Shown here: one piece after another, positions 1-64,000 of the stretch
Numbering within the stretch: position 1 is the first letter of the stretch
How the letters are laid out: every line of letters begins with the position of its first letter
DNA from: Bacillota bacterium
Lineage (GTDB): Bacteria; Bacillota; Sulfobacillia; JAJYWN01
Direction: 5' to 3'
NCBI GenBank assembly: GCA_021791495.1
Contig: JAJYWN010000021.1
Location: forward strand, 1-64,000
DNA: 64,000 nucleotides
Program-made: the position numbers and the translations under genes
The notes under the pieces: model-generated
What the model was told of the DNA's origin: nothing
Database searches by the model: none
Seen by the model: the letters and a program-made list of their open reading frames with translations, nothing else

Positions 1-64
1 GCCGATCCGCCTCGGATGGCATACGGTCCACGAAACCAGGTCGAAGGTGGCTCTTGCTGCCTGA

Positions 65-166
65 GATGCCGCTGACTTTCAGTCAGCGGAGTACGTCACC
101 GACGGCCTGCGCACTGTCGCCACGGAGTTCTACTCCAAGAAGAAAACCCTCACCCAAAGACGGTAG
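65..166 (+). other. Possible 3' remnant of a coding region
   Basis: An open stretch following a TGA at 62-64 reads as a charged helix-like peptide ending in a Lys/Arg-rich tail and a TAG stop. It has no start codon or ribosome binding site, so if real it is the decayed end of a gene whose body lies outside the window or is lost. A perfect inverted repeat lies inside it: 8-base arms CCGCTGAC and GTCAGCGG at about 69-89 with a 5-base loop and no T-run. I do not recognise the peptide. Confidence 0.2.
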
Positions 167-181
167 TTGGACGCCGGTGGC

Positions 182-616
182 CTAGATAGTCAACTGGCGC
201 ACTTTCTGCGATAATCGGAGAAACTCTTTGTCGCCATGTACAAGTGTTGCGCTCCTGTCCATTGCCGAAGCAGCTATGAAGGCATCCGCAGCACTTATCT
301 TGCCCAGTGCTTTAATCTCGGCTGCGAACTGGACAATCCTATCGTCCGGCCAAACTTGGTCTAGGTCGAGTGTGCTGAGTCTGAATAGAAGCAAGTCCGA
401 ATCCACATGGCCCCCCAGAGTGAGGTACTTGATCTCAAAAAGGGTCATGAACGAGACCCAGATAACTGCCTCTCCGCGTTCTCTCTGCTCGAAAACGCGC
501 TCTACGGTCTCAGCGCCATCTTCATCGTGGTAAAAGGCCAGAATCGCACTGGTATCCAATAGAAACGACTCGGGTCCGGCACAATCTTGGGGTGGGCTAC
601 TTTGGGTTTCCGTCAT
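182..616 (-). CDS. PIN-domain toxin of a VapBC pair
   Basis: A 144-residue protein with the PIN fold pattern. Acidic residues fit the Mg-binding site of RNase-type VapC toxins: Asp21 in LLDTSA, Glu61, Asp111 in SAADAF and Asp129 in HGDKEF. Known VapC toxins cleave RNA, often tRNA, and are held inactive by the VapB partner. The ATG at 616 lies 20 bases inside the end of the upstream antitoxin gene, so the two are translationally coupled. The N-terminal 17 residues before the first strand are longer than usual. Function is inferred from motifs and gene order; the RNA target cannot be read from sequence. Confidence 0.85.
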   Translation of the reverse strand: MTETQSSPPQDCAGPESFLLDTSAILAFYHDEDGAETVERVFEQRERGEAVIWVSFMTLFEIKYLTLGGHVDSDLLLFRLSTLDLDQVWPDDRIVQFAAEIKALGKISAADAFIAASAMDRSATLVHGDKEFLRLSQKVRQLTI

Positions 617-899
617 CCTTGGCCTCTTCCTCCCGTTCCTTTTGTCTATAGGCGCGCAGTGCTTCCAGGTAGTCGGTCCCGCCCTTACCCGCCCCCCGAA
701 AAGCTTTCCACGGTTTGTCCGGCAACGGAACTATCTCAATCGAACTTCCTTTGTCTATCCACGCGATACGGCTTCCCTCGCGCACGAGGAATTTCCCTCT
801 AATCTCGGACGGAATCACTGTCTGATAGCGGCTGCTTACAGTTGTTGTGGGTGGGGAGTTGGGGTGCTGCGGATCGGACTTATGGTCGTCGGGGCTCAT
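597..899 (-). CDS. AbrB/SpoVT-type antitoxin of a VapBC pair
   Basis: A 100-residue protein with an AbrB-type swapped-hairpin DNA-binding domain around residues 19-60 (motif VSSRYQTVIPSEIR). A charged C-terminal tail follows, of the kind that wraps the toxin. Start ATG at 899 is preceded by GGAGGT six bases upstream. The first 18 residues are Pro/His-rich and may be disordered. AbrB-type antitoxins repress their own promoter by binding inverted repeats, and a 24-bp inverted repeat overlaps the promoter just upstream (946-969). It overlaps the toxin gene by 20 bases. Confidence 0.85.
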   Translation of the reverse strand: MSPDDHKSDPQHPNSPPTTTVSSRYQTVIPSEIRGKFLVREGSRIAWIDKGSSIEIVPLPDKPWKAFRGAGKGGTDYLEALRAYRQKEREEEAKDDGNPK

Positions 900-919
900 A
901 ACTTCACCTCCGCAATCCT

Positions 920-969
920 AGTGTACAAGACGTTGCGGAATATTACAAGATGGTTGGTAGACCATCTTG
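920..969 (-). promoter_or_regulatory. Promoter and operator of the first vapBC pair
   Basis: On the minus strand, TTGTAA (943-948) and TACACT (920-925) are separated by 17 bases and fit a sigma-A promoter. The upstream hexamer overlaps a perfect inverted repeat with 9-base arms CAAGATGGT and ACCATCTTG at 946-969 around a 6-base spacer. This placement is what a self-repressing VapB would need. Confidence 0.65.
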
Positions 970-1059
970 CGTTGCAGGCATTCGACTTGCGTACCAAGAT
1001 TCCGGCGGGGAATTGGCTCTATCCACGTAAGGTTACTGTTCAACGCTGCCTTTTCCCCA

Positions 1060-1386
1060 CTAGTTTGGATCACCGGAAGGCGCGGACCGCACGGAAGTGG
1101 CGATGCCAAAGACCGACTCTGCGGTCACCCAGCCATTGGTCCCGCCACGGTTGTTGCCAATGAGGTAGCGGTCGTCCTGGATTGCCTTTATGAGGTGCAG
1201 GTAGACCTTCCTCCTGACCTTTGCCAGAACCACGTCTCCCACTTGGAGTTGGCGGTTGTCCACGGGTTCCAAGACCACGATATCGCCATCGTTGACCTTG
1301 CCGGCCATGGACTGGCCGCGGGGCCTGATGGTGACGGTGCGCCCCTCTTTTGGCTGCTCCATGCCCTGTGATATTCTCGCGTTCAC
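1060..1386 (-). CDS. Stand-alone S24/S26-type serine peptidase domain
   Basis: A small protein built around the LexA/signal-peptidase-like fold. It has the Ser in RGQSMAGKV, the GD-I-V-V strand and a later Lys in HLIKAI that fits the catalytic Lys. It ends with IGNNRGG and NGWV motifs that I associate with single-domain S24 proteins. There is no DNA-binding domain. The open frame reaches 1521, but I prefer the GTG at 1386, with a GGGGAAAG site upstream; an ATG at 1362 is also possible. Members may be self-cleaving or protease-like, and the target is unknown. It is not obviously in an operon with the VapBC pair. Confidence 0.6.
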   Translation of the reverse strand: MNARISQGMEQPKEGRTVTIRPRGQSMAGKVNDGDIVVLEPVDNRQLQVGDVVLAKVRRKVYLHLIKAIQDDRYLIGNNRGGTNGWVTAESVFGIATSVRSAPSGDPN

Positions 1387-1600
1387 TCTCCACTTTCCCC
1401 ACGGTAGACGAAGGTCCGCCTCTACGCCGTTCATTCCATTGTAGAATAGCCGGTCCGGAGACAGAAGCGGGAGGGTGTACCCGGTCCACTGATAGTCGAT
1501 CGATGGCTGCCGCCGGCCCATCGACTAAGACGAGGCCCCGCGCCGACCTCTGTGTCGGACGGGGCCCATGTGCATCTAGCAGTAGCGCAGCGGCTCCTGC

Positions 1601-2701
1601 CTAGCTCTTGCCCCTGCCGCCCGCGCCCGGCTCGTCGTCGCAGCTGCAGTCCCCTTCTCCAGAGTCGCCGTTATCCGCGCCGCATCCGGCGTCCGCGCCG
1701 AACCCCCAGGGGTTCCCCTCTTGGACGTAAAGGCGCGGCGTCTGCCGGTTGATGTGGAGCTGGAAGATGTCGGGGCGGTTGTAGTGGCCGGCGAAATCCA
1801 GGTGGAGCTTGGTCTTCAGGCAGTTCTCCAGGTCGACGTCGGCGTAGAGCAGGCCTTCCTCGTTCCCCATGGGGCCGGCGACGATGGAGGCGTCCGGCGC
1901 GACAATGACCGACCCGCCCGAGTTGGCCGGGTTCCGGAGAAACTGCTCCTGCCGCTCGTTGGGCTCCAGCATCTTGATCATCCGCTCGTCCACGCTACCG
2001 GCGGAGGCGATGACATAGGCCTTGGTCATGCGGGCGAAGCCCTGCGCCGAAATGGAGATGTTTTCCACCAAGGGCTGCCGCGCGTTGATGGGCCGGTGGT
2101 TCGGCCAGGCCATGGCGTGAATCATCGTCCCCTCCGAAGCCAGAGCGAAGATGGCCAAGGGGTTGAAGTTCTCGCTGCACATCAACCCGCTGATGGGACC
2201 GTACTCGGTCTGGAAGGCGCCGAAGGTATCGGCCGAGCCGACCTTGTGCACGAAACGCTCGCCCACCGTCGGCATGATCTTCTGGTGCTTGCCCATGTAC
2301 CTGCCTTCTGGGCTGATGAAGACCTGCGAGTTATACATGGTCCCGCTGTAGAGAGACTCCTTCTCACACAGCCCCATGATGACGTAGGTGCCGGCGTCCT
2401 TGGCGGCCTGGCACAGGGCGGCGATCTCGGGGCCGCCGGCCGGCTCCTTCTCGGGTATGATCACCGAGTTCTTCAAGAGCTGCAGACTAAGGCGCGACGC
2501 GACGTTGTCGGTGCCGGGGTGAAAGTGGAACCACACGGGGTGGGCCGGGATGAATCCTTCTGGAAACGCGATCACCTTGGCGCCGTTGGCTCCCGCTTCC
2601 CGAATGAACTGGCACGCCTTCTCGGTCGAAGCTTCCCGATCGAGGAAAACCGGCGCCGCGTTGACCGCGGCTACCTTGAGCTTCGGGTACTTGTCACCCA
2701 T
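1601..2701 (-). CDS. Nitrilase-family carbon-nitrogen hydrolase
   Basis: A 366-residue nitrilase-superfamily enzyme with the expected triad: Glu48 in FPEGF, Lys141 in KHQKIMP and Cys175 in GLMCSEN. The sequence resembles true nitrilases and cyanide or aliphatic nitrile hydrolases more than omega-amidases (for example IPAHP after the Glu, and a later GHYNRPD segment). It should convert a nitrile to acid and ammonia in the cytoplasm. The last ~30 residues, after the catalytic domain, are a Gly/Asp/Cys-rich tail that is not part of the fold. The ATG at 2701 has GGAGGG 11 bases upstream. The substrate cannot be assigned. Confidence 0.85.
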   Translation of the reverse strand: MGDKYPKLKVAAVNAAPVFLDREASTEKACQFIREAGANGAKVIAFPEGFIPAHPVWFHFHPGTDNVASRLSLQLLKNSVIIPEKEPAGGPEIAALCQAAKDAGTYVIMGLCEKESLYSGTMYNSQVFISPEGRYMGKHQKIMPTVGERFVHKVGSADTFGAFQTEYGPISGLMCSENFNPLAIFALASEGTMIHAMAWPNHRPINARQPLVENISISAQGFARMTKAYVIASAGSVDERMIKMLEPNERQEQFLRNPANSGGSVIVAPDASIVAGPMGNEEGLLYADVDLENCLKTKLHLDFAGHYNRPDIFQLHINRQTPRLYVQEGNPWGFGADAGCGADNGDSGEGDCSCDDEPGAGGRGKS

Positions 2702-2806
2702 GACTGGATAATCCCTCCGGAAATGGGACCGTTGCCAGGCGGTCCCGCCTCTTTCGTGGCGGTTCTTCGACGCAAAATGCGTTGCACCTGCGGAAATGGC
2801 TGAGCG

Positions 2807-4075
2807 CTATGCTATGGTTTCCTTTCGTGGTCGCCTGCGGTCGGCCCTTGCCGCAAGGACCACCCCAACGATCGATAGCAGCGTCACCACCGTCAGGAAC
2901 GGCAGGTAGGGGTCTCTGGCGTACAGGTGTCCGCCGACGTAAGGTCCCACCGTCATGCCCAGGCTATTGGCCACTTGGATGACGGCCAGCACACGGCCTC
3001 TCTTCTCTTTCGGAACCATCCCGCCCGCCGCCGCGACGGCCAGGCTCATTCCACCGATGCCGCGGGCCAAGGACGAGAAAGCCAAGAGAAGGAAGGGTGC
3101 CGACCACAGGCGCGCGCCGGGCGCCTCTCCGATGCCGCCCATCCGGCCGAGCATCGGGGCCGAGACCAGCAGTCCCAGGAACCCGGACATCACCGCTACC
3201 AGCACGACCCCGAATACTCGCAGCTTGCCATAGCGGTCGCCGAACCAGCCAATCACGGGGCTGACGATGGTCGCCCCCAGGGCCGCCACCGCCGCCAGAG
3301 CGCTGATCCAGAACAGGTCGACCTTGCCCACGTCCTGGAGGAAGGGTGTGACGAAAGTCCCAGCCAGGCCCTGCAGACCAAAGACGGTGAAAAACAGTGC
3401 GGCGAACGCCAGTACGGCCGGGTTCACGTAGAAGAGGGAATCCAGCCAGGACCGCGTCCACGGTAGCCTGCCAGTGCCCGAGTCCCCGGCTCGTTCCGAC
3501 CCGTGCCGCCCAAACCCTCGATCGGGGTACTGTTTGGCGATGGGCAGCGATGCCACTGTCGCCAAGGTCCACAGGACTGCTACCACCCAGAACACGGCCC
3601 GGATGTCGCTGCGGTCGGCCAACCAACCACCAATGGGCGGTCCGATGACCGATCCCAGGGGGAAGGAACTCATGACGAAGCTGTAGACGAAAGCGTCCCG
3701 TCCCTTGGGGGCCTTTTCCATGACGTAGGCCTGCAGGGCGGGAAGAAAGATCATCCCGGCGTTGAAGAACAAAACCCCCGGAGCCAGCGCCGCCCAACGC
3801 CCGGCCAAAGCATAGGTGATCGGAACCGGGATGGCTATCGCCCACCCCCATAGAACCTGCGCACGCCGTTCGAATCGGTCCGCCAAGAGGCCGGCGGGTA
3901 TGGCGAAGACCAGGGCGGTCGCCCCGCCTATGGCGGCCAGGAACCCGATGTCGACCGGCGTCCCGCCGAGCTGACGGACATAAGCCGGCCACAAGGGGGC
4001 GTAGAGTCCCATCCCCACGGCAAAGAGGAAGTTGGAGGCATAGAGAAGCCAGAGATCCCTGTTCAAATGGCGCAT
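2807..4075 (-). CDS. MFS transporter
   Basis: A 422-residue membrane protein with about 12 hydrophobic segments and the loop motif GLLADRFERR between segments 2 and 3, typical of the major facilitator superfamily. A second copy, GWFGDRYGKLR, follows the central loop, as expected for the two-fold repeat. The central cytoplasmic loop (about residues 195-215) is polar. Substrate cannot be read; the overall pattern suits a drug or metabolite exporter. It lies 45 bases downstream of the nucleotidyltransferase-like gene on the same strand and may be co-transcribed with it. The site upstream of the ATG at 4075 is weak (GGGAT). Confidence 0.85.
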   Translation of the reverse strand: MRHLNRDLWLLYASNFLFAVGMGLYAPLWPAYVRQLGGTPVDIGFLAAIGGATALVFAIPAGLLADRFERRAQVLWGWAIAIPVPITYALAGRWAALAPGVLFFNAGMIFLPALQAYVMEKAPKGRDAFVYSFVMSSFPLGSVIGPPIGGWLADRSDIRAVFWVVAVLWTLATVASLPIAKQYPDRGFGRHGSERAGDSGTGRLPWTRSWLDSLFYVNPAVLAFAALFFTVFGLQGLAGTFVTPFLQDVGKVDLFWISALAAVAALGATIVSPVIGWFGDRYGKLRVFGVVLVAVMSGFLGLLVSAPMLGRMGGIGEAPGARLWSAPFLLLAFSSLARGIGGMSLAVAAAGGMVPKEKRGRVLAVIQVANSLGMTVGPYVGGHLYARDPYLPFLTVVTLLSIVGVVLAARADRRRPRKETIA

Positions 4076-4120
4076 GGGCTAATCCCGTTTCTGTTCGAGT
4101 CCTGTCTCTCGGCGTGCACC

Positions 4121-5041
4121 CTAATGCTTGCAGTACTTACGAAAAAGGTTGGCCAGGTAGTCCGCCCTGCTCCGGAGGCCCTCAGGAGATAGTTTTCCGA
4201 AGTCGAAGGCCTCCTCAAGCTCGGGGACCAGCTCCGGCAGGCCCAGAATCTCCACGACCTGCTCACGCACATGTTTCATGTAGTCGATGGGGTACTTCCC
4301 CTGCCGCAGAAAAAGGGCCTGGAGCAGGTACTTGAAGGCGAACAAAGTCCGCTCCACGCCGTGGAAGAGCAGGCCGCGGTCGGCCATTTCGCGCACGGTG
4401 CGGATGTTATGCCAGAAGTCGCCCTCGACGGCCAGGCGTTTGGCTTCACGGACGTCCTCACTGAAGTATGGGAGGAACTGACGCCGCCACATCGTCCACC
4501 AGCCATCGCGTTCAAGGAGCGCGACAGAGTAGACCGCCAGGTTGCCCGCGGCCAGTTCGAAGTCGTCTTCGCGAGGGAGGGCGTTGAAACGCGGCTCGAT
4601 GATACCGTTGTGATAGCCCACATCGGCGCGGATGGAAGCCGGCAGATCGCCGACGCCCGGTACCGAAGCGCTGATTAGGTCGGCCCGGGAGAAGAAGACG
4701 GCGCACCCGTCGCCGAAGGGCACGGGCCTGGTTTCCTTGGTACGCAACCGTTCCGCCAGCTCGTTGGCCCGTCCGAGGAAGGCCTCCCAGTCTGGCGGTG
4801 GCACCATGACCGTGATGTCCACGCAGGACGACTCGGCTCCACGACCCCGCGCCAAGGACCCCGAAAGTAGGACGGCCTTGACCGCCGGGTCTCCGAAGAA
4901 GAAGTGATGGGCCAAGGTAAAGGCAACCCGACGGTGCTCCGCCGTGGGAAAGGCCGGGGAAATGCGGTCGCCCGCGGCTGGCCTGGCGGCGCCCGCCGCC
5001 GCGAGAAGGGCCGGCTCTAGGTATGTGGACTCGTCGGACAT
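4121..5041 (-). CDS. Nucleotidyltransferase-fold protein, unknown substrate
   Basis: A 306-residue protein whose N-terminal part holds the nucleotidyltransferase pattern LSGSLARGRG followed by an acidic VDITVMV strand, as in aminoglycoside and MNT-type nucleotidyltransferases. The rest is helical, with many aromatic residues, resembling the helical domain that follows this fold. The start at 5041 is chosen because AGGAGG lies eight bases before the ATG; the frame stays open to 5242 but that extension has no site. It may adenylylate a small molecule or protein. The second acid of the usual D-x-D pair is replaced (Cys-Val-Asp), so activity needs checking. Confidence 0.6.
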   Translation of the reverse strand: MSDESTYLEPALLAAAGAARPAAGDRISPAFPTAEHRRVAFTLAHHFFFGDPAVKAVLLSGSLARGRGAESSCVDITVMVPPPDWEAFLGRANELAERLRTKETRPVPFGDGCAVFFSRADLISASVPGVGDLPASIRADVGYHNGIIEPRFNALPREDDFELAAGNLAVYSVALLERDGWWTMWRRQFLPYFSEDVREAKRLAVEGDFWHNIRTVREMADRGLLFHGVERTLFAFKYLLQALFLRQGKYPIDYMKHVREQVVEILGLPELVPELEEAFDFGKLSPEGLRSRADYLANLFRKYCKH

Positions 5042-5353
5042 GGCTGGACCTCCTGGCAAATGCCGTGGAACCTCGTGGGGGAAGAGCGACCACCTTGCGA
5101 TTGCCCTGCTTATCTTCTCAGATGCGTTTACCCCGGTCAAGGGGCCGGGCACATCAGAGAAGCCGAAGCGAGAGGGTTCCCGGTTGATGCCGAAATCACC
5201 GACATTGACACTGCCTGATGCCGAGGAAATCGGCACGGGCACCCAGAAGGCATGACGATATTCTCGGCATCAACAGCCCCTCATGACGAAATTGTCGTCA
5301 TCGGAGACGTCCAACACCGAAAGCCTCGTCGATCTATGCCAACCATCCCGATG
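5042..5353. promoter_or_regulatory. Intergenic region with three copies of TGATGCCGA and a hairpin
   Basis: No gene is seen here. Three copies of TGATGCCGA occur: 5185-5193 (within GTTGATGCCGA, 5183-5193), 5216-5224, and inverted at 5264-5272 (within TCGGCATCAAC, 5264-5274). The outer two form an 11-base inverted repeat. A second inverted repeat, ATGACGA/TCGTCAT, lies at 5283-5301 with no T-run. A weak minus-strand promoter may start from TTGACC at 5135-5140. The region lies between the end of the glutamate-synthase-like operon and the nucleotidyltransferase-fold gene. Confidence 0.35.
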
Positions 5354-8059
5354 TTAGCCCTTTCGCCCTTCCGGGACGACCTTCCGGTAGACCTCCGCCG
5401 GACTACGTCCTCCGAGCAGCTGCCGGACGCCGATACCGAAATGCCGCTCGTTCTCCGCCAGGTAGGGCTCGACGACGGCCCAGTCCGCCGCGCCGAAGTC
5501 CACAATCTCGCCCCCGTTTAGCTGCCCCTTCGACAGCGTCCGCTCCGGGTCGTTGATGTACCCGGCTCCGCCGGATGCCAGAGAGAAGAAGTTGCTCCCC
5601 GGATACCTGTCCGGAAGCGGCGTCAGAGCGCCCCTCTCGTCCAGAGCCACGCCGTTCAGCACCAGGAAACCTCCGCCCGTGATGGCGCCGGCCATGAACG
5701 ACTCACAGGCGTAGTCCAAGGCCGTGCCGTTGACGATGGCCCGGATGTTGCCCACGGCGTTGATCAGAGGGCGGCCGGCGGCGTTCCCCAGAACGTAGGC
5801 AACGCCCCCCTTGGCGCCGTAGAGGAAGGTCTGCCCTACCATGCCGTGGATGACCAGCTTGCCGGATTTCAGGATCTGCCCGACCTGGTCCTGCGCGTCC
5901 CCGTGGACGTGAATCTCGGCCCCGTCGAGGCCCGAACCAAGGTAATCACCGCTGCTTCCATACACGTCAAGGCGAACCCCGTGGCTATCCGCTCCCAACC
6001 CACACCCCAGGAAGCGGTCGCCGTGGCAGCCGAAGACGATGAACCGGCGCCATCCAAGGCGGTAGGCCGCAACAACCACTTCGGCCGCCGAATCCGGCCC
6101 TTGCGGTTCGAAACCGGTGCAGTCGATGAAGAGTGTGGGAGCGCTAGGGACGCCGAGAGAGCCGGGGTCTCCGAAGGAGCCGGGGTCACCGTCCCCGGCG
6201 GTGGGACCTCCGTCTGGAGCCGCCAGATGGGCACGGCTTCCCCAGTCGATGCGCACGTCACCGCCCACACCACCACCGATGCGCGGCACCCCGCGGAAGA
6301 TCTCGTCGAGGCCGATACGGAGCCGGTGAACCACAGCGCTACGCTTCTTGCGGCCGGTGTCTGCCCGGCGGTCGTGCAGGGTCGTCAGTCGCCCTATGAC
6401 CTCGTGGCGTCTGGCCGGATCCTCGGCGGCCAGGGACACCTGCCGGCGCACAAAACTGTCCAAATCATCAAAACTGCACCCCGCCAGGTCTATCTCGTCG
6501 CTCCTGTCGCCACTCGCGTGGTGTCCGCCGTAGTCGCCGCTCCCGCCATTTCCGTTCCCGCCGTTGCCGTTCCCGCCGTTGCCGTTCTGATCTTCCCCAG
6601 CCGCCGCGTAAGCTACCGCAGCCACCGCCGGAAGTTCGAGGCCCACCAGGGACTCGTGGTGCATCTGGCCCGGTGCGGTGACCACCGGCCGCCCGAACTT
6701 GTCGGCGCAGGCGAACGGGACCGGCTCCTCGGCGGCGCCGGCAGCAGGATCCGTCTCGAAAGGTCCGACCGTAAAGACGAAGGCCCCGCCGTCACTGTGG
6801 CTCCCTCCGCGGGCGTTCCAGTAGCGGTCGGCCACGGGGCAGACGCGCGCGTCGTCCTTGGACAAGCTCTGGAGGAAGGCGTCGATGGCCTGCTTCTCAG
6901 AGGCGATGACGCCCACCGAAATCTCGCCCTCCTGCAGCGCGAAGACTTGCGGGCGGAGCATGGACGTGTCGGTGATGCCAATGAGCTGGGCCGCCCCCGT
7001 CTTGGGGTCGGTACGGGCGATGATAAAGAACCAGGGGCCGTCCGGGGACCCGTGGAGGTGGGCCCGTTGGACGGCGCCGTAGACGCGCCGCTTCTCAGGA
7101 GGGAGCTTGGTGAAGTCCCGCTCGGTGGTGGGCCCCAGAGCTTCGATAAGATACTCCAAGGGGTAACCGTAGACGCGGTTATACAGATCGAAAAGGTACA
7201 CCGACACTTCGGTGTCGGTCATGAACAAGGGGAAGTAGTTCCGTTGACGCAGGTACTCGGTGACGCCGTAGTAGTTGGCGAAGTCGCCGTTATGGACCAG
7301 AGCTTCGTCCAGACCGCTGAAGGGGTGAGCGCCGCCGGGGTGCCACACCCGGCCGCGAGTCGGGTAGCGCTGGTGGCCGATCCAGACGTGCGCCTTGAAG
7401 TCGTCAAGGAGGTAGTACCGGGCCACATCCTCGGCGTAGCCCACGGCCTTCAGGATCATCATGTTCCGCCCGTGGGAAAGGACGAAAGCTTTCTTGTCCT
7501 CGCGGTCGCCGTAGTACTGGCGGTTCAGGCGGAAGGAGTTTTGGAAGACGAACTCGTCCTCGGCGGCAGCCAGGGCCGCGGCGGAGGCGCCGTTGCCACC
7601 CATGAACCCCTGCTCCTCGGCGAAGCGCGTCAGCACGTCTTCCTTCACCCGGGCGAAGTATCGGACCACGCGCGGCGGCCTGATCTCCAGACCCGCGTCC
7701 CGGTGGTCGTCCATGCTGGGAAGCTCCTGGACCTGGGCGAGATCGAAGAAAGGCTCGATGTAGGCGCGCTCGATCTCGGCGCGGGAGTCGCCCTCAAGAA
7801 GCCCCAGGTGGATGGCGTAGTGCCTTGGGTAATCCGGGAAACACCCGGCGGCGGCGATGCCTCCCCCCTTGCCGTTACCGCGGTTGCGCATCTGGCGGCA
7901 GGGGACGATAAGGTGCCGGCCTCTAATGGGGACCGAGGCGGCCAGGCCGATGACGCCGCAACCACCCTCGGCGGCCTCTTCGTTGCGGTGGCCGGCCGAA
8001 CCGGCCGAACCGCCGAGGGCGAGACGCGATCTGATAATGGTATCTGCCAGGTCGTTCAT
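5354..8059 (-). CDS. Fused glutamine amidotransferase (class II) and GXGXG subunit of a glutamate-synthase-like enzyme
   Basis: A 901-residue protein. Residues ~34-480 form an Ntn-type glutaminase domain: candidate nucleophile Cys34 in GGCGVIGL, then RYPTRG (~233) and HNGD (~257). A low-complexity Gly/Asn and polar linker spans ~485-645. Residues ~640-880 form the Gly-rich GXGXG beta-helix (FGCHGDRFLG, VYGSSGDYLGSG) found in GltB domain 3 and FwdC/GlxC proteins. In archaeal-type glutamate synthase and in N-methylglutamate synthase these are separate subunits. Known class II enzymes expose the Cys by removing a propeptide, here ~33 residues. Start ATG 8059 follows GGAG, two bases after the upstream stop. 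Confidence 0.85.
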   Translation of the reverse strand: MNDLADTIIRSRLALGGSAGSAGHRNEEAAEGGCGVIGLAASVPIRGRHLIVPCRQMRNRGNGKGGGIAAAGCFPDYPRHYAIHLGLLEGDSRAEIERAYIEPFFDLAQVQELPSMDDHRDAGLEIRPPRVVRYFARVKEDVLTRFAEEQGFMGGNGASAAALAAAEDEFVFQNSFRLNRQYYGDREDKKAFVLSHGRNMMILKAVGYAEDVARYYLLDDFKAHVWIGHQRYPTRGRVWHPGGAHPFSGLDEALVHNGDFANYYGVTEYLRQRNYFPLFMTDTEVSVYLFDLYNRVYGYPLEYLIEALGPTTERDFTKLPPEKRRVYGAVQRAHLHGSPDGPWFFIIARTDPKTGAAQLIGITDTSMLRPQVFALQEGEISVGVIASEKQAIDAFLQSLSKDDARVCPVADRYWNARGGSHSDGGAFVFTVGPFETDPAAGAAEEPVPFACADKFGRPVVTAPGQMHHESLVGLELPAVAAVAYAAAGEDQNGNGGNGNGGNGNGGSGDYGGHHASGDRSDEIDLAGCSFDDLDSFVRRQVSLAAEDPARRHEVIGRLTTLHDRRADTGRKKRSAVVHRLRIGLDEIFRGVPRIGGGVGGDVRIDWGSRAHLAAPDGGPTAGDGDPGSFGDPGSLGVPSAPTLFIDCTGFEPQGPDSAAEVVVAAYRLGWRRFIVFGCHGDRFLGCGLGADSHGVRLDVYGSSGDYLGSGLDGAEIHVHGDAQDQVGQILKSGKLVIHGMVGQTFLYGAKGGVAYVLGNAAGRPLINAVGNIRAIVNGTALDYACESFMAGAITGGGFLVLNGVALDERGALTPLPDRYPGSNFFSLASGGAGYINDPERTLSKGQLNGGEIVDFGAADWAVVEPYLAENERHFGIGVRQLLGGRSPAEVYRKVVPEGRKG

Positions 8060-8061
8060 GG

Positions 8062-9690
8062 TCACTCCGCCTTTCGCGGCAGGCGTAGCAGGTCGGTCCG
8101 CCCCCGCAACTCGGCCACGTTGCGCATTCCCAGGCGTCGCAGCAGCAGGGCCAGCTCCCCGGCCCACGCCGTGTACATGCGGACGATACGCTCCGTGGCC
8201 CACTCCGGCGTGATCATGGGCGTCAACTCGCGGTCGGTGGTGGCGATCCCGCGCGGGCATCCCCGGCCCGACTCGCAGTTCGCGCAGCGCACGCACCCCA
8301 GGGCGACCAGCTCGGCCGTCCCCAGGATGCAGCCGTCGGCGCCCAGGGCGATGGCCTTGGCCACATCGTAGGGCGTGCGTAGCCCGCCGCTGGCCATCAG
8401 GGTCACCTGGTCGCGGATGCCCTCCTTCTCCAGGAACCGGTGGGCCCGCGGGATGGCGAACTCGATGGGCATGGCGATGTTCTTCTTGGCGATGTCGGGC
8501 GCCGCACCGGTGCCGCCATACCCGCCGTCCAGGTGAATGATGTGGGCGCCGGCATAGTAGGAGCCCACCGCCACCATGTCGACGTCTTCGGGCGTAGAGA
8601 CCTTGACGGAGATGAGGGTCTTCGGGTTCGTAGCCTTCAGCCAGTCCACGTGCTTCTTATGGTCTTCCACCGAGTAGACCGAGTGGAACGGGAAGGGTGA
8701 GAAAAGGTTGGTGTGCTCCACCGCCTCGCGTACCTCGGCCACGTCGCGTGTGACCTTATCGGCCAGAAGGTGACCGCCCAGACCGGGCTTGGCGCCCTGG
8801 GCGTACTTGATCTCGATGATGCGGGCCCACTGCAGCGTCTCCTCGCGCACCCCGAAAAGGCCGGTGGCGACCTGGGTGATGACATGATCGTGGAAGGGCG
8901 CCAGGTCGGCGGGGTACCCACCTTCACCGGTAGAGGCGAAGGTGCCCAGGCGGCGCGCGGCGCCGGCCCGTCCCATCATGGTGGAGACGGAGATGGAACC
9001 GTAGGACATCCCGCCGCCGTACCAAGGGAGCCCGATGGTGATCCGTTCACCGGGGTACTCGCCGGGGGCGACGGCCCGCCGGTTCAAGGGGAGGGTCAGA
9101 TCCACCTCGGCGCGGGCGGCGGCATAGGCCTCGCGGCGGCGTTCGAGAGTGTCGGCGGCGACGGCGGCGGAGACGGCGGCGGCACTCCTTGCGGCCGCGC
9201 CCACCTGCTCCTGTTGCTCCTGGTCCTCGACCAGGAACCGCAGCCGGTCAAACCCGCCACCGGACGCGCCGGTCCGGTAATTCACCCCCGGAGGCGGGGC
9301 GCCGTGCTCGGCTTCATGCCAGGTCGCCTTCAGGAGGTGCGCCGGCCAGCGCGGGTCGCCGAGCAGCCGGAAATCGCTGCTGGGCTCGACGGCGAGCGCC
9401 TTTTCGGGGCACTCGGCGGTGCAGTCGCGGACGGCAACCACCAGACCATCGCCATCCGCCCTGGAACCCGCCGATGCGCCCGCCCCGGCTCCGAGGCACC
9501 CCGGCCCCAGGCAGAGCCGGCTGTCCGGCTGCGGCAGGCGGAAGAACCCATCTCCTTCCGGGTGCACCCCGGCAGGGCACACCTCGGCGCAGATGCCGCA
9601 GCGTGTACAGGCGTCGGTACGGGTCACCCTCCACCGGGCTGGGCCGGCTGCTACCTTCATCATCTCGGTCGCTTGTGTCGCGATAGCCAC
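8062..9690 (-). CDS. Ferredoxin plus FMN-barrel subunit of a glutamate-synthase-like enzyme
   Basis: A 542-residue protein. A 4Fe-4S ferredoxin segment starts at Cys28 (CTRCGICAEVCP), with a second, less regular Cys group near residues 60-95. From ~150 on it is a glutamate synthase FMN barrel: GMSYGSIS, EGGYP, KYAQGAKPGLGG, HLDGGYGGTG and ASGGLRTP. A 3Fe-4S-like Cys cluster (LGCVRCANC, then a Cys near GCPRG) follows. It would reduce the imine made from a 2-oxo acid and channelled ammonia, giving an amino acid. It starts at GTG 9690 after AAGGAG. The same architecture occurs in archaeal GltB and in MgsC/GlxD, so N-methylglutamate synthase is an alternative. Confidence 0.85.
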   Translation of the reverse strand: MAIATQATEMMKVAAGPARWRVTRTDACTRCGICAEVCPAGVHPEGDGFFRLPQPDSRLCLGPGCLGAGAGASAGSRADGDGLVVAVRDCTAECPEKALAVEPSSDFRLLGDPRWPAHLLKATWHEAEHGAPPPGVNYRTGASGGGFDRLRFLVEDQEQQEQVGAAARSAAAVSAAVAADTLERRREAYAAARAEVDLTLPLNRRAVAPGEYPGERITIGLPWYGGGMSYGSISVSTMMGRAGAARRLGTFASTGEGGYPADLAPFHDHVITQVATGLFGVREETLQWARIIEIKYAQGAKPGLGGHLLADKVTRDVAEVREAVEHTNLFSPFPFHSVYSVEDHKKHVDWLKATNPKTLISVKVSTPEDVDMVAVGSYYAGAHIIHLDGGYGGTGAAPDIAKKNIAMPIEFAIPRAHRFLEKEGIRDQVTLMASGGLRTPYDVAKAIALGADGCILGTAELVALGCVRCANCESGRGCPRGIATTDRELTPMITPEWATERIVRMYTAWAGELALLLRRLGMRNVAELRGRTDLLRLPRKAE

Positions 9691-9760
9691 TGGGCCACTC
9701 CTTATGGTCGATGATCGAGACGTGCGCACTCCGTCGAATGCGCCCGCCATGGTGCTGCTA

Positions 9761-12700
9761 TCAGTCCTTGGCGCCGCCCGCGCCGGCGGCGTCCGCGCTC
9801 GCGGCGTCCGCACCCGCGGCACCGGCCTTGAAGAGAGGGGCGAACAAGTCCGCCTCCAACTTGGCGGCGAACATCGCCCGGCCGCGCTCGCCCCGGAGCC
9901 GGCGGACCTCACGCATACCCATGGCGCCCAAGACTTCAAGAAGCTGGTTTCGCCATGAGATCATCAGATTCACGATGCGCTGGGCGCCCCAGGTCGGGTC
10001 CATGGTGGCCAAGCCGGACGGGCAAGGGTCGCCGGCGAAGCAGCCGTCCGTGAGCGGGCATCCGAGGGCCGCCACCAAGGGGACGTCGACGACGACTCCG
10101 TCCGCTCCCAGGATGATGGCCTTGGGCACATGCTCGGCGGCGGCGATCCCCCCGCCGGCCAAAAGGGTAATGTCGTCGCGGATGTTCGCCGCGACCAGAG
10201 CCTGGTGTACCATGGGCAAAGCCTCGTGGAGGGGCCGTCCGTCGCCGCAGATGCCGTCCCAGCCGGCGGCCAGGTGGACCGCCTCGACCCCGGCCTTGGC
10301 CAGTTCGACGACGCGCGAGGGGGCGCGGGAGGTGTCAAGGGGGACGCGGACGACGACCACGACCCCGCTGCCGGCGCCGCCGGAGGTGCCGATTGGCCGA
10401 CTGGCCGCCCGGGCCGCGGTGATGCGGTGCAGGGTTTCCTCGATGGCGCCCGCGTCTTCCACCTCAATCAGAGTGGGGGCCGTCGCCCCATGGCTTTGGT
10501 CCGCAACCGCCCCGCCGGTCGTAACAGTGGCGGCGGGGTCTAGCACGAAAGTTTCCAGACGTGCGGCGGCCTGGCGGGCGGCGGCCATCACCGCCGGTTC
10601 GCCACCGTGCACGGGGGGCGGGGAGAAAAGCACCGGGATGGGGATCTCCACCGTCACCGGGATGTCCCCCACCATCTCACCGCGCGCGTCGAATGTCAGG
10701 CGTCGCGGGCGCCGGCCCACGTAAATAGCGGTGCTGATGTATTCGCGGCCGTGGATCCCGTCGCGGGTGGGCCGGACGATCTCGCTCATATCCGTCCACA
10801 TGCCATCGAAGCCCTCGCCCGCAAAGGGGCCCCGGTAACCGGCCCCGGTGACGGGGATGCGGCCGTCGTCGGCCTGTCGGGCCAGCGAGAAGAGGATATC
10901 CGGTGTGAACGGGCCCTTCCCGGAAGCGGCGAAAGCGGGGTCGGTGGAGATCGAAAGGTTCTGCCGGGGGCACTCCATGACGCAACGGAAGCAGGCCTTG
11001 CACAGGTCGCTGGCCGGAGCCGCCATGCGGCGCGGGTCGTTTGGGTTGCGGAAGTGCACACCGTAGATGCACGCTTCGCCGCAGTGTCCACAGTTCACGC
11101 AGTAGTCGCCGCGCTCGACACGGAACCGGCTGGACACACCACCGGGCGGCGGTGCCACGGGCACGGTTTCAAGGTGGAAGCGACCGCCGTGGTCCTCCTT
11201 GGAGCCGGCGGTACGGGTGGATGCCGGTGGAGACGTGGGTGCCGACGCGGACACGGGCACGGGGCTCGCAGGCGCTGCGCTCGCGGCGAAAGTAGCGTTT
11301 TCCTTCAGCCACTTCTGCGTCAGGAGTCCGGCCGGCCGTACCAGCCCGATCCGCTCGGCATAGGCCGGGTCCTTCTCGACCCCGGCCACGAAACTCTGAA
11401 TCTGCTCGGATGGCCGCCCGAACCTTGCGGCCAGGGCAGTCTCCAGGCGCTCCCAGGCGTCCATCAATGGCAGGCCGGCTTGGCAAGTCTCAGCGCAAGC
11501 GCGGCAACGCATGCACTGGAAGGCAGCCGCGGCCTCATCTACGTCGATGCCGTCTTTTCCAGCGGCTCCGCCGGCCGCACCTGCCGCTCCGGCCAGCCTC
11601 CTGGCCAGCCAGAGCTTGCCGCGGGCCGTCACGCGCTCGTCACCGGTGTGCAGATAGGCCGGGCACACGGCCACACAGTTGGCGCAAGAGGTGCATTGGA
11701 GCGAAGTCAGGAGAAGCTCCGGAAGTGGGTCACCGTCGAAGGTCACCGGTTCAGGAGAGACGTGGAAGCGGGCCGCGTGAGCTGCCTTGGCAGCCGGCAC
11801 CGTCTGGGTCACCTGGGCCGTGGGGGCCGGCGCGGCCGGAGCCATCCGAGTGGCCGGAGCCTCCGCCCCTCCCGAGACCGCGCCTACCAGGGGCGATACC
11901 GCCCTCAACAGAGACATTCCCGCACCGAAAGGCCCGGGACGAAACGCCACCCGCCCGGCGGGCGAAAGGGCCTGAAGGCTGAGGAACTTGCCTGGGTTCA
12001 GTATGGCGACGGGATCAGACCCCCGCTTGGCCCGAACCAAGTCGGCCAAGCGCCCACCCGTGTACTTCTCGGCGGCGAAGGCTGCGTGCCACACGCCAAG
12101 GTTGTACGGCCGGCCACCGAATCGTCGGCCGAGGGAATCGAGCATCGAAGCCACGGCTAAGTGGACCGTGTAAGACGACTTTCGTACGTCGGTGAGGAAC
12201 ATAGGGATGACCAAGGCCTCTCCACCCCGCAGGGCGTGGGCCTCCACCGCCAGTTCCAGGCCCCAACGCGCTGCCAGGCGATGGGCCTCTTCCAGGAACC
12301 CCGTGGTCGCCTCCAGGGGCAGCACGACCTGTCCAGCAAGAAGGGATGGACCCAAAGACCTGATGCGCATGGGGAAATACCGGTCCGCCCACAGATGGCC
12401 GCTCTTCTCCCGGTCGGCTTCGGCCGCCTCGGGGCGCCGCCGGAGGGTCTCGCCCAGCGCTTCCTCGGCCGCGGCGTCATCTACTAGGAGAAGCAGGGAC
12501 GGGCGCTCGTCAAGGAACGCGGCGCGATCACCATCGCCGCACCCAGTGAGGCCAACCCGTTGCCCCGTCTGCCCATCGGCCGTAGCCAACTGGTTCAACA
12601 GCCGCAAAAGCCCCGGTTCAAGGAACATTATGGTGGCAGGGCCGTTGGCGGGGCCAACGCCGCATGGGTCACCGTTGCCCTTCCCCTGGAGCTCCGCCGC

Positions 12701-13507
12701 GAAGCGGAGGGCCGCCCGGTTGGACTCGAAGGACACCAGATGCGGCCGCCGGAAAGTCGGACGCGAGATCAGGCGAAGGGTGACCTTGGAGATCAGGCCA
12801 AGCTGCCCTTCGGTTCCGATGAGCCGCTCGAACAGCGGATCTTGGCGCCGGACTTGCCTCACCGTGCCGTCGATCCCCACCGTCTCGATGGACTCCACCC
12901 AATCCGCGGCGGACCCGTACTTGGCGGCGTTGATGCCGAAACCTCCACTGGACAGCCACCCGCCCACGGTCCCCATGCGGTTCGAAGGGTAGACCGCCAA
13001 GGTCAACCCATCCTTGGCGACGCGGTCGGCGATGTCACCGAAGCGCGCCCCCGCCTCCACGGTGATGGTGGCGTGCGGGCCAGCGGCTGCTGCTGCCGCC
13101 GTCCCTGCGGCGCCGGTCGAGACGCGGGTGTCCACCGGACCGATGGCCTTGAAGAAAGAGAAGTCCAGCATGATGCCGCCGCGGGCCGGCACCGGCCCAC
13201 CGAAGGCCGTCGAGGCCACACCCCTTGGCGTCACAGGTACCTTCTCCCGTGAAGCGAAGCCCATCACCTCGGAGATGTCCCGCGTGTGGCGCGGCTGCAC
13301 CACTACGCCCGGCCTGGGCTGCATAAGGGCGGTCACAAGCCAATCCGGCACATCGGCCAAGTCGCGGGAGTAAAGGCGGAGTGAGGAAGGTGAGTTGAAA
13401 ACCCGGGCCCCGTCGCCAAGGAGCGCACGTAACTTGGTTCCAAGGACGACGGTCGAATCGGTGCGGGTCGGCGCGCTGCGATAGGTACGATCACTACGGT
13501 TCGACAA
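9761..13507 (-). CDS. FAD oxidase, multi-ferredoxin and FMN-barrel fusion protein
   Basis: A 1248-residue fusion. Residues ~50-520 are a GlcD-type FAD-linked oxidase (PRGVASTAFGG, YPSNRMGTVGGWLSSGG, GTEGQLGLI). At ~600-680 two CxxCxxC motifs resemble GlcF (CTSCANCVAVCP, CMRCRACAETC). At ~800-850 two more follow (CVNCGHCGEAC, CKACFRCVMECP). From ~860 there is a second glutamate-synthase-type FMN barrel (GFDGMWTDMSEIVRPTRDG), ending with ALGCPLTDGCFAG. No NAD(P)H site like GltD is seen. I infer an electron-input subunit that oxidises a 2-hydroxy acid and feeds the operon's synthase. It starts at TTG 13507 after GGAGGG and is first in the operon. Confidence 0.85.
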   Translation of the reverse strand: MSNRSDRTYRSAPTRTDSTVVLGTKLRALLGDGARVFNSPSSLRLYSRDLADVPDWLVTALMQPRPGVVVQPRHTRDISEVMGFASREKVPVTPRGVASTAFGGPVPARGGIMLDFSFFKAIGPVDTRVSTGAAGTAAAAAAGPHATITVEAGARFGDIADRVAKDGLTLAVYPSNRMGTVGGWLSSGGFGINAAKYGSAADWVESIETVGIDGTVRQVRRQDPLFERLIGTEGQLGLISKVTLRLISRPTFRRPHLVSFESNRAALRFAAELQGKGNGDPCGVGPANGPATIMFLEPGLLRLLNQLATADGQTGQRVGLTGCGDGDRAAFLDERPSLLLLVDDAAAEEALGETLRRRPEAAEADREKSGHLWADRYFPMRIRSLGPSLLAGQVVLPLEATTGFLEEAHRLAARWGLELAVEAHALRGGEALVIPMFLTDVRKSSYTVHLAVASMLDSLGRRFGGRPYNLGVWHAAFAAEKYTGGRLADLVRAKRGSDPVAILNPGKFLSLQALSPAGRVAFRPGPFGAGMSLLRAVSPLVGAVSGGAEAPATRMAPAAPAPTAQVTQTVPAAKAAHAARFHVSPEPVTFDGDPLPELLLTSLQCTSCANCVAVCPAYLHTGDERVTARGKLWLARRLAGAAGAAGGAAGKDGIDVDEAAAAFQCMRCRACAETCQAGLPLMDAWERLETALAARFGRPSEQIQSFVAGVEKDPAYAERIGLVRPAGLLTQKWLKENATFAASAAPASPVPVSASAPTSPPASTRTAGSKEDHGGRFHLETVPVAPPPGGVSSRFRVERGDYCVNCGHCGEACIYGVHFRNPNDPRRMAAPASDLCKACFRCVMECPRQNLSISTDPAFAASGKGPFTPDILFSLARQADDGRIPVTGAGYRGPFAGEGFDGMWTDMSEIVRPTRDGIHGREYISTAIYVGRRPRRLTFDARGEMVGDIPVTVEIPIPVLFSPPPVHGGEPAVMAAARQAAARLETFVLDPAATVTTGGAVADQSHGATAPTLIEVEDAGAIEETLHRITAARAASRPIGTSGGAGSGVVVVVRVPLDTSRAPSRVVELAKAGVEAVHLAAGWDGICGDGRPLHEALPMVHQALVAANIRDDITLLAGGGIAAAEHVPKAIILGADGVVVDVPLVAALGCPLTDGCFAGDPCPSGLATMDPTWGAQRIVNLMISWRNQLLEVLGAMGMREVRRLRGERGRAMFAAKLEADLFAPLFKAGAAGADAASADAAGAGGAKD

Positions 13508-13770
13508 TTCGATGGAGCCCTCCGGTCACAGAGAAAGGCCATTGACGCTTGCGTTTTCCCAGAAGTAGGTTATTGCCGCCGCGCCCAAAAGAGCAACCCT
13601 GTATGTCACATTCATGTCATAGTTATGGTATAGAAGAGGGCGAACTCCCTGGACAACACGGGTCTTCTTGGAGTTTAATATAGTTTTCCTGAAGGTTTGG
13701 GCCGCCCGTCCACCGAACCGGAGAGGCAGCGTCGACAGGGAAACGTGCGGACAGAAGGGTGGGCACCACG
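13508..13770. promoter_or_regulatory. Divergent intergenic region between the synthase operon and the hemolysin III-type gene
   Basis: On the plus strand TGGACA (13650-13655) and TTTAAT (13674-13679), 18 bases apart, are a plausible promoter for the gene at 13771. On the minus strand, towards the synthase operon, two direct copies of ATGTCA (plus-strand 13603-13608 and 13614-13619) are 11 bases apart, about one helical turn, which suggests a regulator site. No terminator or riboswitch was recognised. Confidence 0.35.
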
Positions 13771-14421
13771 ATGAGAGAACCCGTCAGCGGTCTAACCCAT
13801 CTTGCCGGCGCGGTGCTTTCCGCCGCCGGTCTGGTGGCGCTCGTCCGCGCCGCGGTGCGCGGAACTGGCGGCGGGGGCGCCTGGCCCTTGGTGGCCTTCC
13901 TCGTCTTCGGCGCCAGCCTGGTGCTCCTCTATACTGCCAGTTCCCTCTATCACCTACTCCCCCTCTCCACCCGTGGGACCCTGGTGCTGCGACGAATCGA
14001 CCACATGATGATCTACGTCCTGATCGCCGGGACTTACACGCCGTTCTGCCTTATCTCCCTGCGCGGGCGTGGGGCCTGGGGCTGGGGCTTGTTCGGCGCG
14101 GTTTGGGGGCTGGCGGTGGCCGGCATCATCTTGAAGGCGGTGTGGATGCGCGCGCCACGGTGGCTGTCCACGGGATTCTACCTTGGCATGGGGTGGCTAG
14201 TGGTGGTGGCCATCGGCCCGCTCCTGCGGTCGGTGCCGGCGGGCGGCCTGGAATGGCTGGCCGTGGGCGGCCTTCTCTACACCGTGGGAGCCGTCTTCTA
14301 CGCCACCAAGTGGCCGCGCCTGGTCCCCGGAGTTTTCGGCTTCCATGAGGTCTGGCACCTGTTCGTCCTGGCCGGGAGCTTCAGTCACTTTTGGGCGGTG
14401 TACCGCTTCTTGCGGTTCTAA
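13771..14421 (+). CDS. Hemolysin III / PAQR-family membrane protein
   Basis: A 216-residue integral membrane protein with about seven hydrophobic segments and the family pattern: an early His in LTHLAGAVLS, SSLYHLLP, the RIDHMMIY segment, GTYTPFC and a final HEVWHLFVLAGSFSHFW. In PAQR receptors the conserved Ser, Asp and His residues bind zinc and are linked to ceramidase-like hydrolysis. Bacterial members are called hemolysin III, but their natural role is uncertain. I chose the ATG at 13771, with AAGGGTGG upstream, over the in-frame GTG at 13759. The next gene starts 11 bases downstream. Confidence 0.85.
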   Translation: MREPVSGLTHLAGAVLSAAGLVALVRAAVRGTGGGGAWPLVAFLVFGASLVLLYTASSLYHLLPLSTRGTLVLRRIDHMMIYVLIAGTYTPFCLISLRGRGAWGWGLFGAVWGLAVAGIILKAVWMRAPRWLSTGFYLGMGWLVVVAIGPLLRSVPAGGLEWLAVGGLLYTVGAVFYATKWPRLVPGVFGFHEVWHLFVLAGSFSHFWAVYRFLRF

Positions 14422-14432
14422 GGTGCTCGGCC

Positions 14433-15248
14433 ATGCGACCCCTGATCGCCGCGAATTACTCCTTCGAGCTGTTGGGCCTGTTGGCACGGGAACCGGAGAT
14501 TGTCTCTGGGGTGAAAGCCACCGAGTTCGGCCCCGAACGTTACCACGAAGACTACCGGCAACTTCGGCGGCTGGGCAAGACCCTGCTGCTTCACGGCCTC
14601 GGACAGGCCGTCAACCCCGGCGTCCCCGAATACTGGACGCGATTCTCTCCCGAAACCCTGTGCAAGGCCTTAGCTATCACCGAAACCCCTTACCTCTCGG
14701 TTCATCTGGAATGGCGCACCCCAGAGCCATGTGACCGAGGGCCGGACGAGTTTCTGGCCAGCCTCGTACCACAAATCGCTGACCTCGGTGGGCTGACGGG
14801 CCTGTCCGTCCACCTGGAGAACGTCTTCTCCTACCGCGATGGCTCCGGGCCGTATCGAAACCCACCCTTCATCGGGGACCCCGGGTTTATCGCGGAGGCA
14901 CTCGATCGCACCGGAGGGCTGTTCCTCCTGGACCTCGGGCACGCGCGGCTGGCGGCCTGGCACCGCGGTGAAAACGCGGAGAGGTATGTGCGGAGCCTAC
15001 CCTTGGAACATGTCGTGGAGATCCACATCTCGGGTCCGGCGATGGTCAATGGCGAGATGCGCGACCGCCACGAGGCACCAACTGATGCGGATTACCGTTT
15101 GCTTGAGATTGCCCTTGAACGCGCCAAACCGCAGGTGCTGACCCTTGAATACGGAGGAGTGGGCCCGCTGTTCGCCGACCGCACCGATGGAACTGCCCTA
15201 GCCGAGCAGCTCGACCGGCTCAGTGAGGTGGCGTCCTCCTTGAAGTAG
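14433..15248 (+). CDS. DUF692 / MNIO-type TIM-barrel protein
   Basis: A 271-residue protein of the DUF692 (UPF0276) kind, a TIM barrel that in studied members (such as MbnB) holds a multinuclear iron site and oxidises Cys or Asp residues of peptides. Visible family features are the early EFG segment, VHLENVFSY, LLDLGHARLAA and the EIHISGP strand followed by an Asp-Arg-His. The usual peptide substrate and partner protein are not next to it, so its substrate is unknown. ATG at 14433 is preceded by AAGGTG. It follows the hemolysin III-type gene by 11 bases, so both are probably in one transcript. Confidence 0.7.
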   Translation: MRPLIAANYSFELLGLLAREPEIVSGVKATEFGPERYHEDYRQLRRLGKTLLLHGLGQAVNPGVPEYWTRFSPETLCKALAITETPYLSVHLEWRTPEPCDRGPDEFLASLVPQIADLGGLTGLSVHLENVFSYRDGSGPYRNPPFIGDPGFIAEALDRTGGLFLLDLGHARLAAWHRGENAERYVRSLPLEHVVEIHISGPAMVNGEMRDRHEAPTDADYRLLEIALERAKPQVLTLEYGGVGPLFADRTDGTALAEQLDRLSEVASSLK

Positions 15249-15418
15249 AACTCTCACGCCCGGCCCGGCCATGCTGCTCACCGCAAGAACTGCCTCGGTC
15301 TGGCTGGGATCAGCAGGAGACTTCCTTCGCCCAGCGAACTTTTCCCCTGTTCCCGATTCCCATGGCCGGCGCCGACCACGGTTGGGTCGCGGCCGGTATT
15401 CCGAAGGAGGCTGTCAAG

Positions 15419-17137
15419 GTGCCGCTACCCTTTACCTTCGACCATTTCTACAAGTACGACGAGATCGTCTCCTACCTGAATGAGGCGGTCCGCCAGTTCC
15501 CCGATTTCGCCAGCCTGGAGTCCATCGGCAAGAGTTACGAGGGCCGCGATATCTGGTGCCTGACGGTCACCAACCACGCCACCGGCCCGCACAGTGAGAA
15601 GCCGGCCATGTACATCGACGGCAACATCCACGCCGGCGAGGTGACGGGCAGCCACGTAGTGCTGTACACCATTAAGCAGCTCCTTGAGACCTATGGGAGT
15701 GACCCGCAGGTGACGCACCTGCTGGACACCCACACATTCTACATTCTGCCGCGCGTGAACCCGGATGGCGCCGAGCTTTACCTGACCACCCCGACCATGC
15801 TCCGGTCGTCGGTGCGGCCCTACCCGGACGAGGAGGAAAAGGACGGGTTGCGTGCCGAGGACATGGACGGCGACGGCCATATCCTTCAGATGCGTGTGGT
15901 CGACGAGACCGGCCCGTGGAAGGTGTCGGACAAGGACCCGCGGCTCATGGTGCTGCGTGCACCCGACGACATGGGCGGCACCTACTACCGCATCTACCCG
16001 GAAGGTAAGATCTACGGTGACCTTGATCAAGTGCCCATGAAGGTGGCACCCAGCAAGTACGGCCTGGACATCAACCGCAACTTCCCGGCCAACTGGGTCC
16101 TCAGCCAGGGCGGAGCAGGCCCCTACCCGCTGTCCGAGCCGGAGACCCGGGCCATGGCCGAGTTCATCTTGAAGCACCCGAACATCAGCGTGCTCCAGGC
16201 CTACCACACCTCGGGCGGCGTCATCTACCGGGCCTTCTGCAATAAGCCCGACGACAAGATGAACCCGCAGGACCTGGCCCTGTTCAAGACCATCGGGTTG
16301 CGCGGCGAGGAAATCACCACCTACAAGTGCATCCCGGCTTCCCACGGCGGGCTGGGCGCGGTGCGCGCCGGCATCTTCATCGACTGGGTCTACGAGCATC
16401 GCGGTATTATCGGGTACACCACGGAGCTGTGGGACATGATGGGGCGCGCCGGCGCCGATAAGAAGAAGGAACGGCGCGATAAGACCCCGGCCGACATCGA
16501 GGAAGAACAGCTCAAACTCCTGAAATGGCAGGACGAGGCCTTAGACGGCAAGGGGTTCGTGAACTGGACTCCCTTCGAGCACCCGCAGCTTGGCAAGGTC
16601 GAAATCGGCGGCTGGCTGCCGAAGACGGTACGCCAGAACGCGCCTCCCGGAAAGATGCTGGAAGAGGAGTGCGTGAAGAACTACAAGTTCGGCAACGTCC
16701 ACGCCCTGTGCACCCCGCTGGTGCGGCTGACGCGCGCCGCGTCGGAGAAGCTGGGAGAGGGTGTCTACCGGGTCACGACCGTGGTCCGGAATGAAGGTTA
16801 CCTGGCCACCTACGGTACCCAGGCGGCCCTCCAGACCAAGTCGGTCAAGCCGGTGAAGCTGACCATCAGCTTCGGCGAGGGCGGCGCGGGCGCGGCTCAA
16901 GGCGATGCGGCGGACACGGCGGCCGGCGGCGAGATCATCATGGGCAAGGCGGAAGAGGAAATCGGGCACCTGGACGGGCGGGCCGCGGCGCAGGCCGGAT
17001 GGTACGGTCCCAGCGGCGCCACGAACCACGAGAAGAAGGTCCAGTGGGTAGTCAAGGCACCGGCCGGATCCAAGGTGACGGTGAAGGCCATCAGCGAACG
17101 TGGCGGCACGGCGACCAGCGTCGTCACCCTTGGGTAG
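15419..17137 (+). CDS. M14 zinc carboxypeptidase
   Basis: A 572-residue peptidase. Zinc ligands His71 and Glu74 lie in GNIHAGEVTG, the third His in LQAYHTSGG and the catalytic Glu in YTTELWD. The NRNFPANW segment fits the substrate-binding Asn-Arg of the M14 family. A C-terminal region (after ~410) is beta-rich and resembles an accessory domain. No signal peptide is seen with this start. The GTG at 15419 is chosen because AAGGAGG lies eight bases upstream; the frame is open from 15362. It probably trims peptides from the C-terminus. A strong terminator follows at 17184. Confidence 0.85.
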   Translation: MPLPFTFDHFYKYDEIVSYLNEAVRQFPDFASLESIGKSYEGRDIWCLTVTNHATGPHSEKPAMYIDGNIHAGEVTGSHVVLYTIKQLLETYGSDPQVTHLLDTHTFYILPRVNPDGAELYLTTPTMLRSSVRPYPDEEEKDGLRAEDMDGDGHILQMRVVDETGPWKVSDKDPRLMVLRAPDDMGGTYYRIYPEGKIYGDLDQVPMKVAPSKYGLDINRNFPANWVLSQGGAGPYPLSEPETRAMAEFILKHPNISVLQAYHTSGGVIYRAFCNKPDDKMNPQDLALFKTIGLRGEEITTYKCIPASHGGLGAVRAGIFIDWVYEHRGIIGYTTELWDMMGRAGADKKKERRDKTPADIEEEQLKLLKWQDEALDGKGFVNWTPFEHPQLGKVEIGGWLPKTVRQNAPPGKMLEEECVKNYKFGNVHALCTPLVRLTRAASEKLGEGVYRVTTVVRNEGYLATYGTQAALQTKSVKPVKLTISFGEGGAGAAQGDAADTAAGGEIIMGKAEEEIGHLDGRAAAQAGWYGPSGATNHEKKVQWVVKAPAGSKVTVKAISERGGTATSVVTLG

Positions 17138-17183
17138 ACCGGTTTGAACCGAACGTAAGATCTGAATTGAGGGACCCATTGAG

Positions 17184-17213
17184 AAGGGGCGGCTGCCGGG
17201 CCGCCCCTTTTTT
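17184..17213 (+). terminator. Rho-independent terminator
   Basis: A perfect 10-base stem (AAGGGGCGGC paired with GCCGCCCCTT), a 6-base loop and a run of six T, 46 bases after the M14 peptidase stop. It ends the plus-strand unit that starts near 13650. Confidence 0.9.
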
Positions 17214-17255
17214 CCGATACTGGACACTCTCCCATAGCGTGCCAAGCCAGACCGA

Positions 17256-17879
17256 TTAGTCTGGGGGACTAGGAGGAGTGCACTGCGGCGGGAACAGATC
17301 CGTCGGCGGGCATTCCGGGAACTCCGGAGAAACCTGGACGCATTCGGCCGGAACACAGAAACCGTAAGCGGGCACGAGGAGCTTCACCGTGGCGTTTGTC
17401 TCGACCAGGAGGCAGAGGCTGAAAGTGCAGCAGACCTGGCGGCTCGGCGTCAGAATGCACGGCCCACAACCGTAGGCCGGGACTGTGCAGTTCACCACGG
17501 TTCCATCCGGGGCGCAAAGAGTGACGGTCTTGGTGAACGAGAAGGAGACTGGGAAGTCGCAGGTACATGTCGGGTAAATCGCCGGCGGGTTAGTGATGCA
17601 GATGGTCGCCGACACGGTAATCAGTAGTGTCACATTGAAGAAGCCTGGCGTGGTCAGCGGCACCCGGCCGGCTTCGACGCAGTTGACGTTGGTGATACTG
17701 CAGACCACCGTGGCGTCGGCGGTGGGCGAGCAGTTCTCGGGAAGGTTAAAGCAGACGTTCTCCCGACGTTCGTTCTGGAAACAGAAGTCGTACACCTTCG
17801 ATGTCTCAATGCAGACGATCTCGGTCGGCGGAGGGCACCCTCCGGGCGGACACGGGCCGGGGATGATCGGAGTGGACAT
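17256..17879 (-). CDS. Cys-rich, coat-like protein of unknown function
   Basis: A 207-residue protein with 22 Cys and many Pro, Thr and Val. It begins with a Pro/Gly/Cys segment, then a CIETSKVYDFC motif that I associate with Cys-rich spore-envelope-type proteins of Bacillota. Two similar beta-rich halves follow, each ending near VPAYG-x-C. There is no signal peptide or membrane segment. It starts at ATG 17879 after AAGGAGG. A structural, disulfide- or metal-stabilised role in a spore coat or envelope layer is inference; no sporulation gene is nearby to support it. It is convergent with the M14 peptidase gene. Confidence 0.6.
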   Translation of the reverse strand: MSTPIIPGPCPPGGCPPPTEIVCIETSKVYDFCFQNERRENVCFNLPENCSPTADATVVCSITNVNCVEAGRVPLTTPGFFNVTLLITVSATICITNPPAIYPTCTCDFPVSFSFTKTVTLCAPDGTVVNCTVPAYGCGPCILTPSRQVCCTFSLCLLVETNATVKLLVPAYGFCVPAECVQVSPEFPECPPTDLFPPQCTPPSPPD

Positions 17880-17979
17880 GGCATCGCCTCCTTGAGGGGA
17901 AGGTTGGGAGGCCTGGGCGGTCTCCCCCCTTACGTTATGTCTACTCCCCGGAGGCTTGTGGTGTTACATTCCCGGCCCA

Positions 17980-18035
17980 AGCCCTGTGAAAATGGGCTAT
18001 GGTCCCGTTACTTACGGACCAGGCGCTTCGCCTGG
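17980..18035. other. Cluster of three small hairpins
   Basis: Three inverted repeats follow each other: AGCCC/GGGCT (17980-17998), a bulged GGTCC-CGT/ACG-GACC pair (18001-18020) and CCAGGCG/CGCCTGG with a CTT loop (18019-18035). None has a T-run on either strand. They lie just after the MmgE/PrpD stop (18048, minus strand) and could act in 3' processing or be a repeat remnant. Confidence 0.35.
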
Positions 18036-18047
18036 CACCAACCCTCG

Positions 18048-19460
18048 CTAAGCGGGTGTCCCCCTACCGAACAGCCCTGTCAAGGCGTTGACGTCCCTCA
18101 TCGACTCCAATCGCAACACCGCCTGGCCCGTCTCCTCAGCGAGCTTCCAGCCCACCACCGGCACCGTCAGGTCGAGGAACTTCTGGTAGATGTTCTCCAG
18201 ACTCACCGGGTTCTCGGGGTCGCCGCGCGGGTTGTCCACAGTCACTGAGAACTGGGCGCCGTCGCGCGTGGCGCCTGGCGACGCGCTGGTGGGGTCCTTG
18301 GGGCCTGTGGTCACCGTCACCTTGGTGGACCAATGGGCCGGGTAGACGGCATTGAAAGTGTCGGTGGCGGCCAGCCGGACCTTGGACATGAGCTCCCGTA
18401 CCGTCGGATCGACCAGGCTTTCGGGCGTGAAGTCGGCCGGGCTCGCGCGGCGGTGGGCGATGGCCAGAGAGGTGCAGAACTGGAGGCTGAACCGGGCCGC
18501 GTAAGGCGTGGTCGGGTCGGGGTTGTCGGTCTTGGCCAAGGCCTCGGAGTAGGTCTCGACCACTATCGAGGCGATACCGGACGGGCGGAGGTCGTGCGCT
18601 TTGACCAGTTCTAGGACAGCGTCCACAGCCGGATGGGTGTGCCTGCAGGAGGCGTGAATCTTGAAAGAGACGTCGTCAATACGGTAGGTCCCCTGCCCCA
18701 GCCCGTCGGTGATGCGGCTCTGGTCCTGCCCCGGCGATGTGGCGGCGAGGAATCCTCTCTCGCCTTCCAGGATCCGCCGGGCCGCCGTGAACCCTTCGCG
18801 GCTGAAGAGGGCCGCGATAACCCCGTCCATGGCCGCTTTGCCGGGGTGCAGGTGCTTGCTCATGGCCCCGTCGGCCAGGAACTCCCATAGTCCGCTGGCC
18901 TCCGTCCCGGCGGTCCCAAGGGCCGCGTCGATAGTCGTCGCGTCGAGCCCCAGCAGCCTGGCCGCGGCCGCCGCCGCCCCGAACACACCGCAGGTCGCCG
19001 TCGAATGCCAGTACTTGTAGTGTGACGGGCCGGCCGCCTCTCCGACGCGGATGGCCACCTCGTACCCGGCCACGATGGCCGCCAGCAGGTCCATCCCGCC
19101 GGCGCCTTGGACCTCAGCTACCGCCAGCGCAGCGGGGATCACGGCGGCGCCGGGATGAATGATGGACGCCCGGTGCACGTCGTCAAGCTCCATGATGTGC
19201 GAGATGGTCCCGTTATGAAGGGCGGCATTGGGCATGGAGGTGCGAGTCCCATACGGTATCAGGGTGGACTCGGTCCCCGCCCCCATGGCCCGAACCGCCT
19301 TCAAGGCAATCCTCCCCGGCGGCGTCTCACTCCCCCCGATGCAAGAGGATAGCCAGTCGAGCAGGCACTTCTTGGCAGACACCAGAGTCGCCGCCGGCAA
19401 CGAATCCGGCCTCAGACCGAAGGTGAACTTCGCCAGAGCAGAGGTAAGTGTCTCGTTCAT
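18048..19460 (-). CDS. MmgE/PrpD-family protein
   Basis: A 470-residue member of the MmgE/PrpD family, which includes 2-methylcitrate dehydratase, cis-aconitate decarboxylase and iminodisuccinate epimerase. Family marks are HNGTISHIMELDDVH, HPGAAVIPAALA, GYEVAIRVG and the KIHASCRHTHPAVDA segment. It shares clear similarity with the second MmgE/PrpD gene at 44562-45956 but sits in a different context, directly after a VapC-type toxin gene, with its GGAGGAG site at the toxin's 3' end. No other pathway genes are nearby, so the substrate is open. Confidence 0.85.
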   Translation of the reverse strand: MNETLTSALAKFTFGLRPDSLPAATLVSAKKCLLDWLSSCIGGSETPPGRIALKAVRAMGAGTESTLIPYGTRTSMPNAALHNGTISHIMELDDVHRASIIHPGAAVIPAALAVAEVQGAGGMDLLAAIVAGYEVAIRVGEAAGPSHYKYWHSTATCGVFGAAAAAARLLGLDATTIDAALGTAGTEASGLWEFLADGAMSKHLHPGKAAMDGVIAALFSREGFTAARRILEGERGFLAATSPGQDQSRITDGLGQGTYRIDDVSFKIHASCRHTHPAVDAVLELVKAHDLRPSGIASIVVETYSEALAKTDNPDPTTPYAARFSLQFCTSLAIAHRRASPADFTPESLVDPTVRELMSKVRLAATDTFNAVYPAHWSTKVTVTTGPKDPTSASPGATRDGAQFSVTVDNPRGDPENPVSLENIYQKFLDLTVPVVGWKLAEETGQAVLRLESMRDVNALTGLFGRGTPA

Positions 19461-19467
19461 GGGGGCG

Positions 19468-19863
19468 TTACTCCTCCGTCAAGGGGATTTTGGGTAGGAA
19501 GACCACGCCTTCCAGACCTTCAAAGTGTGCGTCGGCAGTGACCAGCTTCGCTCTAAGCATCCTGGACGTAGCATAGATGATGGCATCTGCCATCGCCAGC
19601 GAATGAGCCAGAGAGAGCTCCGCCGCCGCGACGGCGAGGTCACGGTCGAGGGTCACGACTTTCGACCGACTCATTTGAGCTAGGACTATCACGGCGAGTT
19701 CCGGCCGCTCTCGCCTCAGCTTCTTGTAGACTTCGTACAGGACTACGGCGGGAGTCACGACGTTCTCGACATCCCTCAGCAGTTCAGCTACCACGCCCGC
19801 GCGCGGGCCGTTCGTCAGAAACTCCAGCCACGCGGAAGAGTCGAGGACGCTAGAAGCGGTCAT
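19468..19863 (-). CDS. PIN-domain toxin of a second VapBC pair
   Basis: A 131-residue PIN protein with acidic residues at Asp8 (SVLDSSAW), Glu44 (LYEVYKK), Asp93 (MADAIIYAT) and Asp111 (TADAHF), a full VapC-type active site. I prefer the ATG at 19863 over the in-frame start at 19884; either way it overlaps the antitoxin gene. The MmgE/PrpD gene begins seven bases after its stop. It differs clearly from the first PIN toxin, so the two pairs are not recent duplicates. Confidence 0.8.
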   Translation of the reverse strand: MTASSVLDSSAWLEFLTNGPRAGVVAELLRDVENVVTPAVVLYEVYKKLRRERPELAVIVLAQMSRSKVVTLDRDLAVAAAELSLAHSLAMADAIIYATSRMLRAKLVTADAHFEGLEGVVFLPKIPLTEE

Positions 19864-20056
19864 GGTGGTCCCGAATGTCGTCAAAGGTCATGCCTTTCAG
19901 AACACCCCTGAGGTCCTGGAGATCCACCTCAGGGACCAGGCAGATGACACCATCCCTCAATATTACCTGCAACTTCTGGCCCGTACGGATGTGGAGCTGC
20001 TGTCGCACCTCTTTGGGGATGACGATCTGATACTTGCTTGACACCGTAATCTCCAA
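19850..20056 (-). CDS. AbrB-type antitoxin of a second VapBC pair
   Basis: A 68-residue protein. Its first ~45 residues are an AbrB/MazE-type DNA-binding domain (SSKYQIVIPKEVRQQL), followed by a short acidic tail expected to contact the toxin. The start is a TTG at 20056 with GGAGAA about nine bases upstream. It overlaps the toxin gene by 14 bases. An adjacent near-palindrome next to the -10 region (20087-20098) may be its own operator. Confidence 0.8.
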   Translation of the reverse strand: MEITVSSKYQIVIPKEVRQQLHIRTGQKLQVILRDGVICLVPEVDLQDLRGVLKGMTFDDIRDHHDRF

Positions 20057-20086
20057 CGTCCACCATTCTCCTCTTACCTAGTGAGC

Positions 20087-20128
20087 ATCGATATCAATAT
20101 TGTAAGACACGCTTCCAGATTTGGTCAA
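20087..20128 (-). promoter_or_regulatory. Promoter and likely operator of the second vapBC pair
   Basis: Minus-strand TTGACC (20123-20128) and TACAAT (20099-20104) are 18 bases apart, a good sigma-A promoter. Directly downstream, at 20087-20098, lies the near-palindrome ATTGATATCGAT, placed to let the antitoxin block transcription. Confidence 0.6.
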
Positions 20129-20198
20129 TGCCGGTCGGGGGAAAACTAGAGAACCACAAGGCCGGACACAGGAATAAACCGGCGAAGGAGGATCTGCT

Positions 20199-20513
20199 TT
20201 GCCAGAAGTCACACCCGATAGCGGCGGTGTTACGGAAGAAAAGGTGATGGAGGCGCTCAAGGAGGTCGACGACCCCGAAATCGGTATGTCCATCGTCGAC
20301 CTCGGGATGGTCCGGAACCTGCATGTCGATGGAGGAACGGTGGCCTTCGAGTTGGCCTTGACCATACCGGACTGCCCTTTGACCCCGTACATGCTGAAGA
20401 ACGCTAAGGAAGCCGTAGCGGCGCTCCCAGGCGTGACCGACGTCCAGGTGACCACGCGCGGCATGACCGACAAGGAGCGGGAGGAGGCGTTCTCAAAACT
20501 TCGGGGCGGCTAG
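20199..20513 (+). CDS. DUF59 / MIP18-type protein
   Basis: A 104-residue protein of the DUF59 family (SufT, PaaD, MIP18), with the hallmark VDDPEIGMSIVDLGMV followed by a TIPDCPLTPYM segment whose Cys is commonly conserved. Known members help iron-sulfur cluster assembly or insertion. Here it is a single gene, not linked to suf genes. The TTG start at 20199 has AAGGAGGA six to seven bases upstream. Its role could be maturation of the many Fe-S proteins in the region, but this is inference. Confidence 0.8.
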   Translation: MPEVTPDSGGVTEEKVMEALKEVDDPEIGMSIVDLGMVRNLHVDGGTVAFELALTIPDCPLTPYMLKNAKEAVAALPGVTDVQVTTRGMTDKEREEAFSKLRGG

Positions 20514-20633
20514 ACGTTCGGCCGATTCCGTACGAACATCGCCAGTCCTATTGTTTGGCCTTGCCTAGCGGCACTGGCGTGTGTATGCTTATTATGGAAT
20601 TCGATATCGTATACCGTAAACGAGGGAATACGT

Positions 20634-20960
20634 ATGCCTCGGCCGGTTTTGAGAAGCCTTTTTCTGGGTTTCGTGAAGATCCACGTCCTGTTTCATGCCG
20701 CGGCAGGGGAGATCTACGGCTTGCAGATGATGGAGGAGCTATCCCACCACGGTTTCCATCTGGGTCCCGGCACTCTGTATCCCATTCTGCACGAGTTGGA
20801 ACGGGACGGGTCACTGCGGAGCGTGGAGAGAGTGGTGGAGGGCAAGGTGCGCAAGTATTATATCATCACCGAGATCGGGCGGGAGACGCTGTCCGCCGCC
20901 ACGAGGCAGGCCTTGGAACTTATCCGGGAGATTGCACCGGAAACGGGTGAGAAAACATGA
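20634..20960 (+). CDS. PadR-family transcriptional regulator
   Basis: A 108-residue winged-helix protein with the PadR pattern: IYGLQMMEELS, then GPGTLYPILHELERDG, a beta wing with KYYIITEIG, and a short C-terminal helix. PadR proteins usually repress transporter or stress genes and release DNA on binding a ligand. Its TGA overlaps the ATG of a truncated EamA-type gene (ATGA), which suggests it once controlled that transporter. The intact ABC exporter genes begin 225 bases further on and may now be its target. Confidence 0.8.
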   Translation: MPRPVLRSLFLGFVKIHVLFHAAAGEIYGLQMMEELSHHGFHLGPGTLYPILHELERDGSLRSVERVVEGKVRKYYIITEIGRETLSAATRQALELIREIAPETGEKT

Positions 20961-21085
20961 CCTGGTCTTCGTGGGCTCTTCTAACCGCGCTTTTCTGGGG
21001 CCTCGGCCCCATCTTCGCCAAGCTGGGGCTGGTCAAGAGTGACCCCTTTTCCGCCCTCCCGTCTAGCCTCCGTAAGAGCAGTTGA
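20957..21085 (+). pseudogene. Truncated EamA/DMT-type transporter gene
   Basis: From the ATG that overlaps the PadR stop, 42 codons are open. The first ~30 read as the start of an EamA-type permease: a Trp-rich first membrane helix with FWGLGPIFAKLGL. The frame then leaves the family pattern and stops at 21085. A full gene should have about 10 membrane segments, so this is a remnant. The sequence from here to 21185 contains no other recognisable gene. Confidence 0.6.
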
Positions 21086-21184
21086 ACCCGCTAGGCGTGA
21101 CGTGACAGGACAATTGGTTCGCCTGCTGAATTTTCCTGGAGGCGACCGTTTTCCAGCGCCACGGGGAAGTCCGAAGATGCGGAG

Positions 21185-23317
21185 ATGCGGCGGGAAGTCC
21201 GACCGCGAGGGGGAGTCTATATTTCGCTCGTCACAGCACTCACACCGAAAAGGAACCAGTCCACAAATCGCCCCATTTCCCACCCCACCATCTGGCGCTA
21301 CCTATCCCGCTACCCGCTCATGTTTTGGCGGGGATCCGCCGGCGGCCTGGGCTATAACACCCTCATCGTGCTGGGCCCGATCCTCACGGGCATGGCCTTC
21401 GACACCGTCATGGCCTTGGAGCAGAGCGGCCTGAACCAGGCGAGCCTGGGCCGTCTCTACCGCATCCTGGCGCTTCTGGTGCTTTCGACCGCCGTCTTCC
21501 AGGGGCTGCGGGCCGTGAAACGCTGGGACTTTCGGAACATGTCCAACCGCATCGGCAACGACCTCCGCGCCGACCTCCTGGCCGTGTCCAGCGAGTGGCC
21601 GATGGCCACCTTCGACCGCGAGAAGATCGGCGACCTGATGTCAAGGGCCGTCAGCGATGTGAACGTGGTGACCGACACCATCATGTCGACCGTCACCGAG
21701 TTCTACGACACCTTCATCTTGATGGTCAGTTACTTCGTGGTCTGCCTCTTCTACGACTGGCGGATGACGCTCATCGCCTCTCTCCCCGTGCCGCTCACCG
21801 CCGGGCTGGCCCAGTTCATGGGGCGCTTCGTGTTCCGGCGGTCCACTGTGGCGCGCGCCGCTGCGTCTTCGGTCAATAACCACCTCCGGAACACCTTGAA
21901 CGCCGTCCGCGTCCTACGCCTGTTCGGCCGCGAACCGGCCGAGCGGCAGCGCTTCGCCGCCCTGTGCCAGGACCAACTGCGGGCAAACCTAAACGTGACG
22001 GTCCTCCAGAGCGGCCTCTCCCCTATCTACGCAGGCCTCTCCTCGCTGGGCGTGCTACTGGTCATTGCCATGGGCGGCCGGCGAGTGCTGAGCGGGACCT
22101 GGACGGTCGGGTCCTTCGTAGCCTACCAGACCATGTTCCTGGCCATGACCAGCCGGACCTTGATGGCGGCCAATGTCCTGAACCGCCTGCACGCGGGCCG
22201 GGCCGCCTGGGCGCGCATCGTGGCCAAGCTGACCCAGGCGCCGCCCGACGAGGACGGCGAGCACTTCGCGGTACCCGAATGGCGCAAGGGTAGCGCGGCG
22301 GTGGCAGCGAGCACGGCCGCCGGGGCGGCTGCGGCCGCCCGAGCGTTGACTGGCGGGTTGCAGGCTACTATCGTGCCGCGGACACAAGGCGTGTCGCACG
22401 CGGCCGGCGCTTTGGCGACGGCGCCGGACGCGGTGTACGCCGCCACCGGAACGTACGACCGGGCCGCGCGGCCGGGGGTGGAACTGGCGGTCGAAAACCT
22501 TTCCTTCACCTTCCCCGGTGACGAGCGCGAGGCGCTCCACGAAGTGAGCTTCAACGTGCCGCCGGGGTCTCTAGTGGCCGTCACCGGCTCCGTGGGAAGT
22601 GGCAAGTCTGCCCTGGCCACAGTGTTGACCGGCCTCTATCCGTACAGAGGGTCGATCCTGCTGACCCGTTCCACCGCTCCGGAGGCGGGTGGCGAGCTGT
22701 CGGCCCTCCTCCCCGCAGAGCGGCAGCGGACTATCAGTTACCTTGGCCAGGACCCCTTCCTCTTCTCGGCCAGCATTCGCGAGAACATCGCCTTCGGGGA
22801 TGACCTGGACGGCGGCGGCGACGCCGCCGGTTGCCGGGGTAGTGTCGCCGGCGGCGGCGGCGACGCCGGACGCGAGGGCCGGCTCGAAGAGGTGGCCCGC
22901 ATCTCCGCCCTCTCCGATGATCTGGAACTCTTCCCACAAGCCTACGACACCCTGGTCGGCGAGTGGGGCGTCCGCGTCTCGGGTGGTCAGCGCCAGCGCA
23001 TCGCCCTGGCGCGTGCCCTGTACCGGGGGACTCCCATCATCATCCTGGACGACCCCTTCTCCGCCGTGGACGTGGGTACCGAGGAACGCATGATGACACG
23101 CCTGCGCGAACTGGCCGGCACGGCTACCATCTTCCTCTTCTCCCACCGCTTGGCGTCCTTCCCCCGCGCCGACCTGGTGTTGATGATGGCGGCCGGAAGG
23201 GTACTTGAGCAGGGGGCTCACGACGAGTTGGTGGCCCGGCGCGGCGTGTACGCGCGGGTCTTTGAAGCCCAGGAATGGGTGCGCCGCGAGCAAGGGGGTG
23301 AGCGCGTTGCCGGATAA
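21185..23317 (+). CDS. ABC exporter half-transporter with degenerate catalytic site
   Basis: About 710 residues: six membrane segments, then an ATPase domain with Walker A GSVGSGKSAL, a Q-loop near YLGQDPF, signature VSGGQRQR and Walker B IIILDDPF. The residue after the Walker B Asp is Asp, not Glu, as in the inactive-site subunit of heterodimeric exporters such as BmrC or TM287. Two inserts are unusual: an Ala-rich linker between domains and a Gly-rich loop after the Q-loop. The start is uncertain: the ATG at 21185 has no good site, while a GAGGGGGAG sequence lies slightly downstream. It overlaps the partner gene by 11 bases. Confidence 0.85.
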   Translation: MRREVRPRGGVYISLVTALTPKRNQSTNRPISHPTIWRYLSRYPLMFWRGSAGGLGYNTLIVLGPILTGMAFDTVMALEQSGLNQASLGRLYRILALLVLSTAVFQGLRAVKRWDFRNMSNRIGNDLRADLLAVSSEWPMATFDREKIGDLMSRAVSDVNVVTDTIMSTVTEFYDTFILMVSYFVVCLFYDWRMTLIASLPVPLTAGLAQFMGRFVFRRSTVARAAASSVNNHLRNTLNAVRVLRLFGREPAERQRFAALCQDQLRANLNVTVLQSGLSPIYAGLSSLGVLLVIAMGGRRVLSGTWTVGSFVAYQTMFLAMTSRTLMAANVLNRLHAGRAAWARIVAKLTQAPPDEDGEHFAVPEWRKGSAAVAASTAAGAAAAARALTGGLQATIVPRTQGVSHAAGALATAPDAVYAATGTYDRAARPGVELAVENLSFTFPGDEREALHEVSFNVPPGSLVAVTGSVGSGKSALATVLTGLYPYRGSILLTRSTAPEAGGELSALLPAERQRTISYLGQDPFLFSASIRENIAFGDDLDGGGDAAGCRGSVAGGGGDAGREGRLEEVARISALSDDLELFPQAYDTLVGEWGVRVSGGQRQRIALARALYRGTPIIILDDPFSAVDVGTEERMMTRLRELAGTATIFLFSHRLASFPRADLVLMMAAGRVLEQGAHDELVARRGVYARVFEAQEWVRREQGGERVAG

Positions 23318-25139
23318 GAAGCCCACCGCCGGCCGCGTCCTCTGGCTTGCCGTCAAGCCCGTCCTGCGGCGCAACTGGCCGGTCCTGGTGGCCATGGGTA
23401 CCCTCATCACCATGGCCGTCCTCATCGAACTGGCCCCGCCGCTCCTCCTTAAACAGCTGGTCGACGAGAAGCTGGCGAAGAACACTTTCCAAGGCGTCTG
23501 GACCATTGCCGCCTTCTACCTGGCCGCGGTGGTCGCCGCCCGCCTGGTAAACTTCATGCTCACCTACCTGACGGCCCTGGTCGGCCAGAGCATCCTGCTC
23601 CACCTGCGCCTGCTCATCGCCGAGCACCTGGAGCAACTCAGCCTGCGCTACTTCGACCGCACGCCGGTGGGCGACATCATGAGCCGCGCGACGAACGACG
23701 TGGAGGCCGTGAACTCGCTCTTCACCTCCGGCATCATCGGCGCCGTCACCGACATGTTCCGGGTCGTCGGCGTCCTGGCGGCCATGTTCGCCATCAACGC
23801 GCGCCTCGGGTGGATGATGATCCTTTGCGTCCCCGTGGTCTACGTCACCACCGAGTACTTCCGCCGCCATATGCGCGCCGCCCAATTCGCCTCGCGCGTG
23901 GCCATCGGCCACATCAACAGCTTCCTCCAGGAGACCTGGAGCGGCATGCGTGTCATCCACGTATTCGGTAAGGAAGGGCGCTTCGGCGAACGCCTCTGGG
24001 AACCGCAGACCGAGTACATCCACGCCGCCGACCAGGCCTCTATGTATAACGCCAACTTCCCGGGCGTGCTAAAGACCGTCGAGTCTGTGGCGCTGGCGCT
24101 GGTGCTGTGGGTCGGCGCCAAGCCGGCGGTGCTGGGGCTCGGTCTCACCCTTGGCGGGCTGGTGGCCTTCGCCCAGCTCATCACGCGCCTCTTCGCCCCC
24201 ATCCAGAACGTCGCCCAGGAGTGGCAGACCATCCAGGTCGCCCTAGCCGGGGTCGAGCGCATCGCCGAGGTCCTGATGGAGCCGGTGGAGGACCGCACGG
24301 CACGGGCGCTCAAGGGTAACGGAGTGGCCACGCCGCCGCCCACCATTGGGACGGCAGCCGCTCGCGGCCACCTTATCATCGAAGGTCTGGAGTTCGGCTA
24401 CCTGGCCGGCCGCCCAACCCTAAAGGACATCAACCTCGACGTCCCACCCGGCCAGCGCCTGACCGTCGTCGGGCGCACCGGCGCCGGGAAGACCAGCCTG
24501 CTCCACGTCATCGCGGGCATCTATGAACCCTGGCTGGGGGCGCTGGCCATCGACGGCATCGACCCGCGCAGCGTGGCTCCGGCCGAACGCCGCCGCCTCT
24601 TGGGGGTAGTCCCCCAGTACGTCCAGGTCTTTGACGGCACGGTGCGCGATAACATCACCATGGGAGACCGCACCATCACCGAGGAACAGGTGCGCAAGGT
24701 GGCCCGCCTCACCGGCGCCGACACCTTCATCGACCAGCTGCCGCGCGGGTACGATACCCTCCTGGGCGCCGGCGGCACGCGCCTGTCCTTCGGCCAGAAC
24801 CAGATCCTGTGCCTGGCGCGGGCCCTGGTCTGCGACCCACCGCTGCTCCTGCTCGACGAGCCGACGTCTGGGATGGATGCGGAGACGGAGCGGATGATCT
24901 TCAACGCCTTGCGCGAGTCCAGCGGCGGCACCCGGGTGGACGAAGACGGCGACGACCGCCCCGCTCGCACCTTGGTGGTCATCTCCCACCGCCTCACGGG
25001 CGTGGTGGATGCCGACCGTGTGGTCGTCCTGGCGAACGGGCGCGTGGTTCAGGACGGCACCCCAGAAGAGCTGGCGGGGAGCGAGGGCTGGTACCGGGTA
25101 TTCCAAGACCTGGAGCAGCTGGGGTGGAAGGTCAGCTGA
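23307..25139 (+). CDS. ABC exporter half-transporter, catalytic partner
   Basis: About 610 residues with a six-helix membrane domain and an ATPase domain: Walker A GRTGAGKTSL, Walker B LLLLDEPTSG with the catalytic Glu, and an H-loop His in VISHRL. Its signature is LSFGQ instead of LSGGQ. Together with the Asp variant in the upstream partner this builds one degenerate and one active ATP site, the known arrangement of heterodimeric multidrug or lipid exporters. The start is taken as TTG 23307 after AAGGGGG inside the upstream gene; a GTG at 23298 is also possible. The substrate is unknown. Confidence 0.9.
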   Translation: MPDKKPTAGRVLWLAVKPVLRRNWPVLVAMGTLITMAVLIELAPPLLLKQLVDEKLAKNTFQGVWTIAAFYLAAVVAARLVNFMLTYLTALVGQSILLHLRLLIAEHLEQLSLRYFDRTPVGDIMSRATNDVEAVNSLFTSGIIGAVTDMFRVVGVLAAMFAINARLGWMMILCVPVVYVTTEYFRRHMRAAQFASRVAIGHINSFLQETWSGMRVIHVFGKEGRFGERLWEPQTEYIHAADQASMYNANFPGVLKTVESVALALVLWVGAKPAVLGLGLTLGGLVAFAQLITRLFAPIQNVAQEWQTIQVALAGVERIAEVLMEPVEDRTARALKGNGVATPPPTIGTAAARGHLIIEGLEFGYLAGRPTLKDINLDVPPGQRLTVVGRTGAGKTSLLHVIAGIYEPWLGALAIDGIDPRSVAPAERRRLLGVVPQYVQVFDGTVRDNITMGDRTITEEQVRKVARLTGADTFIDQLPRGYDTLLGAGGTRLSFGQNQILCLARALVCDPPLLLLDEPTSGMDAETERMIFNALRESSGGTRVDEDGDDRPARTLVVISHRLTGVVDADRVVVLANGRVVQDGTPEELAGSEGWYRVFQDLEQLGWKVS

Positions 25140-27123
25140 TCAGCTGAGATGTACCCGATTTGCCGCCACTACCCTTGCCGTGCGAGCCGGCATGACCGCG
25201 ACCATGGCCGCGACCGTGAGCTGACGCCTCACGGGCCTCTCCTCGCAGATGATAGGGCACGCTGGTCACCACGGTCCCCTTGCGGAACAGGAGCGCTGAT
25301 TTGATGAAGAAGGCGGATTGGTTATGCAGGATGCCTTGCCACCAATGGCGCGGCACGAACTCGGGGACAATCACTGTCACCAGTGCTTTTGAATGACGTC
25401 GGTCGATGCGGTCAATGAAGTGTACAAGTGGCTGGATGAGGGAACGGTAGGGGGACTGCAGAATGGTCAGGTGAACGCCGAACCCCCACTCGTCCCACTC
25501 TTTCCTGAACCCCTCCGCCTGCTCCGAGTCTGTAGCGACGTGCACGGCGTAGACCGTTGACGACAGGGACTTGGCGTACTGGAGGGCATCGATCAAGGCA
25601 CGGTTGATGCCGGCCACCGGCACGACGGCGGCGTGGTGGATGGCAGTGATGGTGTGGCCCAGTTCCTCCTTGGTGATACGCAGTTCGGCGGCCACCTCGT
25701 CGTAGTGGCGTCTGATGCCGAAGAAAAGCCGAACCAAGAGCGGGATGAGGATGATCACCATCCAGGCGCCGTAGACAAACTTGGTGGCGGCGATGACGAC
25801 CAAGACCACGCCGGTGGCCACGGCGCCCACCCCGTTCACAATGGCGGGCACCAGCCAGGCGGAGCGGGCGGCGTGCTCCTTTCTCAGGTTGAACCAGTGA
25901 TGAACCATCCCACTCTGGGACAGGGTGAACGACAGAAAGACTCCGACGGCGTACAGCGGGATGAGGGCGTGGGTCTGGCCGCCAAAAACCGTTACCAGAG
26001 CGATAGAAAGCAGGCCCAGAATCAAGATACCGTTGGCAAAGACGAGGCGGTCGCCGCGGTTCGCCAGCTGCCGGGGAAGGAATCCGTCGCGGGCCATGAG
26101 CGACCCCAGGCGTGGGAAGTCGGCGAAGCTGGTGTTCGCCGCTAACACCAGGATGAGCATGGTGGCGAACTGTATGGCGTAGTAGAAGACGCCGCGCCCG
26201 AACGTCGCCTCCGCCACCTGCGATACGATGGTGTTCTCCTCGTTCGGAATAGCCCCGAAGGCGTGGGCAAGAAGCGAGATGCCGGCGAACATCGTGGCCA
26301 GCAGGGCCACCATCCAGGTGAGGGTGGTAGCGGCGTTATGAGATTCTGGCTCGCGGAAGGCGGGCACGCCATTGGAGATGGCTTCGACACCAGTCATCGC
26401 CGCGCACCCAGACGAAAAGGCGCGGAGCAGCAGGAACAAGGTCAGTGGCGCGACACCGGCGACGGTCCCGCTCACGACGGCTCCGGCGCCACCGGCGTTC
26501 GAAGCGCCCGGCACGAAGCTGGGGTCGGGTCCGATCCCCAGGAGCCACCGGGCCAACCCGACGGCGATCATGGCCAGGATGGCCACCACGAAGAAGTAGG
26601 TCGGTGAGGCGAAGATGTTCGCCGACTCGCGGATGCCGCGTAGGTTCGCCAGCGTGATCAGAGCGATAAAGGCCACCGACAGCAGGACTCGGTGTTCCCC
26701 CAGTTGAGGAAAGGCGGAGGTGATGGCCGCTACGCCGGCGGACACGCTCACGGCCACGGTCAGGACGTAGTCCACCAACAAAGCCGATCCGGCTACCAGG
26801 CCCGGCATGGTTCCAAGATTGTCTTTCGCCACGATGTAGGAGCCACCGCCAGACGGGTAGGCGTGGATGGTCTGACGGTAAGAGAAAGCGACGATGAGCA
26901 TCAGGACGATGATGCTGGCGGTGATGGGCAACGACAAAGCAAGAATGCCGGTACCGGCGGCAGCCAAGACCAGCAGGATCTCCTCTGTGGCGTAGGCGAC
27001 AGACGACAGCGCGTCCGACGAAAAGACGGCTAGAGCCTTGGCTTTCGTCAGGCGCTGGTGTCTGGCTTCGGTGGACCGCAACGGCGGCCCTATAATCCAG
27101 CGCCGAAGCTGCTTAAAAGACAT
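25132..27123 (-). CDS. KimA-type potassium/proton symporter (APC family)
   Basis: A 663-residue permease with about 12 membrane segments and a soluble C-terminal domain. Strong marks of the KimA (YdaO) group are KALAVFSSDALSSVAYATEE, YPSGGGSYIV, SSGCAAMTGVEAISN, FGGQTHALIPLYAVG and the final HNQSAF and VPYHLRG segments. KimA imports potassium with high affinity and its soluble domain binds cyclic di-AMP. A His/Gly/Ser-rich tail of ~30 residues is added at the end. ATG at 27123 has GGAGGT 11 bases upstream. I saw no convincing cyclic di-AMP riboswitch in the short leader. It is convergent with the ABC exporter, overlapping by 8 bases. Confidence 0.8.
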   Translation of the reverse strand: MSFKQLRRWIIGPPLRSTEARHQRLTKAKALAVFSSDALSSVAYATEEILLVLAAAGTGILALSLPITASIIVLMLIVAFSYRQTIHAYPSGGGSYIVAKDNLGTMPGLVAGSALLVDYVLTVAVSVSAGVAAITSAFPQLGEHRVLLSVAFIALITLANLRGIRESANIFASPTYFFVVAILAMIAVGLARWLLGIGPDPSFVPGASNAGGAGAVVSGTVAGVAPLTLFLLLRAFSSGCAAMTGVEAISNGVPAFREPESHNAATTLTWMVALLATMFAGISLLAHAFGAIPNEENTIVSQVAEATFGRGVFYYAIQFATMLILVLAANTSFADFPRLGSLMARDGFLPRQLANRGDRLVFANGILILGLLSIALVTVFGGQTHALIPLYAVGVFLSFTLSQSGMVHHWFNLRKEHAARSAWLVPAIVNGVGAVATGVVLVVIAATKFVYGAWMVIILIPLLVRLFFGIRRHYDEVAAELRITKEELGHTITAIHHAAVVPVAGINRALIDALQYAKSLSSTVYAVHVATDSEQAEGFRKEWDEWGFGVHLTILQSPYRSLIQPLVHFIDRIDRRHSKALVTVIVPEFVPRHWWQGILHNQSAFFIKSALLFRKGTVVTSVPYHLRGEAREASAHGRGHGRGHAGSHGKGSGGKSGTSQLIS

Positions 27124-27331
27124 GGGGCGGCAAAACCTCCGTCCATGGTGAGGGTTTCAAACAACCCGTAGACTTCGCAGCGTAGGTGATATATCCTTTC
27201 TTGACGCTTTTGGGACATTTTTTGACCCTCGCTTGACGTCATCGAACATTCGCGGCTGGCATCAGAGGAGTTTGGCGGGCCAGGAGGAAGCAGATGAGGG
27301 AAAGACCGGAGGATTGAGGGTTCTGGACGCT

Positions 27332-27898
27332 ATGGCGCTAACCATCAGACCGGCTACCGCTGAAGACTATGAGCAGCTGTGTGAAGTGTTCGCGGAGATC
27401 GACACTCAGCATGCGAAGGTGGAGCCGGGAGTCTACCGCTATCCGTCTCCTGTACCGGCCCGCTCCTTGGAGTTCCTGGCCCCCGCTTTCGGGGAACGTG
27501 AGGCAGTCATTTTCGTTGCCGAGGAGCCGCTCCACGGCCATGAAGACGAAGCGCGCGGCTCCGAGGATCGCGGCAGAGCCGGAGACCGGAACGTCCGCAT
27601 CGTGGGGCTGGCCCACGTGCTCCTGCGGTATGCGCCCGACCTGCCCATCCTGCGGCCGCGCTGCTTCGCCGTGGTCGACGCCTTGGTCGTGCGCGCCACC
27701 CACCGCCGTCAGGGGATCGGGACGCGGCTCATGGAAGAAGCCCGGCGATGGGCGACGGAGAAGGGCGCCGACGACCTTGAACTGGGCGTTTGGGAGTTCA
27801 ACCATGAGGCCGTAGCTTTCTACGAGAGCTTGGGGTTCACAACGTCGGTCCGCCGGATGTGGATCCGCCTGAAAGAGGTCCCGCCGAGAGAAGACTAG
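27332..27898 (+). CDS. GNAT-family N-acetyltransferase
   Basis: A 188-residue protein with the GNAT pattern. The N-terminal strand is LTIRPATAEDYEQL; the acetyl-CoA motif is VVRATHRRQGIGTRLMEEA; the closing segment is NHEAVAFYESLGF. A short charged insert around residues 70-85 is not typical. It would acetylate an amine, either a small molecule or a protein N-terminus; the acceptor is unknown. The open frame starts at 27233, but homology begins at the ATG at 27332, which has only a weak AGGG site upstream. Confidence 0.75.
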   Translation: MALTIRPATAEDYEQLCEVFAEIDTQHAKVEPGVYRYPSPVPARSLEFLAPAFGEREAVIFVAEEPLHGHEDEARGSEDRGRAGDRNVRIVGLAHVLLRYAPDLPILRPRCFAVVDALVVRATHRRQGIGTRLMEEARRWATEKGADDLELGVWEFNHEAVAFYESLGFTTSVRRMWIRLKEVPPRED

Positions 27899-27968
27899 GA
27901 CAACTAGGGCTGCTGGCATTACTAGCAGGATTGTTTGCCTGATCACAGCCCGATCGGAGGTAACGTTT

Positions 27969-29084
27969 ATGCAACCCAAGGTTGACATGGATTTCGTCAT
28001 GGACCACCTGGTCAAACTGCTGACGACGCCTAGCCCGTCGGGCCATACGGATGAGGTCATGGCTATGGTTGAGGAAGCCTTCGCGGCCATCGGTGGCGGT
28101 GCAACCGGCGGTAGCGCCCGTGGCGGTGCCAGCGACGGTGCCGCCGGCGGCGCCCGCGGCGGTGCCCTTGAAATCCGGCGGACGAACAAGGGAGGCCTCA
28201 TCGCCACCTTACGTGGTGCCGACGACGAGAACCAACGCCTGCTTTCCGCGCACGTGGATACCCTTGGCGGCATGGTGAAAGAGATCAAGGCCAGTGGCCG
28301 CCTGAAATACGTCCCCATTGGCGGCGCCTCCCCCCACTCGGTGGAGGGCGAGTACTGCACCATCCTGGCCGACGACGGACGCCGTTACACCGGAACCATC
28401 CTCACCATCAAGGCCGCCGCCCACGTGTACGGCCAGGAGGCCCGGGACCTGCCGCGCAAGGAAGAGAACATGGAGATCCGCCTGGACGAGAAGGTGAAGA
28501 CGGCGGCGGAGACGCGGGCGCTGGGCATTGAGGTGGGGAACTTCATCGCCTTCGACCCGCGGACCGAGGTCACGCCGGCGGGGTTCATCAAGAGCCGGCA
28601 TCTCGATGACAAGGCCAGCGTAGCGGTGCTATTCGGCGTGGCGAAGGCCCTGGTGGAGGCGGTGGTCCGGCCGGCGGCGACCACCCACTTCTTTATCACC
28701 AATTTCGAGGAAGTGGGCCACGGCGCCTCGTACGGCGTGCCGCCGAAGACCAAGGAGTACATCGCTGTGGACATGGGCGTGGTGGGCGACGGCATCCAGG
28801 CCGACGAATACTGCGTTTCCATCTGCGCCAAGGACTCCACCGGCCCCTACGACGAAGGGCTAAGGCGACGGCTGGTGGAGCTGGCCAAGGCCAACGGCAT
28901 CCCGCACGCCGTGGACATCTACCCCTATTACGGCAGCGACGCCAGCGCCGCCCTGCGGGCGGGGGCCGACATCCGGGCCATCGTCATCGGGCAGGGCGTG
29001 GACGCCTCGCACGCCTACGAGCGGACGCACCGGGAGGGCATCAAGGCGACGGCGGATCTGCTGGTGGCGTATCTGCTGTCTTAA
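27969..29084 (+). CDS. M42-family metallo-aminopeptidase
   Basis: A 371-residue M42 (TET/FrvX-type) peptidase. Metal and catalytic residues are His and Asp in SAHVDTLGG, Asp in RHLDDKAS, the Glu pair in FEEVGHG, Asp in AVDMGVV and the last His in DASHAYERTH. Family members form dodecameric shells that release N-terminal residues from peptides. A Gly/Ala/Ser-rich insert at about residues 43-65 interrupts the N-terminal part. ATG at 27969 follows CGGAGGT. A diverged copy of its last ~110 codons lies at 32686-33012, beyond a block of different composition. Confidence 0.9.
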   Translation: MQPKVDMDFVMDHLVKLLTTPSPSGHTDEVMAMVEEAFAAIGGGATGGSARGGASDGAAGGARGGALEIRRTNKGGLIATLRGADDENQRLLSAHVDTLGGMVKEIKASGRLKYVPIGGASPHSVEGEYCTILADDGRRYTGTILTIKAAAHVYGQEARDLPRKEENMEIRLDEKVKTAAETRALGIEVGNFIAFDPRTEVTPAGFIKSRHLDDKASVAVLFGVAKALVEAVVRPAATTHFFITNFEEVGHGASYGVPPKTKEYIAVDMGVVGDGIQADEYCVSICAKDSTGPYDEGLRRRLVELAKANGIPHAVDIYPYYGSDASAALRAGADIRAIVIGQGVDASHAYERTHREGIKATADLLVAYLLS

Positions 29085-29094
29085 GGTCGCCACC

Positions 29095-29300
29095 TCACTG
29101 CTTGGCCAGCTGATCAACCTTCCAGACGCCGTTCTCGCGACTCATATGTAGTGGCACGGGTTCTTCTTCCTGAACCTGGTGCAGAGTACCTTGGACCACG
29201 TAACTGCCACGATAGCTTAGCAGACACACGTAAGCCTTATCACCTTGAACCAGGTAGTCCCTGGACAAGGCATATGACTCGACGACGTTTTGAGGTTGGG
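29095..29300 (-). pseudogene. Out-of-frame 3' part of the adjacent lipoprotein gene
   Basis: In the +1 frame relative to the upstream lipoprotein gene, this stretch reads as a sensible protein end: VVESYALSRDYL through KAYVCLLSYRGSY to a stop at 29095. It looks like a small mixed domain measuring about 65 residues. A single extra base near 29285-29300, where G, C and A runs occur, would explain the shift. It may be a true mutation or a sequencing error. Confidence 0.5.
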
Positions 29301-30250
29301 GCCCAGAACTCCGTGTGATCCTCTGGCGCGGCTTGTGTGAGGTACTTAAGGGAACCAGTCTGCAGATCATACAGTGAGATGTTCTTGGTCTCCGGGCTCT
29401 TGGCATCATACGTGCTCCAAACCACATACCTGCCCCAGATCACCGGCGTTATAGACGGGTCGTCCCCAGATAGGCGGCGGGACTGTCCGGAGGAGAGATC
29501 GTACTCGTAGACTTCAGCGGCCATATTGGCAGTCCATTCACCGCGGTGCCAGACGACATGGTCTCCGGAAATGCTCGGCGCGCCCAAGTATTGGCGGTCT
29601 CCCGTCACTTGCCCTAGTGTGCGGGTCTCTTTGTCCGGGAGAACCTTCAGAATGACCCGTGAGGTCATGCCTTCTGCCGACTGCACTAAAATGTTATACA
29701 CCAACGACCCGGAGTCTAGCCCGAGCGCTGGAAAGTCTGAACCGACTCCCTTGAGGTACCGGCCCCAGTCAATCTCGCGCGTGGTGCTGGTGGACCGGTT
29801 TAGAGCTAGGATACGCCATTCGGTTTCACTTTGCTCGACCCAGGCCACCCAACTCTCATCCATAGCTGCGGTCAGGATTCTCAACCCAGGCCCAAGATCA
29901 GCGACCTTCTTTGCTTCTCCCGTGGCTGGATTGAGCACGTAGATGGCGGGAAGCTCCTCCGGCCGCTTGGGAGTACCTCCTTCTCGCCACAGCACAGCAA
30001 GGAGCTCACCGTTGCGGTTGCCGGCGAAGACTCTAGATACTTGAGGGAGGTAGAGCCACCTCACCGACCTGCCCTCTAACTCAGACTCTCGCACTTCAAG
30101 GCGTACAGTGTCGGGACTTGGTTCTGCTTGAGGTTCGGCTTGCACAGCCGGGGGGGATTGGGTCCTGGCACAACCCATAGAAGCCAGGAGACCCAATCCC
30201 ACCGCCAAGGCAAGCACGAGGAAGCACCTTAGTGGCTTCCGTCGTCGCAT
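29240..30250 (-). CDS. Lipoprotein with a predicted beta-propeller-like region
   Basis: The ATG at 30250 follows GGAGGT. A basic N-terminus and hydrophobic core lead to the lipobox ASMGC, so the mature protein should be lipid-anchored outside the membrane. The rest (about 300 residues) has repeated strand patterns such as LVYNILVQ, YLGAPSISGDHVVWHRG and SITPVIWGRYVVWST, as in TolB- or propeller-type folds. In frame, the last ~23 residues are basic and unrelated; the natural end is in another frame (see 29095-29300). It lies downstream of an ABC-2 transporter pair and is probably in the same transcript. Function unknown. Confidence 0.6.
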   Translation of the reverse strand: MRRRKPLRCFLVLALAVGLGLLASMGCARTQSPPAVQAEPQAEPSPDTVRLEVRESELEGRSVRWLYLPQVSRVFAGNRNGELLAVLWREGGTPKRPEELPAIYVLNPATGEAKKVADLGPGLRILTAAMDESWVAWVEQSETEWRILALNRSTSTTREIDWGRYLKGVGSDFPALGLDSGSLVYNILVQSAEGMTSRVILKVLPDKETRTLGQVTGDRQYLGAPSISGDHVVWHRGEWTANMAAEVYEYDLSSGQSRRLSGDDPSITPVIWGRYVVWSTYDAKSPETKNISLYDLQTGSLKYLTQAAPEDHTEFWAPTSKRRRVICLVQGLPGSR

Positions 30251-30314
30251 AACTGCACCTCCGACGTCAATCAAGTGTGCGCCCTAGGCCAAGCCTGAAA
30301 ACAGGCTCGTCCTC

Positions 30315-31088
30315 CTACCGGAGTGCTCGTGAGAAGATGGCCACACTACCTAGGGAGACGAATGCAGTCACAGCAAGGCTTACGGCCAAGGGGATAAGGA
30401 TAGTTGAGGGCGTGAGGGGATCCTGGAGAAAGGTGGCCCTCAGAAGACCTGCTGAAGCATTGACAGGGTTCACGGACGCAATTACCCGAATCCAGGATGG
30501 TGCAGATTCGAGTGGGTAGAAGGCGGATGAGGTGAACACGACTGGAAGGATGACCACATTGCTGATAATGTTGAAAGCCTCTTGGCTGACTATGAGAGTG
30601 CAGAGTGCGGAAAAGGCCATACCGATCAGTAAGGTAAAGACGATGACCACGGATAGCCCCATGAAGAACCGGTCTGGGGTGATCAACACCGAGAGCCTCA
30701 TTGCGTGAGAGACACCCAGGAGCGCAACACTGTATAGGGTCGTCTGAAAGCACATTGAGACAACACTGGAGACCAGTATTAGCCATCGAGGGATAGGCAG
30801 TCCAAATAGACTCTCGAGTTCCCCTGTCATTCTGTCGACGTAGATCGGTGTCCCCGCGTGGACGCCGCGATGCCATGCGGCCATCGCAAGTACTCCTGGG
30901 AGCACAAAGGACAGATAATCCCAGTCTCGCCCGGCATATTGCACGGAAGATATGACCCTGGTCATGATCTGACCGAAAATGAGTAGATAGAGCGTTGGTT
31001 CAAGTATTGGCAATATCAAGTTCTGGGGGGAACTAAGCATCAGACGCCACTGCCGGTATGCCATCCCCGTCATTACCCTATGCGCCAC
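30315..31088 (-). CDS. ABC-2 type transporter permease
   Basis: A 257-residue membrane protein with about six hydrophobic segments and the ABC-2 pattern: a short cytoplasmic start (AYRQWRLMLSSPQNLILPILEP), then YLSFVLPGVLAM and a late VFTSSAFYPLESAP segment near the end. Such permeases export polysaccharides, lipids, drugs or peptides with a separate ATPase. The gene overlaps the upstream ATPase gene by 16 bases, so the two form one transporter. The base composition is lower in G+C than the flanking genes, consistent with horizontal gain. Confidence 0.85.
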   Translation of the reverse strand: MAHRVMTGMAYRQWRLMLSSPQNLILPILEPTLYLLIFGQIMTRVISSVQYAGRDWDYLSFVLPGVLAMAAWHRGVHAGTPIYVDRMTGELESLFGLPIPRWLILVSSVVSMCFQTTLYSVALLGVSHAMRLSVLITPDRFFMGLSVVIVFTLLIGMAFSALCTLIVSQEAFNIISNVVILPVVFTSSAFYPLESAPSWIRVIASVNPVNASAGLLRATFLQDPLTPSTILIPLAVSLAVTAFVSLGSVAIFSRALR

Positions 31089-32029
31089 TGACCATCACCA
31101 CCATTCCGTCTTTCTCCCGCCCCAACTAACGTTAAATAGACGTCCTCGAACCTTGGAGGTACCACGCGCATGGAGCGAACCTCAACCCCAGACTCCAGGA
31201 GTCGGAAAAGTGCCCTTGGAATCGCTTCCTTTCCGTGCATGAACGATGCTGAAAGCGTGAGCCCACTGAGGTTCACGCCTTTCGAAGATGGCCCAAAGTC
31301 AGGGACGCATTCTGGGAGTGACGCAAGCTCATACTCCACTCGCGTCGTTCCCAAGCTGTCCACTAGTTCCTGCACGTTCCCTGATGCAACTACTGCACCC
31401 TGATCAATTAGGACCACATCATCGCACAGCGCCTCAACCTCATCCATCGAATGTGTCGTCAGGAAAGTGGTCGCTCCTGCATCGCGCACTACTTCTGAAA
31501 GTTGCTTCCAGAAGGCTTGCTTGGCCTTTGGATCAAGCCCAGTGCTCGGTTCATCAAGGAAGAAACACTGAGCCGAACACGCAAGCGCCCTGGCAACCTG
31601 AGTGCGCCTCCGAAGCCCCCCAGAGAGCTGCTCACTTCTCATCGTGGTGTACTGACCGAGGCCGAACGCATCGATTGCCCATTGTGCCCTCTTCTTCGCG
31701 TCAGCCCAGGAGAGACCGTGCAGAAGTAGGTAGGTAAGTATGTTGTCCCGCAGGGAAAGGTAGTGGTTTAGCCATGTGCTCTGAGGAACAATCGAAATCG
31801 CCCTCCTGACGGAGAGGCTTTCACGCAAGATATCTCGGCCGCATATCGCAGCCGTCCCAGAGTCCGGTCTGATAACGGTGGTTAGCATCCGTAGCGTGGT
31901 GGTCTTTCCGGCGCCGTTTGGGCCGAGGAGAGCTACGACCCGCCCTTCAGGAACCGAGAAGGATATGCCCCGGACTGCTCGTACATTCCGGAAGGACTTC
32001 GCCAATTCGCTACAGCTAATGGCATCCAT
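31073..32029 (-). CDS. ABC transporter ATP-binding protein (ABC-2 partner)
   Basis: A 318-residue ATPase with Walker A GPNGAGKTTT, Q-loop SIVPQS, signature LSGGLRRR, Walker B CFFLDEPSTGLD and H-loop His in LTTHSMDE. A ~90-residue C-terminal extension follows, as in DrrA- or NodI-type subunits. I chose the ATG at 32029 because AAGGAG lies seven bases upstream; the open frame begins at 32065. It overlaps both neighbours, upstream and downstream, so the three genes are translationally coupled. The cargo is not predictable. Confidence 0.85.
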   Translation of the reverse strand: MDAISCSELAKSFRNVRAVRGISFSVPEGRVVALLGPNGAGKTTTLRMLTTVIRPDSGTAAICGRDILRESLSVRRAISIVPQSTWLNHYLSLRDNILTYLLLHGLSWADAKKRAQWAIDAFGLGQYTTMRSEQLSGGLRRRTQVARALACSAQCFFLDEPSTGLDPKAKQAFWKQLSEVVRDAGATTFLTTHSMDEVEALCDDVVLIDQGAVVASGNVQELVDSLGTTRVEYELASLPECVPDFGPSSKGVNLSGLTLSASFMHGKEAIPRALFRLLESGVEVRSMRVVPPRFEDVYLTLVGAGERRNGGDGQWRIG

Positions 32030-32450
32030 GGCCTTGCTCCTTATGTTTGACGTGAATCCTCGCAAGCTTTAGGCTATGACAGGCAGCACGCACCAGGGTA
32101 TCGCGCATCATGTTTCCCCTCAAGTCTGTCGTCCGGCCCAGGAGCAAGGAGGCGGCAGTAAGAACCGCCTCTGGTCCTCCCTCAAAGCCTGAGCCCTGGG
32201 GAAAGCCTATATAGGCGCGACACAGCAATTCGCACAAGATCTCGGCGACTGCTGTGCTTTCCACTAATGAATTCACCTCCACAGAAGATGCTTGGTCCTG
32301 GTTTAGGAGCATAACAGAATCACGAATCGAGGGGTGGTCGTGTTTCCATATCCGGAAATAGCTCTCAATCCGTTTGACGTTCCCGGAATGGGTTGAAAAC
32401 GCAGGTCTTCCGCTTGAACCGATACCGGATTTTGTCAGCCTTGCATCCAT
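32016..32450 (-). CDS. Hypothetical protein, first gene of the ABC-2 block
   Basis: A 144-residue protein that I do not recognise. The first ~50 residues are polar. The middle (VESTAVAEILCELLCRAYIG) and the later SLLLGRTTDLRG segment look helical. It ends with a His/Lys-rich tail. Its stop overlaps the start of the ATPase gene, which supports it being translated. Codon use is less G+C-biased than the genome around it. It could be a cargo-related or regulatory protein of the transporter, but nothing in the sequence shows this. Confidence 0.45.
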   Translation of the reverse strand: MDARLTKSGIGSSGRPAFSTHSGNVKRIESYFRIWKHDHPSIRDSVMLLNQDQASSVEVNSLVESTAVAEILCELLCRAYIGFPQGSGFEGGPEAVLTAASLLLGRTTDLRGNMMRDTLVRAACHSLKLARIHVKHKEQGHGCH

Positions 32451-32659
32451 TTCCTGCCAACTAGGGCTTTTCTTGCGCCAAATTTTACAGTTGGCACGTG
32501 CACCGTTATCTATCTCTTAGTTGTAATCGTTTCTGTTTTGGCCTAACAATAGTTACGTTATATGGAAGAGATGAGGCCAGTCCAGGTAATGCTTTAGTGA
32601 ATGAATAGCTCCCCTGCCTAGGCACCTCCTGATTTCAAATAATGAGATGTTGAAAAGAT
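32451..32659. other. AT-rich intergenic segment
   Basis: About 209 bases with much lower G+C than anything nearby. On the minus strand, TTGTTA followed about 18 bases later by TACAAC may be the promoter of the hypothetical-ABC block. No terminal inverted repeats or transposase traces were found at this edge. Confidence 0.35.
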
Positions 32660-32685
32660 ATGATTATAAAGGGCTCTCCGAACAC

Positions 32686-33012
32686 CAAGTGGTATATCGC
32701 TGTGGACATGGGCGTGGTGGGCGATGGCGTCCAGGCCGACGAGTACTGCGTTTCTATCTGCGCCAAGGATTCCAGCGGCCCCTACGACGCCGGCCTGAAG
32801 CGGCTGGTGGACCTAGCCACGAAGAACTCCATCCCGCACGCCGTGGACATCTACCACTACTACGGCAGCGACGCCAGCGCCGCCCTGCGGGCCGGGGCCG
32901 ACGTCCGGGCCATCGTCATCGGCCAGGGCGTGGACGCCTCGCATGCCTACGAGCGGACGCACCGGGAAGGCATCAAGGCCACGGCGGACCCGCTGGTGGC
33001 GTATCTGCTGTC
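32686..33012 (+). pseudogene. 3' fragment of an M42 peptidase gene
   Basis: This stretch aligns with the last third of the M42 gene (28758-29084) at roughly nine bases in ten, covering the AVDMGVVGDG segment to the final VAYLLS. It lacks the N-terminal metal ligands. The open frame runs 32660-33064 only because of chance flanking codons. The differences, many silent, show that this is not a fresh duplicate but a fragment of a diverged paralog. Confidence 0.85.
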
Positions 33013-33060
33013 ACAGACGCCGTCGTCTCCAAGATCTCTCAACGAATGGCCTATTAAAGG

Positions 33061-33110
33061 TTGACCACCAATCACTTAATAAGGTATTCTCATATTCAGC
33101 GAAGCTGAAT
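33061..33110 (+). promoter_or_regulatory. Promoter and palindromic site of the Fic gene
   Basis: TTGACC (33061-33066) and TATTCT (33085-33090), 18 bases apart, form a good promoter. Directly after the -10 hexamer lies a perfect inverted repeat, ATTCAGC-GAA-GCTGAAT (33094-33110), covering the expected transcription start and ending 14 bases before the ATG. It could be an operator or an RNA hairpin in the leader. Confidence 0.65.
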
Positions 33111-33123
33111 TGGGAGAAACGCC

Positions 33124-34287
33124 ATGAAACGAAGTGTGACCGGGCGATATGAGACGTCCCGTGTGGGCGGTGAGACGGTGCGGGCTTTTGTGCCGCACCC
33201 GCTGCCCCCCGTGCCTCCGGTTGTCTTAAGCGGTGGGCGCCAGATGCTCCTAGAACGAGCCCTCGTCGCCCTGGGTCGCCTCGACAGCATTTCAATGTTG
33301 CTGCCCGATCCCCATCTGTTTCTCTATGCCTATGTGAGGAAAGAAGCCGTTCTTTCGTCGCAGATCGAGGGTACTCAGTCGTCCCTGGCTGATCTTCTCA
33401 TCTTCGAGGCCGCCGAGGCTCCCGGTGTCCCTTTGGATGACGTGGTGGAGGTCTCAAACTACGTGGCCGCCCTGGAACACGGACTGACGCGGTTTCGTGA
33501 AGGCTTCCCTCTCTCCAACCGGCTGATCCGCGAGATCCATGCCAAGCTTCTATCCAGCGGCCGGGGGAGCCATAAGCAACCGGGTGAGTTCCGTCGCTCT
33601 CAGAACTGGATCGGCGGAACCCGGCCGGGGAACGCCCATTTCGTTCCGCCCCCACCACAGGACGTGGACGAATGCATGAGCCAGTTGGAGCGGTTTCTCC
33701 ACGATCAGGACACGGATCTGCCGATCCTGGTCAGGACCGCTTTGGCACATGTCCAATTCGAGACGATTCACCCGTTCCTGGACGGCAACGGGCGGACGGG
33801 ACGTCTTCTCTTCACTTTGATCCTGAGCAATGCCGGCATCCTAGCACAGCCCTTATTGTACCTCAGTCTCTATTTCAAACAGAATCGTGCCGACTACTAC
33901 CGGTTGCTGGACCAGGTGCGGACTGACGGAGATTGGGAAGCTTGGCTGGATTTCTTCCTTGAGGGCGTGGAGACCACAGCGAGCGGCGCGGTCACCACAG
34001 TACAACACCTGGTGCAATTGTTCAAGGAGGATTCCCAGCGGTTGTCAGGGAGCAGCCGTTCGCTGAGCTCAGCGCTTCGTGTCCACGCCGCGCTGAGGGA
34101 GCGGCCGGTGACGTCCCTCAAAGAGATCTGCCGAAGGACGGGCCTTTCGTTTCCCGCCGCGACCACCGGCATGAACCTGCTGCTGAAGCTCGGCATGCTC
34201 CGGGAAGTGACCGGCGGTAAGCGGAACCGGGTATTTGCCTATGACCGGTATCTCGATATCCTGAATGAGGGAACGGAGCCGCTCTGA
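33124..34287 (+). CDS. Fic-family protein with inhibitory helix and winged-helix end
   Basis: A 387-residue protein. The Fic active-site motif HPFLDGNGRTGR starts near residue 216, with the full set of AMP-transfer residues. An N-terminal SSQIEGTQ segment (~79-86) fits the inhibitory (S/T)xxxE(G/N) motif of class II Fic enzymes, so it is probably self-inhibited. The C-terminal ~70 residues (SLKEICRRTGLSFPAATTGM) form a winged-helix DNA-binding domain. Such proteins AMPylate targets and may regulate themselves. ATG at 33124 has GGGAG eight bases upstream. The promoter palindrome at 33094-33110 is the likely binding site. Confidence 0.9.
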   Translation: MKRSVTGRYETSRVGGETVRAFVPHPLPPVPPVVLSGGRQMLLERALVALGRLDSISMLLPDPHLFLYAYVRKEAVLSSQIEGTQSSLADLLIFEAAEAPGVPLDDVVEVSNYVAALEHGLTRFREGFPLSNRLIREIHAKLLSSGRGSHKQPGEFRRSQNWIGGTRPGNAHFVPPPPQDVDECMSQLERFLHDQDTDLPILVRTALAHVQFETIHPFLDGNGRTGRLLFTLILSNAGILAQPLLYLSLYFKQNRADYYRLLDQVRTDGDWEAWLDFFLEGVETTASGAVTTVQHLVQLFKEDSQRLSGSSRSLSSALRVHAALRERPVTSLKEICRRTGLSFPAATTGMNLLLKLGMLREVTGGKRNRVFAYDRYLDILNEGTEPL

Positions 34288-34289
34288 AC

Positions 34290-34862
34290 TCCCCGAGGGC
34301 CGCGTATTAGCGAGGCTGCGCCATCCCGTAGCGATGCATGGCGACGGTGCCCCCGGACGGCCCGGCCAGCTCCTGTTGCCCATGGGAGTCGAGATGATGC
34401 CCGGGCTGATCGAAACGACACGGGCGCCCCGTCTGCCCCACGGCAAGGACGCCGCCTGCACCCGTACCCGGTTTGCCCGTTTGGCGACACCGTACGCGGT
34501 GCCCGGGTCGAGCTTAGCCGGATCCAGCACGGGGAGCCCGGCCAGTTCCGCCGTGGGCGTCGTGGCTAGCAGGCGCTCGACCTCCGGTGGCAGCGTGGCC
34601 ATGGTGCCAGCCATACTCGCGATGCAGACCGCCACGCTTCCGGTGCGGGCTATCTTGGCAAACTCGTCGAGGACCAAGGCCGTGCCCAGCACGTCGACCT
34701 GGACAATCCGCTGGGGGCTGGCCTGAACCGGAGATAGACCGGCAGTGTGCACCAAGGCGCGGAAGCTCCCCAACGAAGCGGCGGTTTCGGCAAGGGCGCG
34801 AACTGAGCCCGCGTCCGACACGTCAGTGCGGACCGCGAGCACGTCATGCCCGTCACCGCGGA
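34290..34862 (-). pseudogene. Decayed short-chain dehydrogenase (SDR) gene
   Basis: The minus strand reads as an SDR core: VRTDVSDAGSVRALAETAA, LVHTAGLSP, SMAGTMATLPP, AYGVAKRANRV and SISPGIISTPMG. The catalytic Tyr-x3-Lys is present (YGVAK). The N-terminal nucleotide-binding Gly motif is missing, replaced from ~34863 by repeat-rich sequence. After TPMG the normal continuation (QQELAGPSG) is in another frame, so there is also a frameshift. An open frame of 314 codons covers the area but is not a functional gene. Confidence 0.75.
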
Positions 34863-35219
34863 GTTGTTTGGCGGGTCGGAAAACCGGACACATCCCGCCG
34901 TCGGACCGTCCGGAAATCCGGACAGTCGAGGGTCTTATGTAAACGACACCGGGCTTCCTGGCCCGAATCCGGCCTTCCAAGCAGAGAAACGTCCGGAAAC
35001 CCGGATGGTCCAAAGCCCCCGACCGTCCGAAAAGCCGACCTTTAGCCCCCCTAGATTGTACCTCTAAGCTACAATCCAGCTTCGGGCACTCGATTCCGTT
35101 GTCGGGGCCGAGATAAACTGAGCCAGGCGGCGCCGGAAGTCAGTGAACTTTGCCCGTGATTGAACTCCTCGCTCCAACGTGGTATCCTCCTTGGCGGAAG
35201 ATGCAAAGGAGGTGGACCG
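34863..35219. repeat. Intergenic repeat cluster A: GTCCGGAAA-type palindromes
   Basis: Four copies of a degenerate palindrome close to GTCCGGAAA(n)CCGGAC lie at 34875-34889, 34908-34923, 34991-35006 and 35025-35039. The last is followed by CCGACCTTTAGCCC (35035-35048), which recurs exactly at 59231-59244. No gene is seen in the rest of this stretch. The cluster begins where the SDR remnant loses its 5' end, so it may mark an old insertion or recombination point. Confidence 0.6.
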
Positions 35220-35330
35220 GTGTTCAGCTTCAAGCCTCGCACGATCTCAGGCTTCTCCGCGACTTCAAAGGGAGTAGTCTGCCCTTTCTTGAGCGCAGTC
35301 GCTACCCGGTCCTCTCGCCGTCGCGGTTAG
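35220..35330 (+). CDS. Possible 36-residue small protein
   Basis: A GTG at 35220 is preceded six bases upstream by AAAGGAGGT, a near-perfect ribosome binding site. The 36-codon frame encodes a basic peptide starting FSFKPRTISGF and ending in RSSRRRG. A terminator follows 24 bases after the stop. The compact arrangement of site, short frame and terminator suggests a real small gene or a leader peptide. I do not recognise the peptide, and no promoter is clear. Confidence 0.4.
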   Translation: MFSFKPRTISGFSATSKGVVCPFLSAVATRSSRRRG

Positions 35331-35353
35331 TCCAACCCTGACAAGCGATGTCC

Positions 35354-35388
35354 AAGGCCACGGGTGCGTTCGGCGCCTGTGGCCTTTT
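35354..35388 (+). terminator. Rho-independent terminator
   Basis: An 8-base stem AAGGCCAC/GTGGCCTT (35354-35361 with 35379-35386), with extra pairing inside around a TTCG-like loop, is followed by a short T-run. It ends whatever transcript contains the 36-codon frame. The 245 bases between here and the GTPase gene contain no gene that I can support, only GC-rich CAGCG-type short repeats. Confidence 0.75.
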
Positions 35389-35632
35389 CTGTATCCAGAC
35401 TCCTTCCGTCCACCCTTCTTCACCGTCCGCCTTCCCTTGGCGGAGTAGCGGTCCAGCGCTGAAACGCTCCAGCGGTTCGATGCTGTAGCGCTCTGGCGGT
35501 GAAGAGGCGTAACGGGTGGCGGTGGAGACCGAAAAGGTGCCGGTGCCGGTGCCGCTGCGCCAAGCGTAGCCCTGCAGCTTAGCGTCACCATCGATGCTTC
35601 TCGGTCTTCACCCGAAGGAGGTTAGAGTTTAG

Positions 35633-36586
35633 ATGCCTATGCCACACGAAGAAATGCGCCGGCTGATCAAACGCCGGATAACCGGACTGGAAGGAACCGA
35701 GCGCGTCAAGGTGCTGCGCGAATGCCTGGAGATGCTTCCCGGCTACTACCAGGGGCCTTATGGTGAACTCCGCAAATGGGTCTTGGATCTCATCAACCAG
35801 GCCACGCTGCGCCGGACGGTGCAGCACCACGAACCCTATTTCATCCCCAAGGAGGGCGCCTCCCAGGTGGTGCTGGTCGGGCCGCCCAATGCCGGCAAGT
35901 CCTCCCTGCTGAAGGCCCTGACCGGTCGCCAGGTGGCGGTGGGTGACTATCCCTTCACGACCTTGCGCCCCGTCGCCGGCATGGTCAAGTTCGGCGGCGC
36001 GACCGTGCAGTTGGTGGACCTTCCCGGCCTGCTGGACGGCGCCGTAGACGGCAAGGGTGGAGGGCGCTCGCTCCTTGGCGCCATCCGCATGGCCGACGCG
36101 GTGCTTTTTGTCGCCCCCCTCTTGTCGGAGGGAATGCGCGAATTCCACCTGGTATATGAAGAGGTGACCATCGAAGCCGGCATCGACCTAAAGAGTGGCC
36201 TGGTCGGCACGAAGTGCGACCTTGACGGTAGCGAAACCGTGTGGGCAGACCTGACTGCAGCCTACGCGGGCCCACCGGACATGCCGGCTGTTCTCTGTTC
36301 GGTCGCACGCGGGGAGGGGCTGGAGGAAGTTCGGGAACTCATCTGGCGGCTGTACGGCCTCAAGCGGGTCTACTGCCGGCCCAAGGGCAAGCCCGTCTCA
36401 CCGGACCCGGTGGTGCTTTCGCCCGGCGGAACGGTACGCGACTTCGTGGCCGCCTTGAACCGCGCCTGGCTGCCGGCGGTGCAGGGGGCCCGGGTGAGCG
36501 GGCCCAGTAGCCGGTTCGACCGCCAGTCCGTGGGACTGGACCATATCCTGGCCGACGGCGATGTGGTGGAGTTGCCGGTTCGCTGA
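35633..36586 (+). CDS. DRG/Obg-type GTPase with C-terminal TGS domain
   Basis: A 317-residue GTPase: G1 GPPNAGKSS (~residue 83), G3 DLPGLLDGA, and a G4-like GTKCD in place of NKxD. An N-terminal helical region precedes the G domain. The C-terminal ~75 residues (LSPGGTVRDFVAAL and LDHILADGDVVEL) form a TGS domain. This order resembles the DRG proteins of archaea and eukaryotes, which act on ribosomes, more than bacterial Obg. Two ATGs (35633, 35639) follow an AAGGAGG site. A role in translation is inferred from the family. It is a single gene followed by the LuxR regulator. Confidence 0.8.
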   Translation: MPMPHEEMRRLIKRRITGLEGTERVKVLRECLEMLPGYYQGPYGELRKWVLDLINQATLRRTVQHHEPYFIPKEGASQVVLVGPPNAGKSSLLKALTGRQVAVGDYPFTTLRPVAGMVKFGGATVQLVDLPGLLDGAVDGKGGGRSLLGAIRMADAVLFVAPLLSEGMREFHLVYEEVTIEAGIDLKSGLVGTKCDLDGSETVWADLTAAYAGPPDMPAVLCSVARGEGLEEVRELIWRLYGLKRVYCRPKGKPVSPDPVVLSPGGTVRDFVAALNRAWLPAVQGARVSGPSSRFDRQSVGLDHILADGDVVELPVR

Positions 36587-36683
36587 AGGGCACAAGCGCA
36601 GCCGCGGCAGACCACAGGGGAGGAGCAGACCGGATCAGCGGCGTAACTACAGATGACTAGACACTTGAGGGAGGGGGCCCCCC

Positions 36684-39203
36684 ATGCCTCACCCGCTGCT
36701 GGCAACCAAGCTGTACTTGCCCCCCACCCAGCCCATGGCGGTCAGGCGAAGACGCTTGACCGCGCGGCTATGCGCAGGACTGCGACAACCATTGACTCTG
36801 ATCTCGGCGCCGGCCGGCTTTGGAAAGACCACGCTGGTAAGCGAGTGGCGGGATACATCTGAAGGGCAGGTGTATCCCCTGGCCTGGCTATCGCTGGACG
36901 GCAGCGACAATGACCCTGCGCGGTTTTGGGCCTACGCCTTGGCCGCCCTCAAAACTGAGTCCATGTTGGCGGAGGCTTTGCCGGAGGAGTTGGATGTCGG
37001 TGCCCCGCCCGAAGTGCTTCTAGCTGGGCTCATCAACGGCATGGGCGAGGTCAAGGTGGGCAAGGCTCCTGCCGTGCTGGTGCTCGACGACTACCACGTT
37101 ATCGAGATGCCGGCCATCCATGCTGCCGTCAGCTACCTTGCGGAGCACCTTCCGCCCACGCTCCGCCTGGTGATACTGACCCGGTCCGATCCGCCCTGGC
37201 CCCTGGCGCGCCTCCGCGCCCACGGGCTGATGTCCGAGATACGCGCGGCCGACCTCCGCTTCACCCCCGACGAGGCGGCGGAGTTCCTCACTCGGGCCAT
37301 GGGCCTGAACCTGACCGCCGCCGACATCACCACCCTGGAGGAACGGACGGAGGGCTGGATCGCAGCCCTGCAGATGGTGGCGATCTCCTTGGAGGGCCAC
37401 CCGGACCCCCACGCCTTCATCACGGCTTTCTCCGGCGAAAACCGGTACATCGCCGACTACCTGGCGGAGGAGGTCATCGGGGCGCAGCCCGAGCCCCTGC
37501 GCCGGTTCCTGCTGCACGCGTCGGTCCTGGATCAACTCAGCGCCCCGCTGTGCGACGCGGTGGCTGGTGCCGTGGGTAGCCCTGAGACGGTGACCCGCAG
37601 CGGCGCGGGCAGTACAGATACCCGCCCCGACAGCCGGACCCTCCTCGATCAGGCCGAGCGTAAGGGGCTATTCCTGGTGCCCCTGGATGCCGAACGGCGC
37701 TGGTACCGGTTCCACCACCTCTTCGGCGACCTCCTCCGCACGCGTCTGCTCCAGACTGAGCCCGACCTGGTGCCCACCCTGCACATCCGCGCCTCGACCT
37801 GGCTGGCGGCGAACGGCTTCACCCTGGAGGCCGCCGGGCACAGTGTCGCCGCCCGCGATTTCGAACGCGCCGCGGATTTGGTGGAGAAGCACGCCGGCAA
37901 CTGGTGGGCCCTGGCGCACTCCATGTTCCTCGATGTGGTCATGAAGCTCCCGGCCGAGGTGACGGGCCGCCGGCCCGTCTTCTGCATGTACCAAGCCTGG
38001 CTGAACTGCATCACGGGGAGGTTGGACGAGGCGTCGGCCTTGGTCGAGGCCACCCAGCGCCTCCCGGACGCGCCGGCGGACATCAGGTCGTTCCTCGAAG
38101 CCATGCGGGCCTACATCAACGAACTCACCGGGCGGCCCTACACCTTCACCGATGCCGTGGTTCAGGCGCTCGAATTCATCCCAGAAGCCAGCGTGGCTAT
38201 GCGTGGCAGCGCCGACGTCATCGTCGCGTACGTTCTGCAGATGAACGAGCGCTTTGAGGAAGCCGCCGCCATCCTGGCGCGGGCCGCCGAACGGGAAGTG
38301 GCCGGCAACACCACGAACGCCATCCCCATCTCCATCTCCCGCCTGGCGCGCATCCGGCTTATTCAAGGGCAGGTGACAGAGGCGGCCGAACTCTGCCGCC
38401 ACTACTACTCCATCATCAAGGAACGCGGTGCCGCACGCTTCTACATCGGCGGCAACCTGCCCGCCGTCCTGGCCGACGCTCTCCGGCTCCAGGGAGACTT
38501 GGCGGGCGCCGAGCAGTACGCCCAGGAAGGCGTGCAGCTAAACAGCGCGTGGCCCATCCCGAACGGCATCGCCATGGCGATGCAGTCATTGGCGCGGGTC
38601 CGTCTCGCCAAGCGTGACGCCGCCGGCGCGCTGGACCTCCTTGAACAAGAGGAGGCCGCCATCCGTGGCCGCATGCTCCCTCACGACCTGGTGAACGACC
38701 GGTTGGCGCTGAGGGTTTGGGCGTGGCTGGCACAGGGGAACCTCGAAGCGGCGGAGCGGTGGGCTCGGGACAGCGGGTTGACCACCGCGGACCCGCTCAG
38801 TTACCGACGGGAGACCGAGTACATCACCCTGGCCAGGGTGCTATTGGCGGGCGGGCGCGCGGAGGGAGTGGCGGCGGGGAAAGCCCTGGCGTCCCGTCTG
38901 GCCGCGGCGGCGGAAGCCGGCGGACGGCTGGGGCGACTGAGGGAGATCGAAGGCCTGCTACCGGGCGTCCGGCTATCGAGCGGCCTGCCGCCGGCCGCGC
39001 CGCCCGACGGAATCCTGAGCGAGCGCGAACTGGAGATTCTCCGCCTCCTGGCCAGCGGCTGTTCGAATCAGGACATGGCCGATACGCTTATCGTGGCCAT
39101 CGGCACGGTCAAGACTCACGTGCACAACATCTTCCGCAAGTTGGGGGCGGATAGCCGCACCGGCGCCGTGGCGCGGGCGCGGGACCTTGGCCTGCTAGGC
39201 TAA
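36684..39203 (+). CDS. Large LuxR-family (MalT-like, LAL) transcriptional regulator
   Basis: An 839-residue regulator. The N-terminal ~330 residues are a STAND-type ATPase: Walker A APAGFGKTTL, Walker B VLVLDDYH, and a KLYLPP start typical of MalT relatives. The middle is built of helical TPR-like repeats. The last ~60 residues are a LuxR helix-turn-helix (LSERELEILRLLASG, GTVKTHVHNIFRKLG). MalT-type proteins bind an inducer and ATP and then activate promoters. The inducer and targets are unknown; the two small genes downstream on the same strand are candidates. The ATG at 36684 follows GAGGGAGG. Confidence 0.9.
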   Translation: MPHPLLATKLYLPPTQPMAVRRRRLTARLCAGLRQPLTLISAPAGFGKTTLVSEWRDTSEGQVYPLAWLSLDGSDNDPARFWAYALAALKTESMLAEALPEELDVGAPPEVLLAGLINGMGEVKVGKAPAVLVLDDYHVIEMPAIHAAVSYLAEHLPPTLRLVILTRSDPPWPLARLRAHGLMSEIRAADLRFTPDEAAEFLTRAMGLNLTAADITTLEERTEGWIAALQMVAISLEGHPDPHAFITAFSGENRYIADYLAEEVIGAQPEPLRRFLLHASVLDQLSAPLCDAVAGAVGSPETVTRSGAGSTDTRPDSRTLLDQAERKGLFLVPLDAERRWYRFHHLFGDLLRTRLLQTEPDLVPTLHIRASTWLAANGFTLEAAGHSVAARDFERAADLVEKHAGNWWALAHSMFLDVVMKLPAEVTGRRPVFCMYQAWLNCITGRLDEASALVEATQRLPDAPADIRSFLEAMRAYINELTGRPYTFTDAVVQALEFIPEASVAMRGSADVIVAYVLQMNERFEEAAAILARAAEREVAGNTTNAIPISISRLARIRLIQGQVTEAAELCRHYYSIIKERGAARFYIGGNLPAVLADALRLQGDLAGAEQYAQEGVQLNSAWPIPNGIAMAMQSLARVRLAKRDAAGALDLLEQEEAAIRGRMLPHDLVNDRLALRVWAWLAQGNLEAAERWARDSGLTTADPLSYRRETEYITLARVLLAGGRAEGVAAGKALASRLAAAAEAGGRLGRLREIEGLLPGVRLSSGLPPAAPPDGILSERELEILRLLASGCSNQDMADTLIVAIGTVKTHVHNIFRKLGADSRTGAVARARDLGLLG

Positions 39204-39315
39204 ACCCTCGAATCTATCCTTCGATTGATTGTCGGCCGCCCCAGTTTAGGCCCAGAATGTGACTAGCGACAGAGCCGTAACAGGCTTTGACGGTCGAAGG
39301 GGAGGCTGAATTCAA

Positions 39316-39696
39316 ATGCAAGCGACTTCTGGACAGAGTGTGACTTGGGTGTTCCCGGCCGTCATTTCGGCGGCGGTAGTGGCGGCGGTCGCCTTGGGCG
39401 CCAAGATCCCGGTGATCGGTAATGGCCGCGCCGCCTTCTTCGTCCTGGCGTTTTTCGGCTCGCAGCTGTGCGGGATGACGTTCCGGGTCCCGCCCAGCCA
39501 TTGGACCCACGGCTGGCTGAACCCCTTCACCGTGGCGGGAATCGTCATCGGCCTTGGCAACCTGCTCTTGGTCGCCTCGGTCCTCTTCCGCTTCAAGCTG
39601 CCGCTCATCTCCTCGGTCCAGGCGGCCACACTGGCCCTGGGGGCGTCGATGGCTGTGAAGGTGATCTTGGCGACGCTCCGCTCCGCCATCGGCTAG
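39316..39696 (+). CDS. Small four-helix membrane protein
   Basis: A 126-residue protein with four hydrophobic segments (about residues 10-30, 38-52, 68-88 and 98-120) and a polar PPSHWTHGW loop. The ATG at 39316 follows GGAGG ten bases upstream. I do not recognise a named family. It sits between the LuxR regulator and a small hypothetical gene, six bases from the latter, so the two are probably co-expressed and possibly controlled by the regulator. Confidence 0.6.
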   Translation: MQATSGQSVTWVFPAVISAAVVAAVALGAKIPVIGNGRAAFFVLAFFGSQLCGMTFRVPPSHWTHGWLNPFTVAGIVIGLGNLLLVASVLFRFKLPLISSVQAATLALGASMAVKVILATLRSAIG

Positions 39697-39702
39697 ACGC
39701 CC

Positions 39703-39954
39703 ATGGCTGTGAAGGAAACATCGAGAAGGACCACGCGCTACGAAATCCGCTTGGCCGGGCGACTGCCAAGGAACTGGACCGATTGGTTCGACGGGTTCAC
39801 CGACGCGGCGGCGGAGGGAGCGAGGGCAGATGGGGCGGTGGCCGGCGAAACGGTGTTGACAGGGTCCGTCCCCGACCAATCGGCGCTGCTGGGGCTGCTG
39901 AACACGGTGTGCCGCCTGAACCTGACGCTGCTATCGGTAAGACGGCTGGATTAG
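39703..39954 (+). CDS. Small conserved hypothetical protein
   Basis: An 83-residue soluble protein. Its pattern, YEIRLAGRLPRNWTDWFDGF, then TVLTGSVPDQSALLGLLN and a closing LNLTLLSVRRL, matches a widespread family of small hypothetical proteins found beside regulators and membrane proteins. A short Gly/Ala-rich insert lies in the middle. It starts six bases after the small membrane protein gene. No function is known to me. Confidence 0.6.
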   Translation: MAVKETSRRTTRYEIRLAGRLPRNWTDWFDGFTDAAAEGARADGAVAGETVLTGSVPDQSALLGLLNTVCRLNLTLLSVRRLD

Positions 39955-39994
39955 GAGGAAAGCCCTTCCGTCGAAAGTAAAGTTATGCGAGCCC

Positions 39995-40025
39995 CGATAT
40001 TTGCTACCCAAACTGTGGTACGATA
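39995..40025 (+). promoter_or_regulatory. Conserved promoter of the first RRM gene
   Basis: This block recurs upstream of the second RRM gene (58534-58563) with few differences. Its shared core is GCTrCCCrAACnGTGGTACGATA. TACGAT at 40019-40024 preceded by TG fits an extended -10 element; no matching -35 is seen. The conservation between two distant loci makes a regulatory role likely. Confidence 0.55.
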
Positions 40026-40095
40026 GCCTTCGGTGGGTTGTAGCTTCTTTCGCGGGATTGAGGAAGCGGACCTAACCATGCAGAAGGGGTGAAGC

Positions 40096-40392
40096 ATGAG
40101 TAAGAAGCTTTTCGTCGGCAATCTGAGTTGGGATACCACTGATGAGGACCTCCGGAACGAATTCAGTCGCGTCGCGCCGGTGTTGTCTGCCACAGTGGCA
40201 ACGGATAGGGACACGGGCCGTTCCAGAGGTTTTGGCTTCGTGGAAGTGGAAGAATCCGATGCGGCAGCAGTCATTTCCAGCATGAACGGTAAGGATGTTG
40301 GCGGCCGCCAGCTCACCGTGAACGAAGCTAGGCCCAGAGAATCCCGGGGCAATTCCGGTGGTTTTAGGCGCGGAGGTTCGAGCCGCTACTAA
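40096..40392 (+). CDS. RRM-type RNA-binding protein
   Basis: A 98-residue single RRM protein. RNP2 is LFVGNLSW and RNP1 is RGFGFVEV, both with the aromatic residues that stack on RNA bases. A Gly/Arg/Ser-rich tail follows (about residues 82-98). In bacteria such proteins occur in cyanobacteria and some Bacillota and are often cold-induced or act as RNA chaperones. The protein is nearly identical in its core to the one at 58649-58945. The ATG at 40096 follows an AGAAGGGGTGAAGC leader that both genes share. A strong terminator follows at 40424. Confidence 0.9.
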   Translation: MSKKLFVGNLSWDTTDEDLRNEFSRVAPVLSATVATDRDTGRSRGFGFVEVEESDAAAVISSMNGKDVGGRQLTVNEARPRESRGNSGGFRRGGSSRY

Positions 40393-40423
40393 GCTCGAGA
40401 CTCCGTAAAGAGATGGTTTTGGG

Positions 40424-40451
40424 AAAGGCCCTGGCGTTTGCCAGGGCCTTT
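40424..40451 (+). terminator. Strong, possibly bidirectional terminator
   Basis: A perfect 12-base stem, AAAGGCCCTGGC with GCCAGGGCCTTT around a GTTT loop, begins 32 bases after the RRM stop. As A and T runs flank both sides, it may also end the minus-strand carboxylate operon, whose last stop is at 40472. Confidence 0.85.
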
Positions 40452-40471
40452 GTCATTAGCGGCACCAGCCA

Positions 40472-41374
40472 TCACGCGATGCGACCATCCCTGGCGCCCT
40501 TTGCGAACACCAGGTCGGCCTCAGCGAACTCCTGGTATTCCACCAGCCGGTACAGCTCCTGGCGGTCCAGCATGCGGCCGACGAAACCCACCTGGGTACC
40601 CGTGGCCCTAAGCTCCACCAAGGCGTCCCGCACCGCCTTCATCATCACCCGAAAGACGGTGACAGGGAAAATGGTGATCTGATAGCCCATCCGGGCGAAC
40701 TCCGCCTGAGGGAGATACGGCGTCTGGCCGAAGTCGGTCATGTTCGCCAAAAGGGGTACGCCGGGCGCGCATTCACGCATGCGGCGCGCGAACTCGGCAA
40801 ACTCCTCCCTCGTGTTCAACGCCTCGGGGAACACCACATCGGCTCCCGCCTCGACATACGCCCGCGCGCGCGCCACGGCATCTTCGAACCCGTGGACGGC
40901 CTTGGCGTCGGTGCGGGCAATGATGACGAAATCGGGATCACGCCGGGCGCCGACGGCGGCACGGAGCTTCTGGCACATCTCGTCCGTGGAAATGACGGCC
41001 TTCCCGGGCAGGTGGCCGCACCTCTTCGGGAAGACCTGGTCCTCGATGTGCACCCCGGCCACACCGGCCCGTTCGCACTCCCGGATGGCCCGGGCGGCAT
41101 TGTGGACACCACCGAAACCTGTGTCCATGTCGGCGATGACTGGTAGCTCCGGCACCGCCGCCGCGATGTAGCCGGCCGTCCGGACCATCTCGGACATGTC
41201 CATCAGCCCGATATCGGGCACCCCGGCCACGCCGTTGGCCGTGGCCGCGCCAGAAACGTACACAGCCTGAAACCCAACTTCCCTCGCGATCTTGGCGACG
41301 ATGGCGTCGAAGGCGCCGGGCACTGCCAGTGGTTCACCCTTCAGCAGTTCTCGGAGCTTGGTTGTGGTTCGCAT
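40472..41374 (-). CDS. Isocitrate lyase / PEP mutase family enzyme (methylisocitrate-lyase-like)
   Basis: A 300-residue barrel enzyme: DMDTGFGG metal-binding segment, KRCGHLPGK active-site loop with the catalytic Cys, and ARTDA. These fit methylisocitrate lyase (PrpB), 2,3-dimethylmalate lyase and oxaloacetate-hydrolase relatives, which split or cleave C-C bonds next to carboxylates. It is last in an operon with LeuC/LeuD-like, PrpD-like and HMGL-like genes, so it is the likely cleavage step. Start chosen at ATG 41374, where homology begins; the AAAGGA site is 14 bases away, so the start is less sure. Exact substrate is open. Confidence 0.85.
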   Translation of the reverse strand: MRTTTKLRELLKGEPLAVPGAFDAIVAKIAREVGFQAVYVSGAATANGVAGVPDIGLMDMSEMVRTAGYIAAAVPELPVIADMDTGFGGVHNAARAIRECERAGVAGVHIEDQVFPKRCGHLPGKAVISTDEMCQKLRAAVGARRDPDFVIIARTDAKAVHGFEDAVARARAYVEAGADVVFPEALNTREEFAEFARRMRECAPGVPLLANMTDFGQTPYLPQAEFARMGYQITIFPVTVFRVMMKAVRDALVELRATGTQVGFVGRMLDRQELYRLVEYQEFAEADLVFAKGARDGRIA

Positions 41375-41498
41375 AGTGTTTTGGTCAAATCCTTTCGTGT
41401 CATGGGGGCGCCCCGGCCAGTCGACCCACCGATCAGGCGAGCGCACGGGCGGACGGGGCGTCTCCGGTCATGTCGATTCAGGCTGGCTTGATCACCGT

Positions 41499-43025
41499 CT
41501 AGGCAGCCGGCTCGTGTGCCGCCGCCTTAGCGGCTTTCTTCTTGTTCCGGTATCCTTTGGTCGCATCCCACACCACGGCGAACAGCCCGACCGCCAGTGC
41601 CACAGCGCTAATCGGGCTGGTCAGGAAGACCACCGGATGACCTCCCGATAGCTGCATGGATTGACGCAGGGACTGCTCGAACCGGTCGCCTAGGACCAGC
41701 GCCAGCACCAAGGCCGCCGGCGGGAGGCCGATCAGTCGCATGAAGTACCCCACGACCCCGAACAGGATGACCAGATAGACATCGATCATGCTGTTGTTGG
41801 TGGCATAGGCTCCCACCACGGCCAGGGCGATGATCGCCGGCATCAGGAACTTGGGCGAGATGTCCAGTATCTTGACGAACATACCGATCAGAGGCAGGTT
41901 TAGTATCAAAAGAATGACATTGGAGATAAGCATGGAAGCAAGGACCGTCCAGACCAGATCGGCCTGCTCAGTGAAGAGCATGGGACCTGGACGGATCCCC
42001 CACATCATCAGGGCGCCCATCATAACGGCGGTTGTGCCGGTGGCCGGGATCCCGAGGGTGAGCGTGGGAATCATGGCCCCGGCGGAGGCAGCGTTGTTGG
42101 ACGTCTCGGCGGCGGCCACCCCTTCGATGGCCCCCTGGCCAAAACGCTCCGGATGCCTTGAAAGCCGTTTTTCGGTCATGTAGGAGATCACCGAGGCCAT
42201 GATCGGCCCGGCACCGGGCAGGACACCGGCCAAGAAGCCGATGACCGTCCCGCGGCCGATGGGGCCCGCCGAATCCCTGAACTCCTGCTTGCTGGGCCAC
42301 AGCCGGCCCTTCAGGGCCAGACGCTCGGCCGAGGCGCCCCCCTGACGGATCTCGCGGAAGTACCAGAGCACCTCGCCGACACCGAAGATGCCGACGATGA
42401 CCGATAGGAACTCCACACCGTCCAGAAGCTCCGTGACCCCCATGGTGAACCGCGGGACGCCGGTCTGCAGGTCTGTGCCCACGGTGGAGATCATCAGGCC
42501 CAGGCAGATGGCGATGGCGCTCTTCACGATGGAGCCGCCCATCATCGCGGCTGAGAGCATCAGTGCGGCCAGCATCACCGCGAAGTATTCCGTGGGTCCG
42601 AACTTCAGAGCGAACTCGGCCAAGGGTGGAGCCAAAAAGACGATGCCCCCGAGGGCCACCACACCGCCGATCCACGAACCGATGGCCGAGATGGCCAGAG
42701 CCGAGCCGGCCCGGCCCTGCTTGGCCATTTCAAACCCATCCAGGGCGGTCATCACCGAGGCTGCCTCACCCGGCACTCGCAGGAGCACCGAGGTCAGGGA
42801 ACCGCCGTACATGGAGCCGGCGTAGACGGCCGTCATCATGATTAAGGCGGTATCCGGCCGCATGGAGAAGGCTACCGGGATCAAGAGGGCCAGGGTGGCT
42901 GCCGGGCCCAGGCCCGGCAGCACACCCACGATGGTCCCCAACAGTGCGCCCAAGACAGCCGACGTTAGATTGGCGAAGCTCAGGGCGCCTTCGAAGCCGT
43001 GGAGCAGAAGCTGTAGGTTTTCCAT
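41499..43025 (-). CDS. Tripartite tricarboxylate transporter, large membrane subunit TctA
   Basis: A 508-residue membrane protein with about 11 hydrophobic segments and the TctA marks: GTIVGVLPGLGPAATLALLIP near the start, YAGSMYGGS, and the second-half repeat GFLAGVLPGAGPIMAS. It forms the sodium- or proton-driven channel of TctABC importers for citrate-like acids. The ATG at 43025 follows AAGGAGG. It is preceded by TctB (13 bases) and followed by the lyase gene. An Ala/Lys-rich cytoplasmic tail ends the protein. Confidence 0.95.
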   Translation of the reverse strand: MENLQLLLHGFEGALSFANLTSAVLGALLGTIVGVLPGLGPAATLALLIPVAFSMRPDTALIMMTAVYAGSMYGGSLTSVLLRVPGEAASVMTALDGFEMAKQGRAGSALAISAIGSWIGGVVALGGIVFLAPPLAEFALKFGPTEYFAVMLAALMLSAAMMGGSIVKSAIAICLGLMISTVGTDLQTGVPRFTMGVTELLDGVEFLSVIVGIFGVGEVLWYFREIRQGGASAERLALKGRLWPSKQEFRDSAGPIGRGTVIGFLAGVLPGAGPIMASVISYMTEKRLSRHPERFGQGAIEGVAAAETSNNAASAGAMIPTLTLGIPATGTTAVMMGALMMWGIRPGPMLFTEQADLVWTVLASMLISNVILLILNLPLIGMFVKILDISPKFLMPAIIALAVVGAYATNNSMIDVYLVILFGVVGYFMRLIGLPPAALVLALVLGDRFEQSLRQSMQLSGGHPVVFLTSPISAVALAVGLFAVVWDATKGYRNKKKAAKAAAHEPAA

Positions 43026-43038
43026 AGCTTCTTCCTCC

Positions 43039-43479
43039 TTAGAGAATCCCCAGCGGGCTGGTGGGGAGGGTCACGCCAAGCATGCGGGCGAACAGGCCCC
43101 AGGAAACCAGGGACGTCACCACCGCCACCACCAAGGTCAGCGGCCAGCGCTTCTCCCCCATCACCCTGATGCCACCGGCCATGAACAACGCCGTGGAGAG
43201 CACGTATCCAAGGACCGGCATCAGAACGCAATAGACTACGCCCAAGACAGTCATAGCCATCTCCGACCAGCCCAGGGCCGCCGGTTCATCCCCGCTCTTA
43301 CGTGCCAGGCCGACCAGGTTCAGCAGACAGAGGACGATCATCACCCCGGACACCAACAGCGGAAAGGCGCGGGGACCGATAGCATCGTCCAGCTTGACCT
43401 TGATGGAGAACGCGCTGTAGGCATAGGCGACACTGACAGCCATTAGCGCCAGGGTCACCCACTGTTCCGCCCGTTTCAC
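43039..43479 (-). CDS. Tripartite tricarboxylate transporter, small membrane subunit TctB
   Basis: About 146 residues with four hydrophobic segments, the usual TctB layout: AYSAFSIKVKLDDAIGPRAFPLL after the first helix, and the last two helices separated by RVMGEKRWP. TctB has low sequence conservation, but its position between TctC and TctA settles the call. I prefer the GTG at 43479 with a GGAG site upstream; a GTG at 43494 is also in frame, one base after the TctC stop. Confidence 0.85.
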   Translation of the reverse strand: MKRAEQWVTLALMAVSVAYAYSAFSIKVKLDDAIGPRAFPLLVSGVMIVLCLLNLVGLARKSGDEPAALGWSEMAMTVLGVVYCVLMPVLGYVLSTALFMAGGIRVMGEKRWPLTLVVAVVTSLVSWGLFARMLGVTLPTSPLGIL

Positions 43480-43495
43480 TTGGCTCCGCCTCACT

Positions 43496-44491
43496 TTAGG
43501 GCTTCTTCTGGCCCACGAACTTCTCGATGATCGGTTTGTTGGCTTCGCGCTCTTTCAGCAGGTAGTCCTTGAAAGCGGCCGAGTTCAGGTAGGCGTCTTC
43601 CTGCTCCATCTTCGCAAGGGCATCGGTCCAGCTCTTGGTCTTGACCAACTTGCCCAGCGTGTCATCCCAGTACTTCACCGCGGCGGCCGACATTCCCGGA
43701 GGACCAAAAAGACCGCGCCAGTGAGAGATGACCACGTCGATGCCGAGTTCCTTCCAGGTCGGTGTGTCCTTGACGGCCTTGCCGGTCAACCGCTTGTCCG
43801 ACGAGACGGTGAGGATCCGGGCCTTCCCGGCCTCAGCCTGCGCCGCCGCTTCCGAAACACTGGTCGAGATCACGTCCACGTGGCCGCCCAACAGGTTGGT
43901 CATGAGGTCGCCGCCACTGCGGAAAGCGGTCAGTTTCACTTTGGAGACGTCCACACCCTTGGCCATCAACGGCCGCAGGATGTTGAACTGGTCGTCACTG
44001 GGGATGGTGCCTACGCCGAAGGTCACCGACGCCGGGTCCTTCTTTACGGCGTCGATAATATCCTGGGCAGTCTTGTATTTGGAATCGGCCTTCACCGCCC
44101 ACGCTTCAAACTCGGTGGTCGTGCGGGCGATGGGGGTCGTGTCTTCAATGGAATACTGGGTGGTCCCCATCAGGTTATTGAGCCAGACGCGGTTGGATTC
44201 GTAGATGAGTACGTAGTCGTCGCCTTTCTTCTCCACCAAGTAGGAGCGGGCCACGTTTCCGCCACCGCCTTCCTTGTTGGTGATGACGAAGTTGGCGTTC
44301 ACCTTCTCCTTCTTCACAACATCATCCAGCACCCTGGCGGCCGTGTCCAGGCCACCGCCGGGCGATCCAGCCGCCACCAGTTCAATGGACTTGGCCGGGT
44401 ATTTGGATGACTTCGCCCCAGCGCAACCCGCCAGGGCAGAGACAGCGATCGCCACGACCGCAAGCAAGGCGATCCAACGAGCCAATTTCAT
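43496..44491 (-). CDS. Tripartite tricarboxylate transporter, binding lipoprotein TctC
   Basis: A 331-residue binding protein. The signal peptide ends in the lipobox ALAGC, so it is anchored on the outer face of the membrane, as expected for a Gram-positive cell. The TctC/Bug pattern is present: SIELVAAGSPGGGLDTAAR at the start of the mature part and the GGHVDVISTSVSEA segment. These proteins capture carboxylates and other metabolites for TctAB. Start at ATG 44491 after GGGGGAG. Gap to the upstream PrpD-like gene is 70 bases, the longest inside this operon. Confidence 0.9.
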   Translation of the reverse strand: MKLARWIALLAVVAIAVSALAGCAGAKSSKYPAKSIELVAAGSPGGGLDTAARVLDDVVKKEKVNANFVITNKEGGGGNVARSYLVEKKGDDYVLIYESNRVWLNNLMGTTQYSIEDTTPIARTTTEFEAWAVKADSKYKTAQDIIDAVKKDPASVTFGVGTIPSDDQFNILRPLMAKGVDVSKVKLTAFRSGGDLMTNLLGGHVDVISTSVSEAAAQAEAGKARILTVSSDKRLTGKAVKDTPTWKELGIDVVISHWRGLFGPPGMSAAAVKYWDDTLGKLVKTKSWTDALAKMEQEDAYLNSAAFKDYLLKEREANKPIIEKFVGQKKP

Positions 44492-44561
44492 CAAACTCTC
44501 CCCCTTCTCGGAAAAACACTGTTCGGACAGCCTGAGGTTCAGTCCCAGGCCTGTTCGAGGT

Positions 44562-45956
44562 TCAGTTCCTCTTGGGCACCAATAGCCCAGCCAGAGAGGA
44601 CACATCCGCCATAGCTTCCAGATGCAGAACGGCCTCCAGCAGCTCCGCCACCTGCCCGCGGGGCAGGACCTTCCCCGCCAAGCTCGTGAACTTCTCGATC
44701 ACTTCCTTTCGCGTCATGGGGTAGTGCGCGCTCCCCTTCGCGTGCAGGACTGTACACTGGGCGGTGCGACCGTCATTCATCCGGGCGACGACGCGTACGC
44801 CGTGCCGCCCCGTCCGCCCCAGGGAGCTGAACTCATCGGTCTCCACAATCCGCACTTTCTTCGTGAGGGCCACCGTATCGGGCCGTGAGATTCGATCGGA
44901 AGTGTACTGGTCCACGAAGACCTGGCCGTCCTGCAGGCAGACGGCCACCGCGTAGGACAGGTTCATCTGCGCGGAGGTCACCGATTCGGGCCTGTACTCC
45001 CAGCCGACGTGGTGGAGCGTGGTGGGGGTACAAAAGACCGTGACCCCGTCAACGGTTTCGCCGTTTAGCTCGGGCAGCTCGCCCTTCAGGGTGAGCACGG
45101 CGTCGATGGAGGTGTGGTTTGAGCCGCAGCAGGAATAAGGCTTGAAACCGGATGCGGCGCTTTCCCAGCGCGAGCCGAGGTCCCGGATGATCTCCTCCGG
45201 GTCGGAGCCCTTGGCCATGGTCGAGCAGAAGCCGCCGTAGGGCGCTTCAAGAAGGTCCACGATACCCGTCAGCCCGCGCCGTGCCAAAAGCGCCCCGTAG
45301 ACGCCGCTCTCGGCCGCGCGGCCCTGGTGGGCGCGCTTGACGTAGGAGTTATACTGGGCCGCCATGAGGCCGGAGGCCTGGGTTCCGGCGATGCCCACGG
45401 CGTGGAGGAAGGTGTCTCTGTGCAGTTCCAGCACCCGGGCGGCCCCCACCCCGGCGGCGACGGCGCCGGCCACGGCCGAGGAGTGATACCCGTTCGCCAA
45501 GGTGATGGCTCCGGTGGCCACACCGAGCCGGCAGCCTGCCTCGTACCCGGCCGCCACCGCGGCCAGAAAGCGCTCGCCGGACACCGACCCGCCGCTCCGC
45601 TCGGCCAGGGCCAGCACCGCCGGGATGACGGCCGAACCGGGATGAATGACCCCCACTTTGTGCAGGTCATCGATTTCGAAGCTATGGCCAAGGGTGCCGT
45701 TGGCCAGCGCCGCGGCGTGGGCGGGTACCTTTCGCCCGTCACCCCACAGGGTGGCCTCGGCCGCCCGCCCCTCGTCCTCGGCGGCGAAGTCGATCAGAAT
45801 CCGGCCCCAGGGGACAGTGGACCCGAACAAGCCGCAGCCCAGAGTGTCCAGGATGCACAACTTCAGGTGCTCCTGGACCTGTTCCGGCAAGTCCGTCCAG
45901 ACGAGATCCTCGCAGAACTCGGCCAGCCGGCGGGTCACCGGCACGCCCTCGCTCAT
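44562..45956 (-). CDS. MmgE/PrpD-family protein of the carboxylate operon
   Basis: A 464-residue family member with ANGTLGHSFEIDDLHKVG, HPGSAVIPAVLALAE, GYEAGCRLG and a GFKPYSCCGSNHTSIDA segment in place of the usual Cys-His run. 2-Methylcitrate dehydratase is the best-known activity of the family; decarboxylases and epimerases also occur. The start ATG overlaps the LeuD-like stop (ATGA). In this operon it could dehydrate the tricarboxylate made by the HMGL-like domain, with the LeuCD-like pair adding water back at another carbon. Confidence 0.9.
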   Translation of the reverse strand: MSEGVPVTRRLAEFCEDLVWTDLPEQVQEHLKLCILDTLGCGLFGSTVPWGRILIDFAAEDEGRAAEATLWGDGRKVPAHAAALANGTLGHSFEIDDLHKVGVIHPGSAVIPAVLALAERSGGSVSGERFLAAVAAGYEAGCRLGVATGAITLANGYHSSAVAGAVAAGVGAARVLELHRDTFLHAVGIAGTQASGLMAAQYNSYVKRAHQGRAAESGVYGALLARRGLTGIVDLLEAPYGGFCSTMAKGSDPEEIIRDLGSRWESAASGFKPYSCCGSNHTSIDAVLTLKGELPELNGETVDGVTVFCTPTTLHHVGWEYRPESVTSAQMNLSYAVAVCLQDGQVFVDQYTSDRISRPDTVALTKKVRIVETDEFSSLGRTGRHGVRVVARMNDGRTAQCTVLHAKGSAHYPMTRKEVIEKFTSLAGKVLPRGQVAELLEAVLHLEAMADVSSLAGLLVPKRN

Positions 45957-46450
45957 AGCACAAACCTCCCGTGCTTCTTCAGGTAGTTCACCAAGCCGCC
46001 TTCGTGACAGATCTCAAGCATGAACTTCGGTAGGGGCTTGGCCTGCCAGATCCGGCCCGTACTGGTGTCTCTGACCACCCCGGTGGAGAAGTCGACGTGG
46101 ATGGTGGCTCCGTCGGGGATGGCGGAAGTGTCGAACTCCAGGAGAGGTAGGCCCACATTGGCCGCATTGCGGTAGAAGATCCGCGCGAAGGAGGCGGCCA
46201 GCACTCCGCCGACTCCCGCGCCCTTGATCACCGCCGGCGCCGCTTCGCGCGATGAACCGCAGCCAAAGTTCCTACCGGCTACGATCACGTCTCCGGGCGA
46301 GAGTGAGGAGGCGAAGCCGGGGCGGATGTCCTCCATGAGGTAAGGCACCATGTCGGCGATGTTGACGCGGGACTCTTTGGCCTTGGCGGAGATGATGTAG
46401 TCGGTGTTGATGTCGTCGCCGAACCGGTGGGCCCGGCCAAGGGTATTCAT
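45953..46450 (-). CDS. Aconitase-family small subunit (LeuD-like)
   Basis: A 165-residue swivel domain of the LeuD/HacB type: [11 protein letters not shown] at the start, [14 protein letters not shown] and [19 protein letters not shown]. It pairs with the large subunit encoded just upstream; the two genes overlap by ATGA. Relatives act on 3-isopropylmalate, homoaconitate or 2,3-dimethylmaleate. The YRNA-NVG loop that helps set specificity does not by itself settle the substrate. Confidence 0.9.
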
Positions 46451-47757
46451 GCGCTCGCCCCCACTTCCATGTACTGCCGGCAGTCGGCGATGCGGCCTTC
46501 CAAGGCCGACGCCGCCACGGTGGCCGGTGACGCCAAGAAGAGGTTGGCCTCCGGGTTACCGAGGCGCCCCTTGAAATTCCGGTTGGCCGTGGTGACGACG
46601 TTCTCACCGTCCGAAGGAACACCCACGTGCGATCCGCCGGTACAGGCGCTGCAGCCAGGCTGGTTGATGATGGCCCCGGCCTCGAGCAGTATCTCAATGA
46701 TTCCGGCCCGCAGAGCGGCCAGGTAGATCGCCCGGGAGGCCGGCGTCACGAATAGCCGCACGTCTGGGTGGATGTGCCGGCCCGCCAGGACCCCGGCCGC
46801 CACGGCCAGATCCTCCAACCGTCCATTGGTACAGGTGCCGATAACCGCTTCCTTGATGGGAGTCCCGACCACGTCGGAGATGGGCCGGACGTTATCCACG
46901 TTATGGGGACAAGCCACCTGGGGTTCGAGAGAGGCGAGGTCCAGCTGGAGGCGGTCGATGTACCGGGCGCCTGCGTCCGGAGAGACGGCCGAGGCCGGGG
47001 TGGCTGGGGTGACCGGGGCGGTCGGATGGGCCGCACGGCGCTCCGCCAGCCAGCGTTCGAGCACCTCATCGCAAGGGAAGATGCCGGCTTTCGCCCCCAG
47101 TTCCACGGCCATGTTCGCCATGGTCATCCGGCCTGCCACCGAAAGCCCCGCCAGCGCGTCACCGTGGAACTCCAGGGCCGCGTAGGTCGCCCCATCGGCC
47201 CCGAGGCGGGAGGCCAGGGCCAGGATGGCATCCTTGGCGTAGACTCCCGGGCGGAAACGACCAGTCAGGTCCACATAGATGGACTCGGGCACTTTCAGCC
47301 AGAGCGTGCCGGTGAGGAACACCGCCGCTAAGTCACTGGACCCCACGCCGGTCCCAAGAGCGTTCAGCGCCCCATAGGTGCAGGTATGTGAATCGGTCCC
47401 CAGGACGAGATCACCGGGGGAGGCGTAACCCCGTTCGGGGATGATCTGGTGACAGACCCCCTCACCCGGCCCCAAGACTTCCACGCCGTACTCCCGCGCA
47501 AACCGGCGCATGCCATCGTGGATAGCGGCCGCCGCCAGGTTAGGCTGGGTGGGAGCGTGGTCGATCACCAGTATCACCCGGGCCGGGTCCCAGGGGCCGC
47601 CGCCTCCAAGCTCCCTCAAGATGTCGATGGACTGAGGCCGGTTCCCGTCATGGGCCACGGCCAGATCCACCGCGCACACCGCGATTTCTCCGGCCTCCAA
47701 GGGAGTCCCGGCCTTCCTCGAGAGTAGCTTCTCGGCGACGGTCTGGGCCGGTATCAC
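46447..47757 (-). CDS. Aconitase-family large subunit (LeuC-like)
   Basis: A 436-residue Fe-S hydro-lyase subunit. Cluster Cys residues lie in IGTCTNGR and PGCSACTGG, with GTDSHTCTYGALNALGTGVG, DHAPTQ and the LEFHGDALAGLSV segments typical of the LeuC/HacA/DmdA group. An Ala/Thr/Pro-rich loop of ~20 residues (around 255-275) is unusual. I prefer the GTG at 47757 with AGGAGG seven bases upstream over the GTG at 47763; the frame is open to 47913. It starts two bases after the fusion gene stop. No leucine-biosynthesis genes are close, so a catabolic role is more likely. Confidence 0.9.
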   Translation of the reverse strand: MIPAQTVAEKLLSRKAGTPLEAGEIAVCAVDLAVAHDGNRPQSIDILRELGGGGPWDPARVILVIDHAPTQPNLAAAAIHDGMRRFAREYGVEVLGPGEGVCHQIIPERGYASPGDLVLGTDSHTCTYGALNALGTGVGSSDLAAVFLTGTLWLKVPESIYVDLTGRFRPGVYAKDAILALASRLGADGATYAALEFHGDALAGLSVAGRMTMANMAVELGAKAGIFPCDEVLERWLAERRAAHPTAPVTPATPASAVSPDAGARYIDRLQLDLASLEPQVACPHNVDNVRPISDVVGTPIKEAVIGTCTNGRLEDLAVAAGVLAGRHIHPDVRLFVTPASRAIYLAALRAGIIEILLEAGAIINQPGCSACTGGSHVGVPSDGENVVTTANRNFKGRLGNPEANLFLASPATVAASALEGRIADCRQYMEVGASA

Positions 47758-47759
47758 GG

Positions 47760-49664
47760 TCACACCTCCTCGGTCAACTTCGCCAGTTCCTCGTCGGTGA
47801 TCTGGCGTTTCTCTGTTACAGCCAAGGCCTCGACTCTTGCCCGCAGCGCCTCCAGCTTTTTCTCCCCCGGGGCCGGGAGACCCAGTTCGGCCAGGCGCGC
47901 CTGAAGGGCCCACGGGCCGGCGTACTTGCCCAAGGGGAAACGCCGCCGGTTACCCACCGCCTCCGGCGGGAAAGGCTCATAGACCACGGGGTTAGCCATC
48001 ACTCCCATGACGTGGGCCTCCAGCTTATGGGCGAAAGCGTCGCGTCCGATGATGGGTTTCGACGGGTGGATGGAGATGCCCGAGAGCGACTCCGCGAAAC
48101 GCGCCGCTTCGGCCAGCCTGGCTAGGTCGATCCCCAGATCCAGTCCGTAGAAGAAGGTCAGCGTAGCCGCCAATTCCTCGGTGGCGGTGTTTCCAGCGCG
48201 TTCCCCCAGCCCGTAGAGGCAGCCGTCAACGATGGCGGCACCGGCTTCCGCGGCGGCCAGGGCGTTGGCCAACCCTTGGCCGGCGTCGTTGTGTGTATGC
48301 ACCTGAATGGGAACGTGCGTTCCCACGAACTCCACGATTTTTGAGACAAGGTAGCGCATGCCCGCCGGCGAAATGGTACCGGCCGTGTCGGCGATGGCGA
48401 TCCGCTCGGCTCCGGCGTCCAGCGCGGCCCCGTAGACCTCCTTAAGGAAGCCCAGCTCCGTCCGGGTCGAGTCCGTGGGACTGAAGCGGACCACCGCTCC
48501 GCGGCCGCGGGCGTAGCGCACGGCCTCGCGTACGCGCTCCACCATCTCAGCCCGTGTAGCTTTCTGGACGTACTTCAGGCGCACGTCCGAAGAGGGGTAC
48601 ATCAGGTCGACCACGTCGGCCCCTGACGCAAGGCAGGCGTCGATCTGGGCCTTCCAGTCCGGGGTGAAGGCCTGGGCGATGGCTTCCACGGCCAGGGGCA
48701 GGCCCTCGCCCTTAATGCGCTGAATCGCCTCCATGTCGAGCCGAGAACGCCCTGGGTAGCCACCCTGAATGAGGCGGATTCCGGCGGAGGCGAGCCGGCG
48801 GGCCAGTTCCACCTTCTCATCGGCGCCGAAGTTCACCTCCGACGCCTGCTCACCCTCACGGAGGGTGCAATCGTTGATGATGAGGTCGGGACGGAGGCGC
48901 AGGCCAGACAGGGCGGCGGGGTCCTGGTTGAAGACGCTCAGGTACTCCCGGTCGATGGGAATCGGCTTCGGCGCCGCTTGAGTCCCTACCCCGAAGGTAC
49001 GGCGCAGTGAGGCCAAGACCATGCGACCCCCACTCATCACATGGTCGCGCATTGCCTGCTCCGCGGCGTCGGGGTCCCGGTCCATCAGGGCCCGCTGAAC
49101 CACGGCATGCTCCTTGAAGGCGTCCGCCGTCCGACCGGGCATGGCGATGGAGACCGGACGGTAGCGGTGAATCTGGTCCTGCAATTGCCGGAGAATCTCG
49201 CCGCCACGGTTGGTGTCCCCAGCTTCGAAGATGATCCGGTGGAACTCGCGCCCGTACCGCTCAACGGCGGCATAGTCATTGGCCGCGGTGGACCGGCCGA
49301 TCTCCTGAGCTACGCGCTCTAGCTGTGTCAACTGTTCCGAAGTTATGCGGGTGGCCGCGCGGCGGCAAGCCATCCCTTCGACCATGGCCCGGATCTCGTA
49401 AAGCTCCTCGATCTCTCCCAGGCTGAGCCCCACCACTTCCACCACACCATTGGGGCGGCGGCGGACGAGACCTTCCTGCTCAAGGAGTTGGAAGGCTTCA
49501 CGCAAAGGAGTGCGGCTGACGCCGAGGGTCTCGGTCAGGTGCTTGGCCACCATCCGGTGACCAGGCTGCAGCTTGCCATCCAAGATGGCCTTTCGGAGTA
49601 TCTGATAGGTTTGCTGCGTATAGGTGACACTTCCGAGGCGGATTTCCCCAAAGGCCTTGTCCAT
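47760..49664 (-). CDS. GntR(FCD) regulator fused to an HMGL/homocitrate-synthase-like enzyme
   Basis: A 634-residue fusion. Residues ~10-80 are a GntR winged helix (QLLEQEGLVRRRPNG). Residues ~85-220 are an FCD ligand domain with His142, His186 and His208 placed like its metal-binding residues. From ~258 it is an HMGL-like barrel: Asp265 in NDCTLREGEQ, His456 and His458 in HTHND, and YGLGERAGN near 484. A short C-terminal part resembles homocitrate/isopropylmalate synthase without the LeuA regulatory domain. It may make a tricarboxylate from acyl-CoA and a 2-oxo acid while sensing a pathway acid. ATG 49664 follows AAGGGAG. First gene of the operon. Confidence 0.9.
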   Translation of the reverse strand: MDKAFGEIRLGSVTYTQQTYQILRKAILDGKLQPGHRMVAKHLTETLGVSRTPLREAFQLLEQEGLVRRRPNGVVEVVGLSLGEIEELYEIRAMVEGMACRRAATRITSEQLTQLERVAQEIGRSTAANDYAAVERYGREFHRIIFEAGDTNRGGEILRQLQDQIHRYRPVSIAMPGRTADAFKEHAVVQRALMDRDPDAAEQAMRDHVMSGGRMVLASLRRTFGVGTQAAPKPIPIDREYLSVFNQDPAALSGLRLRPDLIINDCTLREGEQASEVNFGADEKVELARRLASAGIRLIQGGYPGRSRLDMEAIQRIKGEGLPLAVEAIAQAFTPDWKAQIDACLASGADVVDLMYPSSDVRLKYVQKATRAEMVERVREAVRYARGRGAVVRFSPTDSTRTELGFLKEVYGAALDAGAERIAIADTAGTISPAGMRYLVSKIVEFVGTHVPIQVHTHNDAGQGLANALAAAEAGAAIVDGCLYGLGERAGNTATEELAATLTFFYGLDLGIDLARLAEAARFAESLSGISIHPSKPIIGRDAFAHKLEAHVMGVMANPVVYEPFPPEAVGNRRRFPLGKYAGPWALQARLAELGLPAPGEKKLEALRARVEALAVTEKRQITDEELAKLTEEV

Positions 49665-49700
49665 TGTCTCTCCCTTTCTGTGAGGTACATGCTTCGTGCA

Positions 49701-49712
49701 TACATGAATGTA
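49701..49712 (-). promoter_or_regulatory. Candidate GntR operator upstream of the fusion gene
   Basis: On the minus strand TACAT-TC-ATGTA is a perfect inverted repeat 37 bases before the start codon, extended on one side to TTGTACAT. GntR/FCD proteins bind short palindromes of this size. A second weak ATGC/GCAT repeat lies between it and the ribosome binding site. It suggests autoregulation of the whole operon. No clear -10/-35 pair was found here. Confidence 0.45.
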
Positions 49713-49790
49713 CAAAATCCATTTCTGCTATTGGCCAGGATTTCCTCTCTTGGAAGTCATTAAATTGTCGGAAATTCTAACAACTTCCGA

Positions 49791-49829
49791 GGGTGGGAGG
49801 GGGGGTGGGGGAAAGGAGGGCCGGGGGGG
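49791..49829 (+). other. G-rich tract with quadruplex potential
   Basis: A 39-base stretch on the plus strand has more than five runs of three or more G separated by one to four bases. It lies between the divergent fusion-operon and ArsR-type genes, about 130 bases from the first and 80 from the second. It fits the simple pattern for a G-quadruplex on the plus strand. Confidence 0.6.
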
Positions 49830-49860
49830 ACACAGAGGTCATCCAGCAATTCAACTTTTA

Positions 49861-49891
49861 TTGAAGTGTCTTCACGTGTATTGTGTATAAT
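49861..49891 (+). promoter_or_regulatory. Promoter and operator of the ArsR-type gene
   Basis: TATAAT at 49886-49891 is a consensus -10 element, with TTGAAG at 49861-49866 as a -35 (spacing 19, a little long). A perfect inverted repeat TGAAG-TGT-CTTCA (49862-49874) overlaps the -35, a typical place for an ArsR-family repressor to bind. Confidence 0.6.
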
Positions 49892-49910
49892 GATGGCAGA
49901 GGTGACACCC

Positions 49911-50540
49911 ATGGTCTCCCTTGACGCGCGGGATCAGGACCGAATCGCTGTCGACAAAGTGGCTTTGGCGCTGAGCGACCCGATCAGACTTAAAATCCTG
50001 GACCTGCTGGCGATGGGCCGGTGCGATGACTGTTGCTCACCGGAAAATCCTGACGTGCCCCTGGGCATGTGCAGCTGCGATCTCCTGCCCACCTTGGACT
50101 TGGCGCCCTCCCGCCTTTCCTACCACCTGAAGGAGCTCCGGGAGGCTGAACTGATTACGGAGCAGAAACGCGGGCGGTGGGTCTACTTCTCCCTAAACCG
50201 GCCGACGGTGGAGCGGTTCATGGAGTCGCTGCGCGACCGGTTCGTAACGGAGCGGGAGCCGTCCTGTTCCGCCGCACCGAGTTGCTCCGAGGCGCCAGGT
50301 CGCTCTGGCGCGCCAAACTGCTCTGATTCGCCAACTTGCTCTGGCCCTCCAAGCACCTCTGACGAACACGGTTCCGAAGGCTGCGGAGGCGAACCTGCAC
50401 AGGCTTGCGGATCGGCAACGACCGCGTCATCCCAGACTTGCGGCTCGCCGGTTTCGCCGCGCGGTCACTCCGCAACGTCGTGCGGTCAAACGCGTGCCCG
50501 CGGACTGGAATACGCAATCCCTCGGCCTTTCGTAGAATAG
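49911..50540 (+). CDS. ArsR-family metal-sensing regulator with Cys-repeat tail
   Basis: A 209-residue protein. Residues ~15-110 are an ArsR winged helix (LALSDPIRLKILDLL, SRLSYHLKELREAEL, WVYFSLN). Cys54 and Cys56 in MCSCDL match the CxC metal(loid) site, and Cys38, 41 and 42 (RCDDCC) add more ligands in a longer loop than usual. From residue 118 six 6-residue repeats, [S/N/T]CSxxP-like, are encoded by an 18-bp tandem repeat (50262-50369); further scattered Cys follow, eight in the tail. Known ArsR proteins leave DNA when metal binds. ATG at 49911 after AGAGGTGA. Probably controls the genes downstream. Confidence 0.85.
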   Translation: MVSLDARDQDRIAVDKVALALSDPIRLKILDLLAMGRCDDCCSPENPDVPLGMCSCDLLPTLDLAPSRLSYHLKELREAELITEQKRGRWVYFSLNRPTVERFMESLRDRFVTEREPSCSAAPSCSEAPGRSGAPNCSDSPTCSGPPSTSDEHGSEGCGGEPAQACGSATTASSQTCGSPVSPRGHSATSCGQTRARGLEYAIPRPFVE

Positions 50541-50590
50541 CCCCCTCGGGACTTGACCCCACCCTATCCCCACCCCCACCTTCAAGGAAA

Positions 50591-50644
50591 GTACAAAAAA
50601 AGTTGTACTATCCGTTGACACTTCAAAAATTGTTGTAGTATCAT
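50591..50644 (+). promoter_or_regulatory. Promoter and palindrome upstream of the M28 gene
   Basis: TTGACA (50615-50620) and TATCAT (50639-50644), 18 bases apart, form a strong promoter. Just upstream, GTACAA/TTGTAC (50591-50608) is a perfect inverted repeat with a 6-base spacer, suited to a dimeric regulator. It differs from the repeat at the ArsR-type promoter. Confidence 0.6.
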
Positions 50645-50686
50645 TGGCTCGGAAGATCAAACCGCAGTCAAGGAAGTGGCAAGGAC

Positions 50687-52138
50687 ATGCAGCGGACAGC
50701 TCTCGCACAGGATACCGAGACCGAGACCGAGCGCGATGCAATCAGCCAGGATCTACGTTACCTGACCGGCAGCGAAGCAGCCGGCCGGCTCTCCGGCACC
50801 GACGGTGCCCGTCGCGCCTCCGTATACCTGGCCCAGGCACTGGAAGACCTCGGGTTGACCCCCGCCGGCAATGACGGCTACTTCCGGTGGCTTGACGTCG
50901 CGGCCGCACGGCTCACCGGGCCCGCTCGCCTCAAGGCGACCATCGCCAGCGACGTGACCGGTAGCGCGAAAACCCGCACCTACCAGCACCGTAAGGACTT
51001 CGCCGAGATGTCCAGCCTCTCCTCGGGAGGAACGGTTAAGGCCCCCCTGGTCGTAGTCACTGAAGAAGCTCAGGAGGAAAGCGGGCTCCGGCCGGAGGAC
51101 CTGAAAGGCAAGATCGCCCTGATCCCCAAGCGGCCGGCCGGGTTTGATTTCGGCGCCACCGTCACAACCGCCGCCGACCTTGGCGTGGTGGCACTTCTGG
51201 TGGAAATGGGCGAACCGGCGTGGTTCCACAAGACTGTCTATGGTTCACCGAACAATCGCATCCCGGTCTTGCGCGTTACGGCAAGCCTGGCGACCGAACT
51301 GGTTGCCGCTGCTGCTACCGCTGCGGCGGCTGGGCGCTCAGCCGGCGCCGCCGACGGCGGTGACGGTGCGGCCAATGCGGCCGTTCGCGCGGCAGCACCC
51401 TCGCCGGTAGAAGTCGAGATCGATCTGCCCTTGTCGTTCCAGTGGCTACCGTGCCGGAACGTCCTCGGTCTTCTGCCGGCCGGACGGCTGGCGGGCGGAC
51501 ACCTTCCCGGTAGCCTGATGCCGTCGACGCACGCGACGTCGGCCCTCACGCGCACCGTCGCCATCACCGCCCACTTCGACCACGTGGGTGACGACCCGGC
51601 GGGGCCGCGCTTCCCCGGTGCCATGGATAACGCTTCTGGCGTGGCGACGGTGCTGGCCGTCTTGCGGGCCTTGGCGGCACCCGCCCGCCGGACGCGGTTG
51701 CCCTTCAACCTGCTGGTCGGGTTTCTGACCGGCGAAGAGTCGGGGCTGTGGGGAGCCAAGGATCTTGCCGCCCACCCGCCTCGCCCCCTTTCGGCGGCGA
51801 TAAACCTGGACGGGATCGGCTTCGAGCCGGCTCTCCGTGCCATCCGGCTCGGCCGCTCCGCGCCCGGTCACTGGCTGGCGGACCTGGCCGCCGAGACATT
51901 CCAAGGGCTCGGCATCGAAGTCCGCTGGGTCACCGGCACCGACGATTCGGCCGCTTTCATGAATGCCGGCCTCTCCACCCTGGGACTTGGTCAGATGGCC
52001 ACCGAGCCCTGGCCGGCCGCCATGCACACGCCGGAAGACACCGCTGAGGTCCTGCACCTCTCCACCATCAAGGAGGGCGCCGACGCCATTCTATCGCTGC
52101 TTGACCGCCTGGCGGCCCGACCCGCTCGGGCGTTCTAA
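50687..52138 (+). CDS. M28-family zinc aminopeptidase with PA domain
   Basis: A 483-residue peptidase. Zinc ligands fit M28: His and Asp in TAHFDHVGD, Asp in GAMDNASG, Glu pair in LTGEESGLWG, Asp in AINLDGIGF and His in MHTPEDT. An inserted PA-type region lies before them (LKGKIALIPKR, GVVALLVEMGEP), carrying an Ala/Gly-rich insert around residues 205-235. No signal peptide is visible, unusual for this family. It has its own promoter but sits between the ArsR-type regulator and the Cys-rich/permease pair, so a link to metal handling is possible but unproven. Confidence 0.85.
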   Translation: MQRTALAQDTETETERDAISQDLRYLTGSEAAGRLSGTDGARRASVYLAQALEDLGLTPAGNDGYFRWLDVAAARLTGPARLKATIASDVTGSAKTRTYQHRKDFAEMSSLSSGGTVKAPLVVVTEEAQEESGLRPEDLKGKIALIPKRPAGFDFGATVTTAADLGVVALLVEMGEPAWFHKTVYGSPNNRIPVLRVTASLATELVAAAATAAAAGRSAGAADGGDGAANAAVRAAAPSPVEVEIDLPLSFQWLPCRNVLGLLPAGRLAGGHLPGSLMPSTHATSALTRTVAITAHFDHVGDDPAGPRFPGAMDNASGVATVLAVLRALAAPARRTRLPFNLLVGFLTGEESGLWGAKDLAAHPPRPLSAAINLDGIGFEPALRAIRLGRSAPGHWLADLAAETFQGLGIEVRWVTGTDDSAAFMNAGLSTLGLGQMATEPWPAAMHTPEDTAEVLHLSTIKEGADAILSLLDRLAARPARAF

Positions 52139-52206
52139 GCTCCAATCGGTATCACGCCACACGGTATCACGCTTCCACAAACCAATTCCCAAGGAGGTCT
52201 GAAGTC

Positions 52207-52548
52207 ATGTCTCAGAATCAGAATGAAAAGAAGAACGGCGGTTTGTTCGTGACCCTGATCAAGAAGTCGGTCGGCCTGCCGACCGGGAACTCGTCTTGTT
52301 GTGGCCCGGCCCCAGCCGCCGGCGCGGCGGAGCCGAAGACGGGCGCGGGTGCGTCCAATGCGGTGGCCGGGTCCTCCTGCCGCGGCCCCACCGAGGAGGC
52401 AGGCACCGCCCAGTCCGCCCAATCCTCGTGCTGCTCCACCGCATCACCGACCAGTGCCGACGCCTCATCCTGCTGCGGCACGGCAGCAACCTCTCCGGCA
52501 ACACCCGCCTCCGCCCCGGCCCAGAAGAACACCAACTGCTGCGGATAG
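52207..52548 (+). CDS. Small protein with repeated Cys-Cys-Gly motifs
   Basis: A 113-residue protein. After a basic, partly hydrophobic start (GGLFVTLIKKSVGLPTGN) it is an Ala/Pro/Thr/Ser-rich low-complexity chain carrying SSCCG-type motifs: four Cys-Cys pairs and a single Cys, ending in NCCG. The ATG follows a strong AAGGAGG site. It resembles no enzyme; a thiol-rich metal carrier or buffer is the natural guess. The next gene is a permease with a CSCG motif, and the regulator upstream also has a Cys-rich tail. Confidence 0.7.
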   Translation: MSQNQNEKKNGGLFVTLIKKSVGLPTGNSSCCGPAPAAGAAEPKTGAGASNAVAGSSCRGPTEEAGTAQSAQSSCCSTASPTSADASSCCGTAATSPATPASAPAQKNTNCCG

Positions 52549-52645
52549 GACCGGCCGCACGGGCGCAGGTCAAGATCATTCGAGACCGGGGTGCGGGCCG
52601 GCCCGCACCCCCTATTTCAGCAAGATTGCGGGAGGCTTGAGCACA

Positions 52646-53614
52646 ATGGACTTCGTGGTGAACTTGACCGTGACCGCACTAGGAAAAGTGTGGCACACCT
52701 TCTCCGGAAACTGGCCCCTCTTAGTGATCAGCGCCCTGATCGCCGCATCGATGAAGCTATACGTCGACCAGAAGAAGGTGGCCGCTTTCCTCCAGCGGCA
52801 CAAGGGTGCCGGCGTGGTGGGAGCCACCGCAGTCGGGGTCACCACGCCTTTGTGCTCATGCGGCACCACGGCCGTCATCCTTGGCATGATGGCCAATGCC
52901 CTGCCTTGGGCGCCCATCGTGGCCTTCATGGTCGCCTCGCCGCTCACCTCGCCGTCGGAACTGGTGTATAGCGCCGGCCTGTTTGGCTGGCCTTTCGCCC
53001 TGACGTTTTTTGTGGCCTCGATCGTGCTGGGGTTGGCCGGCGGCGTGGTGGCACACTTCCTTGAGCGGCGGGGGTGGCTGACGAATCAGGCGCGCTTCAG
53101 CCCGGTTCTGGGCGATGCGGCCGTGACTGGGGCCGAGTCGAGCGCGGCGGAGGCTGCTCTCGCATCTGGAAAGACTGCTCGGCCATCCCTGGCGGACCTA
53201 CTCCGCGAGACCGCCGTCGTCGGCCGGCGCCTCCTCCTGTTCTTCCTCGGGTTCGCCTTCATCGGTTACATCTTGAACGGCCTTATCCCCGAGACGTGGG
53301 TCTCCACGCTCTTTGGCGGCGGCCGCGTGTACGGCGTGCCGGTGGCGGCGACGCTGGGCCTTCCACTCTACATCAACACCGAGGCCTCGCTCCCCCTGGT
53401 ACGCTCGCTGATGAACCTTGGCATGAGCCCCGGCGCCACGCTGGCCTTTCTCATCACCGGCGCGGGCACCTCCATCGGCGCCATAACCGGCGCCCTGACC
53501 ATCGCCCGTTGGCGGGTGGTCGGGACCGTCATCGGGACCCTGTGGGTGGGCGCGACACTCATTGGCTACCTATACAACAGCGCCTTGGCCACAGGGTTGA
53601 TCGTAATGCGGTAA
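52646..53614 (+). CDS. PF03773-type permease with CSCG motif
   Basis: A 322-residue membrane protein with about eight hydrophobic segments in two blocks, joined by a polar loop (about 145-185). The family motif TPLCSCGTTAV is present after the first block and a second conserved region, NTEASLPLVRSLM, in the other. Related permeases include ArsP, which exports trivalent organoarsenicals, and proteins linked to heavy-metal efflux. The ATG at 52646 follows GGGAGG; the frame is open upstream to 52301 but that part overlaps the CCG protein and is not coding. Likely the export arm of the module. Confidence 0.85.
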   Translation: MDFVVNLTVTALGKVWHTFSGNWPLLVISALIAASMKLYVDQKKVAAFLQRHKGAGVVGATAVGVTTPLCSCGTTAVILGMMANALPWAPIVAFMVASPLTSPSELVYSAGLFGWPFALTFFVASIVLGLAGGVVAHFLERRGWLTNQARFSPVLGDAAVTGAESSAAEAALASGKTARPSLADLLRETAVVGRRLLLFFLGFAFIGYILNGLIPETWVSTLFGGGRVYGVPVAATLGLPLYINTEASLPLVRSLMNLGMSPGATLAFLITGAGTSIGAITGALTIARWRVVGTVIGTLWVGATLIGYLYNSALATGLIVMR

Positions 53615-53620
53615 GCACAT

Positions 53621-54463
53621 CTAGCCCGCCGTGGCCCGGTGGAAGGCGACGATGGCTTTGGCCACCTCGACGGCGATCAGTTCAATGAAGCGGCGCCCGT
53701 CCTCTTCGTTCGCCAGTAAAGGAGCTTCGGTATAGCCGCCCACGCGCTGCCAATCGCCGCTCTTCTGGACCAGCAGGCCGGGGGGAGTGAGTCCGGCGTA
53801 GTTGATGGGGGCCGGGTGGCCCGCATCCTTGGGAAAGCGGTCGTGGCGCACTAAGTCCGGCGCCAACGCCATCATGAGGGACGTCTCGAAGTTACCGGCA
53901 TGGCCCGGGAAGTTACCAAACTTACCCACCCCTGCCTCGCGGGCGGCGCCCTGAGCCACCGTCCAGTAGGAACAGGCGGCAAAGGCGACCCCGGCTGCCA
54001 CCGCCTCCGGCCTCAGCACCAGGTCGCGCCCCGCCAGCCGCACACACTCATCGTTACCGCCATGGGCGTTCAGGACGAAGATGCGTCGGAAGCCGGCCTT
54101 GACGGCGCAATCCAGCAGGTCGTGGAGCACGGCCATGTAGGTCTCGGTCCGCAGCGAGAGCGCCGAGTAGATCAGGTGATGCTGGGAATTCCCGAAGGGG
54201 ACCAACGGCGCAAGGCATACGGCGGGTCCCTTCTTGTCCGCCGTCGGTCGGCCGGTCTCCAGCCCGTCGGGTTTCGAATCGTCGGCCGCCAGTTCGGCCG
54301 CCCGCCGGGCGATGGCTTCCCCAATGGCGCAGTCAGTCTTCAGAGGTAGGTGTGGGCCGTGCTGCTCGGTGGCGGCCGTGGGCAGCACCAGCGTCATTTG
54401 CGGCGCAAGCTCCCGTACCTCGTCGCGCGTCATTTCGTTCAATACCATGAACTGGCCGCTCAC
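53621..54463 (-). CDS. Creatininase-family amidohydrolase
   Basis: A 280-residue protein with the creatininase pattern: TAATEQHGPHLPL (metal-binding Glu and His), a later FVLNAHGGND and GHAGNFETSLMM. The family hydrolyses cyclic amides (creatinine) or formamide-type compounds, including steps in riboflavin-related and mycofactocin pathways. Here it is the third gene of a minus-strand group with an enolase-superfamily enzyme and an M20 amidohydrolase, which suggests breakdown of an amide-containing compound. GTG at 54463 follows GGAGG. A ~20-residue polar insert lies after the first metal motif. Confidence 0.85.
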   Translation of the reverse strand: MSGQFMVLNEMTRDEVRELAPQMTLVLPTAATEQHGPHLPLKTDCAIGEAIARRAAELAADDSKPDGLETGRPTADKKGPAVCLAPLVPFGNSQHHLIYSALSLRTETYMAVLHDLLDCAVKAGFRRIFVLNAHGGNDECVRLAGRDLVLRPEAVAAGVAFAACSYWTVAQGAAREAGVGKFGNFPGHAGNFETSLMMALAPDLVRHDRFPKDAGHPAPINYAGLTPPGLLVQKSGDWQRVGGYTEAPLLANEEDGRRFIELIAVEVAKAIVAFHRATAG

Positions 54464-54564
54464 CGCGCAAGCCTCCCCCTCCAGACTCCGGCGCTCTAGG
54501 CTCCTGTCCTCTGGACTCCTGTCTTCATCATGTGGCTGTTGCTGGGCCGAGACGCACTGCCCAG

Positions 54565-55704
54565 TCAGGCCACGCTGTCGCCATCCCGCTCGTTCGCCGC
54601 CGAGGCCCTTGCCAGCGCATCCTCGTCGATGGTGACACCCAGTCCCGGGCCGCCCGGCGCCGGCAACACCCCGCCGACCACCTTGGTCAGCGGTTCGTTC
54701 ACCACGTCACCCATCTGGAGGGTCAGGGTCGTGTCCATGGCGTGGTTGATCACCCGCGTCGCCGCCGCCACGTGGAGGTGCGCCGCCGTGGAAATGCCCA
54801 GCTCCGAACCGCTGTGCATGGACATGTCCAGGCCCAGCATCTCGCAGGCACCGGCCAGCTTGCGCGTGGGATGGATCCCTCCCCACTTGTGCACGTCCGC
54901 CAGGATGACATCGACTGCCCCCAGCCGGAGAGCGGCCGGCACATCGTCAGGCTTTACGACGCACATGTTGGTCGCCAGGGGCATCCGCGCCTCGCGGCGG
55001 ACCCTGGCCATGGCATCCAGGCCCTCGACCGGGTCTTCAAGGTAGTCCATGGTTAGCGCCTGAAGGCGCGGCAGGAGGCGCAAGGTGTCGGCCACCCTCC
55101 AGGCCGCGTTCGGATCGACCCGCAGCCTAACCGCACCTCCGAAAACCTCCTGTAAGGCCTCCATGTTCAACACATCCTGCTCCGGGTCGTGGCTGCCCTT
55201 CAGCTTAATGACCTTGACTCCCTGCTCGGCGACCAGGGCCTTTCCGTCTTCCGCCAGCGCGCGGGCCAGGTCCTTCCCCCTGAATCCGCGGTGGGACGGC
55301 TTCTTGAAAACCAGCCCGCTCACCGGGATCTCGCGCCGGTAGTAGCCGCCCAAGAGAACAGCCAGAGGCCGCCCCGCCACCTTTCCGAGCAGGTCCCAGC
55401 AGGCCATTTCGATGCCCGCCAACGCGGCGAAGCCGACGTACCCGTAGAAGAAGGGGACCATGTGGTGTTTTGCCAGCATGGTCTCGATGTCCAGCGGGTC
55501 GACACCGATCAGGTCCGGCGTTAAGGTCTGGATGATGGCGGCTGTGGGCCGGCCACGGAAAGTCTCCCCAAGGCCCTCCAACCCCTCGTCGGTTCGTATG
55601 CGCACCACCGTGCGCGTGGTGGCGGCACGAGTGCCCACACTGCTGGAAAAGGGGACCGATAGCGGTACGTTGACGACGATTGTCTGCACAGACGTTATCT
55701 TCAC
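54565..55704 (-). CDS. Enolase-superfamily dehydratase (glucarate-dehydratase-like)
   Basis: A 379-residue mandelate racemase/muconate lactonising type protein. Metal ligands lie in LRVDPNAAW, YLEDPVEG and near ILADVHKWGG; a KLKGS segment supplies the second-strand Lys, and MHSGSELGIS carries the His and Glu seen near the active site of glucarate dehydratase relatives. It likely removes a proton next to a carboxylate and may eliminate water from a sugar acid. The true substrate is unclear. It lies 48 bases after the M20 gene and 101 bases before the creatininase-type gene. Confidence 0.85.
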   Translation of the reverse strand: MKITSVQTIVVNVPLSVPFSSSVGTRAATTRTVVRIRTDEGLEGLGETFRGRPTAAIIQTLTPDLIGVDPLDIETMLAKHHMVPFFYGYVGFAALAGIEMACWDLLGKVAGRPLAVLLGGYYRREIPVSGLVFKKPSHRGFRGKDLARALAEDGKALVAEQGVKVIKLKGSHDPEQDVLNMEALQEVFGGAVRLRVDPNAAWRVADTLRLLPRLQALTMDYLEDPVEGLDAMARVRREARMPLATNMCVVKPDDVPAALRLGAVDVILADVHKWGGIHPTRKLAGACEMLGLDMSMHSGSELGISTAAHLHVAAATRVINHAMDTTLTLQMGDVVNEPLTKVVGGVLPAPGGPGLGVTIDEDALARASAANERDGDSVA

Positions 55705-55752
55705 CGAGCCTGACCTCCCAGGTCCAGACCTACCTGCCCTGCCTGTTCCATC

Positions 55753-56964
55753 CTACCCTCGCGCGCCGGCGCGCCGCGCGGCGAACTCGGCCCGTACCCC
55801 TTCCAACAGGCCCGGCTTCATCACCACGTCCACCGCGGTTAGAGCCAGGGCCTTAACCCCGATAAGCATCACCCGGAGGGCTTCCTCCGTGCCTGCGGCC
55901 TCGGTAAAAGCGTGACTGTGGCTGGGCGCCTTGTCGGCGTCCACTATCTTCAGGTAGGCGTGGATGGTGGGTGCGGCGTGGCTGACGTTGCCGATGTCGC
56001 TGCTGCCGACACCCTTGATCGTGTCCGGAGCGACAGTCTCGACGCCAAGGCCGTGCGCGTTCTCAAGGAAGGCCCCGATCAACTGCGGGCTCTCGACCCG
56101 TTCCCGGTAGGTGGACTGCTGCTCGATCTCGAGCCTGGTCCCGGTAGCCTCGGCCGCCCCACGGGCGCAGGCCAAGGCACGCGAATAGGCCAGCTCCAGC
56201 GTGGGAAGGGTCGCGGCGCGCACGTAGTAGTACAGCTCGGCGTACTCCGGGACGATATTGGGCGCGGCGCCACCGTGGGAGAAGATACCGTGGATCCGCA
56301 CGTCGGTGGGCAAGTGCTGGCGCAAGCCGTTAATGGCCACATAGGTCTGGACCGCGGCCTCCAAGGCGTTGATGCCTTGGTCGGGCCGGCCGGAGGCGTG
56401 AGCGGGCTTCCCGTAGTACTTCAGCTTGAAGCCACGCATGGCCAAGCTGCCGCGCCCGCAGGTACTGTAGGTGCTGGGATGCACCATCATGGCCGCATCA
56501 AGGCCATCGAACAGCCCGGCGTCGGTCATAGCCACCTTGCCACCGCCTGCTTCCTCGGCCGGCGTGCCGAAGAGCAGGATGCGGGCGGGCAGGTCGGCAG
56601 CCTGGCAGGCCAGCGCCGCCCCCACGGACATGGCGGCGATGAGGTTGTGGCCGCAGGCATGGCCGAGGCCGGGCAGGGCGTCATATTCGGCCAGGAAGGC
56701 GATAGTCGGGCGGTTGTCGCTCATTGCCGCGCCCCCGCTCGCATCCCCCACCCACTCGGCCCGCAGGGCGGTCGACAGACCGGCAACCTCGCGTTCCACC
56801 TCGAACCCGTGGGCCTCCATGGTCTCGGCCACCCGGGCAGACGCCTTGAACTCCTGGTAGGCCACTTCCGGGTTCATGTATAGATACTCGTTCAATGCCC
56901 GTAACTCACGGTCAAGGCCCTCAGCGGCCTGCACGACCTTGGCTCTGGCTTCCTGCCGGTCCAA
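55753..56964 (-). CDS. M20-family amidohydrolase (AbgB/amino-acylase-like)
   Basis: A 403-residue M20D peptidase-type enzyme: GHACGHNLIAAMSVGAAL, GTPAEEAGGGKVAM with the catalytic Glu, YYGKPAHASGRPDQGINAL and a final SHSHAFTEAA His. It resembles p-aminobenzoyl-glutamate hydrolase subunit B and other N-acyl amino acid hydrolases, which cut amide bonds to an amino acid. A short Gly/Ala-rich insert (about 73-83) interrupts the N-terminal part. First gene of the three-gene amide-related group. Confidence 0.9.
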   Translation of the reverse strand: MDRQEARAKVVQAAEGLDRELRALNEYLYMNPEVAYQEFKASARVAETMEAHGFEVEREVAGLSTALRAEWVGDASGGAAMSDNRPTIAFLAEYDALPGLGHACGHNLIAAMSVGAALACQAADLPARILLFGTPAEEAGGGKVAMTDAGLFDGLDAAMMVHPSTYSTCGRGSLAMRGFKLKYYGKPAHASGRPDQGINALEAAVQTYVAINGLRQHLPTDVRIHGIFSHGGAAPNIVPEYAELYYYVRAATLPTLELAYSRALACARGAAEATGTRLEIEQQSTYRERVESPQLIGAFLENAHGLGVETVAPDTIKGVGSSDIGNVSHAAPTIHAYLKIVDADKAPSHSHAFTEAAGTEEALRVMLIGVKALALTAVDVVMKPGLLEGVRAEFAARRAGARG

Positions 56965-57023
56965 TTAGATAGCACCTCCTATGATGGTTTGCAGCGTGTC
57001 TCACGGTGTACCTACGACTATGC

Positions 57024-58118
57024 CTACAGCCCGGCGGGAAGCAAGTGCCCCCAGCCATCCGTCAACGCTGATTCGGTAACGATAGAACGGACCTTGACCA
57101 CTAGGTCCCGACTCTGGCTCCCCGAAATCTCTTTGCGGCGATGAAGCTGGCCGACCACTATACCAGGGTGGACGCCGATCTCCTCAGCGAATCGGATTAT
57201 CTTCTGCTTCGAGTAAAAGGGCCGAGTCCTGGCCATAAACTGGTCCAGCGCATCAGATGGCACGAGGAAGTCGTCCGCAAAAACATCAACCGGTTCTCCA
57301 GTGCCCGGACGCTCCTCGCCGGAGGCTCCAAAGAGATCTTGCCACTGGTCTCCTTCCCGTCTACCGACATGCCATAGCTCGTGCATGAGTGATTGCCAGA
57401 AACGGTCGATGCGGTCGTGTCGTACCGAGAGGGCTATGATTGGCGACTGACTATCCAGCCATAGGGTTGCCCCGTCGACGTTGGCCGAAGGAAGTGGTTC
57501 AATGATCAGGAATCTGACCCCTCCCTCCGCGAGGATTCCGGATATTAGCTTGAGTCCCTCGGGACTCCGGCGCAACGGCTTCAGTTCTGCGAGTATCCTA
57601 TCCAGTGAAGCGTCCGTGAACATGCGTGCATGCACCATTCGGGCAAGCTGCTTGGCCCGGAATAGCCACGCTCGCACCGTGATGGAAGGCATCTGCGCTA
57701 GCTTCGACTTCTCCTCAAAGCCTCCATTCCCATAGAAACCGAGCACTCGCTGCTCCAGAACCTCAAGATCATCCGACCGTTCTATCCAGCCTCGCTTGGC
57801 CATTTGAGATACAGGGGCCAGGTCATACAGCCGAGCGCGACGGGAGACTTCCTCAGTGTTGGCGCGCTTGTTTGCATGCCACAGGTCGTATGACGTCTGC
57901 AGGTTCATCCAAACCTGCGCAGTAGTCCCGAACGCCGCTGCGAGGCCCGTCGCGGTCTCCGGAGTGACGCCGCATTTGCCGTTAATGAGGTCACTAACTG
58001 TCTGGACAGCGCGGCCGAGAATCTCCGCCAAGTCTGTCTGGGTCCAGCCTCTGGCTTCAAGCTCCATTTTTATGTACTCACCCGGACGCGTGACTTCGGC
58101 CGGAGTCAGTTCGCGCAT
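57024..58118 (-). CDS. HigA-type antitoxin fused to an ImmA/IrrE-like metallopeptidase domain
   Basis: A 364-residue protein. Residues ~5-70 are an XRE/HigA helix-turn-helix (RGWTQTDLAEILGRAVQTVSDLI, FGTTAQVWMNLQ). The C-terminal half holds an HExxH zinc motif (HELWH, ~residue 250) as in ImmA/IrrE proteases. Canonical HigA antitoxins lack this second domain and are about 100 residues. The ATG follows GGGAGG, 15 bases after the toxin gene. The peptidase domain may cleave a repressor or the antitoxin itself; this is inference. Confidence 0.85.
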   Translation of the reverse strand: MRELTPAEVTRPGEYIKMELEARGWTQTDLAEILGRAVQTVSDLINGKCGVTPETATGLAAAFGTTAQVWMNLQTSYDLWHANKRANTEEVSRRARLYDLAPVSQMAKRGWIERSDDLEVLEQRVLGFYGNGGFEEKSKLAQMPSITVRAWLFRAKQLARMVHARMFTDASLDRILAELKPLRRSPEGLKLISGILAEGGVRFLIIEPLPSANVDGATLWLDSQSPIIALSVRHDRIDRFWQSLMHELWHVGRREGDQWQDLFGASGEERPGTGEPVDVFADDFLVPSDALDQFMARTRPFYSKQKIIRFAEEIGVHPGIVVGQLHRRKEISGSQSRDLVVKVRSIVTESALTDGWGHLLPAGL

Positions 58119-58133
58119 ATCGTCCTCCCCCCT

Positions 58134-58424
58134 TTAGTGGTAGTCCTCGACACTCTGAATGAGGACGACCTTTCTGGGCGCATGGCCGACGAATCGCAGC
58201 ACCAGCCTGAACTGATCATTCAGTCTCATGGAGTGTGTGCCGGCATCATCGAGCTTCTCATCGTGCAAGGACTTCATGGAACAGAAGTCTCTCTCGTCCG
58301 CGGCCTGTTGGATGTAGTGAACCAACCGGCGAAGGGCTTTCACTAGTCCTGGAGACAGCTTACCGGCAAACTGCAGATCGGTGTACAGCCTTTCCAGGTC
58401 TCCGTTCATGAAGCGCACTTCCAT
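58134..58424 (-). CDS. HigB/RelE-type toxin
   Basis: A 96-residue protein of the HigB kind: MEVRFMNGDLERLYTD start, KALRRLVHYIQQA helix, LHDEKLDDAGTHSMRLNDQFRL strand pair and a final VVLIQSVEDYH. HigB toxins cut mRNA on the ribosome. The start at 58424 is supported by the first beta strand; a longer frame to 58523 has no support. The -10 element ends six bases before this ATG, so the mRNA may be leaderless. Toxin first, antitoxin second is the usual hig order. Confidence 0.85.
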   Translation of the reverse strand: MEVRFMNGDLERLYTDLQFAGKLSPGLVKALRRLVHYIQQAADERDFCSMKSLHDEKLDDAGTHSMRLNDQFRLVLRFVGHAPRKVVLIQSVEDYH

Positions 58425-58430
58425 GGATAC

Positions 58431-58459
58431 AGAATACTGGAAGAAACAGGGCAAGTCAA
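58431..58459 (-). promoter_or_regulatory. Promoter of the higBA pair
   Basis: Minus-strand TTGACT (58454-58459) and TATTCT (58431-58436) are separated by exactly 17 bases. The -10 hexamer ends six bases before the toxin ATG, which places the transcription start at or next to the start codon. Confidence 0.7.
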
Positions 58460-58533
58460 TAGGGTAATCCGCCAATCCGTGAAGTGACGAATACGCTCCG
58501 CCAGATACGCAGTAGCAGGACACTCCTGCGCAG

Positions 58534-58563
58534 CGTATTCGCTGCCCGAACGGTGGTACGATA
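58534..58563 (+). promoter_or_regulatory. Conserved promoter and leader of the second RRM gene
   Basis: Matches the block upstream of the first RRM gene (39995-40025), including TGGTACGAT (extended -10 at 58557-58562). The leader between it and the gene also holds two exact direct copies of AGGCCCGGGACTT (58573-58585 and 58614-58626), which the first gene lacks. Confidence 0.55.
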
Positions 58564-58648
58564 CCTATTTGTAGGCCCGGGACTTCGTCCGCGTCTTGGC
58601 CAGGCTGAAGGTGAGGCCCGGGACTTAACCACTCAGAAGAGGTGAAGC

Positions 58649-58945
58649 ATGACCAAGAGACTTTTCGTAGGCAATCTCAGTTGGGATACCACTGATGAGG
58701 ATCTCCGGGCGGAGTTCAGCCGTGTCGCGCCGGTGCTCTCCGCCACAGTGGCGACGGATAGGGACACCGGCCGGTCGCGGGGCTTCGGCTTTGTGGAAGT
58801 GGAGGAAGCGGACGCCACGGCGGTCATCTCCAGCATGAATGGCAAGGACGTGAGCGGCCGTCAGCTGACGGTGAACGAAGCCAGGCCCAAAGAACCCCGG
58901 GGCGACTCGGGTGGCTACCGGCGCGGCGGTTCGGGCCGCTACTAG
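58649..58945 (+). CDS. RRM-type RNA-binding protein, second copy
   Basis: A 98-residue RRM protein with RNP2 LFVGNLSW and RNP1 RGFGFVEV and a Gly/Arg-rich tail. It differs from the copy at 40096-40392 at only about a dozen residues, mostly in the tail and at charged surface sites, while many codons differ, so both are under selection to keep the protein. The shared promoter block and ribosome binding region suggest similar control. A weak hairpin follows the gene at 58966-58985. Confidence 0.9.
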   Translation: MTKRLFVGNLSWDTTDEDLRAEFSRVAPVLSATVATDRDTGRSRGFGFVEVEEADATAVISSMNGKDVSGRQLTVNEARPKEPRGDSGGYRRGGSGRY

Positions 58946-58965
58946 GCCCAAGACCTGCGTCATGC

Positions 58966-58990
58966 CTAGCCGTTCAAACGGTTAGGGTTT
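58966..58990 (+). terminator. Weak terminator-like hairpin
   Basis: CTAGCCGT-TCAA-ACGGTTAG (one G-T pair) is followed by GGGTTT, with only three T. It is a possible but weak end for the RRM transcript. Confidence 0.35.
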
Positions 58991-59697
58991 CTAAGTGAGC
59001 GCCGCAGAAGCGGTATCTGAGAGTTCATTGCCCTGTGTCAGAGCTCTTACAACATGAATGGTCGGAAAAGCGGATACTTACCGCTTAGTAACCATCTGGA
59101 ATCCCGGCCGGATGGCATAGTTATGTAATCTAGTTCCCTCGCTAGAGCGCATTTGGAGCCCTTGAGGGAGGGAAGGTGTCCGGGTTTCCGGACGGTTTGG
59201 CGCCCCCCGGCCCAATATACATCCGGAAAACCGACCTTTAGCCCTGAGACTTTGTACTCCTCTAGCACAAACTCGCAGCTGACAGCATGCCTGAAGGACA
59301 CCTGTCCGCGCTTTCGCCACCACGGTCCCAAGAACACTCCAAATGGGCTAGACAACTGGGGTTTTGCGGCGATCACCGCGGAGGGCTCTGGCGTCGGCCA
59401 GGGCCCTTTCACCTTGAATGTTTGGTGGAAGCCTCCCGGGCGGCCGCCAGGACCAGAGGCACCTACCTGTCTAGCCAGTATCACCGACTGGCGGTCCGCG
59501 GGGCTGCCAAACGGATCTAGCGCTTGGGCTTTAGAGTGAGCCTGGAGCAAGTCGCTCAAGACCACGGTTTCCTATTTTCGGAGCAGAAGGGGCCGCACCA
59601 CCGACGCCGAACGTGGTGAAGAGACCCGCGCAAGGCTACACCACCGGCGGTCTCGACAAAGCCGTGGAAGGTTCACGGGCTTTCGGCGAGGGGAGGG
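58991..59697. repeat. Gene-free region with repeat cluster B
   Basis: Three copies of the palindrome family seen at 34875-35039 occur here: 59061-59077 (diverged), 59178-59193 (inverted orientation) and 59221-59234. The last is followed by the exact CCGACCTTTAGCCC (59231-59244) found in cluster A. Open frames cross the region on both strands, but none shows a start site, family motif or codon pattern that I trust. I see no gene between here and 59698. Confidence 0.55.
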
Positions 59698-60591
59698 GTG
59701 GCCCTGTCAAACCTGCACCGTCTGCAGTGGATCGACCTACAACTCCGGACCGGTAACTACCCCAACGCCGGCCAGGTCTCGGCCCGGTTCGAGATCTCGC
59801 GACGCCAGGCCCTGCGGGATTTCGAGTACATGCGCGATTCCCTCGGCGCGCCCATCGAGTACTCCGCCGCCCGCCGCGGCTTCTTCTACACGTCAGAGAC
59901 TTTCACCCTCCCGGGGCCTTAGATCAGCCCGGAGCAAAGCTCGGTCCTCGGCCACTTGGCCGACTACTACACCCTGGCCGCCCATAGCGACAGCCGGTTT
60001 GCGGACACCTACGCCGGGATGGCCGGACTGTTTCGCAGGCTTGGGAGCTTCGGAAGCGGTGCTGGCGAGAATGGCGGCAAGGCCAGCCGCACGGGCACCA
60101 GCAAGGGCACCAGCAAGGGCACCGGCCAGGGCGCCGGTAAGGGCGCCGGACCCTCCTTCGTTCTTCCCTACCACCTTCCCTACCACGCCACCCTCTTGCC
60201 GACAGGCCGGAGAGCCGGCGCGGGAGCGGATGTGACGCCCGTGCCGACACCCTCCTCTCTCCTGCCCTACGTCCGCGGCCGGGCCGCCGAGGATGGCGCG
60301 CTGGCATGCGAATTCACCGACCCTACCGAATTCGTGACGGCCGTCCTGACCACCCGCCCAGCTTACCGCATCGAGTGGCCTGGATGGCTCCGTACCCGGC
60401 TGGCCGGCCGCCTGGAGGAAATCGCGCGACTGCAGTTTGGGGTGACACTCTGTGTCACTCCTACCCTGGTATCTTCGGGGCGTGGGACCGCGGCGGGCCG
60501 AAACGGCCCGACCGTCGCCGCGGCAGCCGAAGGTGCTCAGCCCGAAGCCGCCCAAGGTGCCCGGCGTCCCCAGACAGGAAGGAATGAACCA
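59698..60591 (+). pseudogene. HTH/WYL-type regulator gene interrupted by an in-frame TAG
   Basis: The first 74 codons (59698-59919) encode a helix-turn-helix of the WYL-regulator type (LHRLQWIDLQLRTGNYPNAG, ISRRQALRDFEYMRDSLGAP). TAG at 59920-59922 interrupts it. The same frame continues with the expected family sequence (SPEQSSVLGHLADYYTLAA, and later YRIEWPGWLRTRLAGRLEEI). A GTSK-type 12-bp repeat encodes a Gly/Lys-rich insert near 60090-60150. No stop separates it from the next gene, so the natural end may also be lost. It is either a pseudogene or a read-through gene. Confidence 0.65.
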
Positions 60592-61575
60592 ATGACAGAG
60601 CTTCCCGCCCGCTTTACCTGTGCTTGGAACAGCTATGTCGGCGCCGTGCACGGAGCGCTGACGGCGGCCGGCCTGACCGAGCGTGACTTCACCGACCTGA
60701 TGGGCCTGACGGGAATGGCCTTCCACCTCATCATGCACGAGGAGTGCTGCCCCAGCTCGGTGACGATGTACCCATGGACCGAGGAGCACCTGACTGCCTT
60801 GGACCGGATCGGTGTCTTGTCTGAGGCCTGGACGGTGATGCCGGACTCGGTTACCTACGAGGCGGCCCGCCGCCGCGCCACACTGAACATCAAGGCATCG
60901 CTGGACAGTGGCCTGCCCGTCATCTTGTGGGGGGTCGACACCGCTGAATTTGGCGTCGTCCACGGGTACGATGACGGCGACGGCGTTTTCCTTGTCGACG
61001 GGTGCTGGCGTATGGGCACGCGGGGCACTCCCAGCAACCCCATCCTCTACGAGAACGTGGGCCGCTCCTGCCACGTCCCCATCCTCTTCTACCAGAATCC
61101 GGTCGAGAGAGTCGCGTTCGACGAAGGGCGGGCATACCGCGAATCCCTTCTGTACTACGCCCAGCACATGAGCAGCCCCGCCCACTTCGGCCCGGCTTAC
61201 AAGGGAGGGCTCTCCGCCTACGATAACTGGTTGCGCGCCCTGGAGGGCGGGAAGTTCATCCCCTTCGGCGTGCGCTATAACGGCACGGTCTATGCGGAGT
61301 CCAAGGATGCGGCGGCTGCCTACGTCGCCCGCCTGGCGGAGAATTGGGACCCGGCGCTGCGTCCGACCGCCAAGACCTTCGCCCAGGTGGCTGCCGTCTA
61401 CGCCGAGATGATGAGGGTGCTGGGCCACAGCCCGGCCGAGGGGAAGGTCGATCTGGGTGCGCCGGTCACCGACCGGCAGGTGGCAGACCTCACCCCCTTG
61501 GTGCGGCAGGCGAAGCTGCTGGAAGGCACCGCCGTGAGGCAAGTCCAGGAGTTCCTGGCGAAGGAGCGGGCGTAA
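60592..61575 (+). CDS. BtrH-like N-terminal-domain protein
   Basis: A 327-residue protein resembling the BtrH N-terminal family (named after butirosin biosynthesis acyl-transfer): an early FTCAWNSYVGAVHGALTAAG segment, MTGMAFHLIMHEECCPSS-like region, then GLPVILWGVDTAEFGVVHGY and a late helical DNWLRALEGGKF part. Members are cysteine-peptidase-like and often sit beside WYL regulators, as here. The ATG at 60592 has AGGAAGG upstream, so it can be translated alone although the frame is open from the regulator. Substrate unknown. The catalytic Cys is not certain. Confidence 0.65.
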   Translation: MTELPARFTCAWNSYVGAVHGALTAAGLTERDFTDLMGLTGMAFHLIMHEECCPSSVTMYPWTEEHLTALDRIGVLSEAWTVMPDSVTYEAARRRATLNIKASLDSGLPVILWGVDTAEFGVVHGYDDGDGVFLVDGCWRMGTRGTPSNPILYENVGRSCHVPILFYQNPVERVAFDEGRAYRESLLYYAQHMSSPAHFGPAYKGGLSAYDNWLRALEGGKFIPFGVRYNGTVYAESKDAAAAYVARLAENWDPALRPTAKTFAQVAAVYAEMMRVLGHSPAEGKVDLGAPVTDRQVADLTPLVRQAKLLEGTAVRQVQEFLAKERA

Positions 61576-61632
61576 GAGTCGATAGCGCGGGCACTTGTGG
61601 CCCTCAGCCGGCGGCCATGGAACGGTGCTTGC

Positions 61633-62244
61633 CTACCTCTTTCGGTTCCGGGCTCTGAACCGCCGCACCTTCATCAGATTCCCGCAGGTGTCGTCCTGGC
61701 ACCAGCGGCGGGTATGGCCGTGGCTCTCGTCATAGAAGAACCACCCGCAATCGGGGTTCTCGCAGATTCTGAGGCGGCGCGGATCCCGGTTCGCCAAGAC
61801 GTCGGCGAAGGAAGCGGCGATGGCCGCCGTGACCGCCTCCCATCCCTCGGTGAGCGGGACGCGGCGCAGTTCATAGCCCTTGGCTACGCTCTCGCCGGCT
61901 CCGTGGCCTTGGTCGTCGGCACCGGGGCGACCGAAAACCTCTCTCCCTGTCCTCATCAGAACCCGGGTTTCCGGCGCCGCCGCCAAGACGCTGTTGAGAG
62001 CGGAAATGTCGTCCGGGCTGGGCTCCCCACCGGCGATGACGGCCTCCGTCATCCGGCGGAGCAGGGTCCGTAACGAGCGAAGGGCTTCACGCTGGGGCTG
62101 TTCGATCGGCGTGGGCTGGGGCAGGCCCCAGGCCTTCAAGAAACCCTCCACGAAACCCGGCCGCTCCAAGCGGTCCTCGGTCCGGCCGCTGCCGCGGTAG
62201 TCGTGCCAATCGCTGTTCAGCAGATCCGTAAAGGCAAATTCCAA
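61633..62244 (-). CDS. CGNR zinc-finger (ABATE-domain) transcriptional regulator
   Basis: A 203-residue protein. The N-terminal ~135 residues fit the stress-type ABATE domain (FAFTDLLNSDWHDYRG start). The C-terminus is a CGNR zinc finger: CENPDCGWFFYDESHGHTRRWCQ followed by CGN at DTCGNLMKVRRFR, with four Cys and a basic end for DNA contact. Such regulators are common in G+C-rich bacteria and usually control a neighbouring exporter or hydrolase; the MFS gene just upstream on the same strand is the natural candidate. It ends 57 bases from the convergent BtrH-like gene. Confidence 0.85.
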   Translation of the reverse strand: MEFAFTDLLNSDWHDYRGSGRTEDRLERPGFVEGFLKAWGLPQPTPIEQPQREALRSLRTLLRRMTEAVIAGGEPSPDDISALNSVLAAAPETRVLMRTGREVFGRPGADDQGHGAGESVAKGYELRRVPLTEGWEAVTAAIAASFADVLANRDPRRLRICENPDCGWFFYDESHGHTRRWCQDDTCGNLMKVRRFRARNRKR

Positions 62245-62396
62245 AGCCCGTAACCCCCAATTATGCCATTGACACCTTACACCAGAGGCGATAGCCTAAG
62301 CTCAGCACGTAACTATCTTACCATGTTTTAGGTGTTACAGAATGAGAAAATCCTCGGCGTAGGCGAGCTGGTCTTTCCGCACTAACCTCGCATTGA

Positions 62397-63683
62397 TCAA
62401 GAAGAGGGGTCCGCTGCCCGCCGGCGCATGGTCAGGCTGAAACGCGAAGAAACCGCCAGTACGGCCCCGCTGATCCAGAACACCGGCGCCAGCCCGAGCC
62501 AGGTGGACAGGAACCCGAACAGAACCGGGCTGGCCGACTGGCCCAGCCGGTTGCCCATCAGCCGTAGGGCCAGAGCCTGCCCGCGCCGGTCCTCGTCGGT
62601 CGCCTCGGACACCATGACCATGGTGAGCGGCTGCGCCAGTCCCAAACCGAACCCTGCCAGCAAGGCGATGAGCACGATGGCGGCGACGTGCCTTCCCACC
62701 CCGAACAGCGCGATGCCAAGTCCGCCCACCACCAGGCTCGCCACCAGCAGGGCCGGACGGCCAAACAGACGGGTCAGCCGGCCCATGAACGGCCGTATCA
62801 CCGTGGTGGAACCGTTCCGCAGCGAAAGAGCCAGCCCGATGGTGGTAGTCGAAAGGCCGATCTGTTTCCCATAGAGCGGGAAGTAGGTGGTCAGCACGTC
62901 CATGGCGAAAAGCGCCGCCACGCCGATGTAAATGGCCGAGGAAACCATGGGTTCCCTCAAAAGGGCGAAGGTCGACCACATTCCGCCGGCCGTCTGCACC
63001 CGGGCGGCGCCCGCGGCGACGGCGGCGGCCGAGTTCCTTGACCGCGCCGGCATCAGGAATGCCAGGAACAAGGCCACGGCGCTCAAGGCGGATCCGGCGA
63101 AGAAGGCCGCCCGCAGACCCCAAGTATCGCTGATCCAACCGCCGACCAACGGCCCTATCGACTGCCCAGCGGCGACGATGAAGAAAAGGAGGCCGACATA
63201 ATCCTCGCGTCTGGCGCCGGTCGCCCCCAGAGTCACCTGTGACTGGTACCCCACTTGCCCGAATAGCTGCCCGACTCCGGTCAGCGTCTGCAGGAGGAGC
63301 AGGGCGCTCCAGTGAGTGGCAAAAGGCAGTCCAGTCAGTCCGATGAACAAAGCAATCGACCCGAGGATGGCCGCCGTCTTCGGGCTATGCTCGTCCGACA
63401 CGCGGCCTGCCGTCAGGGCCAACACCAGTTGCACCAGATTCAGGCCGCCGGCAATGAACCCCACCTGGACGTTGCTGGCCCCTAGTTCTGAAGCCCTCAG
63501 GGAGACCAGGGGGCGAGTGGCGAACTGGGCCATCTGCTGGATGCAGCCCAAGGCAAACACGGGCAGCAAGGGATGGAAGGCCCGGTGACGCTTGCTGTTT
63601 TTGGCGTCGTCGTTGCTGCTATAAGAGGTTGAACTCCGGCTATGTCCGGTCAAGGGTCGTCCTCCAAGGTTTGGACGGAACAT
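62397..63683 (-). CDS. MFS transporter
   Basis: A 428-residue protein with about 12 membrane segments. The loop between segments 2 and 3 reads AGRVSDEHSPKTA, a variant of the family motif; LGATGARREDYVGLLF and the later GRLTRLFGRPALL fit the central and second-half loops. The first ~35 residues are polar and Ser-rich. It resembles drug-efflux MFS proteins more than sugar carriers. It differs from the MFS protein at 2807-4075. The region between its stop and the regulator gene (62245-62396) contains no gene. Confidence 0.85.
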   Translation of the reverse strand: MFRPNLGGRPLTGHSRSSTSYSSNDDAKNSKRHRAFHPLLPVFALGCIQQMAQFATRPLVSLRASELGASNVQVGFIAGGLNLVQLVLALTAGRVSDEHSPKTAAILGSIALFIGLTGLPFATHWSALLLLQTLTGVGQLFGQVGYQSQVTLGATGARREDYVGLLFFIVAAGQSIGPLVGGWISDTWGLRAAFFAGSALSAVALFLAFLMPARSRNSAAAVAAGAARVQTAGGMWSTFALLREPMVSSAIYIGVAALFAMDVLTTYFPLYGKQIGLSTTTIGLALSLRNGSTTVIRPFMGRLTRLFGRPALLVASLVVGGLGIALFGVGRHVAAIVLIALLAGFGLGLAQPLTMVMVSEATDEDRRGQALALRLMGNRLGQSASPVLFGFLSTWLGLAPVFWISGAVLAVSSRFSLTMRRRAADPSS

Positions 63684-63749
63684 TTCCCCTGCCCGGCGCA
63701 GACTCCTCCTTCCTTGTGGGCGTTTGAACCACTCTCACCAGTGGAGCAT

Positions 63750-63962
63750 CTAGCGGCGCAGATCTTCCTTCAAACGCTGGAACTCGTCCCGGCTAATTTC
63801 GCCGCGGGCGTATCGTTCTTCGATGATGTCCAAGGCGGCCCGGCCACCGCCGCCTCCCTGACGGAGGACACCGGCGTTGGCGCCGCCACCGAAGCGTGGC
63901 GCGAGGGCCCACACGAACAGGAAGATGAGCCCAAGGGGGATCGCCCACATCGCCAGCGTCAT
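63750..63962 (-). CDS. Small SHOCT-domain membrane protein
   Basis: About 70 residues: one membrane helix (about 5-25), a Gly-rich linker, and a C-terminal SHOCT motif (LDIIEERYARGEISRDEFQRLKEDL), a short oligomerisation helix found at the end of many small membrane proteins. I chose the ATG at 63962 with GGGGGG upstream; a TTG at 63965 precedes it. The window ends 38 bases upstream, so an operon partner cannot be seen. Confidence 0.75.
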   Translation of the reverse strand: MTLAMWAIPLGLIFLFVWALAPRFGGGANAGVLRQGGGGGRAALDIIEERYARGEISRDEFQRLKEDLRR

Positions 63963-64000
63963 CAATACCCCCCACCAGCCGCCCGCGCCGCCCCAACCTG

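Follow-up and report, generated by a model that had tools for sequence, protein, structure and literature searches.

The window, the whole stretch of 64,000 nucleotides that was analysed, carries on its minus strand an operon of three genes, in which ORF1 encodes a large fusion protein and is followed by ORF2 (B) and ORF3 (C). The features of the operon, with coordinates on the window, are as follows.

9761..13507, minus strand: ORF1, 1248-residue fusion (GlcD-like FAD domain, two [4Fe-4S], two further [4Fe-4S] and the A' pseudo-barrel), TTG start
12851..13312, minus strand: FAD_binding_4, residues 66–219 (Pfam, 1.4e-23)
11987..12466, minus strand: FAD-oxidase_C-like, residues 348–507 (Pfam, 1e-4)
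11471..11701, minus strand: first 4Fe-4S motif pair (C605, C665), GlcF/LdhH-like, with Fer4_8 at residues 603–679 (Pfam, motifs)
10964..11107, minus strand: second 4Fe-4S motif pair (C803, C836), where the A' unit begins, with Fer4_21 at residues 801–848 (Pfam, Fer4_21 below cut-off; motifs)
10730..10855, minus strand: near-invariant A' block, residues 885–926 (23 sequences aligned)
9914..10243, minus strand: A' pseudo-barrel, residues 1089–1198, corresponding to the C-terminal part of the glutamate synthase FMN barrel (Pfam Glu_synthase, 7.4e-17)
10019..10060, minus strand: 3Fe-4S-like CPLTDGCFAGDPCP in A', from residue 1150 (motif)
8062..9690, minus strand: ORF2 (B), 542 residues, ferredoxin-like N-terminus and intact glutamate synthase FMN barrel with [3Fe-4S] cysteines (Pfam, alignment, motifs)
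5354..8059, minus strand: ORF3 (C), 901 residues, class II glutaminase and GXGXG domain (Pfam, motifs)

ORF1 is read on the minus strand as 1248 open codons from a TTG start. ORF2 most likely begins at the GTG at 9690, 70 bases after ORF1, and ORF3 at the ATG at 8059, most likely 2 bases after ORF2. The GC3 of ORF1 stays between 0.73 and 0.86 across twelve 100-codon blocks (residues 1–1200, linkers included), and this evenness, together with homologues in which the order is conserved, rules out a frameshift or assembly artefact. The one-frame fusion of a GlcD-like domain, Fe-S motifs and a glutamate synthase barrel set out in the preliminary description is thus confirmed by Pfam and motifs over 9761–13507, as is its place at the front of an operon with the remaining glutamate synthase domains, B and then C lying downstream. 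Two of the names given to its parts hold only partly. The four CxxCxxCxxxC motifs begin at residues 605, 665, 803 and 836, and the segment called GlcF-like does have two 4Fe-4S clusters, but the CCG domain (PF02754) is not among the Pfam matches of ORF1, leaving only the two-cluster half of a GlcF-like part. The segment called a GltB-type FMN barrel is homologous to that barrel, but it is a shrunken, motif-poor paralogue whose Glu_synthase match (residues 1089–1198) spans only positions 252–368 of the 369 of the profile, and the real barrel is in the next gene.

ORF2 and ORF3 hold the hallmarks of a glutamate synthase. ORF2 supplies the catalytic FMN barrel (Glu_synthase, 2.7e-91, Pfam) and the 3Fe-4S cysteines, and aligns with the A. 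brasilense glutamate synthase (2vdc/1ea0) through GAKPG, GGTG and these cysteines. ORF3 supplies the class II glutaminase cysteine and the GXGXG domain (residues 692–844, 9e-14, Pfam); its GATase_6 match is 3.5e-6 (Pfam), and Cys34 within EGGCGV (7958–7960) is the likely nucleophile as judged from the motif.

Relatives come from archaea and, among bacteria, from Syntrophus-like forms, Planctomycetota, Verrucomicrobiota and the phylum of the window itself, apparently Bacillota; most are from metagenome assemblies, so that absences among them are provisional. Two types of head are observed on the same core: across 73 loci the gene preceding A' is GlcD-FeS in 53, MTHFR-like in 16, neither in 4 and both in none. 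B follows A' in 64 of the 73 loci, with eight of the nine misses lying 160 bases or less from a contig end, and GGCG(V/I) in C is kept in 56 of 57. The exception is locus L155, where CGV stands in another setting and where head, A', B and C are joined in one protein of 2539 residues; L155 and the window's ORF1 are the only head–A' fusions among the 53 GlcD-type loci. The electron-input module of the preliminary description does therefore accompany the synthase subunits. At L052, A' lies with MTHFR and B is missing despite 2.2 kb of room.

Pairwise head distances correlate with the A' distances (r 0.98) and the B distances (r 0.975) in 43 of the 53 GlcD-type loci, shared vertical descent being uncontrolled. 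The core tree covers 60 of the 73 loci (7 with a short A' or B, L155 included, and 6 without a GAKPG-bearing B were left out) and places the MTHFR types in one clade (SH-aLRT 97), flanked on either side by GlcD types; in the trees, the window row sits on a long branch and is odd in composition. We consider it extremely improbable that the genes are mere neighbours and that the GlcD-FeS protein belongs to another pathway, given an order conserved over archaea and several bacterial phyla, fusions of differing extent in the window and L155, and head distances that follow the core. A lineage trait of the window's group was ruled out: among 61 genomes (its own and 60 relatives) the window's own match is the only full-length one listed, and the A' profile exceeds 500 bits in only 4 of 299 genomes of the phylum, the next score being 116.

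The MTHFR type carries MvhD, some of its loci have MetV-like genes, and in some the row of core genes also contains HdrC-, HdrB- and GltD-HdrA-like ones (the Hdr-type neighbours at L157 were assigned by Pfam and NCBIfam). These genes, the numerous clusters of the arm and the second glutamate-synthase-like barrel would suit electron bifurcation, in which the spare energy of glutamate formation reduces ferredoxin and the branching flavin sits in the head or, in the MTHFR type, in HdrA. HdrA is present, however, in just 6 of the 16 MTHFR-type loci and was seen in line in none of the GlcD-type loci, and we regard bifurcation as unlikely.

The A' unit is marked by the block at residues 885–926, PVxGxGYxGxFxGxxFDGMWTDMSEIVRPTRDGIxGREYIST (23 sequences). 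In all but two of the 53 GlcD-type loci (51) it has an open frame of its own, separate from that of the head. GAKPG, GGTG and TGEGG each occur in 0 of 68 A' sequences (of 380 residues or more), in contrast to B, where they occur in 62, 59 and 60 of 62 loci that were not chosen by GAKPG, the three GGTG misses being sequences cut by contig ends. With all three motifs missing from 68 of 68, the idea that ORF1 holds a further catalytic domain of glutamate synthase was rejected. The predicted fold of A' matches the FMN domain of GltB (1ea0) with a Z of 18.7 over 271 residues (VIA), in a model where 99 of 469 residues have a pLDDT under 50; Foldseek alone ranked lactate and glycolate oxidases over glutamate synthase, whereas VIA ranked glutamate synthase first. 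The 3Fe-4S triad pattern is found in A' in 19 of 45 GlcD-type rows and 11 of 12 MTHFR-type rows, by a pattern that finds 54 of 60 in B and so misses some true cases. The triad is gone from A' in the Syntrophus-like loci, and the cofactor content of A' therefore varies. From its sequence, A' looks like an electron adaptor and not a second active site.

The head of ORF1 is predicted to share the fold of D-lactate dehydrogenase (Z 30) and LctD (Z 28.7) (VIA), and W373 and R376, invariant in 21 of 21 heads, correspond in the alignment to a Trp and an Arg of mLDHD. Both the overall similarity and these two residues are consistent with a FAD head whose oxidation of a 2-hydroxy acid (D-lactate or glycolate, for example) would directly drive glutamate synthesis, as the preliminary description had proposed. 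The metal site argues against this. We take H398, H405, E442 and H443 of mLDHD to be the metal ligands and catalytic histidine, with H405 and E442 two of the three ligands. When these positions are mapped by sequence alignment, not superposition, the equivalents of H405 and E442 are replaced and that of H443 is Tyr in all 21 aligned heads, while that of H398 is kept in 13. Neither GHxGDGNxH nor GEHG occurs in any of 53 heads, compared with one or both in 11 of 19 GlcD-hit control stretches from the window's order and class (L005–L023, some of them short, such as L015). The other eight carry neither motif and include the two best-scoring relatives, L005 and L006; because the L005 protein, the only one of the eight examined closely, is a FAD-FeS-CCG protein without either motif, motif absence is not unique to the head of the operon. 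The closest relative of the head elsewhere in the window genome also lacks these motifs. The NCBIfam GlcD score of ORF1 is 78.5 against a cut-off of 567.9, and the six flanking genes (by Pfam a C-N hydrolase, an MFS transporter whose substrate could be anything, one gene with no match, HlyIII, MbnB-like and an M14 peptidase) give no hint of a hydroxy acid. The proposed oxidation is thus not borne out, and the weakened case for a 2-hydroxy-acid donor makes it improbable in our judgement.

In the Ldh-EtfAB complex, LctD trades electrons with EtfAB through its FAD, and this protein is one of the solved structures nearest to the head. The head might likewise, at less than even odds in our view, take electrons from a protein carrier, either an ETF, ferredoxin or, in Thermoplasmata-like archaea, NfnAB. 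NfnAB lies downstream of the operon in 10 archaeal loci, where NfnB is GltD-like and NAD(P)H could be the ultimate donor, but none was observed around the remaining 43 GlcD-type operons, many of which lie on short stretches. ETF alpha genes are present in the window genome, but on other contigs, and its ETF-alpha protein has no match in the 73 stretches (one query, E 1e-8).

The absence of GltD that had been described earlier holds for the operon, since Pfam lists neither Fer4_20 nor Pyr_redox_2 for ORF1–3 and the six flanking genes, but not for the genome, which has three GltD-like PF14691 domains, on contigs C64, C1 and C28. The C64 protein is free-standing and adjoins an NfnA-like gene; the C1 and C28 domains are in HdrA-like proteins (C28 judged by sequence only). 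Nor was a glutamate synthase of the normal type seen in the window genome, where the canonical GltB glutaminase domain PF00310 has no match, ORF3 included. Of the 33 A' genomes examined, 5 match PF00310 and 28 do not, and two genomes of the same phylum (G119 and G245) have a second glutaminase gene with a weak match.

The window genome has one glutamine synthetase and a strong ELFV (glutamate-dehydrogenase-type) match. As such a dehydrogenase could provide glutamate and the PF00310 model does not recognise the glutaminase of C, the complex might instead make another amino acid from glutamine, or oxidise glutamate. We judge this quite improbable, as the alignment of B with the A. brasilense enzyme runs through the catalytic motifs of the latter, GAKPG is invariant in B, and GlnA, GSIII, GlnE, CarA, CarB or PurF is nearby in 26 of 73 loci (the fetched stretches of 22 of the 73 loci include glutamine synthetase).

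The three genes probably specify a single glutamate synthase complex, with ORF1 as its integral electron-input arm in place of GltD. For this complex we infer the following direction of electron flow and chemistry. The GlcD-like head would take up an electron pair at its FAD, the donor being something other than NAD(P)H via a GltD module, at a first guess a protein carrier or a small molecule of carboxylate type. The pair would be split into single electrons, predicted to run along the four clusters of the arm, first the two in the GlcF-like piece and then the two in A', before reaching B at its ferredoxin-like part, [3Fe-4S] cluster and FMN. At this FMN, 2-iminoglutarate, made from 2-oxoglutarate and the ammonia that C frees from glutamine, would be reduced. 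A' would be a duplicated barrel without an active site that docks the head and wires it to the core, and the head would be changeable (GlcD-FeS here, MTHFR/MvhD elsewhere) on a fixed core of B and C. More tentatively, and with rather less confidence than an even chance, we suggest a cross-domain glutamate synthase family in which a dead-barrel A' socket accepts non-GltD plug-in heads. The GlcD-like head would bring in electrons from a weak reductant other than NAD(P)H, the MTHFR/MvhD(/HdrABC) head would couple nitrogen assimilation directly to electron flow of the one-carbon or bifurcating kind, and anaerobes could thereby make glutamate without NADPH cost.

An exchangeable flavin head, if true, would mean a different energy price of nitrogen assimilation in anaerobes such as the Syntrophus relatives and Thermoplasmata. 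GlcD-type and MTHFR-type heads on the same socket would also offer a clean, testable case of modular redox-enzyme evolution, and the family gives a well-defined place to look for an unrecognised electron donor.

Among known systems, the MetVF-HdrABC-MvhD complex occurs in acetogens. The MTHFR-type loci resemble it in their MTHFR- and MvhD-like genes and, in some, MetV- and HdrABC-like genes, but here these are in line with glutamate synthase A', B and C. The LctD, D-lactate dehydrogenase and GlcD flavoproteins (7qh2, 8jde) share the fold and FAD domain of the ORF1 head, which differs in lacking the metal-site residues and in being tied to a glutamate synthase. GltBD, as described in PMC8097209 and in 1ea0 and 6s6s, likewise has a glutaminase, an FMN barrel with 3Fe-4S cysteines, a GXGXG domain and input via 4Fe-4S clusters; the window operon differs in splitting glutaminase and barrel over two genes, in having no GltD and in adding both the motif-poor A' barrel and a FAD head with a different fold. 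A PMC search, which covers neither subscription papers nor preprints, found no description of this operon, and the closest system was the putative F420-dependent glutamate synthases FGltS(I) and FGltS(II) of methanogens, inferred from gene context (Susanti and Mukhopadhyay 2012, PMC3448663). According to that paper, the glutamate synthases characterised as of 2012 use NADH, NADPH or ferredoxin. In FGltS, as proposed here for ORF1, another input flavoprotein replaces GltD, but that of FGltS is an FrhB/Fsr-N homologue taking F420H2, whereas the head of ORF1 is GlcD-like FAD/FeS and is linked through A', an adaptor not described in the passages on FGltS that were consulted (PMC3448663). No FrhB-type Pfam family is listed for ORF1–3 and the six flanking genes.

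The operon comprises three minus-strand genes arranged head to tail, with gaps of 70 bases between ORF1 and ORF2 and of 2 bases between ORF2 and ORF3:

13507 to 9761, minus strand: ORF1, 1248 aa, TTG start
9690 to 8062, minus strand: ORF2 (B), 542 aa, GTG start
8059 to 5354, minus strand: ORF3 (C), 901 aa

By Pfam, ORF1 carries first a FAD_binding_4/FAD-oxidase_C head, next a GlcF-like piece and then a ferredoxin piece, each with two clusters, and last a short Glu_synthase stretch. Pattern matching gave four CxxCxxCxxxC motifs and a single 3Fe-4S-like motif. This content confirms the preliminary description of a single protein that joins a GlcD-type FAD unit, four Fe-S motifs and a glutamate-synthase barrel. 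ORF2 contains a ferredoxin-like piece and a full Glu_synthase barrel (2.7e-91), and ORF3 a class II glutaminase and GXGXG. Downstream of the operon lies a 373-aa ORF (window 4121-5242, minus strand) with a nucleotidyltransferase-like sequence and no Pfam match at 0.01; a 207-aa ORF at 17256-17879 (minus strand), rich in Cys and Pro, resembles a spore-coat or surface protein.

A profile of A', the shrunken barrel of ORF1, found full-scale matches in 4/299 genomes of the window's phylum (590-699 bits; next-best 116 bits), with 233/299 matching at E 0.001. At E 1e-60, matches were found in 26/200 genomes of the class of a Methanomassiliicoccales locus and 27/149 of the class of a Syntrophus locus. 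A scan of genome contigs gave 31 loci, and the mapped set comprises 73 (window 1 + 31 + 3 + 20 + 18). The gene upstream of A' is GlcD-FeS in 53 (GlcD type), MTHFR-like in 16 (MTHFR type), neither in four and both in none. Among the "neither" loci, the L172 stretch starts 16 bases ahead of A', L037 carries MvhD and glutamine synthetase, and the head is absent from the archaeal L050 and L054 within 10.3 kb and 3.6 kb, respectively. A' of L054 is headless, as is A' of L050 (10091-12759), where B is present, the first 4Fe-4S motif is gone from A' and the ferredoxin part is gone from B. These headless archaeal A' proteins are possibly ferredoxin-dependent or engaged in a different reaction.

Head and A' occupy separate open frames in 51/53 GlcD loci, the exceptions being the window and L155, in which a single 2539-aa protein (4042-11658, minus strand) carries the head, FeS, A', the B barrel and the C glutaminase-GXGXG. 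The L155 glutaminase is without GGCG and its CGV lies inside the chain, so cleavage or another mechanism would be needed. B follows A' in 64/73 loci; eight of the nine misses are at most 160 bases from a contig end, and L052, with A' and no B, is the true exception. C is absent in 15 loci, with less than 1.9 kb remaining in all except L052. A PPDK_N protein (Pfam) of ~875 aa, with a KaiC/RecA-like N-terminus by look, is found at L029:16940-19561 and L042:5529-8153, one of these two checked loci being near a GlcD-type operon and one near an MTHFR-type operon. Genes for an MttB-family methyltransferase (L146:3379-4842) and a class III aminotransferase (L046:4662-6014; one each checked) seem, by eye, to recur upstream of the archaeal operons.

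A' (ORF1 residues 780-1248) and B (the ORF2 protein) differ in their catalytic motifs. Where B is clear (62 loci), GAKPG is present in 62/62, TGEGG in 60/62 and GGTG in 59/62, all three GGTG misses being contig-end cuts, and the solved A. brasilense enzyme aligns with B across these motifs. Against this near-complete retention in B, each motif was found in 0/68 loci with an A' of at least 380 aa, which rules out A' as a second enzyme. A near-invariant A'-specific block spans residues 885-926 of the window protein (23 sequences). In the VIA comparison, the A' AlphaFold model (pTM 0.75) best matches glutamate synthase FMN domains (1ea0, Z 18.7, rmsd 3.5, 271 residues); Foldseek alone ranked flavocytochrome b2 and glycolate oxidase first. 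The 3Fe-4S triad was detected by pattern in A' of 19/45 GlcD-type and 11/12 MTHFR-type rows (same pattern in B, 54/60), and because it is seen in part of the rows, it seems, judging from sequence, to be dispensable. The simplest reading is that A' is a duplicated barrel retained as an adaptor.

The A' + B tree (LG+G4, quick method) has 60 rows, and several long branches, including the window's, drew a program warning. In it, the 12 MTHFR-type rows and two "neither" rows form one side of a branch (SH-aLRT 97), with GlcD types on both sides. Four changes of head-type label suffice, against a shuffled mean of 14. Over 43 loci, head distances correlate with those of A' at r 0.98 and with those of B at 0.975, which is consistent with one inherited complex, though vertical descent alone would also produce such a correlation.

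The structural matches of the predicted head (pTM 0.82) are D-lactate dehydrogenases, at Z 30 over 433 residues, and LctD from the Ldh-EtfAB complex, at Z 28.7. Positions were mapped by sequence alignment onto the D-lactate dehydrogenase mLDHD, whose H405 and E442 we take to be metal ligands; the equivalents of both are replaced in 21/21 aligned heads, H443 is Tyr in 21/21, H398 is kept in 13/21, and one Trp and one Arg are present in 21/21. Canonical GlcD-type motifs were found in 0/53 heads versus 11/19 control stretches. They are absent too from a free-standing 1104-aa FAD-FeS-CCG protein of the window genome, which has W..R and GGRxY features in common with the head. With the metal residues replaced and the motifs missing, the earlier idea that the head oxidizes a 2-hydroxy acid is not supported; an unusual carboxylate is a possible donor. 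FAD-FeS-CCG proteins at L180:5599-8910 (minus strand, 1104 aa) and L181:5754-8852 (minus strand, 1033 aa) have a C-terminal Met-Pro-rich repeat, are without GlcD metal motifs and each adjoin a helix-turn-helix-regulator-like gene.

Companions of the 16 MTHFR-type loci are MvhD (15/16), MetV (8/16) and HdrA (6/16), assigned by BLAST outside L157 and L087. Pfam confirmed FlpD (MvhD) and MTHFR in both of these; for L087 it also identified DUF5981, the C-terminal MTHFR family, and for L157 CCG plus an HdrA that has a GltD-like portion. L157:7760-19899, with MvhD-MTHFR-A'-B-C and then HdrC-, HdrB- and GltD-HdrA-like genes in line, has a glutamate synthase core within an apparent acetogen-type MTHFR/Hdr cluster; gene order is similar in L158, L171 and L174. 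The window organism has a separate copy of the parts composing the MTHFR-type head (L184, C1:24000-36000): MvhD, a GltD-HdrA-like protein and HdrB- and HdrC-like genes, adjoining acetogenesis-gene lookalikes, with MTHFR at C1:22856-23734. With potentials near -0.2 V, the methyl-THF and lactate couples are less negative than NAD(P)H, and either head type might therefore act as a weaker and cheaper electron source.

No PF00310 glutaminase was found in the window genome (control genomes positive, 12/14). Contig C6 holds a further Glu_synthase barrel of 470 aa, with no ferredoxin or glutaminase partner seen within the surrounding 8 kb. Of the three GltD-like domains in the genome, two belong to HdrA-like proteins (on C1 and C28) and the third to a protein encoded next to an NfnA-like gene on C64. 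The genome also has one strong ELFV dehydrogenase and one glutamine synthetase. PF00310 is present in 5/33 A' genomes (full canonical in G374 and G380; weak and short in G119, G245 and G375), absences being provisional in these mostly metagenome assemblies. NfnAB follows ten GlcD-type operons (two Thermoplasmata, eight from genomes of the same class; L146 checked), so NAD(P)H is possible as an indirect donor there.

ORF1 probably forms an electron-input arm, passing electrons from the donor to the head FAD, through four clusters and on to B. Glutamate would be the product of the complex, since B and C are intact and glutamine genes are nearby (glutamine synthetase in 22/73 stretches; at least one member of a set of seven glutamine-related reference genes in 26/73). 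Published work on putative F420-dependent glutamate synthases (FGltS) provides a precedent for swapping GltD and describes an FrhB-type subunit (PMC3448663, PMC3087415, PMC9012536). In contrast, Pfam found no such subunit in ORF1-3 and six flanking genes, and the system is therefore classed apart from FGltS. It is best regarded as a glutamate synthase variant in its own right rather than as FGltS, the bacterial NADPH enzyme GltBD or a GlcD enzyme.

Follow-up and report, generated by a model that had tools for sequence, protein, structure and literature searches.

The window, the whole stretch of 64,000 nucleotides that was analysed, comes from a Bacillota bacterium of the class Sulfobacillia and carries, at 40472-49664 of its minus strand, eight tightly packed genes that encode nine domains according to the open reading frame list and the Pfam and NCBIfam profiles. 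A preliminary description had reported eight reading frames on a single strand and had assigned them to an HMGL-type synthase, a LeuC/LeuD pair, a PrpD, a lyase and a TctABC importer; the arrangement was confirmed and the profiles agree with these family assignments. The first gene (47760..49664) had been presented as a synthase domain, which holds for its HMGL part, but the whole frame of 634 residues also contains a GntR-FCD regulator, fused in frame with an HMGL/homocitrate-synthase-like Claisen synthase (Pfam, AlphaFold). It is followed by a LeuC-like large subunit of the aconitase superfamily (46447..47763), assigned by PF00330, by TIGR01343/TIGR02086 above cut-off and by its position in a tree, a LeuD-like small subunit with a substrate-loop motif of 13 residues (45953..46450; TIGR02087 above cut-off) and a dehydratase of the MmgE/PrpD superfamily that lies outside the PrpD equivalog (44562..45956; PF03972/PF19305). 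A complete TctABC importer comes next, all three subunits scoring above the gathering thresholds: the periplasmic or lipoprotein solute-binding protein TctC (43496..44491; PF03401), with a lipobox LAGC and a likely start at 44491 judging from the sequence, the small membrane subunit TctB (43039..43494; PF07331) and the large membrane subunit TctA (41499..43025; PF01970). The last gene (40472..41446) has a probable ATG near 41374 and encodes a PrpB-like C-C lyase, a member of the ICL/PEP-mutase superfamily that carries a KRCGH motif, as supported by TIGR02317, alignment and tree.

The ATGA overlaps announced in the preliminary description are found at the LeuC/LeuD and LeuD/PrpD junctions, whereas the synthase/LeuC junction is a GTGA overlap that includes the GTG start of LeuC, and the remaining junctions are gaps of about 70 bp (PrpD/TctC), 1 bp (TctC/TctB), 13 bp (TctB/TctA) and, depending on the start codon chosen, about 52-124 bp (TctA/lyase). 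No terminator-like sites were found on the minus strand between the genes of the operon. Directly upstream of it, on the same strand, an imperfect inverted repeat (GTATGC-ACGAA-GCATGTAC; 49685..49703) constitutes a putative operator.

Conservation of the operon in related genomes

A comparison across related genomes had been proposed together with the preliminary description, and it revealed the same gene order in two other members of the class (G135 and G064), the three bacteria being distant relatives and most genes 42-60% identical. Unlike in the window, regulator and synthase are separate adjacent genes in both relatives. In G064 the contig stretch that holds the operon has no lyase, and the only lyase of this genome adjoins canonical prp genes. 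The palindrome CATGCNGCATG is common to the relatives, in which it precedes the regulator gene by about 115-130 bp. The conservation across three genomes goes beyond chance and, since gene order is kept in two other genomes and the palindrome upstream is shared, it marks the operon as one selected unit. Searches of plasmids returned partial look-alikes and no copy of the operon, and in the literature searched, mostly outside subscription journals, there was no account of its gene set. A scan of genome contigs with a single unaligned protein recovered only a distant homologue, a result that has no bearing on absence elsewhere.

Properties of the encoded proteins

From its ATG at 49664, the first frame matches GntR (PF00392, a winged helix) and FCD (PF07729), both above cut-off, followed by HMGL-like (PF00682) and HCS_D2 (PF22617). 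Its AlphaFold model (mean pLDDT 87.3) consists of two confident domains joined by a low-confidence linker at residues 225-238. A sequencing error may have produced the in-frame fusion: close to the junction there is a run of five G (G5), and stops are present there in another frame. The synthases of the operon form their own clade with 100/100 support, and keep the catalytic R/E/Q and two His residues. Their E13 and R133 are found elsewhere in the comparison only in alpha-aminoadipate homocitrate synthases, and the closest solved structure, both by sequence and by fold, is that of the Sulfolobus homocitrate synthase. In homocitrate synthase an Arg at position 133 touches the side chain of the substrate, while isopropylmalate synthase has Glu (PMC12961565). 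When the pair His72 and Arg133 was inspected, Arg133 was present and His72 was not: position 72, a His conserved in homocitrate synthases, is Ile, Ile and Leu in the three operon synthases. In addition, the operon synthase reaches 279.8 against a cut-off of 413.55 in the homocitrate synthase model TIGR02146, a model that the Deinococcus enzyme used as a control passes with 419.8. It also falls outside the Re-citrate-synthase-like clades, on the other side of the tree in its separate 100/100 clade, with pocket residues E13/R133/I72 versus D13/S133/W72. The Re-citrate synthase identity of those Bacillota genes is itself inferred (PMC12016533). By tree and pocket residues, the operon synthase matches no characterised HMGL subfamily.

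In the tree, the sister group of the operon LeuC comes from clusters of many Bacillota in which LeuCD is flanked by a Re-citrate-synthase-like gene and isocitrate dehydrogenase (IDH), a position that suggests a tricarboxylate substrate. The LeuD proteins of both groups have in common NTDYIIS and a loop Lys, in contrast with the YLRT loop of homoaconitase and the YLVY/YLNT loops of isopropylmalate isomerase. Scores remained below the leucine-type equivalogs (TIGR02083, 402 versus 610.65; TIGR02084, 161 versus 246), and by these profiles the operon LeuC is not of the leucine type. The preliminary description had considered that the pair might be the sole isopropylmalate isomerase of the genome. 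It is not the only candidate for this role, because a contiguous leuA-leuC-leuD operon lies on contig C51, its LeuC being 46% identical to that of the operon, and a third LeuCD lies on contig C81. A function in leucine biosynthesis was ruled out by the separate leuACD.

The dehydratase falls far below the PrpD equivalog models, with 29.7 bits in TIGR02330 (cut-off 458) and 31.2 in PRK09425 (cut-off 575), and the canonical PrpD of G135 reaches 759 in this scoring. In TIGR02317, the lyase of the window exceeds the cut-off of 354.4 with 360.7 bits, and that of the G135 operon, with 352.4, stays slightly under it. In addition to the KRCGH motif, the lyase retains the Glu and Pro seen in the PrpB alignment; KRCGH is the signature of PrpB and ICL has KKCGH (PMC11982470). 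In the tree, the operon lyases are located outside the MmgF clade and cluster, with moderate support (94/94), with a lyase from a Halomarina plasmid that itself stands beside a LeuCD pair. The only dimethylmalate lyase among the structure matches listed, 3fa3, scored 202 bits, less than E. coli PrpB (228). Phosphonate biosynthesis, considered for its set of HMGL, LeuCD and PEP-mutase-superfamily enzymes, was ruled out by the lyase motif.

Genomic context and alternative readings

Profile searches of the window genome detected neither a citrate synthase of the PF00285 family nor PrpC, whose gene the preliminary description had suggested looking for elsewhere, and no other PrpB; its HMGL synthases are the operon enzyme and LeuA only. 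Alongside the operon, G135 encodes the canonical methylcitrate cycle in full (prpCDB/mmgDEF) as well as a separate isocitrate lyase. Ordinary citrate synthases exist in both G135 and G064, and each of the six genomes searched has a methylmalonyl-CoA mutase. It is unlikely that the fused synthase represents a replacement citrate synthase of a new Re-type clade, in an operon for citrate uptake and a glyoxylate-shunt-like route from oxaloacetate and acetyl-CoA to citrate, isocitrate and finally glyoxylate and succinate. Such a replacement would agree with the missing PF00285, with the sister position of the LeuCD clade, and with the fact that two of three relatives of the same order possess a Re-CS/LeuCD/IDH cluster with its Re-citrate-synthase-like gene, the window genome having just its two HMGL enzymes. 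However, G135 and G064 keep the operon despite their ordinary citrate synthases, the tree and pocket separate the enzyme from the Re-citrate-synthase-like clades, KRCGH and the conserved Pro suit a methyl-bearing substrate better than isocitrate, and a Re-citrate synthase may be missing from the assembly only, because the genome is 97% complete. Furthermore, three genomes (G037-G039) also lack PF00285 yet have neither a synthase of the operon clade nor the lyase, which weakens the missing Si-citrate synthase as an explanation of the operon.

LeuCD and a PrpB-like lyase are the defining pair of the dimethylmaleate/dimethylmalate module. As in the final steps of nicotinate fermentation, LeuCD might hydrate an imported dimethylmalate-like compound, either a 2,3-dialkylmalate or a dialkylmaleate, and the lyase might cleave it to pyruvate and a monocarboxylate, in line with the grouping of the operon lyases with the LeuCD-adjacent Halomarina enzyme apart from MmgF. 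This is nonetheless very unlikely, as a pyruvate-type substrate fits poorly with Arg133, the operon LeuC clusters with that of the Re-citrate-synthase-like clusters and nicotinate-pathway genes are absent from the operon. The resemblance noted in the preliminary description stands for the LeuCD and lyase pair and is weakened by a synthase and a PrpD left without a role. Hardly probable is a homocitrate-type chain, in which 2-oxoglutarate and an acyl-CoA would give homocitrate or methylhomocitrate, to be isomerised and cleaved into glyoxylate or pyruvate plus glutarate: the synthase does resemble homocitrate synthase most in sequence, fold and E13/R133, but His72 is replaced, TIGR02146 is not reached, LeuD lacks the YLRT loop and lysine-pathway genes are absent from the operon. 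Moreover, no lyase is known to act on homoisocitrate. Equally improbable is an ordinary methylcitrate cycle in which the HMGL enzyme has displaced PrpC, even though every step has its counterpart and the window lyase passes the prpB model in a genome without other PrpB or PrpC. Under it the importer is unexplained, and the PrpD scores far below the model for 2-methylcitrate dehydratase. Since G135 also has the full canonical cycle and isocitrate lyase, the operon is probably not simply a methylcitrate cycle, and such a cycle would be redundant given the methylmalonyl-CoA mutase of the six genomes.

Proposed pathway and comparison with known systems

The operon probably degrades a branched organic acid via a hitherto undescribed route, and its best explanation, to which we give an even chance, is a citrate/methylcitrate-type cycle acting on a branched tricarboxylate. 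The order of reactions, their direction, the substrate class and the regulation are predicted as follows. As an inducible catabolic operon, it would respond to a carboxylate sensed by the GntR-FCD domain, and TctABC would bring in an organic acid. The HMGL-family synthase may condense an acyl-CoA with a 2-oxo acid bearing a distal carboxylate (oxaloacetate-like) into a citrate-type tricarboxylate, which MmgE/PrpD would dehydrate and the aconitase-like LeuCD rehydrate at the adjacent carbon; the iso-acid formed in this way would then be cleaved by the PrpB-like lyase, yielding a succinate-like dicarboxylate together with a 2-oxo acid that is probably pyruvate. Propionyl-CoA and oxaloacetate are the simplest single guess for the substrates of the synthase, although a doubtful one. 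A tricarboxylate is probably imported. Against this branched-tricarboxylate cycle counts that a pathway producing such an acid has no obvious need to import one, and so do the Ile/Leu at position 72, the absence of a lyase from the G064 operon stretch, the canonical cycle and isocitrate lyase in G135 and the methylmalonyl-CoA mutase of all six genomes. The methylcitrate-like chemistry noted in the preliminary description, with a synthase of the HMGL rather than the citrate synthase type, is upheld by the order of steps in a genome devoid of PrpC and PF00285. More tentatively, the operon could encode a third cycle related to the glyoxylate and methylcitrate cycles, working on a tricarboxylate that is a substrate of neither isocitrate lyase nor methylisocitrate lyase. 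Its first step would fall to an HMGL synthase of a new subfamily and, in the lineage of the window, to one protein that is both the transcription factor of the operon and its first enzyme. If the proposed pathway is right, the few known cycles in which tricarboxylates are made by Claisen synthesis, isomerised by an aconitase-type enzyme and split by retro-aldol cleavage would gain another branch, and an HMGL subfamily so far uncharacterised would acquire a substrate class open to testing. The fusion offers a tractable case to ask whether a pathway's transcription factor and its first enzyme function as one protein.

Among known systems, the methylcitrate cycle (prpBCD/mmgDEF) shares with the operon its reaction types, namely a Claisen synthase, a PrpD-family dehydratase, an aconitase-type hydratase and a PrpB-family lyase. 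The operon differs in its HMGL synthase, non-equivalog PrpD, dedicated LeuCD instead of AcnB/AcnD, TctABC and GntR/FCD control, and in G135 it coexists with the canonical form. The 2,3-dimethylmaleate hydratase/dimethylmalate lyase module, compared by its description, likewise has a LeuCD-like hydratase and a PrpB-like lyase but lacks the Claisen synthase and the PrpD. The Re-citrate-synthase-like/LeuCD/IDH clusters of Bacillota (G037, G038 and loci L096-L107) also place an HMGL-type synthase before a sister-clade LeuCD with the NTDYIIS loop, although their synthase belongs to another HMGL clade, IDH takes the place of the lyase, and PrpD, transporter and regulator are lacking. The alpha-aminoadipate homocitrate synthases (TtHCS 2ztj, SaHCS 6ktq) resemble the operon synthase in REGEQ, R133, Ser/Thr135 and the metal-binding His pair, and the operon enzyme departs from them in the change of His72 to Ile/Leu and of E137 to Thr, in its own clade and, in the window genome, in the GntR-FCD fusion. 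Finally, the phosphonomethylmalate-type phosphonate pathway, with a look-alike on a Bradyrhizobium plasmid (L059), has HMGL, LeuCD and an ICL/PEP-mutase superfamily enzyme in a row, the L059 enzyme being 29% identical to the operon lyase, which carries the KRCGH lyase motif as opposed to a PEP-mutase loop.

Organization and conservation of the operon

The operon comprises eight genes read from the window on the minus strand, from 49664 to 40472. According to domain profiles, the first encodes a protein of 634 aa that combines GntR, FCD, HMGL-like and HCS_D2 domains, and it is followed on the same strand by LeuC, LeuD, MmgE/PrpD, TctC, TctB, TctA and a PrpB-like lyase. Apart from the regulator, whose fusion to the synthase it had overlooked, these are the families listed in the preliminary description. 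The tight one-strand packing with ATGA overlaps that it reported holds only in part: ATGA links LeuC to LeuD and LeuD to PrpD, while the synthase/LeuC stop/start overlap is GTGA and the remaining gaps measure, in gene order, about 70, 1, 13 and about 52-124 bp. A minus-strand scan of the window detected no terminator-like site between operon genes. Upstream, at 49866-53614 (+), lie an ArsR-type regulator (HTH_5), an M28-family peptidase, a Cys-rich ORF and a large permease-like ORF, followed at 53621-56964 (-) by consecutive creatininase-family, mandelate racemase/enolase-family and M20 peptidase genes.

Close homologues of the synthase were sought in 154 genomes of the class and found in two besides the window's own, G135 and G064, so that the operon is known from three genomes. 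Comparison with these relatives, as the preliminary description had suggested, revealed that GntR, HMGL, LeuC, LeuD, PrpD, TctC, TctB and TctA keep the window's order in both. Identity to the window is 45% for GntR, 50-51% for HMGL, 54-57% for LeuC, 56-61% for LeuD, 43-44% for PrpD, 48-54% for TctC, 34-35% over part of TctB and 57-58% for TctA. The lyase (53%) also follows TctA in G135; none was found after TctA in G064, where the contig ends with a gene that reads as ornithine-cyclodeaminase-like. Judging by these sequences, the operon is a selected unit. It is also rare, since of 398 evenly sampled phylum genomes only G135 and the window's own carried such a synthase.

In G135 about 16 bp lie between the regulator and synthase genes, and in G064 the two overlap by GTGA; the single ORF that they form in the window is seen in one assembly, where a G5 run lies close to the junction. 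AlphaFold models the fusion as two confident domains joined by a low-confidence linker (225-238; mean pLDDT 87.3). The palindrome CATGCNGCATG occurs once upstream of the regulator gene in both G135 and G064 (expected 0.01-0.03 per locus). It is absent from the window, even allowing one mismatch; a related inverted repeat with a longer spacer, GTATGC-ACGAA-GCATGTAC, lies there 21-39 bp before the ATG. An operator upstream of the operon is plausible.

Synthase and hydro-lyase

The preliminary description had assigned the synthase to the HMGL rather than the citrate synthase type and proposed looking for prpC elsewhere. Its HMGL-like and HCS_D2 domains agree with that assignment, and no PF00285 protein was found in the genome, where LeuA is the only other HMGL synthase of this kind. 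Sequence and fold searches both gave Sulfolobus homocitrate synthase 6ktq as the closest match of the HMGL part. When placed in one tree with isopropylmalate, homocitrate, NifV and Re-citrate-synthase-like enzymes, the synthases of the three operons separate as a distinct clade (support 100/100) on a long stem. Numbered after the Thermus enzyme, their catalytic residues are intact, and they share Glu13 and Arg133, a combination otherwise restricted in the compared set to alpha-aminoadipate homocitrate synthases; they differ from these in that His72 is replaced by Ile, Ile and Leu, and position 137 is Thr, not Glu. The side-chain positions 72 and 133 are listed as His and Arg in homocitrate synthase versus Leu and Glu in isopropylmalate synthase (PMC12961565). 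From these active-site residues, the predicted substrate is a 2-oxo acid that carries a distal carboxylate and is shorter than, or otherwise unlike, 2-oxoglutarate; oxaloacetate would fit.

The preliminary proposal would have been refuted had the LeuCD pair been the genome's only isopropylmalate isomerase; the pair is not the sole candidate for that role, because a separate leuA-leuC-leuD operon is present. Operon LeuC scores 402 bits, below the isopropylmalate-isomerase equivalog cut-off of 610.65. Its best phylum matches (54-57% identity) sit in clusters of HMGL synthase, LeuC, LeuD and isocitrate-dehydrogenase-family genes. The same cluster occurs in G037 and G038, two relatives from the window's order in which PF00285 citrate synthase was not found. 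Following the description of Re-citrate synthases (PMC12016533), the HMGL genes of these clusters are taken to be such enzymes and their LeuCD the aconitase of that route. In the tree, operon LeuC (clade support 97/99) is sister to the LeuC of these clusters, and the joint group including the genome's third LeuC has support 80/98. As its substrate loop, LeuD has NTDYIISA..K in the operon and NTDYIISGKYKFK in the Re-citrate-synthase-like clusters, against YLRT for homoaconitase and YLVY or YLNT for isopropylmalate isomerase; a lysine conserved in this loop could hold a third carboxylate. Taken together, LeuC scores, cluster kinship, tree and loop favour a tricarboxylate substrate. The third LeuCD pair stands alone on contig C81 (L031 4762-6782), with a LeuD loop, NTDYIISSRRK, that resembles the one in the operon. 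Clusters of the HMGL/LeuC/LeuD/IDH-family kind recur in Bacillota (L096-L107, L120, L121), several adjoining gatA/gatB-like amidotransferase genes, and two separate HMGL clades fill their synthase slot.

Lyase, PrpD and genomic background

The window lyase carries KRCGH, the PrpB motif as opposed to KKCGH in ICL (PMC11982470). This is not decisive, because the canonical MmgF of G135 reads KKCGH. The prpB model is passed narrowly by the window lyase (360.7 against a cut-off of 354.4) and just missed by its G135 orthologue (352.4). In a small tree with moderate support, the operon lyase falls outside the MmgF/Bacillus methylisocitrate-lyase clade and groups with a Halomarina plasmid lyase whose row is long and whose gene adjoins a LeuCD pair. 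On that plasmid (L055 8106-10780), LeuC, LeuD and an ICL/PEP-mutase-family lyase are adjacent, with AtuA, DUF4387 and acyl-CoA genes nearby. A Bradyrhizobium japonicum plasmid (L059 10001-15000) groups HMGL, LeuC, LeuD-like, ICL/PEP-mutase-superfamily and IDH-family genes, possibly a phosphonomethylmalate-type phosphonate pathway. Operon PrpD retains conserved Asp, His and Lys residues of its family in alignments to IRG1 and IDS-epimerase, but scores 30 bits against the 2-methylcitrate dehydratase cut-off of 458. A second MmgE/PrpD-family gene lies at 18048-19460 (-), and the genome holds at least four.

No second PrpB-like lyase was found in the window's genome, and methylmalonyl-CoA mutase gave two matches. 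Contig C68 of this genome (L033 1046-8355) carries consecutive genes for an IclR-like regulator, a 644-aa aconitase, isocitrate dehydrogenase and TctCBA; the set has the look of a unit for taking up and oxidizing citrate, although the genome lacks citrate synthase.

Proposed function and comparison with known systems

The best-supported reading, to which we give an even chance, is an inducible import-and-cleavage operon with the architecture of the methylcitrate cycle. The HMGL synthase would condense an acyl-CoA with an oxaloacetate-like acid into a citrate-type acid, PrpD would dehydrate it, LeuCD would rehydrate the product and the lyase would cleave it into a dicarboxylate and a 2-oxo acid that is probably pyruvate, while TctABC would import a related acid. 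This reading and its rivals differ in the substrate specificity they require, a property that sequence alone does not decide.

A new Re-type citrate synthase unit, to which the kinship of LeuC would lend itself, is unlikely given a synthase in its own clade, and is still the strongest of the rivals. Less probable is a dimethylmalate-type route, a likeness raised in the preliminary description: in its favour, the lyase groups with one beside a LeuCD pair; against it, LeuC groups with that of the Re-citrate-synthase-like clusters. A homocitrate-type route is improbable: Glu13 and Arg133 recall the alpha-aminoadipate enzymes, from which the replacement of His72 sets the operon synthases apart. 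Equally improbable is a plain methylcitrate cycle in which the usual synthase has been displaced, despite the narrow prpB match. Because all of the canonical prpC/prpD/prpB set and a separate isocitrate-lyase-like match are present in G135, the operon is a third lyase system there, and a plain role in the methylcitrate or glyoxylate cycle would duplicate what that genome already has.

Every part of the operon comes from a known superfamily. In the literature searched, with most subscription journals outside it, no description was found of the gene combination, the separate synthase clade or the regulator-synthase fusion. The operon resembles the methylcitrate cycle in the architecture of its steps, but differs from it in its HMGL synthase and in a PrpD far below the 2-methylcitrate dehydratase model.

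Follow-up and report, generated by a model that had tools for sequence, protein, structure and literature searches.

A GntR-FCD transcriptional regulator and an HMGL-type synthase are encoded as a single 634-residue protein in the window (by which we mean the whole 64-kb stretch of DNA analysed here). The fusion is in all likelihood real: distant families of the class share an operon in which two overlapping or abutting genes have here merged into one. We know of no other fusion of an FCD-type GntR regulator with a Claisen synthase, and to our knowledge fusions of a regulator with an enzyme are few in any case (MocR, PutA, NadR and BirA). This domain architecture is genuine and, as far as it was searched for, unique, occurring in one draft genome. 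The interpretation to which we lean, with some reserve, is that of a real fusion, which tethers an autoregulator of the methylcitrate-repressor type to the enzyme that opens an alkylcitrate-type pathway.

Domain composition of the fused protein

The frame runs from 49664 to 47760 on the minus strand over 634 codons with zero internal stops, and its start, the ATG at 49664, is preceded by the purine-rich AAAGGGAGAG. All four Pfam matches of the protein exceed the curated cut-offs. The gene and its parts are as follows.

47760..49664, minus strand: fused gene, 634 aa, GntR-FCD regulator plus HMGL-type (homocitrate/isopropylmalate synthase-like) enzyme; open frame with four Pfam domains
49446..49616, minus strand: GntR winged helix-turn-helix, residues 17-73 (PF00392, 54 bits)
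49038..49406, minus strand: FCD ligand-binding domain, residues 87-209 (PF07729, 90.6 bits)
48882..48992, minus strand: joint and linker, residues 225-261, the former leader of the enzyme (placed by the relatives' stop and GTG start and by codon scores)
48099..48881, minus strand: HMGL-like catalytic barrel, residues 262-522 (PF00682, 207.6 bits)
47814..48053, minus strand: HCS_D2 post-HMGL subdomain of the homocitrate-synthase type, residues 538-617 (PF22617, 49.4 bits)

A GntR winged helix-turn-helix followed by an FCD domain places the N-terminal half in the FCD (FadR/VanR) group of the GntR family. MocR and GabR likewise combine a GntR winged helix-turn-helix with an enzyme fold in one chain, but theirs is a PLP aminotransferase fold without an FCD domain, whereas the fusion has a full FCD domain and an HMGL enzyme; no aminotransferase fold I domain, the mark of a MocR protein, was matched by Pfam in the fused protein. 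The three FCD histidines, H142, H186 and H208, are all kept (alignment A2). The fourth metal ligand, an Asp at position H-4 before the first His, is Gly both in the fusion and in its two closest relatives, G036 and G074, such that the metal site, normally an Asp with three His, is incomplete in all three proteins. Losses of metal ligands of this kind are tolerated in the FCD (FadR/VanR) subfamily.

The enzyme half keeps the HMGL motifs DCTLREGEQ, HTHND and GERAGN in the alignment, and the subdomain that follows the barrel carries the FAHK and NPVVYE motifs with the catalytic His and Tyr. The Glu of the SxED motif, which occurs in homocitrate synthase, isopropylmalate synthase and NifV-type sequences, is replaced by Thr (SPTD) in the fusion, G036 and G074 alike, and the HMGL active site is therefore incomplete. 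A VRFS motif is present, the form of keto-diacid-binding homocitrate synthases; isopropylmalate synthases have VEFS at this position. The solved homocitrate and isopropylmalate synthases (6ktq, 3rmj and 2ztj) share the HMGL barrel, the HCS_D2 subdomain and the catalytic motifs with the fusion, VRFS being the homocitrate synthase form. Unlike them, the fusion has Thr for the SxED Glu and an N-terminal regulator, and its HMGL half scores far under every cut-off of the NCBIfam equivalogs for LeuA, NifV, homocitrate synthase and citramalate synthase. The initial annotation had described a transcription factor fused to an enzyme, with a GntR helix-turn-helix, an FCD domain with three His and the HMGL motifs in one unbroken frame; this description is borne out, as the profiles show each half to be intact and the joint is crossed by one continuous frame. 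Its further claim of a complete HMGL active site does not hold, since SPTD stands in place of SxED.

A separate HMGL subfamily, represented by seven loci (L028-L032, L007 and L008), has a W-rich N-terminal leader and lacks both the SxED Glu and the FAHK His. Its members neighbour transporter, dehydrogenase, and creatininase-like or succinyl-CoA-synthetase-like genes, and it is apparently an uncharacterised catabolic branch.

The joint and the unfused relatives

The joint lies at ~48990, within the range of 48950-48990 first suggested for it. In the nearest relatives of the operon (G036:C60 and G074:C1), gntR and hmgl are separate, adjacent genes at the same place, with the same downstream genes behind the split pair. 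The gntR stop of G036 overlaps the GTG start of hmgl by 4 nt (GTGA), and in G074 the two genes are 16 nt apart with GGAGG between them. Because the halves are separate and adjacent in the relatives, we conclude that the fusion arose by merger of two neighbours, a course made plausible by the recurrence of GntR-HMGL adjacency in less related operons. The GntR part of the fusion terminates where the relatives' GntR proteins terminate, and linker residues 236-260 correspond to the leader at the N-terminus of the free-standing enzymes (DREYLSVFN... against WGPEWTSPF...; alignment A1), so that the leader of the enzyme became the linker. A W-rich leader of a similar kind is also present in more distant HMGL proteins. 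An AlphaFold2 model built from a 9-row alignment was fair for the GntR-FCD half (blocks mostly 70-90), partly poor for the enzyme, and weak overall (pTM 0.43); the linker of about 35 residues has very low confidence in this model and is probably a flexible or disordered tether.

Given that the nearest relatives encode two genes, a lost stop codon is a serious possibility. An assembly or sequencing error might have added a G to the GGGG run at the joint and so masked a TAG (TTC GGG TAG) in what are truly two genes, and short homopolymer indels are frequent in assemblies. A TAG is indeed found in the +1 frame at nt 676, exactly at the relatives' GntR end, and with one G fewer the GntR protein would end ...RRTFG-TAG. 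The same correction, however, would strand the enzyme: upstream, at least 80 codons are free of ATG, GTG and TTG (in frame 2 there is none between nt 420 and the joint), and on the downstream side none precedes residue 277, inside the barrel, leaving a rare CTG at residue 242 as the sole start. In the sequence as assembled, the enzyme half has no ATG, GTG or TTG near the joint in any usable frame, and at the position of the relatives' GTG start the fused gene reads GTA. Codon use, which follows the observed frame from residue 231 onward, also speaks against an error. Log-odds trained on 15 genes of the window gave +22.9 for the observed frame over nt 675-780 versus -22.1 and -34.9 for the other two, and +6.0 versus -12.5 and -10.5 over nt 675-723; the lowest 30-nt block (660-690, -1.4) was still the highest of the three frames. 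We consider a one-base assembly error unlikely. The initial annotation had set homologues that are always two proteins, together with a stop lost from this assembly, against the fusion: the two nearest relatives do have two proteins, but the lost-stop part would leave the enzyme without a normal start codon. A chimeric contig can be ruled out, as both halves neighbour each other in the same operon in both relatives. The host genome is a draft of 81 contigs with 4.2% contamination, and the fusion is known from one assembly only.

At the thresholds used, searches of the class (all 154 genomes), of 398 sampled genomes of the phylum, of 398 Pseudomonadota and 385 Alphaproteobacteria (about 780), and of phages and viral contigs gave no further fusion; these thresholds were set high, so that a very divergent fusion could escape. 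A scan of genome contigs returned GntR homologues only. Two candidates were rejected. The match on the Paenibacillus plasmid pHD01 (H1, L023), which spans 86% of the query, consists of a FadR gene that runs to locus position 5408 and an HMGL frame at 5508, and the candidate in genome G012 (L006, G012:C8) is two genes as well. At both loci, which belong to unrelated operons, a GntR/FadR gene immediately precedes an HMGL-type gene without being fused to it, and one of the operons continues with fumC.

The operon and its pathway

As originally proposed, the fused gene heads its own operon, in which same-strand genes run down to 40472.

46447..47757, minus strand: large subunit of an aconitase/isopropylmalate dehydratase, LeuC/HacA/DmdA type (cut-offs of NF001614 and TIGR02086 exceeded)
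45953..46450, minus strand: LeuD/DmdB-type small subunit (TIGR02087 above cut-off)
44562..45956, minus strand: MmgE/PrpD-family protein (PF03972, PF19305)
43496..44491, minus strand: TctC, binding protein of a tripartite tricarboxylate transporter, starting probably at 44491 (PF03401)
43039..43494, minus strand: TctB small membrane subunit (PF07331)
41499..43025, minus strand: TctA large membrane subunit (PF01970)
40472..41446, minus strand: PrpB-like lyase of the ICL/PEP-mutase family with a KRCGH motif, open reading frame with probable start 41374 (TIGR02317)

Judged by its gene families, the operon looks catabolic, combining a LeuCD-like isomerase, an MmgE/PrpD protein, a tripartite carboxylate transporter and a PrpB-like lyase. 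The enzyme had been called biosynthetic, a label that we abandon because the genes for leucine synthesis lie elsewhere and an uptake system and a PrpB-like lyase form part of the operon; a role in leucine synthesis itself is ruled out by the presence of leuA, leuC and leuB on contig C51. The LeuC/HacA/DmdA-type subunit is 54-57% identical to the genes in the same place in both relatives. The MmgE/PrpD-family protein scores under all PrpD equivalog cut-offs; a second gene of this family (18048-19460, minus strand), 32% identical to that of the operon, lies apart from it. The PrpB-like lyase scores 360.7 bits against the TIGR02317 cut-off of 354.4 and is the sole such protein in the genome.

The operons of G036 and G074 have the same gene order (gntR-hmgl-leuC-leuD-prpD-tctC-tctB-tctA), the same upstream element and the Thr in SPTD. 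They differ from the fusion locus in that gntR and hmgl are two genes and that a lyase stands beside the operon in G074 only, where the PrpB copy scores 352.2, barely under the 354.4 cut-off; the G036 operon has no lyase after TctA. Both relatives have a better-scoring prpB near a citrate-synthase-family gene elsewhere in the genome. The operon is therefore a second pathway in these organisms, which lowers our confidence that it encodes an ordinary methylcitrate cycle. Phosphonate-type operons on Pantoea and Bradyrhizobium plasmids (L024 and L025) place the same families side by side (HMGL, aconitase-like and ICL/PEP-mutase-like), but their HMGL part is 31-33% identical to that of the fusion, there is no GntR fusion, and no TTT or PrpD gene is annotated in the stretch.

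No protein of the PF00285 citrate-synthase family, which includes PrpC, was found in the 97%-complete host genome (G000); an aconitase gene and an isocitrate dehydrogenase-family gene occur together on contig C68. Of its three HMGL matches, just two are Claisen-type synthases, namely LeuA (on C51) and the fused protein; the third is of the carboxyltransferase type. With no PF00285 protein and only these two synthases, the fused enzyme becomes a candidate for the citrate or methylcitrate synthase that the genome otherwise seems to lack. This role is called into question by G036 and G074, which have both kinds of enzyme, and the gene sought may lie in the 3% of the genome that is perhaps absent.

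Beside the operon, on the plus strand, are an ArsR-like regulator with a Cys-rich repetitive tail (49866-50540), a small CC-rich peptide (52207-52548) and a permease with a TPLCSCG motif (52301-53614). Together these genes resemble a cluster for resistance to metals or arsenic in which the Cys-rich tails are unusual. Elsewhere in the window, three consecutive long open reading frames (5354-13507, minus strand) combine what resemble split glutamate-synthase modules with ferredoxin-like Cys clusters and an FAD-oxidase-like domain.

Regulation and coupling of the two halves

The closest solved structure to the GntR half was 7xp0 (1.4e-27; next 1.1e-16). Residues R40, L53, R54 and V66 of this structure correspond, at a constant offset of 14, to R54, L67, R68 and V80 of the P. 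aeruginosa methylcitrate repressor PrpR (PA0797), where substitutions or deletions have been reported (PMC9765439); we thus identify 7xp0 as PrpR, the repressor of the methylcitrate operon. Like the fusion, PrpR/PmiR (7xp0, 7xp1) is a GntR-FCD protein with three FCD His and is its best solved match, but it stands alone, keeps the Asp ligand and has a PrpC-type synthase in the methylcitrate operon that it represses. The 7xp0 and 7xp1 structures were presumably published under the name PmiR and concern 2-methylisocitrate. The GntR half also matches the NCBIfam PhnR model (126 bits, cut-off 271.5), and with this match and the sparse sampling of the PDB, the likeness to PrpR is a lead to the ligand rather than proof of it.

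Two elements upstream of the fused gene come into question as operators.

49686..49698, minus strand: candidate operator CACGAAGCATGTA, 13 nt, shared with both relatives, just upstream of the start codon
49701..49712, minus strand: palindrome TACATTCATGTA, ~0.67 expected by chance in the shuffled 201-nt upstream region

The palindrome, which the initial annotation had put forward as a binding site, exists but carries little significance, about 0.7 being expected in a shuffled upstream region of that length. By comparison, CAYGNAGCATGYA is found a single time in the window, at 49686-49698, where 0.02 would be expected, and has one copy each in L026 and L027, upstream of gntR in both relatives. 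It is the best three-way match of the upstream regions, with 10 of its 13 columns identical, a number of shared columns reached by 0 of 2000 dinucleotide-shuffled trios. The element stands directly before the start codon in the fusion and ~100 nt upstream of where the relatives' genes presumably start. On these sequence comparisons, CACGAAGCATGTA is the better operator candidate, and the palindrome is possibly an accessory half-site. The canonical FadR-type box, TKGT-N3-ACMA, has no site at 0 or 1 mismatch upstream of the start codon; some FCD/GntR members use other operator motifs (PMC4494728), and the predicted PrpR operator, ATTGTCGACAAT (PMC9765439), is unlike the element found here. Promoter and terminator consensus scans gave counts near chance, with no promoter-like site upstream of the fused gene.

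We suggest that the GntR-FCD half would bind the CAYGNAGCATGYA element just upstream of its own start codon and repress the operon, and that an alkylcitrate-like acid of the 2-methylcitrate or methylisocitrate type, either imported or made by the pathway, would bind the FCD domain and bring about release. The HMGL half would condense an acyl-CoA with a 2-oxo acid in the first committed step, LeuCD and MmgE/PrpD would isomerise the product, and the PrpB-like lyase would cleave it. Fusion would fix the ratio of sensor to first enzyme at 1:1 and set the sensor beside the maker of its own ligand.

The same genes could be read as a genuine methylcitrate (propionate) cycle, with an HMGL-type, Re-like synthase taking the place of PrpC. 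The lack of a PF00285 protein in this genome, a single PrpB that exceeds its cut-off, a GntR half nearest to P. aeruginosa PrpR, and the availability of MmgE/PrpD and LeuCD for dehydration and rehydration all fit such a cycle. However, two methylmalonyl-CoA mutases could likewise take propionyl-CoA, the PrpD protein falls short of the equivalogs, the transporter suggests an imported acid, and in G036 and G074 prpB and citrate-synthase-family genes exist separately from the operon; we regard this cycle as possible but doubtful. A different concern is raised by the Thr that replaces the SxED Glu in the fusion and both relatives, since the HMGL half might no longer be a synthase and might act instead as a second binding domain or a lyase-like variant. 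Retention of the barrel motifs (D-TLR-GEQ, HxHND and GERxGN) and of the C-terminal FAHK and YE residues makes this unlikely, and the relatives' free-standing enzyme carries the same Thr, which was thus not produced by the fusion.

A closer coupling of the halves has also to be considered, wherein occupancy or turnover of the enzyme directly alters DNA binding by the GntR half and the protein senses flux, in the manner of PutA and NadR, whose enzyme state directly changes DNA binding. The initial annotation had supposed that enzyme state or product level could act on the gene's own transcription, an idea that the gene arrangement would fit. Regulator and first pathway enzyme are one chain, and FCD regulators and HMGL synthases are both homodimers, so a symmetric fused dimer is possible. 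That a GntR winged helix-turn-helix can be joined to an enzyme fold is known from the MocR proteins (PMC4494728, PMC5320631). On the other hand, the FCD domain, a full sensor in its own right, has been retained, and the ~35-residue linker, probably disordered according to the model, speaks against tight coupling. A long and probably flexible linker and a retained FCD domain together make simple tethering more likely than an enzyme that directly controls DNA binding, and we judge the latter improbable. Less credible still is self-sensing by a fusion whose HMGL half is the sole citrate- or methylcitrate-forming synthase, with its product or catalytic state setting DNA binding by GntR-FCD.

Returning to the tethered autoregulator that we favour, the relatives that keep abutting genes provide a natural before-and-after pair for testing the merger of a regulator with an enzyme, and comparison of the fusion with the unfused pair lets the effect of tethering on the response be tested. 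The operon defines an uncharacterised alkylcitrate-type pathway, with a Thr-for-Glu HMGL synthase, in a genome without a recognised citrate synthase. Sensor and enzyme of the same pathway may here have been united in one protein.
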